Shown here piece after piece: positions 1-47,124 of a stretch of 47,124 bases of DNA (position 1 is its first letter; the number at the start of each line of letters is the position of its first letter). Source of the stretch: Rickettsiales bacterium. Lineage in GTDB: Bacteria > Pseudomonadota > Alphaproteobacteria > Rickettsiales > JALZUV01. Location of the stretch: assembly GCA_029252805.1 (NCBI GenBank), contig JAQXAR010000006.1:1-47124 (forward strand), given 5' to 3'. The translations under genes and the position numbers were made by a program. The notes under the pieces were generated by a model, which was given only the letters and a program-made list of their open reading frames with translations, made no database searches and was not told the DNA's origin.

Positions 1-206
1 TTATCTTCTGTGACGACCAGCGGCTCGATCACTCCAATCTCCTTGATAGATGACACAATCTGTTTGTATTTGGAGCTGGCATAAACGGCATTGGTGATGA
101 CCTTTGTTGGAACGATTGAATCCAATGGCAACTCAACCATTGTGTTCTCAAAGCTCACAGCAATTTTGCGACCGGAGAGGTTAAGCTTCTTTTGTCGCTT
201 ACTCAC
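1..206 (-). CDS. ParB-like N-terminal domain protein, 5' part only (runs off the window)
   Basis: The first 68 codons of a gene leaving the window at its left edge. I chose the GTG start at 206-204 because it overlaps the TGA stop of the upstream ParB-like gene (GTGA, 205-203), the usual sign of translational coupling. The visible protein is basic at the start (SKRQKKLNLSGRK) and then reads like the start of a ParB/sulfiredoxin-fold domain (VELPLDSIVPTK ... IVSSIKEIGVIEPLVV). Proteins of this type are often annotated as ParB-like or RepB-C-terminal-domain proteins next to large serine recombinases. It is the third gene of a recombinase-ParB-ParB operon. Its role in partition, recombination accessory function or regulation is not known. 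The catalytic or CTP-binding motifs lie outside the window. Confidence 0.7.
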   Translation of the reverse strand, partial: MSKRQKKLNLSGRKIAVSFENTMVELPLDSIVPTKVITNAVYASSKYKQIVSSIKEIGVIEPLVVTED

Positions 207-1087
207 ACGTTTTCTCCGAGTAATTCGGCGATAGGTTTGGGGAGTGTCTCGATCCCCTCTGCTTTCAATAATGTCGCAAAATGTTCTTCGGCGTAAATAC
301 GCCGTAACGACTGGGTGATAAAAAGTAGCCGGTGGCTAACGAGAGTGGCTTTGCGCGTAAGCAGTGTTTTTCGATCCACTTCGCGTTGATAAACATCCAT
401 CACATCTTGCGATGTTACTTTGCCTGAACCTGCGCCTGACTGGTTGTTACGCTTTTCAGAGGATGAGCCCATGCCTTTGCCCAAGCGCTGACGTTTTTCA
501 ATGAGGTTCTTAGCAAGTAGGAGTTTTTTGCCGCGTAATAGTTTCTTTTCATAAGCATCTTGTAATGCTGCCTGTCCACTCCCTGATGAAGTCGCAATAG
601 ACATCGCTACCGTCAGCGGGATATGTCCTGCTTCTACCGCAATTAACAAACGCTGCTCACCGCGTTTTAGTAAGTCGAGCACTGCATAAATATAGGAATC
701 ACTCAAACCGGTTTTTATTGCAATTTCAGCCGCGCTATAACCCTTCTGCTGTAACGCCTCAATTCCCTGCAGCAAATCCAACGAGCGATGCTGTCGTCTA
801 GCAAGGTTCTCAACCAGACTCATAATCAGTGCGTCATTCTCAGATGCTTCAATAATAATAGCTGGAATATGAGTTTGATCGTGAGATTGAAATGCCTCAA
901 TGCGTCCCTGACCGCAAACAAGGTCGTAAGATTTCTCTCCCGTCTTTGACTTAGTCACCGTGATGGGCCGCTTGAGACCAACTTTTATGATGTTCTCTGT
1001 AATCGTTTGAAAGACGCGCTGGTTTCGCACGCGCGGATTGAGGATATTGATATCATCAATCGTGATCATTTCGATCTGGTTGCTCAT
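203..1087 (-). CDS. ParB/RepB-family partition-like protein
   Basis: A 294-residue ParB/RepB-like DNA-binding protein. Residues ~8-100 form the ParB N-terminal domain, with the motif CGQGRIEAF in place of the typical G-E-R-R segment and SLVENLARRQHRSLD at its end. Residues ~105-150 look like the ParB helix-turn-helix (GYSAAEIAIKTGLSDSYIYAVL). The C-terminal half resembles the RepB plasmid-partition domain (SLRRIYAEEHFATLLKAEGI). The ATG overlaps the recombinase stop (ATGA, 1084-1087) and is preceded by AAGGAG. No ParA ATPase is in view, so classical plasmid partition is doubtful. The stable pairing with a recombinase suggests an accessory role in a mobile cassette, which is inference. Confidence 0.8.
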   Translation of the reverse strand: MSNQIEMITIDDINILNPRVRNQRVFQTITENIIKVGLKRPITVTKSKTGEKSYDLVCGQGRIEAFQSHDQTHIPAIIIEASENDALIMSLVENLARRQHRSLDLLQGIEALQQKGYSAAEIAIKTGLSDSYIYAVLDLLKRGEQRLLIAVEAGHIPLTVAMSIATSSGSGQAALQDAYEKKLLRGKKLLLAKNLIEKRQRLGKGMGSSSEKRNNQSGAGSGKVTSQDVMDVYQREVDRKTLLTRKATLVSHRLLFITQSLRRIYAEEHFATLLKAEGIETLPKPIAELLGENV

Positions 1088-2649
1088 GCTGGCTCCTTAA
1101 TCGCTTCACGCTCAGTCATGACAAAGAATGCTTCCAAATCATCGAAACGGTAAGCATCGAGTGCGAGGCCATTATGTTCGCTTAAGCGCAATTTAGGGTT
1201 CTCAATATCAATGGCTGGCAGCAGGTAGTAATCGAGAGGTTGCTGATTCTGTGCATCCATACGAATGGCAATGGTGATATCGGGCTCTAATCCAGAATCT
1301 AACCGCATCTTCCAGCGATAGGAACCGGCGTTAGTCTGCAAACAGCGGCAAATAATCATCGAAACGCTAATTTCATCGTTGAGCAGTAGGAGGTCAGAAC
1401 CGACTTGCCGTTTCACGGTTGCACCTAACGCCTCGATTTTGCTAATCGTGTTCTCAAAGAGCTCTGCATGTAGTTTTCGTAAATAGCGGTTTATCTCAAT
1501 ATAGCGATAGTCGTGATCTGGTGTGTAGCCAATCAACTTATAGGCTCGAATCAAACTGCCAAATCGGCTTTGATAGGAACCACTTGAAGGCATATCCTCC
1601 TGCTCATCAATCACGACGCCAGATAGCCAGCCATTACGTTCCTGCAAGCGTTGGAGCTTCTCAAGCATTTCTTCATTACTGTATCGACGATTGCGCTCTC
1701 TTAGGATTCCTTGAACCGTATAGAAGTCACTTGTGTTGACGATCGCTTCAAATACTCCTTCAGCCCTCACCCACATTTCGGGATCATTCTCGACATGGCG
1801 TTTTTTGAGTTTATTGGAGGTACGGTTGAAGACATTATTACCGATATATTTCTCGTTCGTAAGAATCTGGTGCACGGTGCCACGTGTCCATTCACGCCCG
1901 AAATCTGTTTTGATAGCACGTCGGTTTAATTCAGTCGCAATCTGGCTTTCTTTCATTCCTTCATCAATAAAGGCACTATACATCCAGCGGACATTCTCAA
2001 TTTCTTCATCGGGCCCTGGCACGAGAATAACACGATCCGTTTGAAAGCTTTTATGCTGGCCAGATTTTAGGATTCCTTTGGTCAATCCATCTTCATCAAT
2101 TAGCATCCGCCGCAAGCCATAACCAGCAGGGCCGCCTTGGCGATAGCCTTTCTCAATCAAGCGACATTGGCCGGCAAAAACTTTACCTGATAACTCACGA
2201 CTATATTCGCCAGCCATCGCCCGCTTTACGCCCTTAACAATGGTCGCAACTGGGCTTCCATCATTTTCAAATTGCTCGGCAACATATTTAACGTCGATTC
2301 CCGCACGACGGCAGATATATTCGTAATAAGCGCTTTCATCTGCATCTTGGAATCGCCCCCAACGTGTGACATCCAATACTAGAATTGCTCCATAAGCTGC
2401 GCGTTTATTTTCTACATCATCAATAAGGCACTTGAGGGCATCGCGTCCTTCAATCTTTAGACCGCTTTTCCCGTGATCAGCATAAACCTTGATAATTTCG
2501 AGATTCTTCTTATCCGCGTATTCTCGAATGGCATCTTCTTGGTTTTCGGTGGAGTATTTTTGATGATCGGTCGACATACGCACGTAAATGGAAGCCTTGG
2601 TTGGGTCAGGTTTTACCACCTCATTTTTTGCATCAAAAATCTCGCTCAC
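1084..2649 (-). CDS. Large serine site-specific recombinase
   Basis: A 521-residue large serine recombinase. The N-terminal resolvase domain has SIYVRMSTDHQKYSTENQ with the nucleophilic serine (residue 26 from the chosen start), a catalytic arginine region (VTRWGRFQD) and the GKSGLKIEGR segment. The recombinase domain follows at about residues 150-290 (GGPAGYGLRRM, EWTRGTVHQILTNEKYIGNNVFNR). The rest is a long C-terminal region without zinc-ribbon cysteines that I could recognise. I chose the GTG at 2649-2647 because AAAGGAG precedes it at good spacing; an ATG nine codons upstream at 2676 is possible but lacks such a site. It heads an operon with two ParB-like genes and is divergent from a small regulator. 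It likely cuts at sites such as the repeats at 3342 and 40167, which is not proven. Confidence 0.88.
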   Translation of the reverse strand: MSEIFDAKNEVVKPDPTKASIYVRMSTDHQKYSTENQEDAIREYADKKNLEIIKVYADHGKSGLKIEGRDALKCLIDDVENKRAAYGAILVLDVTRWGRFQDADESAYYEYICRRAGIDVKYVAEQFENDGSPVATIVKGVKRAMAGEYSRELSGKVFAGQCRLIEKGYRQGGPAGYGLRRMLIDEDGLTKGILKSGQHKSFQTDRVILVPGPDEEIENVRWMYSAFIDEGMKESQIATELNRRAIKTDFGREWTRGTVHQILTNEKYIGNNVFNRTSNKLKKRHVENDPEMWVRAEGVFEAIVNTSDFYTVQGILRERNRRYSNEEMLEKLQRLQERNGWLSGVVIDEQEDMPSSGSYQSRFGSLIRAYKLIGYTPDHDYRYIEINRYLRKLHAELFENTISKIEALGATVKRQVGSDLLLLNDEISVSMIICRCLQTNAGSYRWKMRLDSGLEPDITIAIRMDAQNQQPLDYYLLPAIDIENPKLRLSEHNGLALDAYRFDDLEAFFVMTEREAIKEPA

Positions 2650-2742
2650 GAACTCTCCTTTATTTTCATTAATCAATACTCGCTATCAATCTAAACCCAG
2701 GCATCACTGCCCCTCATTTACTGTAACAAAGAGAGGGCAATC

Positions 2743-3333
2743 ATGTCGCTAACGAAAAATACCCAACTATTGCATGCTGAAATTACCGAGCGAAATATTG
2801 CAACTTTGATCGCCAATGCATTGCGCAGTATTCATCCTGATGAGAGTTCCGCAGTGAAACGCATTAGTCGTAAAACGGGCATAGAGATGCGCACGATTGA
2901 GAAGTGGTTTCAGGCACGCAACATACCCAATACAAAGCACTTATTGCTGCTCATGCACCATTACGCAGAAGTGCGAAATGCTATCGATAAGTTTGCAAGT
3001 CTTGGTAGCGAGGAGCAGCAAAATGTAAGTACAAAAACTGACACTCGTTTTGATGAACAATCATCTCGAAATTTTGACCCATTTGAAGTTTATAGGGTCA
3101 TATATGACCCTATAAACCATGTTGTTGATTCACGAAATCTTTCAGATATTACCATTCGCCAGCTATGGTTCTTGAATGAATTACGTGTTAGTTCGAATCC
3201 TCATTCGGGATTCATACAAACTAGATGGTCGGTTAGTAAGGAGACTGCTAAACGCGATATTGCGAAGCTACGGAAGCTTAAATTGGTACGCTTCGTGGGA
3301 GCAAAAAGGAATGGTCGGTATGAACTGGCTTAA
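2743..3333 (+). CDS. Two-HTH DNA-binding regulator beside the recombinase
   Basis: A 196-residue protein not matched to a named family. Residues ~35-85 look like an XRE-type helix-turn-helix (AVKRISRKTGIEMRTIEKWFQARNIPN). The C-terminus resembles a winged helix (WSVSKETAKRDIAKLRKLKLVRF ... GRYEL). A low-complexity linker (~90-125) separates them and contains the codons of a 30-bp palindrome. The ATG follows AGAGAGGG. The gene is divergent from the recombinase operon with a 93-bp gap, so it probably represses or activates that operon and itself. The gap contains TGCCC/GGGCA arms that could be an operator. Function is inferred from context. Confidence 0.65.
   Translation: MSLTKNTQLLHAEITERNIATLIANALRSIHPDESSAVKRISRKTGIEMRTIEKWFQARNIPNTKHLLLLMHHYAEVRNAIDKFASLGSEEQQNVSTKTDTRFDEQSSRNFDPFEVYRVIYDPINHVVDSRNLSDITIRQLWFLNELRVSSNPHSGFIQTRWSVSKETAKRDIAKLRKLKLVRFVGAKRNGRYELA
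3088..3117. repeat. 30-bp perfect palindrome inside the regulator gene
   Basis: Perfectly self-complementary DNA. The left arm is GTTTATAGGGTCATA and the right arm is its reverse complement TATGACCCTATAAAC, with no spacer. It is translated as V-Y-R-V-I-Y-D-P-I-N in the linker of the HTH protein. A related half-site (TTGACCC) occurs just upstream at 3074-3080, and TTATAGGGT recurs near 3580. It could be an autoregulatory operator, a recombinase or replication site, or a cruciform. Confidence 0.9.
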
Positions 3334-3341
3334 GTGCAGAT

Positions 3342-3532
3342 TTTCCTGATAATTCCCTGTTATGAATTTTAGGGAATTTACTGAAAAAATGAGAGTAATC
3401 ATACGTGTTGGAGCCTCGATATCGCCCGCAAATGCCCAATTCCCTGCAAAAATTGGAAATTACCCTGTATTTAGGCTGTTATCAGGGAATCTCATTCAGA
3501 GAACTTTGCTGCAAGAACTTGCAGCACCGCCA
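3342..3532 (+). repeat. Long repeat, copy A (recombinase-associated)
   Basis: About 190 bp whose two ends match the ends of copy B at 40167-40348 in the same orientation. The left shared block begins TTTCCTGATAATTCCCTG and ends at TTTTAGGGAA. The right shared block contains AATTACCCTGTATTT, then TTATCAGGGAATCTCATT, and ends CAGCACCGCCA. The middle ~85 bp differs. Each copy has several ATTCCCTG/CAGGGAAT units as inverted or direct motifs. It lies just after the regulator of the recombinase cassette, so it is a good candidate for the recombination site or end of that element. Confidence 0.85.
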
Positions 3533-3694
3533 CTCCCCCTTCCGGTAACATCCAATAAACACCAAAAAACCTTATATATTATAGGGTTTTGGCCTCCCTT
3601 GCTCCGATAGCTTCCTGTTGCATCTATTGCAATCCGATAAAAATGCGGGTAGATTTGCGGGTAGATAATGGAAAGTACCCAAGCGAGGTAATTC

Positions 3695-3865
3695 ATGGGC
3701 AAGCTGACGGATGTGACGATACGTAACGCGAAAGCGGAAGCAAAAGCTTATAAAATGACGGATGGTGACGGCCTAATCTTAGAGGTTAGCCCCAAAGGTA
3801 GTAAATTGTGGCGCTACCGTTATCGATTTCAAGGTCGTGAACAGATGCTTGCCTTGGGGAAATAA
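3695..3865 (+). pseudogene. Truncated P4-type (DUF4102) tyrosine integrase, N-terminus only
   Basis: This 56-codon open frame reads like the start of a P4-type phage integrase. It has MGKLTDVTIRNAK, then YKMTDGDGLILEVSPKGSKLWRYRYRF and REQMLALG, the typical DUF4102 arm-binding domain. An AAGCGAGG site precedes the ATG. Complete family members run to about 400 residues with a C-terminal R-H-R-Y catalytic domain; here the frame stops at TAA (3863-3865), exactly where similarity to an unrelated MFS transporter begins on the other strand. Upstream at 3645-3664 are paired GCGGGTAG motifs often seen in front of such integrases. It is a remnant made by a rearrangement and cannot be active. Confidence 0.85.
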
Positions 3866-4199
3866 GCACAAACACCATATCATATTGCAGCGTCTTTAGC
3901 ATATATACCGTGAAGAATGGCGCGGCCAAATTCACCGCAAAATTCCAGGTGAATAGAAACCATATTAGCCTACGAAAATTCACATGTTTTAGCGGTTTAT
4001 AGAGGTAAGAGAACCTAACGCCTCGCTCATAGTCCTTAGCCTCAGGTGCTGACATTTCAGGATGTGGAATAGTACGAAGCATCAAGCTGCTTATCATCGC
4101 CGCGACATACGGTTCTATGGTGAGGAGATTCATTCTATTTCTGAAGATCACTCTATTATCATGGTGAGTTTTGTGGCTGCTAGCGGCGAAAAGCATCAC
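3866..4199 (-). pseudogene. MFS transporter internal fragment
   Basis: The minus strand encodes a stretch that resembles the middle of a major facilitator transporter. It runs from the end of TM6 (YVAAMISSLMLRTIPHP) through the central loop to TM7 (NFRRLIWFLFTWNFAVNLAAPFFTVYML). Both halves of the permease are missing. Similarity ends at about 3866, against the broken integrase. No proper start or upstream half is visible beyond 4200. It is a decayed relic that marks a breakpoint. The MFS call rests on pattern recognition only. Confidence 0.6.
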
Positions 4200-4255
4200 T
4201 TCTAAACGACTTTTTGAACGCAGAGAGTGGGTTCGTAGCCTTATCTAATATATTG

Positions 4256-4271
4256 TGGAAAATAGTTTGCG
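4256..4271 (+). promoter_or_regulatory. Possible weak sigma-54 promoter before the 4388 gene
   Basis: TGGAAAATAGTTTGCG has GG and GC separated by exactly 10 bp, but the CAC after GG is lost. The predicted start would leave a leader of about 105 nt. A TATAAT-like box near 4328 offers a sigma-70 alternative. Confidence 0.3.
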
Positions 4272-4387
4272 CCACATCACATTATTTAAAAATCAATATA
4301 TGATCTCAAGGATAATGAGGATTATACTATAATTGCTAATATAGCCGTGTAGAAAATAAAGTTGGAAAATATAAGAGAGGCCTAACA

Positions 4388-4849
4388 ATGGCTAGATTCA
4401 TTCAACCTAAGAATAAGCTAAAAGAAAAATTAGGTGATGGTGGTATTAGAAAAGTAAATATTGCAAGAGCAGAAAAAGGCATTGAAGAGTTTGAAGTGGA
4501 TTTTACTCCCATTGCGGCAAAGTACCTTGTGGAAATCAGAGGCTCTCTTTCCAAGAAAGATCAAATTGATCGAAGCAAAATGCTAGACTGTCTAGTTCAA
4601 CTAAGAGCGCAAGGGGCTTTTTTTCAATTCAAATCCATCACTGCCATCACGGATATTCTTGTCGATTTACTTGACTCTCTCAATGATATTGACGATACAA
4701 TTCTGCAAATTGTTAATTCATACGAACAGGCAACCCAAGTTCTTATAAAAATGAACATTAAAGATGATCAGAATGAGACCTGTAATGCTTTAGTGGTTGA
4801 GTTGAATACGGTGTGTCAAAAGTACAAGAGCCAGCATAATATAATATAA
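4388..4849 (+). CDS. Conserved hypothetical protein paired with a CheY-like receiver
   Basis: A 153-residue soluble protein of unknown function. Its start (RFIQPKNKLKEKLGDGGI) and the following EEFEVDFTPIAAKYLVEI resemble a small alphaproteobacterial family that I remember next to CheY-like proteins ending in GPDRR, as here. The rest is predicted helical with no catalytic motif I recognise. AAGAGAGG precedes the ATG. The receiver gene starts 14 bp downstream, so the two form an operon. The pair sits between integrase debris and an IS relic, so it may have been carried in by mobile DNA. A role as partner or output of the receiver is inference. Confidence 0.6.
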   Translation: MARFIQPKNKLKEKLGDGGIRKVNIARAEKGIEEFEVDFTPIAAKYLVEIRGSLSKKDQIDRSKMLDCLVQLRAQGAFFQFKSITAITDILVDLLDSLNDIDDTILQIVNSYEQATQVLIKMNIKDDQNETCNALVVELNTVCQKYKSQHNII

Positions 4850-4863
4850 GAGAAAGTTTGCGA

Positions 4864-5376
4864 ATGGCTTACGATTTTGATTACATCCAAGTGTTGGTCG
4901 TCGAATCAACTCCCGAAATGTTTGAACTGGTTAAGATGATGCTTACCATGCTAGGCGTTCGGAGTCATAAAATCCATGCGGCCTATTCATATGAGGAAGG
5001 ATTCCAACGCTTCAAAGTAATAAACCATGACTTAGTTATTACCGATTGGCTGGAGAGTCCTGATCAAGGGCTCGCGCTTACCAGAAAAATCCGAACAAGC
5101 GGCGAGTCTCCCGATATCTTTGTACCTATAATCGTCACCGCTGGTTCGAGTCATCATAGCCGAGTTATTCGTTCGCGAGACGCCGGAGTAAACGAGTATT
5201 TAGTTAAGCCTTTTACAGCTCAAGACCTAGCTCTCAGGATTGAACGTATAACTGAAAGCTCTAGGCCTTTTGTAATAGACAAAACGTATGTTGGACCTGA
5301 TCGTCGTTTGAAGGTTGAGCCTTTTGAAGGGGCGGAAAAGCGATGTGACACTTCTGAGGTTGAGACCCTTCAATAA
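4864..5376 (+). CDS. CheY-like single-domain response regulator with GPDRR tail
   Basis: A 170-residue receiver protein. The REC domain fills about residues 8-125. The phospho-acceptor aspartate is in LVITDWLES, the switch threonine region is IVTAGS, and the conserved lysine is in YLVKPF. The first acidic position is altered (VVEST rather than VEDD), which may weaken Mg binding. The tail FVIDKTYVGPDRRLK is the GPDRR motif seen in many alphaproteobacterial receivers of unknown output. I prefer the ATG at 4864, which sits about nine bases after AAGAGAAAG; a TTG at 4858 is too close to that site. It has no DNA-binding domain, so it probably acts by protein contact. It forms an operon with the preceding gene. 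Confidence 0.8.
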   Translation: MAYDFDYIQVLVVESTPEMFELVKMMLTMLGVRSHKIHAAYSYEEGFQRFKVINHDLVITDWLESPDQGLALTRKIRTSGESPDIFVPIIVTAGSSHHSRVIRSRDAGVNEYLVKPFTAQDLALRIERITESSRPFVIDKTYVGPDRRLKVEPFEGAEKRCDTSEVETLQ

Positions 5377-5823
5377 TCCACTAACATCCAAGCTATGTAC
5401 GGGTATAAAAGCGGGTATATTTTTACTGTGAAAATAAAATATATAAATTTAGGGGCTGACACCTAACATTTAAATTGTTAGGAGTTATTGATGTATATAA
5501 AGCATTGTAAGTTATCGAGAAATAAGCAGTTAGAGTATTACATTCGTTATCCGTTAAGTTTACGGCAAAGGGCTATATTGTTGCTTTGGATGATGAAGAT
5601 TTACAAAAACTTGCTGATGATGTTAAAGATTCAATTCTACAAGATTATGAATTCAGCCTTCTAAAAGAGCGTTTTCAACAATTAGTGTTCTAATTTCTCT
5701 TATTCTCAAATTTTCCATAATCAAGGTTATGAAATTGGGTCTTCCTAACTTTCTATAATGGAAGTTATGGAGATTTGGATTAAGATTGATGATCCTTTTA
5801 TTTAAATGACGAGCTATTGATAG
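5377..5823. other. Gene-poor stretch with relics
   Basis: This 447-bp gap holds no intact gene. At 5382-5391 TAACATCCAA and at 5398-5419 a paired GGGTATA motif repeat what lies before the broken integrase (3546 and 3645). From 5452 there is an IS1595-like left end. From about 5530 to 5692 a frame ends in GYIVALDDEDLQKLADDVKDS ... LKERFQQLVF, which looks like the last ~50 residues of a larger protein that I cannot name. Nothing else is evident in the AT-rich remainder. Confidence 0.5.
5452..5545 (+). mobile_element. IS1595-like relic (left end and first codons)
   Basis: GGGGCTGACACCTAACA could be an IS terminal repeat; CCTAACA and TGTTAGG form perfect arms at 5460-5480. An ATG at 5491 follows GGAG and starts MYIKHCKLSRNKQLE, which resembles the first residues of IS1595/ISXO2-type transposases. 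Similarity then stops, so most of the element is lost. The family call is tentative. Confidence 0.4.
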
Positions 5824-7104
5824 TCAGGATGTGAGTGTTTTAAGGATCGTATCTGTAAATTGTTGCGTGAGCTGTTCTCCGCTAAATGTCGTCAAGAATG
5901 AATCATTGGGTTTGCGTTGCAAGTTCCCGCTCATTTTTGCTGTATAGAGTGTTTTTAATTGCTTGATCAGTGCTTGTGTATCCTCTGCTGGGGCGACGAA
6001 GTGCTGATTGCAATAACGTTCGAGCATGTCCTTACTATCGCCTTCGGGTAATTGACTTAAGATAGGTTTTCCTGTTGCCAGATAATCATAGATTTTTGCT
6101 GCAACATGCGTGTCTCTTCCCCCTTGCTGCGGTGCCCCTTTTATCACAAATAACGCATCCGATTTGGCAATCCATGGAGGCAGGTCCTCCTTTGGAAGAT
6201 TGTCGACCAACTGAACGGAATTTGCAACATTCAGCTGCTCAGCATAACGTGTAACGATCTCATTGGTGCTGCCGATTGAGATCAGTTTCCAAGGAATATT
6301 AGCCGCCTTTAGCGCTTGTAACAACCCTTCAGGTGAGCGCCCGAAGACCCCCCATGCACCGAGATAAAGTAACTGCAACTGGCTGTCTTCTTCTTTTTCC
6401 TGTAGGCTTCCTTCATCCGCAGAAAGGGCAAAAGGTGCATCATAACCATTATAGATCAATGAGACTTTGTCTTCGCCCAATACTGACCGATACGCTTTTA
6501 AATCACTCTCGGAGGTAACGATGAGATGGTTTGCTTCTTCCAATAACCGCCGTTCAATGGTTGCATCTTTGCGTGCCACCTCGTGCAAATAGGGAGAAGA
6601 AGCCACCCAACCATCTCGGAAATCCAGAATGAGCGGCAAGTTTGTGCGTCGTTTAAGTTTAACGCCGATATGCGCGGAGCTAAAAGGAGGACAACTGACG
6701 ACAATCGCGTTTGGTTGCTCGGTCTCTACCAGTTTCAATGCTTTGTGATAAGCGGGCTGAATCCATCCCCATTCCATATCAATATGCCAGAAACGTGATG
6801 CCAGCGCATGTTCTTCGATCTTTATGGAAAGTAGCTTCGCGGCAGCCTTTATTAGCCGCGCCGGCCATTGCCAAAGCCAGCGCACAGGCCACTCCTTTAC
6901 CCGGTGAACGGGTATGTTCTGATAGTGACCTTCTGCGGGCATTTCTCCAATAAAAGGATGGAACTTCTTATCCGGATTTCTGACAGTTAATAAGGTGCTA
7001 GCCAATCCGCATTGACTCATATGTTGCGCGAAGCGTTTGAGACGAAAACCTCCGACGCTTGTTTGTGGTGGAAAATAATAGGAAATCAGTAGAATTTTTT
7101 TCAT
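5824..7104 (-). CDS. GT-B glycosyltransferase (GT4-like)
   Basis: A 426-residue cytoplasmic glycosyltransferase with a GT-B fold. The N-terminus has the acceptor-side pattern ILLISYYFPPQTSVGGFRLKRFAQH, common in WbuB-like group 1 transferases. The C-terminal donor-binding half includes LLYLGAWGVFGRSPEGLL and the loop HVAAKIYDYLATGKPILSQLPEGD, in place of the classical EGLP...EA motif. It probably adds a sugar from a nucleotide donor to the lipid-linked EPS repeat unit. It is a single-gene unit beside the EPS locus, divergent from the kinase-phosphatase gene with only 43 bp between starts. No strong ribosome site is visible. Sugar specificity cannot be told. Confidence 0.8.
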   Translation of the reverse strand: MKKILLISYYFPPQTSVGGFRLKRFAQHMSQCGLASTLLTVRNPDKKFHPFIGEMPAEGHYQNIPVHRVKEWPVRWLWQWPARLIKAAAKLLSIKIEEHALASRFWHIDMEWGWIQPAYHKALKLVETEQPNAIVVSCPPFSSAHIGVKLKRRTNLPLILDFRDGWVASSPYLHEVARKDATIERRLLEEANHLIVTSESDLKAYRSVLGEDKVSLIYNGYDAPFALSADEGSLQEKEEDSQLQLLYLGAWGVFGRSPEGLLQALKAANIPWKLISIGSTNEIVTRYAEQLNVANSVQLVDNLPKEDLPPWIAKSDALFVIKGAPQQGGRDTHVAAKIYDYLATGKPILSQLPEGDSKDMLERYCNQHFVAPAEDTQALIKQLKTLYTAKMSGNLQRKPNDSFLTTFSGEQLTQQFTDTILKTLTS

Positions 7105-7147
7105 AGACTGGTAGCTATAACACCATAGCTCCTATGATTGAAAAAAA

Positions 7148-8674
7148 ATGCCCCCATCATCTTCTGTAATATCTATTTTTACACATCAATGTGCTCCAGA
7201 CCTTTCGGCAATTCGTTCTTTGCGCGAAATATTATCTGTAGAATTAAGTGATCATTTGGCTGAAAAGCAGATTGAAGCAATTCAGCTCGTCGTTTCAGAG
7301 TGGCTGACAAATTTGGCAGAGCATGCCTCACCGATGGCCGATAAAATTAGCATTGCCGCAAAGCGAGATCTAAAAGCAAACTCTATCACTATTACCGTAG
7401 CGGATGATGGGGAGTATTTTGCTGATTTTCACGAGAGGTTACAGCAATTACCCGATATGTTGAACGTTGAAACACTAGATATGGGCGGAATGGGCTTGTA
7501 TCTAATGCGACAGCATTTTCCAGCGGTGCGCTATGAGCATGAAGAGAAGCAGAATTGTTTGTCATTCACAGTCCTGCTACCCGTCTCGGAAATTTCCGCT
7601 ATTGCTACTATTTTAGTGGTAGAAGATACCTCTCCCATGGCGTTGTTAATTCGTAAAATGCTTGGTGCAGAATATGAAGTGATACTGGCCTATACCGGCC
7701 AACAGGCTAAAGATATCTTGCGGGCACAAAAAATTGATTTGATGCTATGCGATATCGGATTACCTGATATTGATGGTATCACTTTGCGCAAGCAAATGGA
7801 GCAGGATGTTAATTTGCGCGGGATTCCATTTGTGTTCCTGACCGCGAATGAAAAAAATGCGATTGAACAGCAGGCCTATGATCTTGGGGTGGATGACTAT
7901 CTTCCCAAACCTGTGAAGCAAGATAAATTACTCAATACGGTACGGCGTATTTTGCAACGTAATCAGCAGCTAACCCATTCCATTGGTGAGAAATTGGACG
8001 CTGAAGCCACCGATCGTATGATACCTCGTTGCCCTGTGGAGGTAGGTGCTTACAGTACTGAATTACTCTTTAAAGAGGCCAGTGCTGGCGGAGGAGACAT
8101 GGTGCTGCATTTTACCCGCCCACAAGATGAGGTGATTATTATTGCCGATGTGACAGGGCACGGTAGCAAGGCAAAATATTTTGCTCACCTTTATGGCGGT
8201 TATTTATACGGATTGCTCAAGCATTTCAACTCCAATGAGTCACCAGAAATATTGATGGCACAGTTGAGCGACATGATTGATGCTGATTCCCATCTGGTTG
8301 GTAATTTCATCACGTGTCAGATCATCTCTATACAGCAAGGCAGGCTTTCGATTTGTAGTGCGGGGCATCCACCTCCCTTATTGCTTGATAAAACAGGTGC
8401 AAAACCTTTGCCTATAGAAGGAACGATGCCAGGGCTGTTGGCTGGAACAGCCTATGAACCGCATCTTCTTACCTTGCATAAAGACGAAGCTCTCCTGCTC
8501 TATAGTGATGGGTTGGTAGAAGGAAGTCGTGACTTGCAGGCGCAAGAACAGTTCGGTACATGGTTGAAAGAGCAATCGGCATCATTGTGCATGGATAGGC
8601 TGTGGGATGGCTATCTTCATCACTTTGGCGACTTGCTATATGATGATGTCACTGCTCTGATTATTCGCCCTTAA
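7148..8674 (+). CDS. Kinase-receiver-phosphatase fusion, SypE-like partner-switch controller
   Basis: A 508-residue protein with three domains in order. Residues 1-~145 are an RsbW/SpoIIAB-type ATP-binding serine kinase domain (N box EWLTNLAEHA with N55, TVADDGEYF, GGMGLYLM). Residues ~153-270 are a receiver (VVED, D202 in LCDIGLPDIDG, T232, K254 in LPKPV). Residues ~295-508 are a SpoIIE/PP2C phosphatase (GGDMV with D317, DVTGHG with D334, SAGHPPPLLL, LYSDGLVEG, YDDVTALII). All metal-binding aspartates expected for PP2C seem present. This order is that of Vibrio fischeri SypE, which phosphorylates and dephosphorylates the STAS protein SypA to control biofilm polysaccharide. A STAS protein is encoded at 13132, the likely target. 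A possible weak start context with eight As precedes the ATG. It overlaps the convergent nuclease-like gene by 14 bp. Confidence 0.88.
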   Translation: MPPSSSVISIFTHQCAPDLSAIRSLREILSVELSDHLAEKQIEAIQLVVSEWLTNLAEHASPMADKISIAAKRDLKANSITITVADDGEYFADFHERLQQLPDMLNVETLDMGGMGLYLMRQHFPAVRYEHEEKQNCLSFTVLLPVSEISAIATILVVEDTSPMALLIRKMLGAEYEVILAYTGQQAKDILRAQKIDLMLCDIGLPDIDGITLRKQMEQDVNLRGIPFVFLTANEKNAIEQQAYDLGVDDYLPKPVKQDKLLNTVRRILQRNQQLTHSIGEKLDAEATDRMIPRCPVEVGAYSTELLFKEASAGGGDMVLHFTRPQDEVIIIADVTGHGSKAKYFAHLYGGYLYGLLKHFNSNESPEILMAQLSDMIDADSHLVGNFITCQIISIQQGRLSICSAGHPPPLLLDKTGAKPLPIEGTMPGLLAGTAYEPHLLTLHKDEALLLYSDGLVEGSRDLQAQEQFGTWLKEQSASLCMDRLWDGYLHHFGDLLYDDVTALIIRP

Positions 8675-9671
8675 CCGTCTCGTCAGAGAATTGTAAGCGT
8701 GTGATAATAGGCAAGTGGTCTGAGCCATAATCTGGACCGATCGTTTGTGCCAACACATTGATAGAGGGGGTGGTAAGCAGATGATCAATCCGTAAGCCTG
8801 CCCAGAATGAGCGCTTGGTAAGGGGCGACCAACTAGGATTTAGCAGTTGCTCGGTTCCGTTATTTTCTAACCCGGAAATTGCCAATAATTTATTAAACCA
8901 GCGTGAATAAATGGTCACATTCATATCGCCAACCAATATTTTATGTTGCATGGGTGCATTGGCTATCTTTTTTGCGGCACCTATCAATAACTGATTTCGG
9001 TTCTGCCATGCTTGCTCATTTCTAGGGGCTTCGTTATGAACTGCAAATAGGTGGAATGGCATTTGTCCCTGAGAGGTTTGACCCACGAGTTCAATAAAAG
9101 CCCCTTTTTTTGCATGTCCTGCTTTTTCCAGCGGCAAACGACTGAACAAGCTGATATCCTTGTGATGGTAAACGAACGGGTAGGCGAAACTAAGCGGTGC
9201 AAGTGCTTCCTGATGCGTACTTGTGGCTTCTTGGAATACCAATATGTCATGCTCTAGATCTTCAAGCAGCCAGTTGACTAACTGCGGCACTCTGGGATTG
9301 CTAAAGAGCAAGTTATACTGAAACAGGCTGATTTCTTCGCCGCTGCATTGGGTGCAAGCTGCCTCTATATCAAAAGGCAATAATTGCGGCAATTGTCGGT
9401 GAATATGGTAACTCTGCAAGATCACAAATATCAATGCCATTGAGGCAAGCTTGCGCTGAGCCGTCAATAGGCTGAAGAGAAAAAATCCAACAAAAAACAA
9501 CAGCAAATGGAGTGCAAAATTATGCAACATGTCTGATATCCAGAATAAATCGCCAAAAATGGAGACAACATATAAGACTGCGCTGACAGCTAAACTGCCC
9601 CATAAGACCAGTTGTACGAGGTACATTCCCTGCTTAATGAGATTTGAAATATATATATTCAGCGCTGTCAT
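8661..9671 (-). CDS. Membrane-anchored endonuclease/exonuclease/phosphatase-family protein
   Basis: A 336-residue protein with about three N-terminal membrane segments (residues ~15-105) followed by an EEP hydrolase domain. Family motifs visible are QYNLLFSN, FQEA, GDMNVT, LRIDHLL and GSDHLPI, which together give the metal site and the catalytic DH. The active domain should face the periplasm, after a CTQC pair. Members cleave phosphodiesters in nucleic acids, lipids or sugars; the substrate here is unknown. I chose the ATG at 9671, which overlaps the preceding stop (TAATG), rather than an ATG 16 codons earlier. It is the last gene of EPS operon 1, so a role in lipid-carrier or polymer processing is possible. 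Confidence 0.82.
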   Translation of the reverse strand: MTALNIYISNLIKQGMYLVQLVLWGSLAVSAVLYVVSIFGDLFWISDMLHNFALHLLLFFVGFFLFSLLTAQRKLASMALIFVILQSYHIHRQLPQLLPFDIEAACTQCSGEEISLFQYNLLFSNPRVPQLVNWLLEDLEHDILVFQEATSTHQEALAPLSFAYPFVYHHKDISLFSRLPLEKAGHAKKGAFIELVGQTSQGQMPFHLFAVHNEAPRNEQAWQNRNQLLIGAAKKIANAPMQHKILVGDMNVTIYSRWFNKLLAISGLENNGTEQLLNPSWSPLTKRSFWAGLRIDHLLTTPSINVLAQTIGPDYGSDHLPIITRLQFSDETVKGE

Positions 9672-10423
9672 TATAACATTGCCTCGATATGTTGCAGCTT
9701 GGTGATAAGTCGTGTCCATAATGCCTCCATAAATGCGGGGTTTCGAGAAGAGTTTGTGGCTTGTTCGATTTCCACCGAAAGGCCAGGGTAATATTGGCGA
9801 TTGAGTACACAGCCGAGTAAAGCCGCCTGCGCGCTATTGAGATGTGCCATAGCTTGTATCAGTTGCTCCTGTGGCGTGTGTGCCGCTTGCACCACGAGCG
9901 CGCAGCCATCACAGCCAGCAGCTAATGCATCGGCTGGAATGCCTTGATAGCCAGGCACGCCCAGCGGCTCACAATCGAAGATAACGATCTCAAATTGCTC
10001 GAGTAATTGTTGAACCCATGCTTTGATGCCGTTGGGGTCGCGTAAATGCACCGGAGCAATGGGGTGATTCAAGCCATTCAAAATAGATAGGTTAATCTTT
10101 TCAAAATGGTGGATGGCATCATCGAGTGTGGATAATTCTCCATTCCACGGGGTTTCTATCACACCCAACCGCTCTCCAACACAAGGGTGACGTAGATTCG
10201 CATCTACCAGCAGAGTTCGTTTTCCGGCTGCTGCACTGCGCTTAGCCATAGAATAAGCAACAGTAGAAACTCCTTCACCGGCTGCGCTGGCGCTAATGCA
10301 TAAGCTGCGTACTCCACGAGCAATACTGGCATTAAAGAGGGGATCAGTCCCTACATAATGCACCGGTACGGCGATATCATCAGATGAGTGAGCCTGCTCC
10401 AAAGTTGGGGTAAGTTCTATCAT
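9671..10423 (-). CDS. BY-kinase/CpsD-like ATPase with an altered Walker A
   Basis: A 250-residue cytoplasmic P-loop protein of the CpsD/CapB (MinD-like) family that usually works with Wzz-type co-polymerases. Visible are Walker A (SASAAGEGVST, residues 44-54), Walker A' (LLVDANLRHP) and Walker B (IVIFDCEPLG). In place of the usual GEGKST the sequence has GEGVST, so the nucleotide-binding lysine is replaced by valine (codon GTT). The C-terminal tyrosine cluster of BY-kinases is also missing. It may be a catalytically dead partner of the Wzz-like protein. I start at the ATG at 10423, eight bases after GGGAGG, not at the longer frame to 10537, which would overlap the export gene. Confidence 0.78.
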   Translation of the reverse strand: MIELTPTLEQAHSSDDIAVPVHYVGTDPLFNASIARGVRSLCISASAAGEGVSTVAYSMAKRSAAAGKRTLLVDANLRHPCVGERLGVIETPWNGELSTLDDAIHHFEKINLSILNGLNHPIAPVHLRDPNGIKAWVQQLLEQFEIVIFDCEPLGVPGYQGIPADALAAGCDGCALVVQAAHTPQEQLIQAMAHLNSAQAALLGCVLNRQYYPGLSVEIEQATNSSRNPAFMEALWTRLITKLQHIEAML

Positions 10424-10424
10424 T

Positions 10425-12704
10425 TTATAATCCTCCCAGTAATGCGGGGATGGAGAGTAGTTGCACAATGTCACCCACTCCGCCCATAAATTGTTTCCAC
10501 TCGCTTTGCGCGATATTGGGTACATAAACAGTGTCACCTGCTTTCACGAGCGGTAGCGCGCTGAAGTCGCCGCTTTTGGCAAAAGAAACTAAATCGAACA
10601 TACGCGCCTGATCTTTCGAGTCGGAGAAATTTACCACGATTATTTTCTCTTGATAGGCCGCTCCGGTGGGGCCTCCTGCTTCGGCAAGTAAGTCCAAAAT
10701 GGTCATGCCATCTTCAAAGCGGTAGCGCCCAGGCTTGCGGATTTCACCCATCACGCGGATGCTATCTTCTTTAGATAGGTCCAACCAATTGGGATTACGT
10801 TCCGGCACGTAGATAACATCTTCAGTATGTAAATCGGGTAGCAGGCTTTCATCGCCTTTCTCAAAATAAAGCGTTAAATTCACATGGCGAATCTTGTTTT
10901 TGCCGTCGCGTTTGCGTTGGTTCACTCTGATGTTACGCATATCTGCACCCGCAGTGGGGCCGTTAGCGGCAGAAATAATATCCAAAAAGCTGAAATCAGG
11001 GTTGAAAGCATAGCGTCCTGGAGAGTTAACCTGACCAAAGATATAAATCGATGATTCTGGTGCCTGACGAATCCACTGTGATTTATTATCAGATGGATCA
11101 TTTGGAAGCTCTGGTACCATGACCACTGTCCCGCCTACAATCTGTGGCAACTGCTCGGCTTGATAACCATTCTTGATAGCACTTTCCACATCGAAACGTT
11201 GAGACTTTGATGAGCCATCATCTTGTGGAATCACAATTTCCAAATGTGCCATATCGGCCTGTAACTTAGGACCGCCAGCATGGCCGATCAAATCGAACAA
11301 GGTCATTTCATTGGACCATTCATAGCGTCCAGGCTTGTTAACAGCACCCAAAATTTGTACCGCTTTCTGCGGGGGTGTATTGAGCCAACTATTCTCATTC
11401 GAGCGAGTCTTATGGGGAATCAAAATAGCGTCGCCAGCAGTGACAGTAGGCACTGTGATACTTTTAGGGTCTTGTGTGAAAGCGAATAGGTCAAAGCTTT
11501 CTACCACGCCAGCAGGTCTGATGATTTGCAATTTCCGCGTATCGGCAAAGCGAGTAGGCCCACCCGCATTGGAAAGGATATGGAAAAACCCGATATCGCC
11601 CTGAATTTCAAATGCACCAGGTTTATGTACCTCGCCCATCACATAGACAGTGCGATTGCCTGTTTTGATGCCTTTTTCCTTTTGGGGTACAAAGATGATG
11701 TCTCCCGGTGCAATATCGGGCATAAATTTACGATCTGCCGTGTCCATGAATCGTTTCAGGTTGAAAGGATGTGGCACACCTTGATGAATGATCCGAATCT
11801 GCTCGGCGCCAGCATAGCGGGTAACACCACCGGCACGCATCAGCATATCAAACGCACTCGCGTCTTCTTTATAGGCAAAGGTGCCCGGGTTGTGGACTTC
11901 ACCCATAATTTGAATGGCTTCGGTTTCTTCTGAGGCATCTCCCTGTTCCATCAGAGTGCGAGCGTCAAATTCAATCTGTACATTACCCAATAACGGAGAA
12001 ACGGGCACAAAAATCACATCGCGTGAGACTAATGTTTCCAACAGACTGCTATCACCTGAATCAAGATAGGCTTTGTAATTAATTTTGATGGTTTTTCCAT
12101 CGCGCTGCAGTTGCACACGATCAAGCTGTGCGCCGGGCTTAAGCCCACCTGCCTTGGCAATAGCCGTTTGCAGGTTAGCTTCGAGTGGAAGAGTGACGGT
12201 ACCTGGTTTTTTCACATAACCTAATACCGTAACGATTAGGCCGCGTTTTTTCAATTGGAGGGTAAGTTGTTCTAGATCACGGAACATTTCACCTAATTTT
12301 TCGCGTAAAGATACCGTTGCATCGGCCATGGTTTGCCCTTCCAATGATATCTCGCCGATCTCCGGTAGCAGGATATGCCCAGCGCGGTTGACCTGAAATT
12401 CAGCATTGAAACCTTCTTCCCCCGGTAGTGCAATATAGAGAATATCGCCGGCCTGAATGATAAGTTCAGGAATCATCGCTTTTTCTGGTTCCGGAGGATC
12501 CTGTAATATTGCTGCTTCTATGATTTCTTTTGGTTCTACATCAACATTCTCTGGTATGATAATTGGATCGGTTTCGGCAGATTTCTGCTGCGTATGTTCG
12601 GCACTGACTGTTAAGGCATCACCATCTGTGCCTACAGCCGATGCAGAATGTGCTGGCGCTGTTGCCAATAAAAGAGAGAGAATGATGAGGCCTAAATATT
12701 GCAT
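10425..12704 (-). CDS. Polysaccharide export protein with six SLBB repeats (Wza-related)
   Basis: A 759-residue periplasmic/outer-membrane export protein. Residues 1-~23 form a signal peptide (LGLIILSLLLATAPAHSASA) without a lipobox. A Poly_export domain follows (~75-155: IQAGDILYIALPGEEGF ... GHILLPEIG). Then come six SLBB repeats, each marked by a [GA]-x-[VI]-x-x-PG pattern: VLGYVKKPG, IMGEVHNPG, VMGEVHKPG, ILGAVNKPG, IFGQVNSPG and VMGEIRKPG. Wza itself has far fewer SLBB units and is about half this length, so this is a long, multi-SLBB type that could span the periplasm. AGGAG precedes the ATG. It overlaps the upstream lipoprotein gene by 13 bp in operon 1. Confidence 0.9.
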   Translation of the reverse strand: MQYLGLIILSLLLATAPAHSASAVGTDGDALTVSAEHTQQKSAETDPIIIPENVDVEPKEIIEAAILQDPPEPEKAMIPELIIQAGDILYIALPGEEGFNAEFQVNRAGHILLPEIGEISLEGQTMADATVSLREKLGEMFRDLEQLTLQLKKRGLIVTVLGYVKKPGTVTLPLEANLQTAIAKAGGLKPGAQLDRVQLQRDGKTIKINYKAYLDSGDSSLLETLVSRDVIFVPVSPLLGNVQIEFDARTLMEQGDASEETEAIQIMGEVHNPGTFAYKEDASAFDMLMRAGGVTRYAGAEQIRIIHQGVPHPFNLKRFMDTADRKFMPDIAPGDIIFVPQKEKGIKTGNRTVYVMGEVHKPGAFEIQGDIGFFHILSNAGGPTRFADTRKLQIIRPAGVVESFDLFAFTQDPKSITVPTVTAGDAILIPHKTRSNENSWLNTPPQKAVQILGAVNKPGRYEWSNEMTLFDLIGHAGGPKLQADMAHLEIVIPQDDGSSKSQRFDVESAIKNGYQAEQLPQIVGGTVVMVPELPNDPSDNKSQWIRQAPESSIYIFGQVNSPGRYAFNPDFSFLDIISAANGPTAGADMRNIRVNQRKRDGKNKIRHVNLTLYFEKGDESLLPDLHTEDVIYVPERNPNWLDLSKEDSIRVMGEIRKPGRYRFEDGMTILDLLAEAGGPTGAAYQEKIIVVNFSDSKDQARMFDLVSFAKSGDFSALPLVKAGDTVYVPNIAQSEWKQFMGGVGDIVQLLSIPALLGGL

Positions 12705-13135
12705 TGGATTTTCTCCTGATGCTGGTTAAGGTCTAGTTCAATTTTTTCTTGTTTGATGAGGCGGGCTTGCAGTTTTTCCATCATACGATAGAGCTTTTGC
12801 ACTTCACGTTCGCCGTCCCAACCTAAACCCCCAGCGAATAGACGCAGCGTGCGGTTGCGTTGTTGTTCAATTAACCAAAGTTGGGCGGGATAATGCTCAT
12901 TGATTCCCTGCTGACGCAACTCTGCCAAACGATGGTCAATGCAGTTGATGGATTGTAGATTATCGCGCTGCCAACGTTGTTGACGAGAGTTGCTGGAATA
13001 ATGGTGAAAGCTGCTCGGATAGGCATTTGTATGCGTATAGCGTTGATGCTCCGCAAATCCGCCAGTACCGTGTGGTGGGAACTCCTGACAGGCCGCCAGC
13101 AAACTCAATAATGGAATAAAGAAAAACATTCTCAT
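12692..13135 (-). CDS. Small lipoprotein of EPS operon 1
   Basis: A 147-residue predicted lipoprotein. Its start MRMFFFIPLLSLLAACQEF has a clear lipobox LLAAC, giving a mature N-terminal cysteine at residue 16. The mature part is rich in His, Gln, Arg and Tyr, then becomes helical and charged (LRLFAGGLGWDGEREVQKLYRMMEKLQARLIKQEK). No known domain is recognised. The ATG overlaps the STAS gene stop (ATGA) and the gene overlaps the SLBB export gene, so it may be an outer-membrane lipoprotein partner of the exporter. That is inference from position. Confidence 0.7.
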   Translation of the reverse strand: MRMFFFIPLLSLLAACQEFPPHGTGGFAEHQRYTHTNAYPSSFHHYSSNSRQQRWQRDNLQSINCIDHRLAELRQQGINEHYPAQLWLIEQQRNRTLRLFAGGLGWDGEREVQKLYRMMEKLQARLIKQEKIELDLNQHQEKIQCNI

Positions 13136-13455
13136 GCGGCTTCCCCTTTTGTACTTTCCATGGAGATCGCTTTATCGATACGCAGCATTTTCATCAAATC
13201 TTCTGGCTGCCCCTGTACATCACGCAGTGCCATCTGGCGGTTTTCACTGCGCAGACGCTTAAAGGCATAAACGAGCAGGCCAATGCCAGAGGAGTCGAGA
13301 AAGCTGATTTGTGCCATATCCACTGTCAAATCTTTGGATTCTGTTTCGATAAATTGATCAATGACAGATTTAAGAGTTAAGGCTTCCTCCGAGTCTAGAC
13401 TTCCAGAAAGCGTTAAGATTGTTTGCTGGTCGTGTTGAATAAAGCAATGTGGCAT
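13132..13455 (-). CDS. STAS-domain protein, SypA-like anti-sigma-antagonist
   Basis: A 107-residue single STAS domain protein. The phospho-site loop is ISFLDSSGIGLLVY, with S55 and S56 in the D-S-S-G motif of SpoIIAA and SypA. In partner switching this serine is phosphorylated by an RsbW-like kinase and freed by a PP2C phosphatase. The fusion protein at 7148 has both activities, so the two proteins probably form a pair that controls EPS output. I start at the ATG at 13455 (MPHCFIQ), preceded by AAGGAGC; the open frame extends further upstream to 13542 but would overlap the sugar transferase. It has its own sigma-54 promoter at 13501-13516 inside operon 1. No cognate anti-sigma factor is seen in the window. 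Confidence 0.88.
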   Translation of the reverse strand: MPHCFIQHDQQTILTLSGSLDSEEALTLKSVIDQFIETESKDLTVDMAQISFLDSSGIGLLVYAFKRLRSENRQMALRDVQGQPEDLMKMLRIDKAISMESTKGEAA

Positions 13456-13500
13456 AGTGAAGCTCCTTTTGTTAATAAATATTAATCTCATCCCTATAGG

Positions 13501-13516
13501 AGCAACGGCCATGCCA
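13501..13516 (-). promoter_or_regulatory. Sigma-54 promoter for the STAS gene
   Basis: On the minus strand TGGCATGGCCGTTGCT matches the -24/-12 consensus (TGGCAC-N5-TTGCW) with exact GG-N10-GC spacing. The predicted start is about 35 nt before the STAS ATG. It lies just after the sugar-transferase stop, so the STAS gene and the genes below can be transcribed separately from the rest of operon 1. Confidence 0.7.
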
Positions 13517-13525
13517 GTTTTGGTA

Positions 13526-14170
13526 TTATTGGCCGCGACCATGCACCACGACGCTAATTGTCATCCATAAAATCGTGATATCGGCGCAAAATGCAGCCCA
13601 TGTACTGTGTAGCATTAGAGCATAGGCGTGGTCGTATCCAACCTTGTTTCGGACATCCTCAATTGTCTCGTCATACCCTTGTAAAACCTGCGCATATCCT
13701 GTAACTCCGGGCTTTATTCCATAGGTGCGATCAGCATAAAGTGGGATGGCTTTTTCTAGCTTCTGATAGAAGCCTGGACGCTCTGGACGAGGACCAACCA
13801 AAGACATCTCGCCTTTGAGTACATTGAGCAGTTGTGGCACTTCATCAAGCCGTGTTTTACGCAGAAAATTTCCCACTTTGGTAATACGAGGATCATTTTG
13901 GGAAGCCCAGCGAGCTCCTTCTCTCTCTGCATCGACAACCATCGTGCGAAACTTAATTACCATGAATAACTTTGTATGATCATGGCAACGCTCGCCAATG
14001 CGTAATTGACGGAAAAAGACGGGGCCGGGTGAGTCCAATTTAACCATCAAAGCAATGATAGGCACTAAAGGAAGCAGCAATATACTCCCTAGCAGAGAGC
14101 AAACGATATCCATTACACGTTTCATACAAAGAGTGGAAAAAGCAAGGTAAGCGTAATGTGAATGGTTCAT
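13526..14170 (-). CDS. Initiating sugar-1-phosphate transferase (bacterial sugar transferase family)
   Basis: A 214-residue membrane enzyme of the short polyisoprenyl-phosphate hexose-1-phosphate transferase type. It has one N-terminal hydrophobic segment ([22 protein letters not shown]) and then the family signatures [58 protein letters not shown] and [13 protein letters not shown]. It loads the first sugar phosphate on undecaprenyl phosphate on the inner face of the membrane. The length matches the PglC/WcaJ-C-terminal class. The ATG overlaps the preceding glycosyltransferase stop (ATGA). The sugar is not predictable. Confidence 0.92.
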
Positions 14171-15336
14171 GTTGAAGTCTCCTGCCAGTGAAGTTGTTGC
14201 GGGGTAAAGAAATAGCGCCAGGTGCCGATCAGCCCGGCGAGGTGGCCAAGCACCAGATAGCGCAGGCTTGCCAGTTTTCCCTGTGTGGTGTTCAGCATGG
14301 TACTGAGTGCTGTCAGGGCATAAAGCAGCACCTGTGGTATAAAGAGTAGTAAGCTCCAGGAAGTGTTTAATGCAGCAATACCGCTGCCTATAAATGCGAA
14401 AATCATCAAATAAGGCATGATCGCTCGCAGAAACTTACCTGAAAAGAAAGACAGAGCCGTCATACCGTAGCGAGGGTGAAGCAGGTCTACCAGCAAACTA
14501 CATTGCTGGATGTTACCGGCGCTCAGACGAATACGGCGGTGAAAATCGAAAGACTCCGGTGCTTGCTCCATTTCCACGGCGACAACCTCTTCGTCGTAGA
14601 TCGCGCGATAGCCCTGCTTTACAATCTGCATCGGTAAAACGAAATCATCATTGATCGTTTGTGGGGGTAGGGGAGTATAGAGCTTGCGGCGAAATGCATA
14701 ACAGGCCCCATGTGCACCGAGCACGTTTTCCAATTTGCTTTCGGCACGTTTAATGTGTTTTTGATAGCGCCAGTAAGCCTTTTCTCCGAGTGAACCAGGC
14801 TGCAAGAGACGATAGGTAGCGCAAACGACCCCAACACGCTCATCTTGGAACTGAGTGGCAATGCGCTTCAGACTATCAATAGAGAGCAAAGCGGAACAAT
14901 CAGATAATACAATGATCGACTCTGTTGTGCCCTTTATAGCCTCTTCAACCACTCGCTGTTTACCTCTATTCTTCTTATGAATTTCCAGAAAGATGGGTAA
15001 TCGGTCAAAGAGTGGATTTTTCAGAATATCACGTGCGATAGTCGTTGTGCCATCGCTACAACCATCACAAATCAGCTGGATACGCAGCTTCTGCGCAGGA
15101 TAGTCCAGCATCGCGCAATTCCAGAGTTTTTCAGCGATAAACTCTGCTTCATTATAGATTGGAATGATGATGCATATCTCCGGTAGATTTGATATCTCCA
15201 ACACAGAATTTGGGGAAGGGGTATCCGCTTTTTTGCGGGCAAGCAGCACTATCAGTATGGGCCAGATAAGGTGGTGATAGACAATCAACACAGCAGAAAT
15301 CACTGCAATTACCCCACATATAATACTCATCATCAT
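14167..15336 (-). CDS. Membrane glycosyltransferase family 2
   Basis: A 389-residue GT2 enzyme (GT-A fold) with an N-terminal membrane helix and about three helices near the C-terminus (IMPYLMIFAFIGSG, WSLLLFIPQVLLYAL). Motifs are CIIIPIYNEAEF, LICDGCSDGTT, IVLSDCSA for nucleotide-sugar and metal binding, and INDDFVLPMQI as the catalytic acid region. Its shape resembles BcsA/HasA-like or membrane-bound chain-building enzymes, but no QxxRW motif is seen (RIRLSAGNIQQ is at that position). Start choice: three ATGs in a row; the first, at 15336, overlaps the upstream stop as ATGA. It belongs to EPS operon 1 and precedes the sugar transferase. Confidence 0.87.
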   Translation of the reverse strand: MMMSIICGVIAVISAVLIVYHHLIWPILIVLLARKKADTPSPNSVLEISNLPEICIIIPIYNEAEFIAEKLWNCAMLDYPAQKLRIQLICDGCSDGTTTIARDILKNPLFDRLPIFLEIHKKNRGKQRVVEEAIKGTTESIIVLSDCSALLSIDSLKRIATQFQDERVGVVCATYRLLQPGSLGEKAYWRYQKHIKRAESKLENVLGAHGACYAFRRKLYTPLPPQTINDDFVLPMQIVKQGYRAIYDEEVVAVEMEQAPESFDFHRRIRLSAGNIQQCSLLVDLLHPRYGMTALSFFSGKFLRAIMPYLMIFAFIGSGIAALNTSWSLLLFIPQVLLYALTALSTMLNTTQGKLASLRYLVLGHLAGLIGTWRYFFTPQQLHWQETST

Positions 15337-16442
15337 GATACGACTTCTTTTGCCTTTGGCGCACAAAGTGATTGGTAATGGGAAACCATTCGTTCCAGAC
15401 TGAAATGATTCAGAATGAACGGTCGCGTTGATGTTGATGAGGTATGGTTTAAGCGCCGCTTAAAGGCATCCAGTAGTCCAGGTAAATCATTCGAAGTGAA
15501 TAGTGTGCCAGCTTCGGGGGCAATAGCTTCTCGACAACTTCCCACGTTACTGGCAATCACCGGAACTCCCGTAGCCTGTGCTTCCAGCAGCGATAGCGGT
15601 AGCCCTTCCTGTAGCGAAGGAAGGCAAAACAGGTCCAATGCTTGATAGAAAGAAACCATATCACTGACATGCCCAAGGAAATGCACTTGGTCGGCAACAT
15701 CTAGCACCGTGGCTTGATGCTTGAGTGATTCTTCTATACTACCACTTCCTGCGAGGGCAAGGTGGCATTCTTTAGGAAGTTGGCGCAGTGCTTGTAGCAG
15801 AAGTACGTGATTTTTGACTGGCTCTAACCGAGCGGCACAGCCAATTAACGTCGCTTTTCTAGGCAAGCGAAACATCTTGCGTGCCTTCTGTTTATCACCG
15901 GGAATAAAACGTGCCGTATCAATACCATTCATAATGATTTGGCTGTTGAGGAAGGGATAAAATACGTGCAGTTCATCCGCCACATGCTTACTATCGGCTA
16001 CGACCTTCGGACGTAGCAATCGTAACAGTAGCTTCTGAAGACGGCGCGTGGGTGCATGGTGCAAGTGCCAACTATCATGCTCGGTGTGGATCAGCGTTTT
16101 AATACCCGCTAGCCGAGCAGCAAAACCGCCATAGAGCAGAGGGCCTATATGATGCGTATGCACGTTACTTACTTTCCGTCGACCTAGGAACCGGGCCAGC
16201 TTGAGAGTGGTCAGTAGGTGTATTCCTGGTGGTTTCTCCAGAAAGGTGAGCTGATCTGCATATTCGCGTAATTGTGGCCAATGCTGAAATGCTTCTTCGG
16301 CACTTCCTTCCAGACTGACCAGATGCATGAGATGTGTGCCATTCTGACTGCGTAAGAGCTCTAACGCTAGCATTTCGATGCCGCCGAGACGCAGATGTTG
16401 AACAATTTGTACGGTTAGCGGTAACGGTGAGTTCTGATCCAT
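15333..16442 (-). CDS. GT4 glycosyltransferase
   Basis: A 369-residue GT-B glycosyltransferase. It starts [22 protein letters not shown], typical of XrtA-type and other EPS-locus GT4 enzymes. The donor site is shown by [28 protein letters not shown] and [30 protein letters not shown]-like sequence (E-x7-E). I start at the ATG at 16442 because AAAGGAAC precedes it; the longer frame to 16550 lacks a site and overlaps the co-polymerase further. It overlaps the Wzz-like gene by 28 bp. It adds one sugar of the repeat unit; donor unknown. Confidence 0.87.
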   Translation of the reverse strand: [369 protein letters not shown]

Positions 16443-18046
16443 GAGAATGTTCCTTTCACGTAATGGTTTAGCTTGTGAGTTGGAATACGAGTTGCACTCT
16501 TTATCCAGTCTCTTACATTTCCGGACTGACTTCTTAAGGAGATGAAACATCTTTTGAAACGCCCCGGAGTGGCTGCAGTCTTTTCCAAATCAAATAGATG
16601 GATGGCTGGCTGAGGAGCCAAATTCATTAATACTGGTGCCCCTGCCAATTCTGCTAACTGATAGGGATAGCGAATCGTTGTATCGGCGGCATTTACCATG
16701 GCAGCCAGTGCACACCCCATCATTAATCCACCTAATGTGCCAATGATGGCAAATACGAATAATGGGGGCGTAATACGCTTGGGTGGCTGGAATGGTCGGT
16801 CGATAATTTTGACCCGTGTGGGTACCTCGAATTTGCTCAAATCTCCCGTGACACGAGCCATTTCGCTGCGGCGCATCATGTTCGTGTGCAATTCACGATG
16901 CACGGAGGCTTTGCGTTCCAGCCCCAATAGTTGGCGTTCTACTCCTCCAAAATTATGGACTTTCTCCTGTAATTCTTTTTCTGCCTGCTCCAGCACGATG
17001 ATTTCTTCACGCAGGCTGGTAATGCGAGTGTGAGCCAGATCCATTTGCTCCATTTGCGATACGAGTAACGGTTGAGATTTATCGTTATCAACCGTGATAT
17101 TCCAGACATGGTTGGTGCTAGCGACTTGTACTGCTTGATCCAATTGTGTCACATCCATTTCCAGCATACGATTACGTTCTTCCTGCAAGCGTTTTAAGGT
17201 GCGTTGCACTGCTTTTACCTTGCTATGCGCGCGGGTATAGCGTGCGCGCAATAGGGCCAGTTCACTGCTATAATGGATGATCTGTTCTTCCAGTTTTCCA
17301 ATGATCGGGTTCGTCTGTACTAACCTTCCTTCCAGTGACTCTGCCGCACCTTCCGCTCCTGATAGCAAGCTGCGTTTTTCAGCTAGATCGGTTTGAATTT
17401 TTGCCAATCTTCCCACATTAGAGGCATGCAGCACGGGTAATTCCTGTGAATGTTCAGATTTAAACTCTGCAAGTGCATTTTCTGCTTCTGTTAGGGTTTT
17501 TTGACTTTTTTTCATTTCTTCCTTCAGGAATTTTTCGGAGTTGCTGAGTGATGTCCAGGCCGGAGTCAGCACTTTTTCGATAAAACGGCGAGCAACGGCA
17601 TCTAATGTAATATTCATCGTTTCTGGATCCGTGTGGCGCACGCTGATTGTCACCAAATCATCTCCATCTAACGTTGCTTTCAATGTGGAGGAAACACGCT
17701 CCACTTCTCTGGCAATATCTTGTGGATCAGCATCTTCAGTAATAATACCTAAATCGGTCAGCACATTCACAAGCATATGGCGGCTATGCAGCAGAGCGTT
17801 GAGTGATTCCATTCGTTCCTTTAATCCGGTGCTGATAGAAATATCATCCATGAATGGGTTAATGCGAGAAGGCTCCTGAAATAGGATAGTTGTTTGCATT
17901 TCGTAGGTTTTGGGTAATATAAGCCCTACAATCAGAGCTAGTATTGGCATAATCAGCATGGGCCGGATAATCAGTTTCCGGCACCGCCAAGCGACTTCCA
18001 AAATGCGGTAGATAACACGTTCTACAATGATGGTATGATGTGTCAT
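16415..18046 (-). CDS. Wzz/GumC-like polysaccharide co-polymerase
   Basis: A 543-residue inner-membrane protein of the chain-length determinant class. It has TM1 near residues 28-47 (LIIRPMLIMPILALIVGLIL), a long periplasmic coiled-coil part (~150-395), and TM2 near 425-450 (PPLFVFAIIGTLGGLMMGCAL), with a proline-rich approach (DRPFQPPKR) typical of the family. The cytoplasmic tail of ~90 residues has no kinase domain; a separate CpsD-like ATPase is encoded at 9671. It should set chain length together with the SLBB exporter. The ATG overlaps the preceding lipoprotein stop (ATGA at 18043-18046). Confidence 0.87.
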   Translation of the reverse strand: MTHHTIIVERVIYRILEVAWRCRKLIIRPMLIMPILALIVGLILPKTYEMQTTILFQEPSRINPFMDDISISTGLKERMESLNALLHSRHMLVNVLTDLGIITEDADPQDIAREVERVSSTLKATLDGDDLVTISVRHTDPETMNITLDAVARRFIEKVLTPAWTSLSNSEKFLKEEMKKSQKTLTEAENALAEFKSEHSQELPVLHASNVGRLAKIQTDLAEKRSLLSGAEGAAESLEGRLVQTNPIIGKLEEQIIHYSSELALLRARYTRAHSKVKAVQRTLKRLQEERNRMLEMDVTQLDQAVQVASTNHVWNITVDNDKSQPLLVSQMEQMDLAHTRITSLREEIIVLEQAEKELQEKVHNFGGVERQLLGLERKASVHRELHTNMMRRSEMARVTGDLSKFEVPTRVKIIDRPFQPPKRITPPLFVFAIIGTLGGLMMGCALAAMVNAADTTIRYPYQLAELAGAPVLMNLAPQPAIHLFDLEKTAATPGRFKRCFISLRSQSGNVRDWIKSATRIPTHKLNHYVKGTFSWIRTHRYR

Positions 18047-18369
18047 GGTGTACTTCCTTCCTGACTATCAGCGTATTTTAATGTTTGCTGCAACATGGAT
18101 GAGACGGAAATTGCTCTCGATTCTTTTGGGATGTTAGATTGTGTCGGTAATGGCGGTGACCATACATTGACTGGTGCCTTCATAGCAGGTGCTGGTGCGG
18201 TGGGAATTGCAAGATCAGGCTTCAATAGGAAGCCACCTTCCGGTTTCACGTAGGACTCAACCTGCAACAGGGTTAATTGATGCTGTGGAATAAGATCATG
18301 AAGGGTTTGCGGCGAACAGCCTCCTAAAAAGAAGAGAAGTGCGACAAAGGTAATTTGTTGAGTTTTCAT
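18043..18369 (-). CDS. Small lipoprotein of EPS operon 1
   Basis: A 108-residue predicted lipoprotein: MKTQQITFVALLFFLGGCSPQ has the lipobox FLGGC, so cysteine 18 should be lipidated. The mature part is short and proline-rich (AIPTAPAPAMKAPVNVWSPPLP) with no known domain. The ATG overlaps the upstream glycosyltransferase stop (ATGA at 18366-18369), and its own stop overlaps the Wzz-like gene. Such tight packing suggests a fixed stoichiometry with the co-polymerase. Function unknown. Confidence 0.65.
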   Translation of the reverse strand: MKTQQITFVALLFFLGGCSPQTLHDLIPQHQLTLLQVESYVKPEGGFLLKPDLAIPTAPAPAMKAPVNVWSPPLPTQSNIPKESRAISVSSMLQQTLKYADSQEGSTP

Positions 18370-19487
18370 AACCATTTCTCCAGTTTTTCTGCACGTTGAT
18401 TCCAGTCTTCCCATTGTACTGCCTGCTGTCTTTGGTGCTGACCTGCATCGCCTTCCTTCAGAGCTTCCTGCAGACAGGTAACGAAACCTTCCGGCGAGTC
18501 TGCGATATGCAGCAAGGATTGATAGGGCTCGATGGCAGGAAATTGCGTTGTCACAATCGGTTTGCCGAGTGCCAGATATTCGTAAAGTTTGAGTGGGTTG
18601 CAGTGGCGAATCTGCTCATTATCTGCAAAAGGCATCAATAATATGTCGCAATGACTGGCATAGGCCACCAATTCATCATGTGGCTTGGGTCCGGTGAAAA
18701 TGATGTTATCCTGTTTTTTGAGCACCTGAACATCGGCCTTAATGTTACCAATAAGGATAAAATCCCATTCGGGTAGTTGTTGTGCGGCGAAAGCAATCCA
18801 ATCTAGGCGTACCCATGAGGCGATAGAACCGTAGAAACAGGCACGTTTACGCGTTTTCTGTAACTCTAGAGGACAAGGTGAGGGACGGATAAATAACTCA
18901 ATATCAACCCCATGCGGCAGATAAAGTCGTTTCTCGTGCGGCATCCGAGAATGCAGTGACTCGCTTGCTGAAATAACGAGATCAGCCTGTTGAATTAATT
19001 CTTGCTCCATGACTGCGATGGCCTGATGGTCGACCCCCTCGAGGGCAGAGAAATCATCGCCGCAATAATAGAGGGTACGTATCATTTCTGGGCAAATGGC
19101 ATCGACGGCCGAAGGCAAAGAGGTCCATAAGACAGGTTGCTGTAGAGCGTAATAACCGATTAGTTTACGTAACTGACGTGTTAGCAGGAATCGATTAATG
19201 GTGCGTACTGACTGTGAATTCGGGAAAGGTAGAGCGAAAGGTTGCAGTACCGGGAATGGCGTGACATCGCCAGATGTGGATGGGGGAGAAGACTTAAGGC
19301 GCGCCGTCAGCATTGTCATGGCTTTGCGGGCTATTCTTATAATATCCGATAATTTCAGATGCGGGGCACGTAATCCGATAGAGTTCAACCAGATGATGCG
19401 ATGGTTTTCGGCTAACCGGTTCATCAGATGCTGTGTCGAGCTGGGATGCACGCCGTAATCTTCGCCAAATACGATAATATCAGTCAT
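18366..19487 (-). CDS. GT-B glycosyltransferase
   Basis: A 373-residue glycosyltransferase. It begins DIIVFGEDYGVHPSSTQHLMNRLA, and its donor half carries CFYGSIASWVRLDWIAF, LIGNIKADV, FTGPKPHDEL and LLMPFADNEQIRHCNPLKLYEYLALGKPIVTT. This pattern is found in transferases of exosortase-associated EPS loci and in GumK-like enzymes. I start at ATG 19487, nine bases after a strong AAGGAGG, not at the earlier frame start 19529. It overlaps the acyltransferase gene by 8 bp. Sugar unknown. Confidence 0.85.
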   Translation of the reverse strand: MTDIIVFGEDYGVHPSSTQHLMNRLAENHRIIWLNSIGLRAPHLKLSDIIRIARKAMTMLTARLKSSPPSTSGDVTPFPVLQPFALPFPNSQSVRTINRFLLTRQLRKLIGYYALQQPVLWTSLPSAVDAICPEMIRTLYYCGDDFSALEGVDHQAIAVMEQELIQQADLVISASESLHSRMPHEKRLYLPHGVDIELFIRPSPCPLELQKTRKRACFYGSIASWVRLDWIAFAAQQLPEWDFILIGNIKADVQVLKKQDNIIFTGPKPHDELVAYASHCDILLMPFADNEQIRHCNPLKLYEYLALGKPIVTTQFPAIEPYQSLLHIADSPEGFVTCLQEALKEGDAGQHQRQQAVQWEDWNQRAEKLEKWL

Positions 19488-20175
19488 TTTCGACCTCCTT
19501 AACGATACGAGCGGGAACACCGGCAGCAACCACGCCAGCTGGAATATCTTTTGTCACGACGCTTCCAGCACCGATAATACTGCCTTTGCCAATACGAACA
19601 CCGGCCAGAACCGTTACCCCCGTTGCGAGCCAGACACCTTCTTCCAGCACGATATCGCCGATTTGTTCTTCTGTGCAGGGCAGACCAGCAGCACGATCTT
19701 CATCATCCAGTGGATGTCCGGGGTAACCGGCCAGAAATACATTGCCACTGAGGCGCACATGATCTTGCAATTCTACTTTGGTACCGACGGCAATCGTGGT
19801 TTGCCAACCAATATCGCAATTATCACCAACGACCAGAATTGGGTTCTTGCTGGCTGGCCTTCCAGAAAGTGTACTTCTGCCGGAGATGCGGCATCCGTTT
19901 CCGAGCTTAATTTGTAATGACCCCATGATAAAAGGTAAGCCGCTATAAAGGTAGAGCTGTTGACAAGGCCTTGCCAACCGTGCCTGAAACAAAGGCGTGT
20001 AGTAGAAAATGCGGACCAATTCTGTCCATAGGGTGCGTGTTCCTACATGCAGGTGATAGAGCATAATTTGCAGGGGTCTGATCGAAGGTATGCCACTGCG
20101 AGCGAGGCGATATATCAGGGCTGCGATTGGATCATTCCCTGTGCGAACCCATTGTTTTAATAAATAAATACTCAT
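19480..20175 (-). CDS. Left-handed beta-helix acyltransferase (hexapeptide repeat)
   Basis: A 231-residue protein. The N-terminal ~90 residues are helical and basic with no known motif. The rest has hexapeptide repeats (IKLGNGCRISGRSTLSG, LVVGDNCDIGWQTTIAVG, IVLEEGVWLATGVTVLAGVRIGKGSIIGAGSVVTKDIPAGVVAAGVPARIV), the WbbJ/MaoC-type O-acetyltransferase pattern. It probably acetylates a sugar of the polymer from acetyl-CoA. The usual catalytic histidine of this group may be the one in GYPGHPLDDEDR. It follows glmS by 4 bp in operon 1. Confidence 0.85.
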   Translation of the reverse strand: MSIYLLKQWVRTGNDPIAALIYRLARSGIPSIRPLQIMLYHLHVGTRTLWTELVRIFYYTPLFQARLARPCQQLYLYSGLPFIMGSLQIKLGNGCRISGRSTLSGRPASKNPILVVGDNCDIGWQTTIAVGTKVELQDHVRLSGNVFLAGYPGHPLDDEDRAAGLPCTEEQIGDIVLEEGVWLATGVTVLAGVRIGKGSIIGAGSVVTKDIPAGVVAAGVPARIVKEVEND

Positions 20176-20179
20176 GATT

Positions 20180-21952
20180 CTACTCCACCGTTACCGATTT
20201 TGCGAGATTGCGTGGGGAATCCACATCCAATCCTTTTTCGATGGCCATATGCACAGCGAGTAACTGACCCAGAACGACAAACAGCAAAGCCGTGATCGAC
20301 TCCGATGCATCGGGTACCGTAATCCATGTTGCTTTATCCATTTGCTGTGGGGCAGATACATTACTGACAATGACCAATTCGGCACCGCGGGCAGATACTT
20401 CCTCTGCATTTGAAAGAATTTTCTCATATTGTGCGGAGGCGTAGGGTGCACAAATCCATACGGGAGTTCCTGATTCGATCAGAGCGATCGGGCCATGCTT
20501 TAACTCGCCAGCAGCATATGCTTCGGCTTGGAGATAACTGAGTTCTTTAACTTTTAATGCTGCTTCTAGCGCGGCGGCATAGCCATTTCCTCGTCCAAGA
20601 AAAAGTATATTGTTTTTCTCATATATTCCAGATACATAGCGCTTAATAAGAGGTTCTAGCAATAAAGTTTGCTGAATCAATTCCGGTAGCTGCTTTAAAA
20701 GGCGACGTTCCTCACGAGTATCGTGTCCAACGATTTCAGCTTGAATGACTGCGGCCTTTAGCAGCGTTACCACTTGGCCCGTAAAGCTTTTCGTGGCAGC
20801 CACACCGACTTCTTTACCCACATGGGTGAACCAGACTTCATCAGCCTTACGGGCAATCTGAGAATGCGCAGTATTGGTTAGACCAATGGTTGGTATTTTT
20901 TGCGATTGCAAATAATGTAAGGCTGAAATCGTATCGGCCGTCTCTCCGGATTGAGAGACACAAATTGCTACACTCTCCGGTATAAAAGAGGGCGGGTAAT
21001 AACGAAATTCAGAGGCAATATGCAAACTGACCGGTAGATGAAGCATTTGCTCAAATGCGTATTTGGCGAGTGAGGCTGCATAGTAAGATGATCCGCAAGC
21101 CACGATATGTAATTGGGAAGCTTGTGCTAGTAGTGAGGTATCCAATGGTGTTTCGAGCGTTTCTCGAATCACATCTGGCTGTTGGAAAATCTCCTTTTGC
21201 GTATAGGTAGAGTAACCACTGCGTAGAATATCTTGAACGCAGTGTCCTGCTTTACCCCACGGGATTGTTTTTTCGGTAAGATTTCGATCGTAAAGCTCGA
21301 CCTCTCCGGCACGTAATACGGCAATCTCATTCTGCTCTAAGTGATAGATATCGCCGGCATAATTTGCCATGGCTGCCTGATCAGAGCTAAGATAGGCGCC
21401 CACATCGCTGCGCCCGATGACCAGTGGGCTATGATGACTGGTGGCAAACATCGTATCGGGCAATGTTTCAAAAACGATGGCCAGTGCAAAGCTGCCTCTT
21501 AGTTGCTTGACCACCCGTGCAATTGCTTCTTTTGGAGTATCACCTGCATTGCAAGCATCCGAAATCAAATGGGGAATAACTTCACTATCGGCCTCCGATT
21601 GAAATTGATGCCCCTTGGCCGATAATCTTTCCTTGAGAAACTGATAATTCTCAATAATTCCATTATGGGCGATCGCCACTCCTAGGTGATGGTGCGGTTG
21701 GGCATTGGCTTCATTAGGCTCACCATGAGTTGCCCAGCGCGTATGCCCAATACCGACATGACCCGGAAGTAGTGTATCAGCCAGCATTTCTTCCAATGCG
21801 GCGATTTTACCTTTTTGCTTTGCAACTTTTAAATCTGTGTCAACGACTGCAATACCAGAAGAATCATAACCCCGATATTCTAGCCGTTTGAGCATGGTGA
21901 TGAGATGTGGTTGAACATCTGTACCATTGGCAACTCCGACGATTCCGCACAT
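20180..21952 (-). CDS. glmS: Glutamine-fructose-6-phosphate aminotransferase (isomerizing)
   Basis: A 590-residue GlmS, close to the usual ~600. MCGIVGVAN gives the N-terminal nucleophile Cys2 of the glutaminase domain, followed by LEYRGYDSSGIA, GHTRWATHGEPNEANAQPH and NGIIENY. Two SIS sugar-isomerase domains follow (ACGSSYYAA, CVSQSGETADT, GRGNGYAAALEAALKVKELSY, GELKHGPIALIE) and the conserved end SVTVE. It makes glucosamine-6-phosphate for UDP-GlcNAc. As first gene of EPS operon 1 under a sigma-54 promoter, it is probably a dedicated copy that raises amino-sugar supply for the polymer; whether a housekeeping glmS exists elsewhere cannot be seen. Confidence 0.96.
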   Translation of the reverse strand: MCGIVGVANGTDVQPHLITMLKRLEYRGYDSSGIAVVDTDLKVAKQKGKIAALEEMLADTLLPGHVGIGHTRWATHGEPNEANAQPHHHLGVAIAHNGIIENYQFLKERLSAKGHQFQSEADSEVIPHLISDACNAGDTPKEAIARVVKQLRGSFALAIVFETLPDTMFATSHHSPLVIGRSDVGAYLSSDQAAMANYAGDIYHLEQNEIAVLRAGEVELYDRNLTEKTIPWGKAGHCVQDILRSGYSTYTQKEIFQQPDVIRETLETPLDTSLLAQASQLHIVACGSSYYAASLAKYAFEQMLHLPVSLHIASEFRYYPPSFIPESVAICVSQSGETADTISALHYLQSQKIPTIGLTNTAHSQIARKADEVWFTHVGKEVGVAATKSFTGQVVTLLKAAVIQAEIVGHDTREERRLLKQLPELIQQTLLLEPLIKRYVSGIYEKNNILFLGRGNGYAAALEAALKVKELSYLQAEAYAAGELKHGPIALIESGTPVWICAPYASAQYEKILSNAEEVSARGAELVIVSNVSAPQQMDKATWITVPDASESITALLFVVLGQLLAVHMAIEKGLDVDSPRNLAKSVTVE

Positions 21953-21992
21953 AACTAACTCCTTTTTTTGTGAATGGTTCTAATAAAGTAGG

Positions 21993-22008
21993 AGCAATGC
22001 TCGTGCCA
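21993..22008 (-). promoter_or_regulatory. Sigma-54 promoter of glmS/EPS operon 1
   Basis: On the minus strand TGGCACGAGCATTGCT is a full match to the sigma-54 consensus TGGCACG-N4-TTGCW with GG-N10-GC spacing. The start would lie near 21983, about 30 nt before the glmS ATG, with a GGAG-type site (AAAGGAGTTAGTT) before the ATG. Confidence 0.88.
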
Positions 22009-22080
22009 TAGTTAATATATTGTTATTGCTTAATAAAATATGATTATTAAGAAGGGATATAAGCAAAATGGGAAGGCCTT

Positions 22081-22095
22081 TTCCCAGAATGGGAG
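22081..22095 (-). promoter_or_regulatory. Putative activator site (UAS) for EPS operon 1
   Basis: Minus-strand CTCCCATTCTGGGAA, an imperfect palindrome about 75-90 bp upstream of the -24 element. An additional TGGGAA at 22069-22074 pairs with the TTCCCA of this site. Closely similar 15-mers occur at 35905-35919 and 35257-35271, and a variant near 30106, each upstream of another sigma-54 promoter. Confidence 0.6.
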
Positions 22096-22354
22096 TCGGC
22101 GCAGTGTGGATTGCTGTCTGAAGTTATCTGCTCGGGTAGGAGAAAAATCTGCAGAGCTTCTGAAGTACATGATTGTGCTTGGTTAATTTGTTTTATTCGT
22201 AGAGAGGATTGTCATTGGCGAGCCATAATGAGATAGAATTATTTAGCAGGAAGTTATCAAACAATTCTCGAAACACTGTTACGTCGCCCGTGGCAACGTT
22301 CAAACAATCTTGCGAGCATGTGACTGCTGTGCAAAGAGTGAGGCAGAAGAGTCT

Positions 22355-23239
22355 TTAACATAATCTTCTCCAGTAGAGTGATTTTTGCTGATTCAACCAG
22401 ACAAACAACAACATAATCAGTCCCGCTAATCCGCCACCCGCTATGGGCACAGGGGCAGTATCAATCGGGTTGGATGGAGTCGCTTCTATCGGAATATATC
22501 CGCCCTCAATTTCGGCGCTCAATTTAGTGACCAACGCATTCTCAAAATCTTCAAATCCATCTGCGGCAATGACAAAGGCATTTTCTCCTCCGGTAACGTT
22601 GGTGGAGTACCATTCTGTTAAAGTCTGGCCTCCAGATAGACCATAGGTTCCTTCCAACGTAATACCGTTGATGGTGGTAATGCCCCCTGCCAGCGCGACA
22701 TCACGCTGTGTGGCAGTATCCAATCCACTGAAAAATGAATAATCTCCGTAAAGATAATCATATCCATAACCATCACCGGAAATATCAATCACATTGCGTG
22801 TGCCGTTAAAACCGTTTGTCGCAAACAGGTTGCTGCCGAAATCAATGCCTTCGGCAACATAGGTTGCATTGCTATAAGCGCGGTTCATATTTTCCAATGT
22901 TGATGCATAGCTGAAAATGCTGTCGACACTATCCAGCAATGTCCAGTCGGTCATTGACTTCTGTTGGTTTTGTCCAGACCACATCACCGTCTGCACGGCA
23001 ATATTGCCATAAGTGTCGCCAGAATTATCCAGAATAATATCCATAACAGATTGATTGCGAAAGGCATCCGCATAACCGCCCATCATCAAGTTATATTCAC
23101 TACTGCTTACGCTACCGGAAACATCGACTAATAGCTGCAACTCCACATCAACATCTTGCGCATAGGTAGTTGTGGTATGCAGTATCATTATTGTAGCAAT
23201 CGATGCAGGGGTAATGAAGTTTTTGGGTATGTTCGTCAT
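22355..23239 (-). CDS. Secreted DUF1194/VWA-like protein with exosortase-type C-terminal signal
   Basis: A 294-residue exported protein. The signal peptide is at residues 1-27 (ASIATIMILHTTTTYAQ). A von Willebrand A-like domain follows, with a MIDAS start DVSGSVSSSEY and the DUF1194-like features MGGYADAFR, VMWSGQNQ and ISGDGYG. The end is tripartite, as in exosortase substrates: a short motif APVPIAGGG, a hydrophobic stretch LAGLIMLLFVWL, and a basic tail (KSLYWRR). The motif is not canonical PEP; it is closer to the alphaproteobacterial VP-type variants. AGGAGG precedes the ATG. It is the last gene of operon 2, which also encodes the exosortase at 28685, so it is the likely substrate. It may be a surface adhesin or polymer-organising protein. 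Confidence 0.85.
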   Translation of the reverse strand: MTNIPKNFITPASIATIMILHTTTTYAQDVDVELQLLVDVSGSVSSSEYNLMMGGYADAFRNQSVMDIILDNSGDTYGNIAVQTVMWSGQNQQKSMTDWTLLDSVDSIFSYASTLENMNRAYSNATYVAEGIDFGSNLFATNGFNGTRNVIDISGDGYGYDYLYGDYSFFSGLDTATQRDVALAGGITTINGITLEGTYGLSGGQTLTEWYSTNVTGGENAFVIAADGFEDFENALVTKLSAEIEGGYIPIEATPSNPIDTAPVPIAGGGLAGLIMLLFVWLNQQKSLYWRRLC

Positions 23240-23248
23240 AAATTCCTC

Positions 23249-24703
23249 CTATTGGGTTAATGGTGTGAAAGTAGGGGTAATGGGTTGCCTTTCTGAAAGA
23301 GGGTGTGCATTTACCACAGACTGTTTCAGCGTGTGTTGATGAATTCGTACGGCAGCAACCGTCAGTGCGAGTAAAATATAAACGGGCCAGGTGAAGCCTT
23401 GCGTTAGAAAAGTGCCAGAGACGATGAAGGATAAAATACCGGCCAATAACGCTTCCGATGTGATGGAAAGGCTGAGCGCCTGAGCATCTTCTCCTTTAGC
23501 ATGGAGAGTATCCATGTGCAATTTGCGTGCGGCACGCAATAATTGCCAAATCATCGCAACAAAAAGACCAAACCCTATAAATCCGGTTTCGGCCATTACG
23601 CCAAACCAAGTGGAGTGTACGGCATGGTTTTTATTGTCCCAAAAATCGGAATAGAAAAAGAAATTAGCATAAAAATTATCCAAACCAACGCCGGTTAACG
23701 GATTATAGAGTGCCATTTTGAAGGCAGCGAACCAGGCATATAGACGAATATTGGCTGACTCATCTAAGCCCGCTTCTTGGGCGCCACCGGAGATACGATC
23801 TGTAATTCCAGCCATGGTAAATAATGCTAATAAGGCGATGATTCCTCCGGTTATGAGTAGTGTTTTAGACCTGACTCGGAACCATGCTAGGACAAACATC
23901 ACGGTCGCCACTCCCAGCAGTCCACCTCGACTTTGCGTATAGAGGATAGCGAGTAAAATAATGCCAGTGCCAAAGAGCCCAACAAAGCGATCGACCCAGC
24001 GTACTCCCCAGCGCATCGCCAGTGTGATAGCAAAACTGAAAGGAAATAATAAGGTAAGTGCGAGGTCATTTGGGTCGCCCAGAATGCTGCCCAATTCACG
24101 GCTGATCGTCACTCGTGTACCTTCGACCAATCCAATTCCCTGTAGCTTATTTGCGATAGTCACTAATGCCACTGCTATACCTGCCAATACAATCAACCGG
24201 CTAACCCAGCGCAATTGGCGCGGTGTTTGTGTCAGGTAGGTGATAATCAGAACCATGATGGCGATTTTTACATAGATACCGCTCCAATAGGCAAAGGCGA
24301 GCCCACGGTTTTCGGCTAAAAGGGTCCCCATTGTGCAATAGAGGAAAAATAAGGAAAAGCAGGTCAGTTCCGGAGTCCAGAACAGCTTGATGCGCTTTTG
24401 TAGCAGTAATAGTCCAAAGCTGGAAATGGCTCCCAGTGAGAGTAATTTCGGGATATGAAATGGCATCAGGAGTGGAAAAGCCTCATGCAGCCGGAAGAAA
24501 GAGAATAGCACGAATCCCATCGCAAGGAGGAAGGGCAGTTGTAGCCCCATAATCATACTTAGCGGTAAAAGGAGTAATACCATCAGATAGAGAGGTTCAC
24601 CCGTGGCATAAAGCACTCCCAATGAGGCTAGGCACCAGAGCCACATTAATCCAGAGAGAATCGTCGAACTACCCCCAGAGATTACCGTATTAGGAGAGGT
24701 CAT
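23249..24703 (-). CDS. Wzy-like O-antigen/EPS polymerase or ligase
   Basis: A 484-residue integral membrane protein with about 11-12 helices. It has the Wzy_C/WaaL-type features: a loop arginine motif TQSRGGLLGV and, in the large periplasmic loop, ANIRLYAWFAAFKMALYNPLTGVGLDNF and NHAVHSTWFGVMAETGFIGFGL, whose histidine is typical. The enzyme joins undecaprenyl-linked repeat units in the periplasm or transfers glycan to an acceptor. In exosortase loci a related ligase class is common, so a protein-glycosylation role is an alternative. It overlaps the flippase gene by 14 bp and precedes the VWA gene by 9 bp. Confidence 0.85.
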   Translation of the reverse strand: MTSPNTVISGGSSTILSGLMWLWCLASLGVLYATGEPLYLMVLLLLPLSMIMGLQLPFLLAMGFVLFSFFRLHEAFPLLMPFHIPKLLSLGAISSFGLLLLQKRIKLFWTPELTCFSLFFLYCTMGTLLAENRGLAFAYWSGIYVKIAIMVLIITYLTQTPRQLRWVSRLIVLAGIAVALVTIANKLQGIGLVEGTRVTISRELGSILGDPNDLALTLLFPFSFAITLAMRWGVRWVDRFVGLFGTGIILLAILYTQSRGGLLGVATVMFVLAWFRVRSKTLLITGGIIALLALFTMAGITDRISGGAQEAGLDESANIRLYAWFAAFKMALYNPLTGVGLDNFYANFFFYSDFWDNKNHAVHSTWFGVMAETGFIGFGLFVAMIWQLLRAARKLHMDTLHAKGEDAQALSLSITSEALLAGILSFIVSGTFLTQGFTWPVYILLALTVAAVRIHQHTLKQSVVNAHPLSERQPITPTFTPLTQ

Positions 24704-25994
24704 GACAGTACCTCCTGAACATTAAGGGGTTCCCACACAGTGATGCAATGCCTCGAAGATAGGGAATAGGAATGCGGCGTTGACTGAGAGAGAGAAACAA
24801 TATGAAGCGTATTGCGAAAGCGAGATAGGTCGCACCCACTGCGCCTGAAACACCATAAGAAGGTATAAGTAACAGGTAGCCAGCGAGTGCTATCACGGCA
24901 CTGGCGATGTTAATGGCGCTAGGCATCCACCCTGTTTTCCCGGCATAAACACCGATATTCATAAGATTGGTAATAGCATGCAGCGCCGCGATACCGCATA
25001 ACAGAGGCACCCAGTCACCGGCGTCGTGATAAGATGCAGGGGTTAGCCAGATAATCAACCAAGGTGCGGTGAGTGATACGATCATTGCCGCAGCGGTAAT
25101 ATATCCCACCCCCAGCATGACGCTGCGTGCACTACGCAAAGCACCGTCTGTTTCTTTCAACATTTTGAATCGACGCGGGAACCACCACATATTGAAAGGT
25201 TCAGCCATCAGTGCGACCATCAGTGCAAATTTTCCGGCTAGTGCATAATGCGCGAGCGCTTCCTGACCCACGGCAGGTGCGAGTAGAAAGCGATCAAAAC
25301 TTCCCAATAGGCAGCAAGCGAGAGCGCCTAATATCAAGGGTAAGTTATAGGGTAAAATTTGCTTTAATTCTGGCCAATATAGGCGGATAGACGTATCACG
25401 ATATTGCAATAGACACAGGATGACGCATAGCAGCAAATCCGCCGCCAACCCTGCCATTAAAATTCCCATCACGCCGTAGCCTTTGTGTAGGGCCGCCCAG
25501 ATTAATCCGGCTTGCAGAAGTGCTTTTCCTCCAAATAACAAACAATATCGAGTGATGTGATTCTGCATTCGTAGCCACGCCAGAGGCACTTGAATGGTAG
25601 CGGTAAGCGAGAGGGTAACTAGCAGAATTCGTAACTCTATTTCTATGATTGATTCTGGCAATAAAGACAGCAATAACGGTACAGTAAGCTGCCCAATAAG
25701 GAGACCGGAGATTGCCAAACACAGACATAATCCAAAAATGGAAGCCGCTTTTGCTTGTGATTCCTTCTCAGAATCAGCGCTTCCGGCAAAACGAAATAGC
25801 GCATCCACCAGACTAAATCCCAATAATATGCCTCCCATATCGGCAATAGCCACCATCAGCTCTAATCGACCATATTCCATGACGGGTAGAGCATGGGTAA
25901 TCACCGGTAGCATTAAAAGCGAAATGCCCTTACCCAATGCAATGACCAGCGCATAACAGGCGGCATGGTTGATATGGCGATAGAATCTACGCAT
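24690..25994 (-). CDS. Wzx-like lipid-linked oligosaccharide flippase
   Basis: A 434-residue polytopic membrane protein of the MVF/MOP superfamily with about 12-14 helices. The N-terminus ACYALVIALGKGISLLMLPVITHALPVMEYGRLELM is the classic Wzx opening. It moves the undecaprenyl-linked repeat unit to the periplasm. It lies between a glycosyltransferase (82-bp gap) and the polymerase gene in operon 2. The gap has ATGCG/CGCAT arms but no promoter I can support. Confidence 0.88.
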   Translation of the reverse strand: MRRFYRHINHAACYALVIALGKGISLLMLPVITHALPVMEYGRLELMVAIADMGGILLGFSLVDALFRFAGSADSEKESQAKAASIFGLCLCLAISGLLIGQLTVPLLLSLLPESIIEIELRILLVTLSLTATIQVPLAWLRMQNHITRYCLLFGGKALLQAGLIWAALHKGYGVMGILMAGLAADLLLCVILCLLQYRDTSIRLYWPELKQILPYNLPLILGALACCLLGSFDRFLLAPAVGQEALAHYALAGKFALMVALMAEPFNMWWFPRRFKMLKETDGALRSARSVMLGVGYITAAAMIVSLTAPWLIIWLTPASYHDAGDWVPLLCGIAALHAITNLMNIGVYAGKTGWMPSAINIASAVIALAGYLLLIPSYGVSGAVGATYLAFAIRFILFLSLSQRRIPIPYLRGIASLCGNPLMFRRYCHDLS

Positions 25995-26076
25995 CGTGCC
26001 CCCTCCCTATAGCGGTTGTTCTTTTTTCTTATGGAGATGCGGATCTATTATCGCATTCCCTAACTTCTATTAGTAA

Positions 26077-27249
26077 TTAACGCACAAGCTGTGCCAGAAA
26101 GCTGAAAACGATACTAAGTTCATGTATTTGCTTCTGTATATGGAATTCTTGTAAACAGCGCTCACGTCCGTTTTCTCCCATTTTGAATAATTCGGCTTCT
26201 GGTTTATCCCAAATCTGGAAGAGTGCCTGACCTAGCGCCTTTCGGTTTCCGGGCGGTACGAGGATACCATTTTCGGGCGCTACCATATTCGGAATGCCCA
26301 TAAATTCGGTACTAACGATTGGCAATCCCATCGCCATGGCTTCCTTAATAATGACTGGGCCTGTGTCTTGTGCACCATCCCTACCTCGTCGGAATGCAGA
26401 TACTAATGCTCGGTAATAAGGGGCATGCTGTTGTAGCCAATCAGAAGGTTTGGCGCCTAAAAATGATACAATTTCATTCAATTGCAAATCGGTACAGAGT
26501 TCTTCTAATTCGGTGCGTAATGGCCCATCGCCCACAATATCCAACGGCAACCTCTGTTTGGGTGATAGATCAGCAATGGCGTGTAGCAAGTCATCGACTC
26601 CCTTACAGTCGATGAGTCGCCCAACAAACAATAACCGCCCGTTTGATTTTTTGATTGCGGGAGGCTGAAAATACTCTGTATCCACCCCGCAAGGAATCAT
26701 ATGGATCGGGGTATTGGTTTGGGCAGAAAGCGTTTTTTTCATTGCATCGCATACCGCGATCACACCGTCACAATAATCCAGTTTAGCTTCCAAATCTTCT
26801 GGCGTAGCATAGATGTCGGAACCATGGCACGTCATGGTGATGGGCACGCCTAATAGCTTTGCCGCCACGATTGCATAGGCCGAATGTCCCCAGGCGAAAT
26901 GGGTGTGTATCTGAGTCCATCCCTGTTTTCGTCCCTTTATAGCAAGCCGGATGCCCTGATAGAGTAATGAAAGCAGGGACAGTTTTCGTTGTTTTAAAAG
27001 AAACGCAAAGGCGGAAAGCATGTTCGGGATAAAACCCAACAGCTCTCGCCATGAGGGAACAGGAAGATGCGGTAAATAATAGGCTGTGTGCGCCAGTTCC
27101 TGATCGCGCTTAGAGAGCGTCGATGCATCCTCCGGCACCATCGCGACAATATCGGTGGGAATGCCAACCTCGCGCAGTGCGCGGGTTTCATTGCGGATAA
27201 AGCTTTCTGATAATACCGGAAAGCTACCTAATATAATGCCGATATGCAT
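26077..27249 (-). CDS. GT4 glycosyltransferase (WcaL-like)
   Basis: A 390-residue GT-B glycosyltransferase. It starts MHIGIILGSFPVLSESFIRNETRALRE, the hallmark of colanic-acid WcaL-like transferases. The donor half has LLFVGRLIDCKGVDDLLHAI, IVGDGPLRTELEEL, VSFLGAKP and RDGAQDTGPVIIKEAMAMGLPIVSTEF. I use the ATG at 27249, which has GAGG six bases upstream; an in-frame ATG four codons earlier (27261) is possible. It overlaps the preceding glycosyltransferase by 26 bp. Sugar unknown. Confidence 0.87.
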   Translation of the reverse strand: MHIGIILGSFPVLSESFIRNETRALREVGIPTDIVAMVPEDASTLSKRDQELAHTAYYLPHLPVPSWRELLGFIPNMLSAFAFLLKQRKLSLLSLLYQGIRLAIKGRKQGWTQIHTHFAWGHSAYAIVAAKLLGVPITMTCHGSDIYATPEDLEAKLDYCDGVIAVCDAMKKTLSAQTNTPIHMIPCGVDTEYFQPPAIKKSNGRLLFVGRLIDCKGVDDLLHAIADLSPKQRLPLDIVGDGPLRTELEELCTDLQLNEIVSFLGAKPSDWLQQHAPYYRALVSAFRRGRDGAQDTGPVIIKEAMAMGLPIVSTEFMGIPNMVAPENGILVPPGNRKALGQALFQIWDKPEAELFKMGENGRERCLQEFHIQKQIHELSIVFSFLAQLVR

Positions 27250-28267
27250 AAGCCTCCTCATAATGTTTGATAATCATGGGTAATATTATCTCCGGTGAAT
27301 AGCGTTCCCGAATAGTTTTGCGCGCGCTATCACGCATCACCCTACGCGCCGCCTCACTCATCAACGACCAGTCCGTTACGGCCTCGGCCAACTGTTTCGG
27401 GTTGCCGGATTCTATCAAAAAACCATTCTGTTGCGTCTGGATAAGAGAGGGAAGTCCTCCCACTGCATAAGCCGCAACCGGAATACCATGCGCCATCGCC
27501 TCTAATGCTGCCATTGGCAACCCTTCGCGACGAGAAGGCATGATAAGCAAATCAATGTCCTTCCAATGTGGTTCCATCGAATCCACCTGACCGGCAAAAC
27601 TCAAATTGTCAGGAACCTCGAGCAACTGACGCATAGGACCGTCACCATAGATGGTAAATTGTTGTTCTGGGCATGATTTGGCTAAATCAGTAAAATGATC
27701 CGGCCCCTTTTCATGCGAGAGGCGCCCGACAAAGGCGATTTTCTTGCCAGTTCTGGAGATGATCTTTGGAACAGGAACAAAATTGGGAATGACACAGGTA
27801 TCATCTTGCAAACGTTCGGCGACCGTCGCACTCACTGCCAATATTGCTTGAGCTAGTGGCGCTGTTTGTTCATCCAGCCAACGATAGCATTGCACTCGAA
27901 AACTATTTGCATCACCACTGTGATAGGTGGAAATACAAGTCACTGTGTACCAACGCGCGGCAATTCGACCTAAAATTCCTGCTTTATAACCATGCGTATG
28001 AATTAAGGCCGGGCGATGTCGTAGGATTGCTTCTTTCCAGCCTCGACAAGGATGTGCGAGTGTCATGATTGAAATATCGGCCTTCTGTAATGCTTCGCGT
28101 AATGGATGTTTGCCGTAATCTCGCAAAAACACCACACGTGGCTGATAGCCGAACTGTAGCAATCCTGTTGCCAACTGATAGATATGACTTTCAATACCGC
28201 CGAAATGCTGCGAGTCCACAGCCAGCCAGATTTCAGTGCCTTCTTTTCGTAAATGCTTCATCGCCAA
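27224..28267 (-). CDS. GT4 glycosyltransferase
   Basis: A 347-residue GT-B glycosyltransferase. Acceptor side: VDSQHFGGIESHIYQLATGL. Donor side: IAFVGRLSHEKGPDHFTDLA, IYGDGPMRQLL, LSFAGQVDSM and MPSRREGLPMAALEAMAHGIPVAAYAVGG, with the E-x7-E motif intact. It overlaps the gene before it by 10 bp and the gene after it by 26 bp in operon 2. It should add one residue of the EPS repeat or of a glycan on the exported protein. Confidence 0.87.
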   Translation of the reverse strand: MAMKHLRKEGTEIWLAVDSQHFGGIESHIYQLATGLLQFGYQPRVVFLRDYGKHPLREALQKADISIMTLAHPCRGWKEAILRHRPALIHTHGYKAGILGRIAARWYTVTCISTYHSGDANSFRVQCYRWLDEQTAPLAQAILAVSATVAERLQDDTCVIPNFVPVPKIISRTGKKIAFVGRLSHEKGPDHFTDLAKSCPEQQFTIYGDGPMRQLLEVPDNLSFAGQVDSMEPHWKDIDLLIMPSRREGLPMAALEAMAHGIPVAAYAVGGLPSLIQTQQNGFLIESGNPKQLAEAVTDWSLMSEAARRVMRDSARKTIRERYSPEIILPMIIKHYEEAYAYRHYIR

Positions 28268-28743
28268 AACCCTTCAAATGTCACAGATGCTTCACTCACG
28301 CAATTTGATGGATCATGCAGAGCCAGTACGGTGGGGAACGGTATTTTCTCTATCCCTGCCATGCGCCATAAGGGTGCAATCCCTTCACGCCACAGATAAT
28401 ACCCACTGGGAAAACTACCCCCCTGATAATCTCGATAGAAAAAGACAGGTTTATGGTGATTTTTCTTTTGCACCATACTCACCGCTTCCGCACTCTTGAA
28501 CAGGGGAATGATCGTCAGTGACTCTCCGCAGCGTGGATGAGTAAAGTGATATGCAGAAAATACCCCACCAGAAGTAAGAACCTGTTGCGCGGCAAGGGAG
28601 AAGTCATGCAGCTCCATTGCTGCAAGCAACCGTTTTTGCACTTGCCGTTCCATGTCGGCTGGCGGTTCGTAATAGCGTTCCGCCTTACCCCACAGCGCGA
28701 TGCTGGCGAGTAGGATTACAATAATCCAATATCTCTTTTGCAT
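28258..28743 (-). CDS. Hypothetical exported protein beside the exosortase (position of EpsI)
   Basis: A 161-residue protein with an N-terminal signal anchor (YWIIVILLASIALWG) and a periplasmic part with two cysteines (HPRCGESL, DPSNCVSEA) that could form a disulfide. Motifs such as PVFFYRDYQGGSFPSGYYLW have no match I know. Exosortase operons often carry EpsI directly after the sortase, as a separate or fused domain; this gene overlaps the exosortase by 59 bp in the same place, but I do not see the EpsI signatures. It may be an unrelated or very divergent partner. Function unknown. Confidence 0.65.
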   Translation of the reverse strand: MQKRYWIIVILLASIALWGKAERYYEPPADMERQVQKRLLAAMELHDFSLAAQQVLTSGGVFSAYHFTHPRCGESLTIIPLFKSAEAVSMVQKKNHHKPVFFYRDYQGGSFPSGYYLWREGIAPLWRMAGIEKIPFPTVLALHDPSNCVSEASVTFEGFWR

Positions 28744-29536
28744 ACATCCTCCGAATAATAATGAACATGAGTAGAATAAGCGTCAGTTCGTACGCCGCTT
28801 TACCTGCTTCACCATGAAGCCAGTGATAGACTTCTTGTGATAAGGTTAGCATCGCCAGTCGCAGCCAATTGAGCGCTAACACCATTACCGTGAGTGTCAG
28901 CAGCACGGTAGCATCGCGCTGCTGCCAGCGATGAGACAGGCTTCGTGCCGCTACTAGCCAGCCCAACCAGATAATGGAAAGATTACTAACAGAAGAACAA
29001 GGTGCCAGGATCAAAATCGAGCGACCTGCTTGCGTGGTGATGAGGTTATCACTGCGCTCGGAAACAAACCCAGCCAAATTGGCAAGCGTTTGCGCCAACA
29101 ACGCGTCCAGACTCAAGACTGAAGAGGCAAAGGTTTTTAGTAATATCATGACCACCGGTTCACGTGCAGAAACGGCAAACAGAACCAGGAAACCGGCATA
29201 AATTTGTGAATGGCGACGATAGTGCCAGCCATACCAAAGTGCAAAGGCAGCTAAAACGATCCAACTCACCATCGCACTGGGAACACAGAATGCCATAAGA
29301 CAGAGAAGTATGATGGCCTTATCGGTCATTGTAAGGGAATGGTTACCTGTTGCCCCTATTATGAACCGCAATGCAACAATGATGGCGATCACCACAAATA
29401 AGTTTAGATTAAAGCCATGTAACAATGCATCAAATGCATTCTGTTCTGATAAGGACAGCAATATCGGACGGCTGAGTCCATTAAGACAGCCAATCAACGC
29501 AATCAATGCGAGCAGCCTATGACGAGATAACGGCAT
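28685..29536 (-). CDS. Exosortase/archaeosortase-family transpeptidase
   Basis: A 283-residue membrane protein with about eight helices. The predicted catalytic residues are Cys180 in LILAPCSSVSNLSIIWLG, Arg226 in LNWLRLAMLT, and His241 in WLHGEAGKAAYE, in the order C-R-H known for exosortases. The enzyme is thought to cut C-terminal sorting signals at the membrane and attach the protein elsewhere. It has no fused EpsI domain. The VWA protein at 22355 in the same operon carries a fitting signal. It overlaps the receiver gene by 20 bp. The exosortase subtype cannot be assigned by eye. Confidence 0.85.
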   Translation of the reverse strand: MPLSRHRLLALIALIGCLNGLSRPILLSLSEQNAFDALLHGFNLNLFVVIAIIVALRFIIGATGNHSLTMTDKAIILLCLMAFCVPSAMVSWIVLAAFALWYGWHYRRHSQIYAGFLVLFAVSAREPVVMILLKTFASSVLSLDALLAQTLANLAGFVSERSDNLITTQAGRSILILAPCSSVSNLSIIWLGWLVAARSLSHRWQQRDATVLLTLTVMVLALNWLRLAMLTLSQEVYHWLHGEAGKAAYELTLILLMFIIIRRMYAKEILDYCNPTRQHRAVG

Positions 29537-29936
29537 GATTCTCCAGCTCTTGTAATGTGATGTCTAATAGAGACTGACCGATGGGTTTTGACAAAAAAGC
29601 TGTCACGCTATTTTTGGGAAAACGATGGGCGAAATTTTGCATGACATGGGCAGAGGTGACTATGACGGGTATATTCTTTAATGCAGGCAAAGATTGCAGT
29701 TTTTCTATCACGGAAAATCCATCCATTTTCGGCAGCATAATATCCAAGAAAACAGCATGATAACGATTCTGTTGTAAGGTAGCTAATGCCTCTTCTCCGC
29801 TATTGACTACCTTTACGTGATGACCACGTTCACGCAGTAATGAAGAAAGATGTATAAAATGTGTCATATCATCTTCAACGATGAGTAACTTCAACTTTGA
29901 GCGGGATGTGCTGCGTGTTGTTTCGAACAGTTCCAT
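29517..29936 (-). CDS. Single-domain response regulator heading EPS operon 2
   Basis: A 139-residue receiver protein. It has a 15-residue basic lead, then LLIVEDDMTHF with both acidic residues, the phospho-acceptor in VFLDIMLPKMDG, threonine/serine switch in IVTSAH, and the lysine in FLSKPI. No output domain is present. As first gene of the exosortase-Wzx-Wzy operon, behind a sigma-54-like promoter, it may relay phosphate from the kinases at 34-40 kb or act on a protein of the assembly machinery. It is likely part of the phosphorelay with the HPt at 35385. Confidence 0.88.
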   Translation of the reverse strand: MELFETTRSTSRSKLKLLIVEDDMTHFIHLSSLLRERGHHVKVVNSGEEALATLQQNRYHAVFLDIMLPKMDGFSVIEKLQSLPALKNIPVIVTSAHVMQNFAHRFPKNSVTAFLSKPIGQSLLDITLQELENHAVISS

Positions 29937-29967
29937 AATGTGTCTTTCGTTGATTTAAATAGAGATA

Positions 29968-29983
29968 AGCAGTTCTTATACCA
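29968..29983 (-). promoter_or_regulatory. Sigma-54-like promoter of EPS operon 2
   Basis: Minus strand TGGTATAAGAACTGCT keeps GG-N10-GC spacing and the TGCT end but loses the CAC of the -24 box, so it is weaker than the others. The start would be about 20 nt before the receiver ATG at 29936. Confidence 0.5.
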
Positions 29984-30105
29984 ACTGTGTTTAAGTCTAG
30001 TTATGTTGAAAATATTTTACGAATATCTACATTAAAAACAGATAGTTATATGTATTTTATCTCCTTTTTTCTTTGTGAATTTATGTGAATAATGCAGTGC
30101 AAAAA

Positions 30106-30147
30106 CTCCCAATTCTGGAAGGTTTTTATTCATATTGGGAAAGGTTT
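30106..30147. promoter_or_regulatory. Putative activator sites shared by operon 2 and ugd
   Basis: CTCCCAATTCTGGAA (30106-30120) and ATTGGGAAAGG (30136-30146) are related to the 15-bp CTCCCATTCTGGGAA site before glmS. They lie 50-90 bp upstream of the ugd -24 element and about 120-165 bp from the operon 2 promoter, normal distances for a sigma-54 activator. Confidence 0.5.
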
Positions 30148-30193
30148 CTGAGGTGAATAGTAATAAAGATATATAATACAATGGTTTAATATA

Positions 30194-30209
30194 TGGCATC
30201 TCATTTGCT
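30194..30209 (+). promoter_or_regulatory. Sigma-54 promoter of ugd
   Basis: TGGCATCTCATTTGCT fits TGGCA-N6-TTTGCW with exact GG-N10-GC spacing. The start would be near 30220, 25 nt before the ATG, with AAAGGAG as ribosome site. Confidence 0.8.
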
Positions 30210-30244
30210 TCTTTAGAGGTAACTGCAACTAAAGGAGTCACGTT

Positions 30245-31684
30245 ATGAATTCAGCTTCACTCAAAATTACGGTTATCGGAACTGGCTATGTTGGCTTGGT
30301 TACCGGCTGTTGCTTGGCAGAAATTGGACATCAAGTCACCTGCATCGATACGGATAAAGAAAAAATTGCACAATTGCAGCAAGGCGTTCCCACCATTTAT
30401 GAGGATGGTATGGAAGCCCTGCTAAAGCGCAATATTGAGCGTGATACCCTTCGCTTTTCTTCCCATATGAAAAATTCTATACCCAATGCAGAAGTTGTAT
30501 TTTTGTGTGTAGGAACTCCACCCCGCAAAGATGGAGGAGCGGATTTATCCTATATTATCAATGCAGCAGAGGAGGTTGCTAAACATCTAAGCGGTTATAC
30601 TGTGATTGTGAATAAATCTACAGTTCCACCACGTACCGCTCTTTTGCTGGAGCGTAAGATCTATGCTGCCAAAGGTGACATAGACGTAGATGTTGTTTCT
30701 AACCCGGAGTTTTTGCGAGAAGGCTCTGCCATCAAGGATTTCATGCGAGCAGAGCGCATTGTGGTGGGCAGTGATAGTCAACAAGCCATGCAAACCATGA
30801 AGTGGGTCTATGAGAGCTTGATCGGCAATCATGTTCCCTTTGTAGAAACCGATACCGTGAGCGCTGAATTAATTAAATATGCTGCCAATGGGCTACTTGC
30901 TACAAAAATTTGTTTTGCGAATGAGCTTGCAGACTTATCGGAGAAACTTGGTGGTAACATGGACGATATTAAACAAGGAATCGGTTTAGATAGCCGTATC
31001 GGTCAGCAATTCCTTAATCCTGGGCCAGGGTTTGGGGGGGCTTGCTTCCCCAAAGATGCGAAGGCACTGGTTCATATTGGTAATCATTTTTGTGCCCCGA
31101 TGACGGTGATGCAGAGTGTGCTGGTCAGTAATGAAGCTCGTCACGAGCGAATCATGCGTCGTATCCGCAAACTGACTGGAGGTCTTGCGGGGCAACATAT
31201 TGCAGTGCTTGGCTTGGCATTTAAGGCGGGCACCGATGATATGCGTGAAAGCCCTGCTGCAGAACTTGTAAGAGCACTTCATCAGGAAAAGGTCAATGTT
31301 ATTGTGTATGACCCACAAGCCATGGACGGAGAAAAAGCCCAATTGCCTGATTCTGTCCATTGTGCGGAAAGTGCCTATAGTGCGGTGGAAGGCGCTGATA
31401 TGGTGATTATTGCCACAGAATGGTCAGAGTTTATCGAGTTGGATTTAGATAAAATAGAAATAGCGATGCGCCAGCCGCTCATGTTGGATTTGCGCAATAT
31501 TTATGATCTTCAGAAAATGAAAGAATCCAATATTATCTATCATTCACTGGGTCGACCATCGGTGAATGAAGACAGGCAAGCTGAGGTTATCTCTTTTGTC
31601 AATAAGGCACCCATACAGGGCGCCGCTGGGACTTTTTTGGCAATGCTGCTCGTTATTCTGGCAAGTGAATGGTTCTATATTTAA
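30245..31684 (+). CDS. ugd: UDP-glucose 6-dehydrogenase with hydrophobic C-terminal tail
   Basis: A 479-residue UDP-glucose dehydrogenase that makes UDP-glucuronate from UDP-glucose with two NAD. The Rossmann start is ITVIGTGYVGLVTGCCLAEIGH. Other signatures are LCVGTPPRKDGGADLSYI, NKSTVPPRT, SNPEFLREGSAIKDF, LIKYAANGLLATKI, and the catalytic cysteine in GPGFGGACFPKDAKAL, then LAFKAGTDDMRESPA. Usual enzymes end near the SLGRP point; here about 40 residues follow and end in GAAGTFLAMLLVILASEWFYI, a probable membrane tail. It is transcribed from a sigma-54 promoter, opposite to the EPS operons, and is followed by a receiver gene 14 bp downstream. It implies uronic acid in the polymer. Confidence 0.94.
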   Translation: MNSASLKITVIGTGYVGLVTGCCLAEIGHQVTCIDTDKEKIAQLQQGVPTIYEDGMEALLKRNIERDTLRFSSHMKNSIPNAEVVFLCVGTPPRKDGGADLSYIINAAEEVAKHLSGYTVIVNKSTVPPRTALLLERKIYAAKGDIDVDVVSNPEFLREGSAIKDFMRAERIVVGSDSQQAMQTMKWVYESLIGNHVPFVETDTVSAELIKYAANGLLATKICFANELADLSEKLGGNMDDIKQGIGLDSRIGQQFLNPGPGFGGACFPKDAKALVHIGNHFCAPMTVMQSVLVSNEARHERIMRRIRKLTGGLAGQHIAVLGLAFKAGTDDMRESPAAELVRALHQEKVNVIVYDPQAMDGEKAQLPDSVHCAESAYSAVEGADMVIIATEWSEFIELDLDKIEIAMRQPLMLDLRNIYDLQKMKESNIIYHSLGRPSVNEDRQAEVISFVNKAPIQGAAGTFLAMLLVILASEWFYI

Positions 31685-31698
31685 TCGGGAGAGAAACA

Positions 31699-32556
31699 AT
31701 GCATAATACCATAAAAGAGAATGACTATCGCTTTTTCAAAAATAAATTAGCAGATATATCCTATGATCGTGATGCTAAGTGGCATGTGGTTTTGGTGGGT
31801 GTGGAATCGCTAGGTGTATCCAGAGAACGGCATCGTAGCATTAGCGAAATTAGTCTGCCGCAAATGCTGGCGACGATAGAACAAAATGTGAATATTCAAT
31901 CGCATTGCTTTATTGAAGAAACTCGCACTATTATTCTGTTATGTAGTGAGAATATTCAAGATGTAGAAGCGGCTATTACGGAAATTTCTGATTTCTACGA
32001 ATATTCTGATGAACCCGGTCATTTTTTTTTGAAAGACAAAACGGGCATCCATTCTGGAAGCTTTCAACAAGCGTTGCCTTACTTAGAACCAATGATGGAA
32101 ACAGAGGTTACTGAACCGTTGCCTGCAAAAGTTCTTTTGCCGCCGGTAGAGGGGCCCTTAAGGGAAAATTATTACACAGACAAACATTCAAAAAATTCTC
32201 AAAAACCGACGGTTCTTTCAGTGGATGATGAACCTCATATTCATAGTCTACTGCGTAAAACTCTCGGTCAAGAATACCATTTCATACGCGCTTTTAATGC
32301 AGAGTCTGCGATTCAGCAATTTTTGGATCAACAACCGGATGTGAGCATTCTTGATATGGGTCTGCCTAGTATCTCCGGCTATGATATTGCTAAATGGTTT
32401 AAAGAAGTGGATCCTGAAACAGCGATTATTATGTTAAGCAGTAGTCAGCGAAGAGAAGATAGGCATGCTTGTGAAATGCTTGGTGTTAATCACTACCTAA
32501 GCAAGCCATTCCAGACTACAGCCTTAAAGCAAGCGATTGAGACTTGTGTGCATTAG
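31699..32556 (+). CDS. Response regulator with unrecognised N-terminal domain (paralogue 1)
   Basis: A 285-residue protein. The N-terminal ~110 residues have a beta-alpha-beta-beta-alpha look (WHVVLVGVESLG ... SLPQMLATIEQNV ... CFIEETRTIILLCS ... VEAAITEISDFY) and match no family I know. A linker of ~60 residues follows, then a receiver domain (VLSVDDEPHI, acceptor in VSILDMGLPSISG, MLSSSQ, lysine in YLSKPF). I start at ATG 31699, which follows GGGAGAG; an earlier frame start at 31669 lies inside ugd. It follows ugd in an operon. Genes at 36039 and 36927 have the same build. Confidence 0.82.
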   Translation: MHNTIKENDYRFFKNKLADISYDRDAKWHVVLVGVESLGVSRERHRSISEISLPQMLATIEQNVNIQSHCFIEETRTIILLCSENIQDVEAAITEISDFYEYSDEPGHFFLKDKTGIHSGSFQQALPYLEPMMETEVTEPLPAKVLLPPVEGPLRENYYTDKHSKNSQKPTVLSVDDEPHIHSLLRKTLGQEYHFIRAFNAESAIQQFLDQQPDVSILDMGLPSISGYDIAKWFKEVDPETAIIMLSSSQRREDRHACEMLGVNHYLSKPFQTTALKQAIETCVH

Positions 32557-32571
32557 AAGAGTAGGCGCGTG

Positions 32572-34011
32572 CTATGCTCCAGTGCCCTCAATAGGTTCTT
32601 CTACAGGAGTATCTATCCCTTTTTCTTCATCAATACGACGATAGAGAGTTGATTTGCCAATGCCGAGTGCTTTCGAAGCTGTCACAACATTGCCCTGATA
32701 TGCATTCAGCACCTCTTCCATGACTTCCCACTCCATTGCTTTTAGGCTTTTGAACTGTCCTTGCTGATTGCGTAGGCCGATATAACCGTTTGCCTCGCCG
32801 GTGATATCAAGCTCTGGATGTCCCAAATAACTGGTGTTTGATAAAAAGTGAGTAAAGGCACGTACGCTGATTGTGCCGTCAGTATCGAGTACAACAGCTC
32901 GATGAATCGCTGTCTCTAATTCGCGTACATTGCCGGGCCATTCATATTGCAGCAAATACTCCATCGCTTCATCTGTAAGTGTTGGAGCCTCACAGTTATT
33001 CTGTTTTGCATAATGCTGTATAAAATGTTCAGTCAGTTCGGGAATGTCCTCACGGCGTTGACTTAATGAAGGGATTTCTATCGGGATACCATTTAAACGA
33101 AAGTACAGATCCTCTCTAAAACGTCCTTCTTTTACCTCCCGAGGTAGATGGCGATTGGTCGCTGAAATGATACGTACATTAACTTGCACCGTATTAGTCG
33201 CGCCAACAGGTTCAATCTCTTGTTGTTGTACTGCACGCAAAATTTTTACTTGCGCATCAAGGGGCAACTCTCCTATTTCATCTAGAAATAAGGTGCCATT
33301 TTGTGCCTCCAAGAATTTCCCTGATTTCTTGCTAACAGCTCCGGTAAAGGAGCCTTTTTCATGGCCAAATAATGTGCTTTCTACCAGTTTTTCGGGAATA
33401 GCGCCGCAGTTAATCGCAATAAATGCTCCTTTATTGCGATCCGAAGCATGGTGAATAGCGTAAGCAAATAACTCCTTACCGACACCGCTTGCTCCGGAAA
33501 TAAGGATGGGAATATCGGAAGGAGCGGCACGCTCAGAAATACCAATTACTTGTTTCAAGCCAGTTTCATGGCCAATCAGATCGCGAAACCCTCCTACTTC
33601 TCCTGCTTTTTTCCGTAAACGCTTAACTTCTTTTTCCAATGTTTGCGTTTCAAACATATTATTGATTGAGGTTATCAGTCGTTCTGGATGGATGGGCTTG
33701 GTGATAAAGTCATTAGCACCCAATTTCAGCGCATTAACGGCATCTCTTAAATCATCGCTACCGGTGACGATAATAACCGGCAAATCAGGGTAATTTTCAC
33801 GTAAGTTTTCCAACGCCTCAAATCCACCCATTTCAGGCATCCCAAGATCAAGTAATACTAAATCGATATCGTCTTTCTGCTTAAGATAGTATAATACCTC
33901 ATGTCCATTTTGTGCGATGCTGGCGGTGTATCCAGCATGAGGCTCCAGCGCTTTTTGTATCATGCGTTGCTGTAAGATATCATCATCTGCAATCAGAATG
34001 TGACGTGCCAT
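32572..34011 (-). CDS. NtrC-family sigma-54-dependent response regulator
   Basis: A 479-residue transcription activator with the complete NtrC plan. Receiver at 1-~120 (D9/D10/D11 acidic pocket, acceptor D55 in LVLLDLGMPEMGG, K105). AAA+ domain at ~145-380: Walker A GASGVGKE (173-180), the sigma-54 contact loop GSFTGA (220-225, GAFTGA in most relatives), Walker B LFLDEIGE (241-248) and the arginine region FREDLYFRLN. A Fis-type helix-turn-helix is at ~430-465 (NVVTASKALGIGKSTLYRRI). Its likely targets are the sigma-54 promoters found at 13.5, 22.0, 30.0, 30.2, 35.2, 35.35 and 36.0 kb. It is a functional analogue of PrsR-type activators in exosortase EPS systems. It is convergent with the receiver gene upstream by 15 bp. 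Confidence 0.94.
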   Translation of the reverse strand: MARHILIADDDILQQRMIQKALEPHAGYTASIAQNGHEVLYYLKQKDDIDLVLLDLGMPEMGGFEALENLRENYPDLPVIIVTGSDDLRDAVNALKLGANDFITKPIHPERLITSINNMFETQTLEKEVKRLRKKAGEVGGFRDLIGHETGLKQVIGISERAAPSDIPILISGASGVGKELFAYAIHHASDRNKGAFIAINCGAIPEKLVESTLFGHEKGSFTGAVSKKSGKFLEAQNGTLFLDEIGELPLDAQVKILRAVQQQEIEPVGATNTVQVNVRIISATNRHLPREVKEGRFREDLYFRLNGIPIEIPSLSQRREDIPELTEHFIQHYAKQNNCEAPTLTDEAMEYLLQYEWPGNVRELETAIHRAVVLDTDGTISVRAFTHFLSNTSYLGHPELDITGEANGYIGLRNQQGQFKSLKAMEWEVMEEVLNAYQGNVVTASKALGIGKSTLYRRIDEEKGIDTPVEEPIEGTGA

Positions 34012-34143
34012 AGACTTCCCTTAAAAACTGTTTTCTACAGCAAACTATACTGGCGAATGACTAAGAAACTATTAAGTTTACAAAGCCTTCCCGCAACGAA
34101 ATATGCAATGAGTTTTTGGTCAAAGCTTGTGGATAGATACCGC

Positions 34144-35151
34144 TTAGGTTGTTATTATGATATTGATGCAACTTTGTTCGCCTATATTTTCAACCTCAAT
34201 GTCAATGCCAACCTCCTTGAGTGAAGGTACAATAATGCCTGGCCCAAAACCATTTCGATATAAAGGCTTACTTAGAAGGTGACTGTTAATTTCGAATAAA
34301 GGGGTGAAAATTTGTAACCACAATAGCGGCTTATCCTCTGTCTCCACAAGTTGGCAATTTAGAGAAAACTCTGCTTGATGGTGTTGAAGTATCAGAAAAT
34401 GAAGTAATTGGAATAATGCATTCTCTAGCTTCTTTTTATCCAATACTAATGGCTCTTTGGGGTATGAAATAGGCCGTATAAAGCTAATATTTTTCTGGGC
34501 AGCAACAGGCTCGACGATTGCCAATATACTCTGTAACCATTGTTCTATATGAACGGGATCTCGTGTTGTACGTAACTGCCCATTCAGCGTATGATAATAA
34601 TCTAAAATATTATGCATTACACTCTGTAATTCCATCAGACTATAGTTCAACAATTCAGCTTCTATTGTATTAACAGCGGTTTCTGGCGTCTGAGAGAATC
34701 CCTCGATAGAGGCCAATGTTCCAACGACATCATGGTACAATGCTTCCATGATGGGCAAAGTCATTAAATGCGGAGAGGCATGGCGGTGCTTTAGAATAGA
34801 GGTGTGTAATACGTGGTGAATTAGCTTTTTGCTCGTAATGTTTTTGGGTAAATATCCCTCTATTCCTATATGGAATATATTTTTGACGACTTCCATATTC
34901 TGTTCAGTACTTCGAATGACAATAGGGATATCTGGGCATAATTCTCTAAAGTTTTTAACGGTTTGAATTCCTTCTGATTCTTGCAATCCTAGATCTAGGC
35001 ACAGAACATCGATCTCTGTTGTATCAATGTATTTCTGTGCGGCGGCAAGGGAACTCACCGTGCTCATTTGCATATTGTCACAACTATTTACTATTTTGGA
35101 AAATAGTCTCTTATCCAACGGATTATCTTCTACATAAAGCACTTGAGCCAT
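34144..35151 (-). CDS. Receiver-histidine-kinase fusion with degenerate ATP site
   Basis: A 335-residue protein. Residues 1-~120 are a receiver (YVEDN, acceptor D53 in VLCLDLGLQESEG, lysine K103 in YLPKN). Then a kinase-like part: LPIMEALYHDVVGTLASIEGF has an H-D-x-x-x-x-L-A-x-I pattern (His140) as in HisKA, followed by a HATPase-like region with a poor N box (LENALFQLLHFLILQHH) and GFGPGIIVPSLKEVGID in place of the usual G-T-G-L-G-L box. Kinase activity is therefore uncertain; it could act as a phosphotransfer or anti-kinase protein. I start at ATG 35151 (MAQVLYVED), with AAGATAAG upstream, not at 35190. It has a sigma-54 promoter and is divergent from the HPt gene. Confidence 0.75.
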   Translation of the reverse strand: MAQVLYVEDNPLDKRLFSKIVNSCDNMQMSTVSSLAAAQKYIDTTEIDVLCLDLGLQESEGIQTVKNFRELCPDIPIVIRSTEQNMEVVKNIFHIGIEGYLPKNITSKKLIHHVLHTSILKHRHASPHLMTLPIMEALYHDVVGTLASIEGFSQTPETAVNTIEAELLNYSLMELQSVMHNILDYYHTLNGQLRTTRDPVHIEQWLQSILAIVEPVAAQKNISFIRPISYPKEPLVLDKKKLENALFQLLHFLILQHHQAEFSLNCQLVETEDKPLLWLQIFTPLFEINSHLLSKPLYRNGFGPGIIVPSLKEVGIDIEVENIGEQSCINIIITT

Positions 35152-35190
35152 TTTCTTATCTTTCTTGTTAATGTCCTCTGAAAAGAACAT

Positions 35191-35206
35191 CGCAAGCGCT
35201 ATGCCA
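35191..35206 (-). promoter_or_regulatory. Sigma-54 promoter of the receiver-kinase gene
   Basis: Minus strand TGGCATAGCGCTTGCG has exact GG-N10-GC spacing and the TTGC core. The predicted start is near 35181, 30 nt before the chosen ATG at 35151, and this supports that start over 35190. Confidence 0.75.
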
Positions 35207-35232
35207 TTAAGAAGTGCCTGTAAAAAGTAGAA

Positions 35233-35326
35233 ATTCTCTTATTTTTCGCAATAAAGGTACCATTTTGGGAATATTATTCTCGGTGCGGGAAGAAATAAGA
35301 AAAATTGAGATAAAAAATAAGAGAAT
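35233..35326. repeat. Inverted repeat enclosing an activator-type site
   Basis: Perfect 14-bp arms ATTCTCTTATTTTT (35233-35246) and AAAAATAAGAGAAT (35313-35326) enclose 66 bp. Inside at 35257-35271 is GTACCATTTTGGGAA, 12 of 15 matches to the site before glmS. The structure sits between two divergent sigma-54 promoters. Confidence 0.75.
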
Positions 35327-35342
35327 CGCTGTGTTCTCTGCA

Positions 35343-35358
35343 TGGCATGGCAATTGCC
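35343..35358 (+). promoter_or_regulatory. Sigma-54 promoter of the HPt gene
   Basis: TGGCATGGCAATTGCC has GG-N10-GC spacing with TTGC. The start would be near 35369, which rules out the longer open frame that begins at 35214 and points to the ATG at 35382 or 35385. Confidence 0.72.
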
Positions 35359-35384
35359 TGTATAGTATTATGAAGAAAATTATG

Positions 35385-35720
35385 ATGAATGACCAAACGG
35401 TTATGATTGATTTGGATGCATTTTCCGAAGTAGAGAAATTGATGGGATATGAATTTTCTGATTGGCTACAGCAATACCTTTCTCATACTCAGGAGCTTAT
35501 TCATCAGCTTGGGAATGCTATTGATGGGGGTGATTTAAAGCTATCCCGTAGTACCGCTCACCAACTCAAGTCCAGCAACTCGCAAATGGGGATGAGCAAC
35601 CTTCATCGACTGGCCTGCCAGTTGGAAATGAATGCTGACATAGAGCAATCATCACAACAATATGATGCGTTATGTAAAGAGTTCTCTTTAGTGTCTGAGT
35701 TTGTGCAGTCTTGGATATAA
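35385..35720 (+). CDS. Stand-alone HPt phosphotransfer protein
   Basis: A 111-residue protein with a four-helix HPt domain. The phospho-accepting histidine is His59 in LSRSTAHQLKSSNSQMGMSNL, the canonical H-x-L-K-[SG]-x-x-x-x-[MLG]-G pattern. No other domain is present. It should pass phosphate between the hybrid kinase receiver (37885) and free receivers such as those at 29517, 31699, 36039 and 36927 or the activator at 32572. The start is uncertain: ATG codons at 35370, 35382 and 35385 are in frame, and the sigma-54 start near 35369 leaves the last two. Confidence 0.85.
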   Translation: MNDQTVMIDLDAFSEVEKLMGYEFSDWLQQYLSHTQELIHQLGNAIDGGDLKLSRSTAHQLKSSNSQMGMSNLHRLACQLEMNADIEQSSQQYDALCKEFSLVSEFVQSWI

Positions 35721-35904
35721 AGTATCTGCTGTAGTCTCCTAATATGCAGTAGAGGAAACATCTTTTGTATCTAATACTTACCTCAAAACTCACTCCGGAA
35801 CTCGCTAAAGATGCTTATCTATGTTTGAGCTATGAAAGAGGCTGTTTGTTGTTTTTGTTCCCTCGTCATAGATTGAAGAAAAAACTCCCAAACTCAGAAT
35901 AGAA

Positions 35905-35919
35905 TTCCCTAAATGGGAG
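35905..35919. promoter_or_regulatory. Putative activator site (UAS) for the paralogous receivers
   Basis: TTCCCTAAATGGGAG, on the minus strand CTCCCATTTAGGGAA, matches 13 of 15 bases of the glmS site. CTCCCA also occurs at 35885-35890. It lies about 55-70 bp upstream of the -24 element at 35973. Confidence 0.6.
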
Positions 35920-35972
35920 GAAAGCATTCACATAAACCAATCAAGCTATTGATAAATATATATAATGATATA

Positions 35973-35988
35973 TGGCACGTCTTTTGCG
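35973..35988 (+). promoter_or_regulatory. Sigma-54 promoter of the paralogous receiver operon
   Basis: TGGCACGTCTTTTGCG is a near-perfect consensus with TGGCACG and TTGC at exact spacing. The start would be near 35999, so the open frame that begins at 35913 cannot be the gene start and ATG 36039 is favoured. Confidence 0.85.
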
Positions 35989-36038
35989 AAGTATCACCTA
36001 GAAACGAAATACTTCTAACGGAAAGAAAGAGGAAAAAG

Positions 36039-36902
36039 ATGATTATTATTCAGTCTCAAGTGGAAAAACGTTTTATCGAGACACTGGAAGCAGTGAAAGA
36101 AAAACCTGGCAATAAGCGTTGCCTCTGGCTGGAACTTTCGCATTTGCCTGAAATTTCCAGGTCTGCGTTGCAGGAGGTTGTTTCTGAGGCCTGTCGCCTC
36201 TTTCAGAATGATGATTACCAGCTCTTTCTATTGGAACAAAAAGGAATCATAATCGTAGGAAACGGGATCACTATAGAGCAAATGGAGCTTTTTTATCATG
36301 CGGTACAGACGGCACTAGATGTTACTTTGGTCTCAAAAAATATCACTTTATACGAATTATGGCTACAATGGGGAGAAGTAAGTGTTATGGCAGAAACACT
36401 GCTTCAAGATAAACAGGCGAATATTCAACAACGCAAACAGCGAGAGGTTGAAAACCAACGTCAACAAATTCTTGATCTGAGTTTTTCTCCTGAAGAAGTG
36501 CAAAGGATGCGTGATAAGCGCAAGCTACGTATCCATACGGAAGTAATGGTGGTCGAGGATGACTTATTCTCTCGTAAATTGGTGTGTAATGCATTGGAGA
36601 AACATCATAGTACGACTGTGGTAGAGAACGGCTATGCGGCACTTACTACCTATGTTTCTGCTGCACCAGATATCATTTTTCTTGATATTGACCTGCCGGA
36701 TATTAGTGGTCACGAAATCTGTGCAAAGCTGATGGAAATCGACCCCAAGGCGCATATCATTATGCTTAGCGGAAACGGTGATAGAGAAAATGTAATGCGT
36801 GCCATTGAGCAGGGAGCAAAAGGCTTCGTGGGCAAGCCATTCAGTCGGGAAAAACTTCTGCAGCATATACAGAAGTGTCCAACACACAAAAAATCTGCGT
36901 AA
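36039..36902 (+). CDS. Response regulator with unrecognised N-terminal domain (paralogue 2)
   Basis: A 287-residue protein. N-terminal domain (~1-105): RCLWLELSHLPEI, SRSALQEVVSEACRLF, YQLFLLEQKGIIIVGN, TIEQMELFYHAVQTAL, again a beta-alpha-beta-beta-alpha order. A Gln/Arg-rich coiled linker (~120-170: NIQQRKQREVENQRQQIL) leads to a receiver (VMVVEDDLFSRK, acceptor in IIFLDIDLPDISG, MLSGNG, lysine in FVGKPF). I start at ATG 36039, which follows AGAGGAAAAAG and the sigma-54 start. The gene is followed after 24 bp by paralogue 3. It is a probable output of the HPt relay, but with no DNA-binding domain its target is unknown. Confidence 0.84.
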   Translation: MIIIQSQVEKRFIETLEAVKEKPGNKRCLWLELSHLPEISRSALQEVVSEACRLFQNDDYQLFLLEQKGIIIVGNGITIEQMELFYHAVQTALDVTLVSKNITLYELWLQWGEVSVMAETLLQDKQANIQQRKQREVENQRQQILDLSFSPEEVQRMRDKRKLRIHTEVMVVEDDLFSRKLVCNALEKHHSTTVVENGYAALTTYVSAAPDIIFLDIDLPDISGHEICAKLMEIDPKAHIIMLSGNGDRENVMRAIEQGAKGFVGKPFSREKLLQHIQKCPTHKKSA

Positions 36903-36926
36903 TCAACAAATCGAAAGGGGATATCC

Positions 36927-37817
36927 ATGGATACCTATGAACAAAATAATGCGCTATCATTAGAAAAAATTGCAGAAGTATTAAGGAAAGACCCAGAGAG
37001 TTGGGTAAAATGGAATGCCATACATATTAGTACCGGTACGAAAGAATTACCGCCCTATTATCCAGAGGAAGAAATACGTAACACCATTCAACGGGCTACA
37101 GATAACCTGAATAGTAAAAGCTATCTTTTACAAGATGGAGATATTCTGATTATTGCCTGTGCTATGCCAGTAGCGCAATTAAGGCTTCTAGCTAAAGAGT
37201 TAGTGGACGTGTTACATATGCCCTGTGAGGAAGAGGCTACATTCCGTTTGTATCATTTAGCCGATGATCACCAAAGATTTGCATTTTGCTGCGAAGCAAA
37301 AGCGGAGGTGCTTTCGATAAAAGTAGGTGAAGCTACAGCAAACGTTACTGATGGCATTATAGAAAAAGATGAAGTCGAATTAGACACTTTAGAGATGGTA
37401 GAAGAGACAAGTAAAATACTCAGTCGTCATCCAATGTTTTCACGTTTTGAAGAAGAACGTCTTCATAAAAAAGTATTAGTAGTGGAGGATGACTCACTTA
37501 CGCGACGCATGGTAGGAAAGGTCCTTCAGGGTGATGATAGTGAACTTATCACCGCAGAAGATGCATATGAAGCACTAGCTCATTATGTGGTACATACTCC
37601 AGATATTGTTTTCGTAGATATCGGATTGCCTGGAAAAGACGGAAAAGCACTGCTGCGTATGCTCCTTGAATACGATCCCAGTGCCAATATCGTGATGTTT
37701 AGTAGTAATAACTATATAGAAAATATTGTTGAGACGATAAGTTCCGGTGCATCTGGGTTCGTGGGTAAACCTTTCCACAAAGAGCAACTCCTCCATTACA
37801 TCAACAAAGCTGGGTAA
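36927..37817 (+). CDS. Response regulator with unrecognised N-terminal domain (paralogue 3)
   Basis: A 296-residue protein with the same plan. N-terminal domain ~1-110 (WNAIHISTGTKEL, EEEIRNTIQRATDNL, SYLLQDGDILIIACAM, LRLLAKELVDVL), an acidic linker (~140-175) and a receiver (KVLVVEDDSLTRRMV, acceptor in IVFVDIGLPGKDG, MFSSNN, lysine in FVGKPF). The link to paralogue 2 is clearest in the receiver, where FVGKPF and the LLxxI end are shared. GGGG precedes the ATG. It is the second gene of a sigma-54 operon and is convergent with the hybrid kinase. Confidence 0.84.
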   Translation: MDTYEQNNALSLEKIAEVLRKDPESWVKWNAIHISTGTKELPPYYPEEEIRNTIQRATDNLNSKSYLLQDGDILIIACAMPVAQLRLLAKELVDVLHMPCEEEATFRLYHLADDHQRFAFCCEAKAEVLSIKVGEATANVTDGIIEKDEVELDTLEMVEETSKILSRHPMFSRFEEERLHKKVLVVEDDSLTRRMVGKVLQGDDSELITAEDAYEALAHYVVHTPDIVFVDIGLPGKDGKALLRMLLEYDPSANIVMFSSNNYIENIVETISSGASGFVGKPFHKEQLLHYINKAG

Positions 37818-37884
37818 CTCTAAAGGCTGATTCTAGGTAACTAATTCAGGAAAAAAGGGCGGGTGGACTAATCGACTCGCTTAT

Positions 37885-39690
37885 TCAAGCGTAACGTTTA
37901 CTCGCAAACTGCTCTACCTGCTGTAATTTTTCCCGAATCTCGTTTAAGAGAACTTCTTTTTCTCTTCGTTCTTTTTTATGAGAGAGTTCCGCTTGTTTAC
38001 AGGAAGCAGCTAATGCGGTTGCACCGAAATTAGCTGCTGATCCTGTGAATTTATGCGCTGCTCTTTGCCATTCTTCATTATCGTTCAGACTATCGGACAG
38101 TGTCTCCATCGTGAGTACAGCTTGTTCAATAAATAGTTCAAAAAGCTCACGTTCCTCTCCTAAATCACCGTCCGTAAACATTGCTAGATGCTGTAGATCA
38201 ATCACGTTACTTTCTAGGCTGACAACATCTTCCGAGGTTGTGTTACATGCTTCAGTACTTGTGGTTTTGGTTAGCCATCGCTCCAACATCATTTGCAAAT
38301 TGTCTCTTTTTAAAGGTTTGCTAAGGTAATCATCCATTCCGGCATTCAGACATTTTTCGCGATCACCTAACATTGCATTTGCTGTTACGGCAATGACTGG
38401 AAGGTGAGTGTCTTTCTCTTTTCCCCGTAGGAGGCGGGTGGCTTCATATCCATCCATTTCCGCCATCTGGCAATCCATCAACACGAGGGCATATTTTTTC
38501 TTCTCGATCATTGCGAGTGCCTGTACACCGTTTTTGGAGGTATCCACGTTTTCAAATCCTATTTTTGCAAGGAGTTTGCGCGCGAATATGCGATTTACGG
38601 GGTGGTCATCTACCACCAGGATGTGCCTCTTGCGAGGGGCTGCAATTTTGCCAAAGGTATTCGTGCTAACTGTTTTATGATTGACCGCGGCCATGCTGTC
38701 CTCTGCCTTTTGCATAGGTAGAGCAAAAGAGAAAGTGGTACCTTTGTTCACTTGACTCTCCACGGTAATCTGTCCCCCCAATAATTCGATTAATTGTTTG
38801 GTAATTGCCAATCCTAGCCCAGTACCACCGTATTTTCGTGTTGTAGAGGCATCGGCTTGGGTGAATTTATTAAAAATATCTTCTAACTTTTCTTCGGGAA
38901 CCCCAATACCTGTATCTTCAATGAGGAAAAAACACTGCCCAGCTTGAGCAGTGATTCGCAGTTGAATGTGCCCTTGCTCGGTAAATTTAATAGCATTACT
39001 CACTAAGTTGCGCATAATTTGCTGTAGTTTGATATAATCTCCCAGTAATATCGTTGGTACGTTGTGAGAGATGTCTTGTTTTAGCATTAGGTTCTGATTG
39101 TTTGCTTCGGCCTCATAAAGTTTGAATACCTCCTGCATCATTAGACGGATATCGAAAGGAACTGTTTCTATCACGATATCGCCGGATTCTACTCTAGAAA
39201 TGTCCAAAATATCATTCAATTGTGTGAGTAATTCGTCACTGGAATGATAAATTGTATCAGTGAGTTCTCGCTGCTCTGTACTCAATGTAGTGTCTTTGAG
39301 TAGTTCGGACATCCCCAATATACCGTTCATCGGTGTCCGCAGCTCATGGCTCATATTCGCCAAAAATTCTGTTTTAGCTTGATTGGCATCCTCGGCTTTT
39401 TCTAACGCAATTTTCAATTTCTCATTTTGTCGGCGTTGATGTTTCATGCTCTCTTCAGCGTCAAGGACTAACGCTTGGCTCCGACGATCGGCCCGGCGCA
39501 TTTTTATTGCTTGTGTTTCATTCTTCTGCCTTTGCTGACGGAGCAGTAAAATATTAACGATCGCTCCCAATGCAAAGGTGCCAACGCAAAGGTAGAGCCA
39601 CTGCTCTTGGTTAAGGATCAAGAAAGCCACCGTTGCCAATATAGCAATTGTGTAGCTAAGAAGCATGATTGATAACAACGAACAATTCAT
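37885..39690 (-). CDS. Hybrid histidine kinase (HisKA-HATPase-REC-HPt)
   Basis: A 601-residue membrane kinase. Two TM helices (~8-27, 31-50) with almost no periplasmic loop, a coiled coil (~55-105), HisKA with His115 in [15 protein letters not shown], HATPase (N box LVSNAIKF, G1 [10 protein letters not shown]2 [10 protein letters not shown]), a receiver (acceptor D406 in [14 protein letters not shown]458) and a C-terminal HPt (His546 in [16 protein letters not shown]). There is no PAS or other sensor domain, so input must come from the membrane part or a partner. The ATG overlaps the globin gene stop (ATGA at 39687-39690), making the globin the obvious candidate partner. Confidence 0.93.
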
Positions 39691-40055
39691 CGGTTTAGAA
39701 TATCATCTCTTGTGGTTTCCACAATCGCCAGAGCCTCCGCGATTAGCTCATCTGGCACAGATAACTCTTCCATAGCAGTTTTGAGATGTGTTGCCACTGC
39801 ATCGAAATGCTTATCGGACAGCCCATCTTCTGCAAATCGAGCATGGGCGCGGCGCATCGTTTCTCCAGTATAGTTATTGGGGCCTTCAAATGCCATGGTG
39901 ACAAAGGCTGACTGGCTAAGACGCAGGCGACCAATATCAATATTGTCAAAATAGGGTGCCAATAATTCGTCATTCAGTATTTTTTTATATAGTTTTGCGA
40001 CAGTCGCGTTTACGGCACCTTCGCCGCCTATACGATCGAACAAACTTTCGCTCAT
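39687..40055 (-). CDS. Truncated haemoglobin (group I-like)
   Basis: A 122-residue globin of the 2-over-2 type. It opens [24 protein letters not shown], with Tyr23 at the probable B10 position, and keeps the phenylalanine-rich CD region ([11 protein letters not shown]). The proximal histidine is expected at His71 in [19 protein letters not shown]. Such globins bind O2 or NO and can sense, carry or detoxify them. The gene is translationally coupled to a sensor-less hybrid kinase, which suggests gas sensing for the EPS regulatory network. That link is inference. No sigma-54 promoter was found upstream. Confidence 0.9.
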
Positions 40056-40166
40056 GAATTTCCCCTATGTACGGTGTTAGGTGCAAAGGTTATCTCATTC
40101 TGAAAATTTTGGATAGGAGATTATCTACGGACTTTTCGTAAGTGGTAGTCTAATTGTTTCACAATA

Positions 40167-40348
40167 TTTCCTGATAATTCCCTGTTATGTGTTTTAGGGA
40201 AATGGGCGTGAGAGAGGCAGAAAACTTAACTCGTGACTCAGTCAAAAGGCACGATATCCCTGATATTTTGACGAATTACCCTGTATTTCAGCCCTTATCA
40301 GGGAATCTCATTCGAAGAACTATGCTGGCAGAACTCACAGCACCGCCA
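40167..40348 (+). repeat. Long repeat, copy B (recombinase-associated)
   Basis: Second copy of the repeat at 3342-3532, in the same orientation, about 36.8 kb away. The shared left block (TTTCCTGATAATTCCCTG ... TTTTAGGGAA) and right block (AATTACCCTGTATTT, TTATCAGGGAATCTCATT, CAGCACCGCCA) frame a middle part that differs from copy A. It lies between the globin gene and a recombinase relic. Confidence 0.85.
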
Positions 40349-40367
40349 TTTTTCTTGTAAGTCACTG

Positions 40368-40389
40368 ACTTATATAAATTTATATAAGT
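40368..40389. repeat. 22-bp perfect palindrome after the recombinase relic
   Basis: Arms ACTTATATAAA and TTTATATAAGT without spacer. Just before it AAGTCA-C-TGACTT (40359-40371) is another small palindrome that overlaps it. The pair sits two bases from the stop of the recombinase relic and 20 bp from repeat copy B. Confidence 0.85.
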
Positions 40390-40390
40390 G

Positions 40391-40834
40391 CTAACGCTCA
40401 AAAACATGTTGGATGGTTTTGACATCTTCATCATGAATAACGAGCTTCTGCTTCACCGCCTCATAGCCCATCGGCGGCAGGCCGCCCATCCATTTACCTT
40501 TTTGTTTCGACATTGCAATTTTGTCTCGAATGCGCTCACCGGTAACTTCGCGTTCAAACTGCGCGAAACTCAATAGTACATTCAGTGTCAGCCGCCCCAT
40601 CGATGTAGTGGTGTTAAATTGCTGGGTGATGGATACGAATGAGATACCTTTGGCATCCATCAGTTCCACTAGCTTAGAGAAATCTGTTAGCGAGCGTGTC
40701 AGGCGGTCAACTTTATAGACGACGATAATATCGACTTTGCCAGTTTCGATGTCTTCCATTAGCCGCTTTAGTGCCGGGCGCTGCATGTTGCCACCACTAA
40801 GCATCCGTCGCAAGCCATAACCAGCAGGGCCGCC
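40391..40834 (-). pseudogene. Mosaic serine-recombinase relic
   Basis: The frame 40391-40813 reads as the middle of a resolvase domain plus the start of the recombinase domain (SGGNMQRPALKRLMEDI, VDIIVVYKVDRLTRSLTDF, TGERIRDKIAMSKQKGKWMGG, PPMGYE, HVFER). The N-terminal part with the catalytic serine is missing, and the C-terminal ~300 residues are cut by a stop. Upstream, GGPAGYGLRRML joins it in frame: this DNA (40800-40834) matches the intact recombinase gene at 2102-2136 in 34 of 35 bases but comes from another part of the protein. So two recombinase genes have been fused by recombination, giving an inactive mosaic. Confidence 0.85.
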
Positions 40835-40850
40835 ACCATGCTTGCTCCGT

Positions 40851-40868
40851 ATCTGGTATGTACCAGAT
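40851..40868. repeat. 18-bp inverted repeat with TG core
   Basis: ATCTGGTA and TACCAGAT flank the dinucleotide TG. An inverted repeat with a non-palindromic two-base core is the form expected of a serine-recombinase crossover site. It lies just outside the recombinase mosaic. Confidence 0.6.
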
Positions 40869-40900
40869 GACTTCTCTCAGACATGATGTATTTTTAAGCG

Positions 40901-40942
40901 ACAAACCCCGCCTGAACTTAATCAGAACGGGGTTTGTTTTTT
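40901..40942 (+). terminator. Rho-independent terminator (plus-strand orientation)
   Basis: Perfect 10-bp stem ACAAACCCCG/CGGGGTTTGT with a 17-nt loop, followed by a run of Ts (40935-40942). The U-tract is right for plus-strand transcripts, though no plus-strand gene lies just upstream. The stem overlaps the last codons of the minus-strand gene at 40918, for which the other side lacks a T run. Confidence 0.7.
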
Positions 40943-41472
40943 GCCCAATAGTGCCAGAAAATACGTAATGGCGTGTTGACGATATATGCCAATTTTACCA
41001 TCCAATTTTTCCAGCGAATTTGGTGACAGCTGTTGGCGGTTTGTAATACCCACTTACCTACATGAGTATGAAGGATAAACCATCTTCCACCTCTCGTAGC
41101 CGAAAAATAGGGGATGAGTATCTCCAACCACGCATGCGAGTGTGGGATTGGCAAACCTAAACCGTGGCTCAAAGCTTCCACCAAAATAATAAATGCAATA
41201 ATCACATCCATCAAATAGGGAAACTTAGCAATCTGCTTTGCGAGCCAATGACGCAGAAGCATCACCAGCAGCGAAAGCGCAATTGAAACGATAATGGTCA
41301 ATTGCTGAATTTGCTGAGCTTCTTTTGCACGCTCAATAATTCTTGGCCCCGGATAAATAGGGTTAGAGAAAAACCAAGCGTAGAATGCTATGGCAATCAA
41401 TGTAAAAAAGATAACTGCCACAACGCCAAGGGCGATTCTTTGCTTTTTCATTGGCAAAGGTTTTGTATCCAC
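40918..41472 (-). CDS. Hypothetical integral membrane protein by the Zur box
   Basis: A 184-residue protein with about three or four hydrophobic segments (ALGVVAVIFFTLIAIAFYAWFF, QLTIIVSIALSLLVMLL, LMDVIIAFIILVEALSHGLGL). It has several histidines in the middle (SHGLGLPIPHSHAW, FILHTHVG). I do not recognise the family. It is divergent from the gene at 41620 with a perfect Zur box between the two, so it may be zinc-regulated. Its stop lies inside a terminator hairpin. Confidence 0.65.
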   Translation of the reverse strand: MDTKPLPMKKQRIALGVVAVIFFTLIAIAFYAWFFSNPIYPGPRIIERAKEAQQIQQLTIIVSIALSLLVMLLRHWLAKQIAKFPYLMDVIIAFIILVEALSHGLGLPIPHSHAWLEILIPYFSATRGGRWFILHTHVGKWVLQTANSCHQIRWKNWMVKLAYIVNTPLRIFWHYWAKNKPRSD

Positions 41473-41543
41473 AGCGAAAGCTGAATCATGGTAGCGGAAA
41501 GCTAAAATGGTTCCGCTGTAGATTTGTTAGAAAATCAAGAATG

Positions 41544-41564
41544 AAATGTTATATTATAACATTT
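41544..41564. promoter_or_regulatory. Zur box between 40918 and 41620
   Basis: A 21-bp perfect palindrome: arms AAATGTTATA and TATAACATTT around a central T, preceded by TG. This is very close to the known alphaproteobacterial Zur box (ATGTTATNNNATAACAT). It lies 55 bp before the 41620 gene and 72 bp before the divergent 41472 start, so it can control both. Confidence 0.85.
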
Positions 41565-41619
41565 AGTTGCACTGCGCAACGAATAACGTTAACAAGCATC
41601 ATAACAAAGGTTAGGTTTC

Positions 41620-41979
41620 ATGTTGTTACGCTATAGTTCGCTCTCGTTTATTCTTCTTGGTTGTCTAATGCATTTATTTTGCTGTGGTATTCCTACTTTG
41701 ATGGCTTTGACCAGCCTTGCGGCGGTGTTGGGGGTATCGACTGGGTCGCTCGGAGAATGGGAGTGGTATGAAGCGATTGAACCTCACGTGTTGGTCGCTT
41801 CAGGAGTCTTATTACTATTGAGTATCATCTCTTCTGTGATGAGTCGTTATATGGATTGTTCAACGCAGGAAAGTTGTTCGCATCCGCCTTGCGCGCCACA
41901 AAAAGATTATTACCGCCTGATACTTATCGCGGTAACGATCCTTTATGCATTTAATCTGACTCTCTACCTTTTAGCTTGA
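41620..41979 (+). CDS. Small membrane protein, Zur-box controlled
   Basis: A 119-residue protein with three or four predicted helices. It starts LLRYSSLSFILLGCLMHLFCCGIPTLMALTSLAAVLG and has a cysteine-rich loop in the middle (MDCSTQESCSHPPCAP), so it may bind metal. The first helix with CCxxP is a little like MerC-type proteins, but I do not claim that family. It has a Zur box upstream, overlaps the convergent zur gene by 9 bp, and so is probably a zinc-homeostasis gene. Confidence 0.7.
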   Translation: MLLRYSSLSFILLGCLMHLFCCGIPTLMALTSLAAVLGVSTGSLGEWEWYEAIEPHVLVASGVLLLLSIISSVMSRYMDCSTQESCSHPPCAPQKDYYRLILIAVTILYAFNLTLYLLA

Positions 41980-42429
41980 GCAATCGACGCAAAGGCCAGT
42001 CAGTTCAATTGCGCCTTGCTGCGGTGTAAAGCGATGCTTTTGCGTTAATTGATGGATCGCAGAAGCGGTTTGGTTATCGCAGCTTTCTTCAGCCGAACCG
42101 CAGTCTGTGCATACTAGAAGCTGGCATAAATGCTGTTCTAACGGATGAGTGCAGCCAATATAGGTATTTTGGTGGTGTAGTTTATGCACTAATCGGCTTT
42201 CCTGAAGAAAGTCTAATGCTCGATAAACAGTGGGAGGAGTGGCAGAATATTCCCCTCCTTTAAGTGCCTCTAGAATATCATAAGCTTTGATTGGAGTATG
42301 TGTTCCCCAGACTAACTCCAGCACCTTACGTCTGATGTTAGTGAATCGTAAGTTCTTATCTTCGCAAAGCAACTCCGCTTTCTGTAAAGCGGTTGCAGTG
42401 CATTGATTATGAGTCGTACATTCTTGCAT
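41971..42429 (-). CDS. zur: Fur-family zinc uptake regulator Zur
   Basis: A 152-residue Fur-family repressor. The winged helix is at ~25-85 (NLRFTNIRRKVLELVWGTHTPIKAYDILEAL, PPTVYRALDFLQESRLVHKL). The metal sites are H-rich HHQNTYIGCTHPLEQH and two CxxC pairs (CTDCGS, CVDCSS) that hold the structural zinc, typical of Zur. It lies between two Zur boxes, is divergent from the ABC operon and convergent with the small membrane gene. It should repress these genes when zinc is plentiful and probably itself. Confidence 0.9.
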   Translation of the reverse strand: MQECTTHNQCTATALQKAELLCEDKNLRFTNIRRKVLELVWGTHTPIKAYDILEALKGGEYSATPPTVYRALDFLQESRLVHKLHHQNTYIGCTHPLEQHLCQLLVCTDCGSAEESCDNQTASAIHQLTQKHRFTPQQGAIELTGLCVDCSS

Positions 42430-42456
42430 AGTAGCGCCTTGTTTGCAGAATTATAT

Positions 42457-42473
42457 ATGTTATAAACTAACAT
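42457..42473. promoter_or_regulatory. Zur box between zur and the ABC operon
   Basis: ATGTTATAAACTAACAT, arms ATGTTA and TAACAT, is a weaker copy of the box at 41544. It sits 28 bp before zur and 34 bp before the GTG of the ABC ATPase gene. Confidence 0.7.
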
Positions 42474-42506
42474 AATTGGTGAGTGTAATGCAATGGAGAT
42501 TATTGA

Positions 42507-43151
42507 GTGCTTGAGATTGAAAATATTAGCTTTGTAATAGAGCAGAAACCTATCATTCAGTCTTTATCTTTTTCACTAGAGACGGGCAGAAAGATGCTAG
42601 TTTTGGGTGCCTCTGGTAGTGGTAAAACTACTTTGCTCGCGATGATTGCAGGGCTTTTAAAGCCTAGTTCTGGCGAGGTGCGCTATGATAATCAATCACT
42701 CCATGATCAAACGACAAGAGAGGTCGATCACTTTAGGGGACAAAATTTGGGTATTATCTTCCAAAATCACCATCTGATTAAACCACTCACCGTCATGCAA
42801 AATTTGCAATTAGGGTTAAATTTTACGGGTAAGGAAGTGGAGGAAGTCAGACTCCAAGAAACCCTTAAAAGATTAAACCTTGAATCGAAAGTACACCAAA
42901 AAGCTTCGACTCTAAGTATGGGAGAGGCGCAAAGGCTCGCCGTTGCACGGGCCGTCATTGGCAAACCAAAATGGATATTATGCGATGAGCCAACCTCTGC
43001 GTTAGACGACGTCAATTCACAAGCGGTGCTTAATTTACTGGAAGAAGAAGCTCAGGCGTGCGATGCCTCGCTTATTATCGTGACGCATGATAAGCGCGTG
43101 AAAGCGCATTTTTCTGATGAACAGGTGATCGAATTGGAGGCGGTGTCATGA
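42507..43151 (+). CDS. ABC transporter ATPase (LolD/MacB class), zinc-regulated
   Basis: A 214-residue ATPase of the MacB/LolD class. Motifs: Walker A GASGSGKTT, Q loop IIFQNHHL, signature LSMGEAQR, Walker B WILCDEPTSALD, H loop VTHDKR. It pairs with the FtsX-type permease that overlaps its stop (ATGA at 43148-43151). The start is GTG 42507, eight bases after GGAG. Such ATPase-permease-DUF3299 sets are known as Zur-regulated zinc-acquisition genes (zrg-type in Vibrio). Unlike ZnuABC importers, they are thought to act on an outer-membrane or periplasmic step; the exact reaction is not settled. Confidence 0.9.
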   Translation: MLEIENISFVIEQKPIIQSLSFSLETGRKMLVLGASGSGKTTLLAMIAGLLKPSSGEVRYDNQSLHDQTTREVDHFRGQNLGIIFQNHHLIKPLTVMQNLQLGLNFTGKEVEEVRLQETLKRLNLESKVHQKASTLSMGEAQRLAVARAVIGKPKWILCDEPTSALDDVNSQAVLNLLEEEAQACDASLIIVTHDKRVKAHFSDEQVIELEAVS

Positions 43152-44404
43152 GAGCTTATTCGATTGCCTTAGCTTACCTGAAAGATAAGCCTTTAAATTC
43201 TGTTTTACATATTAGCATGATGGCGCTGGGCATGATGTTGATGACCGCATTGATTTTACTAGGACATCAGTTAGAGCAACGCCTTTACCGAGATTCGGCA
43301 GGGGTTGATTTGGTGGTAGGCGCAAAAGGTAGTCCGCTGCAACTCATTCTTTCAAGCGTACAGCATGTCGATATTCCAACGGGTAATATTCCGCTCAAAG
43401 AAGCGCGAACCATTCAGAAGCACTCGCATATCAAACAGGCTATTCCGCTCTCACTAGGCGATAGTTACCGAGGGCATCGTATCGTAGGAACCGAACCTGC
43501 TTACCTAAAGCATTTTAATGCGAAGCTTGCCCAAGGCGAGATATGGAAAGGAGCGATGCAAGCCGTCATCGGCAGTCAAGTTGCGACAAAGACGGGTTTA
43601 AAGTTAGGCGATAGTTTCACCGGTAATCACGGATTAATGGATGGTGGCCATGCGCATGACGAATCTCGCTATCAAATCACGGGTATTTTGCAAAAAACGG
43701 GAACGGTGCTGGATAGGCTAATCGTTACTTCTTTAGAGAGTGTATGGGATCTACACAGCGAAAAGCCGCATCGTGAGGATGAAGAGGAATCACATGACGA
43801 ACATGCTCATCACGAGCACAATCATCATGAAGAACATGAAGAGGAAATTGATGAAAAGCGCGAGATAACTGCGTTACTGGTGACCTATCGTAACCGTTCT
43901 GCGGTGATGAGCTTTCCGCGTTATGTTAATCAGAAAACCTCGATGCAAGCAGCAAGTCCGGCTTTTGAGATGGCACGACTACTCGATTTAATTGGTGTTG
44001 GCAGTGATACACTCCTGCTATTTGGTGGATTACTGGTAGCAGTCTCTTTGGCCAGTGTGTTTATTGCCTTGCTCAATTCCATTCGCGAGCGACAACATGA
44101 TTTGGCAATCTTTCGTACATTGGGCGCCTCGCGCGCAACCTTGTTTCATTTGGTGCTGACAGAAGGTCTTTTGATTGCGTTGATTGGAAGCTTGATTGGT
44201 TGGGGTTTGGGACATCTAATCCTCGAACTCCTAGGAACCATGACCGAAAAAGGGCAGGAGATAGGATTAACGGGAATGCTGTTTTTGCCTTCTGTGTTAT
44301 GGCTTTGGCTAGGGGTAATGATTGCATCAAGCATAGCTTGTATTATTCCCGCTTGGCACGCGAGCAAAACAGAAATATTCACCCTATTACAGCGCTCGCA
44401 CTAA
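43148..44404 (+). CDS. ABC permease (MacB/FtsX type) with His-rich loop
   Basis: A 418-residue permease with one N-terminal TM helix (~20-40), a large periplasmic domain (~45-275) and three C-terminal helices in an FtsX domain (ASVFIALLNSIRERQHDLAIFRTLGASRATL). The periplasmic part has a striking loop at ~203-237, rich in His, Glu and Asp (DEEESHDEHAHHEHNHHEEH). It looks like a zinc-binding or zinc-sensing loop. It also has HAHDES at ~168-173. It works with the ATPase encoded just before. Zur control and the loop both suggest zinc. Confidence 0.9.
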   Translation: MRAYSIALAYLKDKPLNSVLHISMMALGMMLMTALILLGHQLEQRLYRDSAGVDLVVGAKGSPLQLILSSVQHVDIPTGNIPLKEARTIQKHSHIKQAIPLSLGDSYRGHRIVGTEPAYLKHFNAKLAQGEIWKGAMQAVIGSQVATKTGLKLGDSFTGNHGLMDGGHAHDESRYQITGILQKTGTVLDRLIVTSLESVWDLHSEKPHREDEEESHDEHAHHEHNHHEEHEEEIDEKREITALLVTYRNRSAVMSFPRYVNQKTSMQAASPAFEMARLLDLIGVGSDTLLLFGGLLVAVSLASVFIALLNSIRERQHDLAIFRTLGASRATLFHLVLTEGLLIALIGSLIGWGLGHLILELLGTMTEKGQEIGLTGMLFLPSVLWLWLGVMIASSIACIIPAWHASKTEIFTLLQRSH

Positions 44405-44896
44405 ATGATAATGTGGCAGAAATTCAAATATAAAGAAGAGCTTCTTACTTTTGTCATTATACTTCCCTTTATCTTTGGCAGCGTGTTTCTTTATAAACGT
44501 TACATTGATCCGCCGTTGGAGGTGACGCACGAACACGCGCTCCCATGGGATTCTTTACAGGACGCTTTTCAGGCGCTAAGTGGCCGTGATTTTCTTTACG
44601 GAGAAACGCTTAAGAAATTACAAGGGATGGAGCAAAAAACCGTCGCCATTTATGGCTATATGTATCCGATAAGAATGGGAGAAAAACATAATCATTTTCT
44701 GCTGAGTAAGCGGTCTCATGTTTGCCAGTTTCACATACCTTCCCATTCAGGCAATATGGTCGAAGTCATAATGGAGGGTTCAGGAATCGCTTATACGCGT
44801 AGGCCTATATTGCTGACAGGGGTGTTTTCTATTCCAAATGATAAAGAGTTAGGCATTACTTTTAGATTGGAAGAGGCTGAATTTGTCGATGATTAA
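44405..44896 (+). CDS. DUF3299-like exported protein (first of tandem pair)
   Basis: A 163-residue protein with an N-terminal signal anchor (LLTFVIILPFIFGSVFLY) and a periplasmic DUF3299-like domain: VAIYGYMYPIRMGEKHNHFLLSK, CQFHIPSHSGNMVEVIM, RPILLTGVFSI. The pattern G-Y-M-[YF]-P-[IL] and the C-x-F-H motif recur in the next gene. The ATG follows directly after the permease stop. DUF3299 proteins accompany zinc-regulated ABC systems, and the histidines and cysteine could bind zinc. Function unknown. Confidence 0.8.
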   Translation: MIMWQKFKYKEELLTFVIILPFIFGSVFLYKRYIDPPLEVTHEHALPWDSLQDAFQALSGRDFLYGETLKKLQGMEQKTVAIYGYMYPIRMGEKHNHFLLSKRSHVCQFHIPSHSGNMVEVIMEGSGIAYTRRPILLTGVFSIPNDKELGITFRLEEAEFVDD

Positions 44897-45410
44897 ATAT
44901 TTTCTCGGTATTCTTGTACTGCTGTCAGTTAGTATGGCTTATATCGCTTACTCACCTGCACAGAGCTTTTCTGAAGAACCGATGCCTGAATATCTAATGG
45001 AGGAAGATTGGGAGCCATTGCAAGTAACAGGCGGTGCCATTGCCTGGGAAGTATTTGCCACTACGAAAGAGCATGAATCCTGCACCATGGGTGATGATGG
45101 TTACGATATTTGTCTCATCAAACCAGAATATAGCAAAGCAGTGAAAGCTCTAGACGGCAAGCACGTAACGCTTATGGGCTATATGTTTCCATTGGAACAA
45201 TCGGAGAAACATAAAAACTTCTTAATTGGCCCTTATCCTTTAAGTTGTCCCTTCCATTATCATGTAGGCCCCACACAAATGGTGGAAGTCTTCACCGAGG
45301 AGCCCATTGCTTTAAGCTATGAACCCATCAGTCTTGAAGGCACCTTACAGCTAAGGTTTAATGAAGATACGGGTGTGTTTTATTATTTAAATAGCGGAAG
45401 GGAATTATAG
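44889..45410 (+). CDS. DUF3299-like exported protein (second of tandem pair)
   Basis: A 173-residue protein with a signal peptide (YFLGILVLLSVSMAYIAYSPAQS) and a DUF3299 domain: VTLMGYMFPLEQSEKHKNFLIGP, SCPFHYHVGPTQMVEVF, PISLEGTLQL. The same G-Y-M-F-P and C-P-F-H-Y-H motifs as in the upstream copy show that the pair arose by duplication. An extra CTMGDDGYDICL segment has two cysteines. ATG 44889 overlaps the previous stop; a TTG at 44883 has better spacing to GAGG and is possible. Confidence 0.82.
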   Translation: MIKYFLGILVLLSVSMAYIAYSPAQSFSEEPMPEYLMEEDWEPLQVTGGAIAWEVFATTKEHESCTMGDDGYDICLIKPEYSKAVKALDGKHVTLMGYMFPLEQSEKHKNFLIGPYPLSCPFHYHVGPTQMVEVFTEEPIALSYEPISLEGTLQLRFNEDTGVFYYLNSGREL

Positions 45411-45514
45411 AACCCGTGTCGCTTAAAACTCATCTTTGCAATTTCAATTGCGCAAGCGAGAGCTGTCACCAAAACGTCATTTTTGCCATTTGTAAATTGT
45501 GTTACATTGAATTC

Positions 45515-45781
45515 ATGCGCAAATTGTGTCTAATATTTACGTTATTCTTTATAACTGCATTGCTAAGCGTCAGCTTGCATGCGGCAGAGTTTGGTGTGGA
45601 TACGCATGAACATCATGGTGAGGAATGCCAACTCGATGATGTGTTAAAACAAGATGCCAGCAGGGATACAGCAGTCAAAACGCTTGCGATGCCTGTTAGC
45701 ACAAAGCTGCGTCTTTCTGACGTAGGTAAGAATTTCAAGCTTTCCACCATCATCACGATGCGACATTCGGAGGATCTCTAA
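45515..45781 (+). CDS. Small exported protein, possibly the 5' part of a split gene
   Basis: An 88-residue frame with a signal peptide (MRKLCLIFTLFFITALLSVSLHA) and a short mature part with DTHEHHGEEC that could bind metal. It has no family I know. It ends at 45781, but in another frame the DNA from 45730 on reads HHHHDATFGGSLKHW and runs into the 45790 gene. So it may be either a small independent protein or the front of one gene split by a frameshift. The upstream frame start (45416) is less likely because no signal peptide begins there. Confidence 0.5.
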   Translation: MRKLCLIFTLFFITALLSVSLHAAEFGVDTHEHHGEECQLDDVLKQDASRDTAVKTLAMPVSTKLRLSDVGKNFKLSTIITMRHSEDL

Positions 45782-45789
45782 AACATTGG

Positions 45790-46404
45790 GTGATTGGTGA
45801 GGCAATTGGTGATTTAGGAGCAGTACCGATAGCAATTGCTGTGCAACGTCATGCTCCAGGTTTTATGGAATGGGTTAATAATGGTATGGAATCCATTTTC
45901 GGTAAAACCTATCGCAAGAGTTCGCAAAAAGCGGCACTCAACTGGGCACTAAAAGAGGGACTATCTCCAGATGATCCCAAAGTTAAGAAATATGCCGATG
46001 AACTCTATCATCATGAGATTAGTCATTTTGGGCAGGCGGCAGTATGGACGGTAGCTTCTGTAGGACTCAATGTTGCCTCGCAAAAATTGATCACTGGTAA
46101 CCGATTACCTGTTTCTTACATGTTGTTGTACAAGACATTCGGCGCCGCAACCAGCGCAACGCTATTGTTTGGTGGCAGAGCAATGGCTCCAGAAAAGTTT
46201 CAGTCATGGGATCGCTGGACAAGTGAAAATATTTTCACCCCAATGACAAAAACAGTGGGAAAGCTATTTGGAGTAGATGAGAAAACAGTGGAAGAAACCG
46301 TGAAGAAGAAAGAACGTATAGAAGAAGGAGATTGGGCCGTAAAAAGCAAGAAGACCAAAGATGAGTCAAAAGATTCAGAAAAGAGCTCTCTTGCGCGTAG
46401 ATAA
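45790..46404 (+). CDS. Conserved hypothetical membrane-associated protein
   Basis: A 204-residue protein from the GTG at 45790, a start I do not trust: conserved-looking codons (TFGGSLKHW) lie in frame before it back to 45730. The protein has two or three hydrophobic parts (IGDLGAVPIAIAV, AAVWTVASVGLNVA, GAATSATLLFGG) and a charged lysine/glutamate-rich tail (VKSKKTKDESKDSEK). I half-remember similar alphaproteobacterial proteins starting HW-[IA]-IGEAxGDFGAVPxTIAVQR. Function unknown. It follows the zinc cluster but has no metal motif apart from the His run upstream. Confidence 0.6.
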   Translation: MIGEAIGDLGAVPIAIAVQRHAPGFMEWVNNGMESIFGKTYRKSSQKAALNWALKEGLSPDDPKVKKYADELYHHEISHFGQAAVWTVASVGLNVASQKLITGNRLPVSYMLLYKTFGAATSATLLFGGRAMAPEKFQSWDRWTSENIFTPMTKTVGKLFGVDEKTVEETVKKKERIEEGDWAVKSKKTKDESKDSEKSSLARR

Positions 46405-46453
46405 AGTTCTATGCTGAATGTATTATATTGCCAATAAAGCGGAGATTATATTC

Positions 46454-46999
46454 ATGCCTATCACGCCTAAAAACATCCTTGATTTCTGGTTCTCAGATCG
46501 GGTGGCTCCTCTGCGCTTTAAGAAAAACGCGCAATTTGATCAGGAAATTTATGACCGCTTTTTCTCCGCTTATGAAGAAGCGGTTGGTGGTATGTTGAGT
46601 GATTGGCAACAAACAGCAGATGGCTGCCTCGCGCTCATTATCCTGTTAGATCAGTTTCCTCGCAATATGTTTCGTAGCACCCCAAAATCATTTGCGACGG
46701 ATGGGCAAGCGATAGAAATTTCAAAAGAAGCGATTAACAAAGGTTCGGACATTGATCTCACTCAGGAGCAACGCGTATTTTTGTATATGCCTTTCATGCA
46801 TAGTGAAGAGCTGACGGAGCAGGAGCTTGCTGTGGAGCTATATCGAAAATTAGGCATAGAAAGTAATCTAAGATTTGCGATTGCTCATCGTGATATTGTA
46901 GCACGCTTTGGCCGCTTCCCTCATCGTAATGACATCTTGAAACGTGACTCCACGCCAGAGGAAATAGAATTCTTAAACGGACCAAACTCAGGCTTCTAA
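46454..46999 (+). CDS. DUF924 family protein
   Basis: A 181-residue soluble protein of the DUF924 family (all-helical, TPR-like). Typical parts are ILDFWFSDR near the start, LALIILLDQFPRNMFRSTPKSFATD, FLYMPFMHSE, FAIAHRDIVARFGRFPHRN, and the end FLNGPNSGF. Length is normal, so the gene is complete. I start at ATG 46454, after GGAG, rather than the earlier frame at 46418. The biochemical role of DUF924 is unknown. Its stop lies directly next to a RepB-like fragment. Confidence 0.9.
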   Translation: MPITPKNILDFWFSDRVAPLRFKKNAQFDQEIYDRFFSAYEEAVGGMLSDWQQTADGCLALIILLDQFPRNMFRSTPKSFATDGQAIEISKEAINKGSDIDLTQEQRVFLYMPFMHSEELTEQELAVELYRKLGIESNLRFAIAHRDIVARFGRFPHRNDILKRDSTPEEIEFLNGPNSGF

Positions 47000-47004
47000 T
47001 TCGT

Positions 47005-47124
47005 ATACCCGGAACAATCTTATCTTTAAGAATTTCTGCCGCTTCATCACAAATGCCCTTCAAAAGGTTACGCTTCATGATAATGCTTTTCACATCAAGA
47101 TTGAGTGCAATCGCAATTTTGTCT
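47005..47124 (-). pseudogene. RepB/ParB-like fragment at the window edge
   Basis: The minus strand entering at the right edge reads DKIAIALNLDVKSIIMKRN, then LLKGICDEAAEILKDKIVPG, which fits the helix-turn-helix and LLxGICxEAxxLLKDK stretch of the RepB-C-terminal ParB-like proteins found with serine recombinases. Similarity stops near 47005 next to the DUF924 stop. The C-terminal half of the protein is therefore missing. The rest of the gene lies outside the window. It looks like a second, broken member of the family seen at 1-206. Confidence 0.65.

Follow-up and report, generated by a model that had tools for sequence, protein, structure and literature searches.

A SypE/SypA-like partner switch that probably locks exopolysaccharide production in an exosortase-type locus of a Rickettsiales bacterium

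In an exopolysaccharide (EPS) locus of a Rickettsiales bacterium, a gene for a combined kinase, receiver, and phosphatase lies near a gene for a small STAS protein, which raises the question of whether the pair releases a sigma factor or controls EPS production itself. The window, by which we mean the whole stretch of 47,124 nucleotides analyzed here (contig JAQXAR010000006.1), holds the features in Table 1. The answer is probably a post-translational lock of the SypE/SypA type on EPS production, set within a Syp-type module, rather than a sigma-factor switch.

Table 1. Features of the EPS locus and its regulators in the window.
Feature	Position	Strand	Evidence or remark
SypE-like protein, 508 aa	7148..8674	+	RsbW-type kinase 17-141, receiver 155-265, PP2C phosphatase 329-507
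BY-kinase-like protein without Walker A lysine, SypD position	9671..10537 (start codon uncertain)	-	Candidate STAS target
SLBB-repeat polysaccharide export protein	10425..12704	-	Pfam SLBB/Poly_export; TIGR03027 above cut-off
Small lipoprotein-like gene, conserved cassette member	12692..13135	-	4-bp overlap with STAS stop codon
SypA-like single-domain STAS, 107 aa	13132..13455	-	Pfam STAS, TIGR00377; predicted phospho-site S55
Sigma-54 (-24/-12) type promoter-like site TGGCATGGCCGTTGCT	13501..13516	-	45 bp before STAS start codon, 1 mismatch
Initiating sugar transferase, immediately upstream of STAS	13526..14170	-	PF02397 205.8 bits
Chain-length determinant	16415..18046	-	TIGR03007 188.8 bits, under 278.85 cut-off
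Perfect sigma-54 (-24/-12) consensus TGGCACGAGCATTGCT	21993..22008	-	Ahead of glmS, which opens EPS operon 1
Wzy/O-antigen-ligase family protein of exosortase A systems	23249..24703	-	PF04932 above cut-off
Probable exosortase	28685..29536	-	TIGR04178 22.3 bits, cut-off 23; Cys, Arg, His residues present
Sigma-54-type site TGGCATCTCATTTGCT	30194..30209	+	35 bp before UDP-glucose dehydrogenase gene, 1 mismatch
SypG-like sigma-54-dependent response regulator	32572..34011	-	REC + Sigma54_activat + HTH_8
SypF-like hybrid histidine kinase	37885..39690	-	HisKA, HATPase, REC, Hpt

An earlier note on this DNA had read the gene at 7148 as a fusion in the domain order of SypE, and this held. Pfam recognized all three domains (HATPase_c_2, 59.7 bits against a cut-off of 27.4; Response_reg, 83.6 bits; SpoIIE/PP2C, 89.1 bits), and the catalytic residues are intact. 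E51, N55, H59, D86, D202, K254, D317, D334, D454, and D499 are invariant in 11 homologs; N55 is the Asn of the kinase N-box, D202 (the receiver aspartate) and K254 belong to the receiver, and D317, D334, D454, and D499 are the metal-binding Asp residues of the PP2C domain. The order of kinase, receiver, and PP2C is that of Vibrio fischeri SypE, and N55 corresponds to SypE N52, the likeness to Syp proteins throughout being one of domain order and published residues rather than of direct alignment. HsbR of Pseudomonas and CrsR of Shewanella are likewise single response regulators with kinase and PP2C domains that act on a STAS protein (HsbA and CrsA), but their order is REC-PP2C-kinase, which the window protein does not have, and their target includes a sigma factor (PMC6482189). 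The Bacillus RsbW/RsbV/RsbU and SpoIIAB/SpoIIAA/SpoIIE systems share the domain families and the phospho-serine motif, but there the kinase and phosphatase are separate and control a sigma factor.

The putative partner is encoded within the EPS operon and, as the note had it, is a single-domain STAS protein with a DSSG motif (D54-S55-S56-G57). It scored 66.8 bits with Pfam STAS and exceeded the anti-sigma-antagonist cut-off of TIGR00377. The start at 13455 assigned earlier is correct, because an AAAGGAG ribosome site precedes it and none precedes the start of a longer frame at 13542, which supports the 107-residue reading. A lipid-transport STAS protein of the MlaB type was rejected (NF033618, 30 bits against a cut-off of 90). 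SypA is also a single-domain STAS protein, and its S56 is one residue off S55 here. Among the STAS proteins of 12 EPS loci, D46, D54, K66, Q83, and P84 are invariant and R67 occurs in 11. At an offset of +1, D46, D54, K66, R67, and Q83 match D47, D55, K67, R68, and Q84 of SypA, and alanine mutants of any of these five abolish SypA function in V. fischeri (PMC4517449). The Bacillus STAS proteins, in contrast, have neither R67 nor the Q83-P84 pair.

The surroundings of the STAS gene resemble syp in layout and differ from it in machinery. In syp the STAS gene stands ahead of the export and BY-kinase-like genes, and here too it precedes them, heading a cassette of lipoprotein, export, and BY-kinase-like genes. 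Lipoprotein-like homologs adjoin the STAS gene in Plesiomonas and in relatives G161, G452, and G250, and weakly in G089. The Walker A lysine is missing from the BY-kinase-like protein and from every homolog examined, which is a difference from V. fischeri. Also different are the small lipoprotein, which stands where syp has the OmpA-type SypB, the SypE-like gene convergent to the operon instead of within it, and the EPS machinery, which is exosortase-type with SLBB-repeat export and a Wzy/O-ligase-like protein. The label of exosortase EPS locus given earlier is reasonable. The export protein passed TIGR03027, the model for XrtA/PEP-CTERM-associated export (188 bits against a cut-off of 180). 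The exosortase itself is borderline, and the Wzy/O-antigen-ligase protein scored 128 bits with TIGR03097, under its cut-off of 188.

The locus also holds a hybrid kinase with an Hpt domain and a sigma-54-dependent regulator, as does syp with SypF and SypG (PMC3610818, PMC4517449, PMC12369376). SypF-like homologs adjoin the SypE-like gene in G161 and G452 and lie nearby in G329 and G543; a SypG-like homolog is within or adjoining the locus in most relatives. Perfect sigma-54 sites have a chance expectation of 0.05 in the window. Of 13 loci examined, 6 have a sigma-54-type site ahead of STAS; besides the window these are G161, G452, G543, G150, and G264, where similar sites lie 23 to 45 bp before the gene. 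Neither these regulators nor the sigma-54-type sites at the STAS gene and EPS operons appeared in the earlier note's account.

Co-occurrence of the two genes in related genomes, which had been proposed as a check, was found wherever the fusion was: the STAS gene lies 0 to 16 kb from it in all 11 three-domain relatives, and the two are immediately adjacent in six (G161, G452, G431, G457, G459, and G449). The gene maps, some of GC-rich loci, were built by picking genes by homology first. Of the 12 EPS loci with a STAS gene, six carry the fusion and all six retain the phospho-serine; in the six where the fusion was not found, the serine is lost in five (to A, P, or T), while G235 keeps DSSG. Two of the five losses are to Thr, which could still be phosphorylated. 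On a tree of SLBB proteins the fusion-less loci form three lineages with serine lost in two, so the lineage-level significance of this co-variation is weak (P = 0.083). Related fusion/STAS switches also flank Pel loci, and the effector helix of the STAS protein reads K-R in EPS loci and R-A beside Pel.

Because of the domain order, the catalytic residues, the complete linkage, the tracking of serine with fusion, and the match to the SypA mutational map, a SypE/SypA reading of the switch is supported at the level of sequence. In V. fischeri, unphosphorylated SypA is active and SypE works below transcription (PMC3610818, PMC4517449). The observations here are of domains and motifs, of gene linkage, of the serine varying with the fusion, of residues matching the SypA scan, and of promoter-like sites; from them we infer phosphotransfer steps, a switch direction, and a STAS target as follows. 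A SypF-like phosphorelay kinase would feed two response regulators. The SypG-like one would activate the EPS operons and the STAS gene via sigma-54 promoters, and the SypE-like one would determine whether the STAS protein is phosphorylated. With the receiver unphosphorylated, the RsbW-type domain would phosphorylate S55 and lock the STAS protein off; with D202 phosphorylated, the PP2C domain would strip the phosphate. Unphosphorylated STAS would be the active form that permits EPS production, presumably by way of a K66-R67 helix that binds some part of the EPS machinery. The best candidate for this target is the co-located BY-kinase-like protein.

A classical partner switch, in which the kinase domain doubles as an anti-sigma factor and the STAS protein frees a sigma factor for EPS or stress genes, the arrangement put forward for HsbR/HsbA and CrsR/CrsA with RpoS, is unlikely. 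It draws on the resemblance of the kinase domain to RsbW (6m36 was the top PDB match to the N-domain) and of the STAS protein to SpoIIAA/TM1442, and on the binding of RpoS by the kinase domains of HsbR and CrsR (PMC6482189). Against it, the STAS gene stays in EPS loci where the kinase/phosphatase was not detected, mostly without its phospho-serine, and we therefore favor the earlier proposal that EPS production, and not a sigma factor, is what the STAS protein acts on. The EPS promoters found also appear to be of the sigma-54 type, and sigma-54 is not known to be under the control of RsbW-type anti-sigma factors. No sigma or anti-sigma gene was recognized among the window genes scanned, in line with the earlier note. 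An HATPase_c_2 search of the 99%-complete genome found no separate small RsbW-type anti-sigma kinase of the kind expected in a classical RsbV/RsbW system; the fusion is the only clear RsbW-type kinase, and the remaining matches are weak, those scanned being histidine kinases or GyrB and three (L006, L010, and L011) being assessed by score and frame length only.

That fusion and STAS protein are unconnected neighbors, the latter an EPS structural subunit without phospho-regulation in this organism, is highly improbable. The genes are 4.5 kb apart on opposite strands and half of the 12 EPS loci carry STAS without the fusion, but the linkage in 11 of 11 relatives, the direct adjacency in six, and the serine/fusion co-variation argue for a connection. 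Nor does the genome offer any other partner candidates: the fusion is its sole PP2C and the 107-residue protein its sole single-domain STAS, the other STAS match being the tail of a SulP transporter. With only these two STAS matches and no RsbR/RsbS-like multi-STAS set, a stressosome was rejected. Signaling through a second-messenger enzyme instead of the EPS machine has a precedent in HsbA and the diguanylate cyclase HsbD (PMC6482189), but is improbable here: scans of window proteins turned up no GGDEF or EAL domain, and the mapped loci hold a single REC-GGDEF-like protein, near the fusion-less G089 locus.

Beyond the preferred SypE/SypA-type lock, it is possible, and we suggest it tentatively, that SypA-type STAS proteins are core effectors of mutually unrelated machines (exosortase EPS, Syp, and Pel). 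Each would have a target helix of its own (K-R for EPS loci, R-A beside Pel); the lock would be optional, some lineages having dropped SypE-like phosphorylation plus the serine; and the target in EPS loci would be the BY-kinase-like protein that lacks the Walker A lysine. The counterpart switch in V. fischeri governs the squid-colonizing biofilm, and the route by which SypA promotes biofilm was still called unknown in 2025 (PMC12826045). The relatives offer natural experiments: in loci without the kinase/phosphatase, STAS proteins have kept the effector residues and lost the phospho-serine, and alongside a different polymer system they have kept the serine but have an altered effector helix. 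Such variants set the regulatory face apart from the effector face and one protein is nominated as target; the question of the SypA mechanism is therefore directly testable.

The earlier note had called the switch notable outside Vibrio. Syp-like loci were already known there: scv/syp-like loci occur in 28 genera, including the alphaproteobacterial Elstera and Terasakiella (Liu et al. 2022, PMC8941931). Their regulatory layout around the sigma-54 regulator matches, but the main text of that study names neither STAS nor exosortase, and scv of V. parahaemolyticus is without SypE and SypF (PMC8941931). What appears to be new is the linkage of the switch to exosortase and Pel loci, for which we found no prior report in the literature, and which suggests a portable exopolysaccharide controller rather than a Vibrio specialty. 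The kinase-receiver-PP2C fusion is patchy across the order, since a PF07228 search of 55 close relatives gave no match in the one same-genus genome (86% complete) and shorter PP2C proteins of ~400 aa in most others. A full-length SypE-like query against genome contigs returned receiver matches only. Among plasmids, the SypE-like search returned Plesiomonas as the sole full-length match, and the export-protein search returned two records, both Plesiomonas.

The protein encoded at 7148 was claimed in the earlier note to have the kinase-REC-PP2C domain order of SypE (PMC3610818), and Pfam matches confirmed this order, which differs from the REC-PP2C-kinase arrangement of HsbR/CrsR (PMC6482189). 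The best PDB match of the kinase domain of this fusion was RsbW (6m36). Residues invariant in 11 full-length fusion homologs were E51, N55, H59, and D86 (kinase), D202 and K254 (receiver), and D317, D334, D454, and D499 (PP2C). The genome holding the window is 2.19 Mb and 99.2% complete, and a genome-wide profile search placed the fusion as its only SpoIIE/PP2C protein. There were two STAS matches, namely the STAS protein of the EPS locus and the tail of a SulP transporter. The fusion was also the single strong HATPase_c_2 match (63 bits; runner-up, 32 bits); weaker matches were two histidine kinases, one GyrB, and the window's own hybrid kinase, with three weak matches (L006, L010, and L011) assessed by score and long frame alone. 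With one PP2C, two STAS, and one strong HATPase_c_2 match, the candidates for kinase, phosphatase, and substrate therefore form a closed set.

Features of the switch, its regulators, and its surroundings (window coordinates unless an L-numbered stretch of a relative's genome is named)
Feature	Position	Strand	Remarks
SypE-like protein	7148-8674	+	HATPase_c_2 17-141, receiver 155-265, SpoIIE/PP2C 329-507, each above Pfam cut-off
STAS gene	13132-13455	-	107 aa; good ribosome site
One-mismatch -24/-12-type site	13516-13501	-	Before STAS gene
Perfect -24/-12 site	22008-21993	-	Before glmS
Small protein	28258-28743		No Pfam match; after exosortase gene
Exosortase, borderline	28685-29536	-	22.3 bits versus cut-off of 23
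One-mismatch -24/-12-type site			Before 30245 (UDP-glucose dehydrogenase gene)
SypG-like regulator	32572-34011	-	REC-Sigma54_activat-HTH_8
Hybrid kinase (SypF-like)	37885-39690	-	HisKA, HATPase, REC, Hpt
Second STAS paralog, G161 and G452	L049 12623-12961; L067 10519-10887		Between SypE-like gene and sigma-54 regulator; DSAG, no K-R pair
PelF-type genes, G431, G457, and G459	L044 6884-8620; L068 12176-13927; L069 14031-15599		1.4-3.2 kb from convergent SypE-like/STAS pair

The STAS protein has TM1442, SpoIIAA, and RsbV as PDB relatives, and there is a 4-bp overlap between its stop codon and the next gene. The columns D46, D54, S56, G57, G59, K66, R67, Q83, P84, and L91 are each conserved in 11 or more of the 12 EPS-locus STAS proteins. 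These columns were computed before we read the alanine scan of SypA, in which D47, D55, K67, R68, and Q84 were the five null residues (PMC4517449); all five coincide with conserved columns at a one-residue offset (S55 equals SypA S56). SypA K67A and R68A were stable yet inactive, while the D47A, D55A, and Q84A proteins were undetectable (PMC4517449). Canonical anti-sigma antagonists share the lysine, whereas R67 and Q83-P84 are absent from them, and the K-R pair is kept neither in second STAS copies nor in Pel-linked STAS proteins.

Full-length fusions occurred in 5 of 385 genomes of the class (window genome counted), with others drawn from one order, a phylum draw (G543), and a Plesiomonas plasmid. 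The co-occurrence in relatives that the earlier note proposed checking held for every full-length fusion, with a STAS gene 0 to 16 kb from each of the 11. The Plesiomonas order (chain-length, GT, GT2, sugar transferase, STAS, small protein, SLBB export, BY-kinase-like, SypE-like) is that of the window, except that the SypE-like gene lies inside the operon. G161 and G452 each have an unbroken run of hybrid kinase, SypE-like, second STAS, and sigma-54 regulator genes that adjoins the STAS-lipoprotein-export-BY-kinase-like run; G186 encodes a REC-PP2C protein without the kinase, directly followed by a STAS gene. Close homologs of the export protein (50 to 55% identity; E < 1e-200) were found in 10 of 385 class genomes, including the window genome. 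A STAS gene precedes the export/BY-kinase-like genes in 12/12 loci (these ten, Plesiomonas, and G543, the last found through its fusion). No fusion was detected in six of these 12 loci, and the PP2C proteins of the six fusion-less genomes lack its kinase domain. STAS is thus the core of the EPS locus and the fusion is optional, paralleling Vibrio, where most syp loci have sypA and sypE is missing in V. vulnificus and V. parahaemolyticus (PMC4517449, PMC10120452).

The STAS motif was D-S-S-G in all six fusion-bearing EPS loci, and both second STAS copies retained the serine as well, as did the STAS genes next to fusions elsewhere. Fusion-less loci had DTAG, DASG, DTSG, DPSG, DASG, and, once, DSSG (Fisher test over loci, P = 0.015). 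In the export-protein tree, these six loci fall into three lineages (G180 and G089; G150, G264, and G250; and G235), two of which have lost the serine, so the lineage-level P value is 0.083. Threonine in place of S55 may still be phosphorylated; the title of a paper on SiaABC, another such pathway, refers to threonine phosphorylation (PMC7647112). S55 is the labile position, since D54, S56, G57, and G59 stay conserved. SypA-S56A is active (PMC4517449), and a natural S-to-A change would mimic it.

Because SLBB export proteins should lie outside the cytoplasm, a cytoplasmic STAS protein must have some other partner. In every EPS locus the gene for the BY-kinase-like protein comes after the STAS gene, and this holds even for G543, which has no SLBB gene in between. 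The Walker A lysine is missing (GEGVST and variants) from every copy examined, in the window (9671-10537) and in 12 other loci, and the window copy lacks a C-terminal tyrosine cluster; the BY-kinase-like protein is probably not an active tyrosine kinase. Co-location, which does not prove binding, makes it a candidate STAS target.

The earlier note overlooked the SypF-like hybrid kinase, the SypG-like regulator, whose sigma-54 contact loop has the GSFTGA form, and the -24/-12 sites, one perfect and two with one mismatch (a Markov model predicts 0.05 perfect sites in the window). G161, G452, G543, G150, and G264 have similar sites upstream of STAS. Next to the EPS genes, receiver proteins cluster with a free-standing Hpt protein (29517-29936, 31669-32556, 34144-35190, 35214-35720, and 35913-36902), which suggests a branched phosphorelay. 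A bacterial globin gene (39687-40055) overlaps the hybrid kinase start by 4 bp, recalling the NO-sensing HnoX-HahK pair that acts upstream of Syp in V. fischeri; the globin may be the sensor input.

SypF relays signals to two proteins in V. fischeri, SypG at the level of transcription and SypE after it (PMC12369376). By analogy, a phosphorelay would feed the SypG-like and SypE-like proteins, the EPS genes and STAS would be transcribed via sigma-54, S55 phosphorylation would lock STAS and dephosphorylation release it, and free STAS would license EPS output. The anatomy and co-variation are observed directly; from the V. fischeri precedent we infer phosphotransfer, switch direction, and target. 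The switch type is already known, and Syp-like loci have been described in 28 genera, two of them alphaproteobacterial (PMC8941931). No paper in the open-access collection searched combined "exosortase" with "STAS domain."

Three genomes have a PelF gene next to a convergent fusion/STAS pair, with PelF assigned by NCBIfam in G431 and G459 (468.5 bits; cut-off, 100) and by matching Pfam domain make-up in G457. The Pel-linked STAS proteins keep DSSG and have R-A instead of K-R. The arrangement suggests that the switch also controls Pel polysaccharide, and we infer one switch for two polymers; among the best 12 results from the open-access collection, no paper linked Pel with STAS. The borderline exosortase and the adjacent small protein likely form a divergent exosortase pair, because G329 and G150 encode homologs of both. 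The left edge of the window (203-2676) carries a ParB/RepB-like gene together with one for a large serine recombinase, possibly marking a mobile element boundary.
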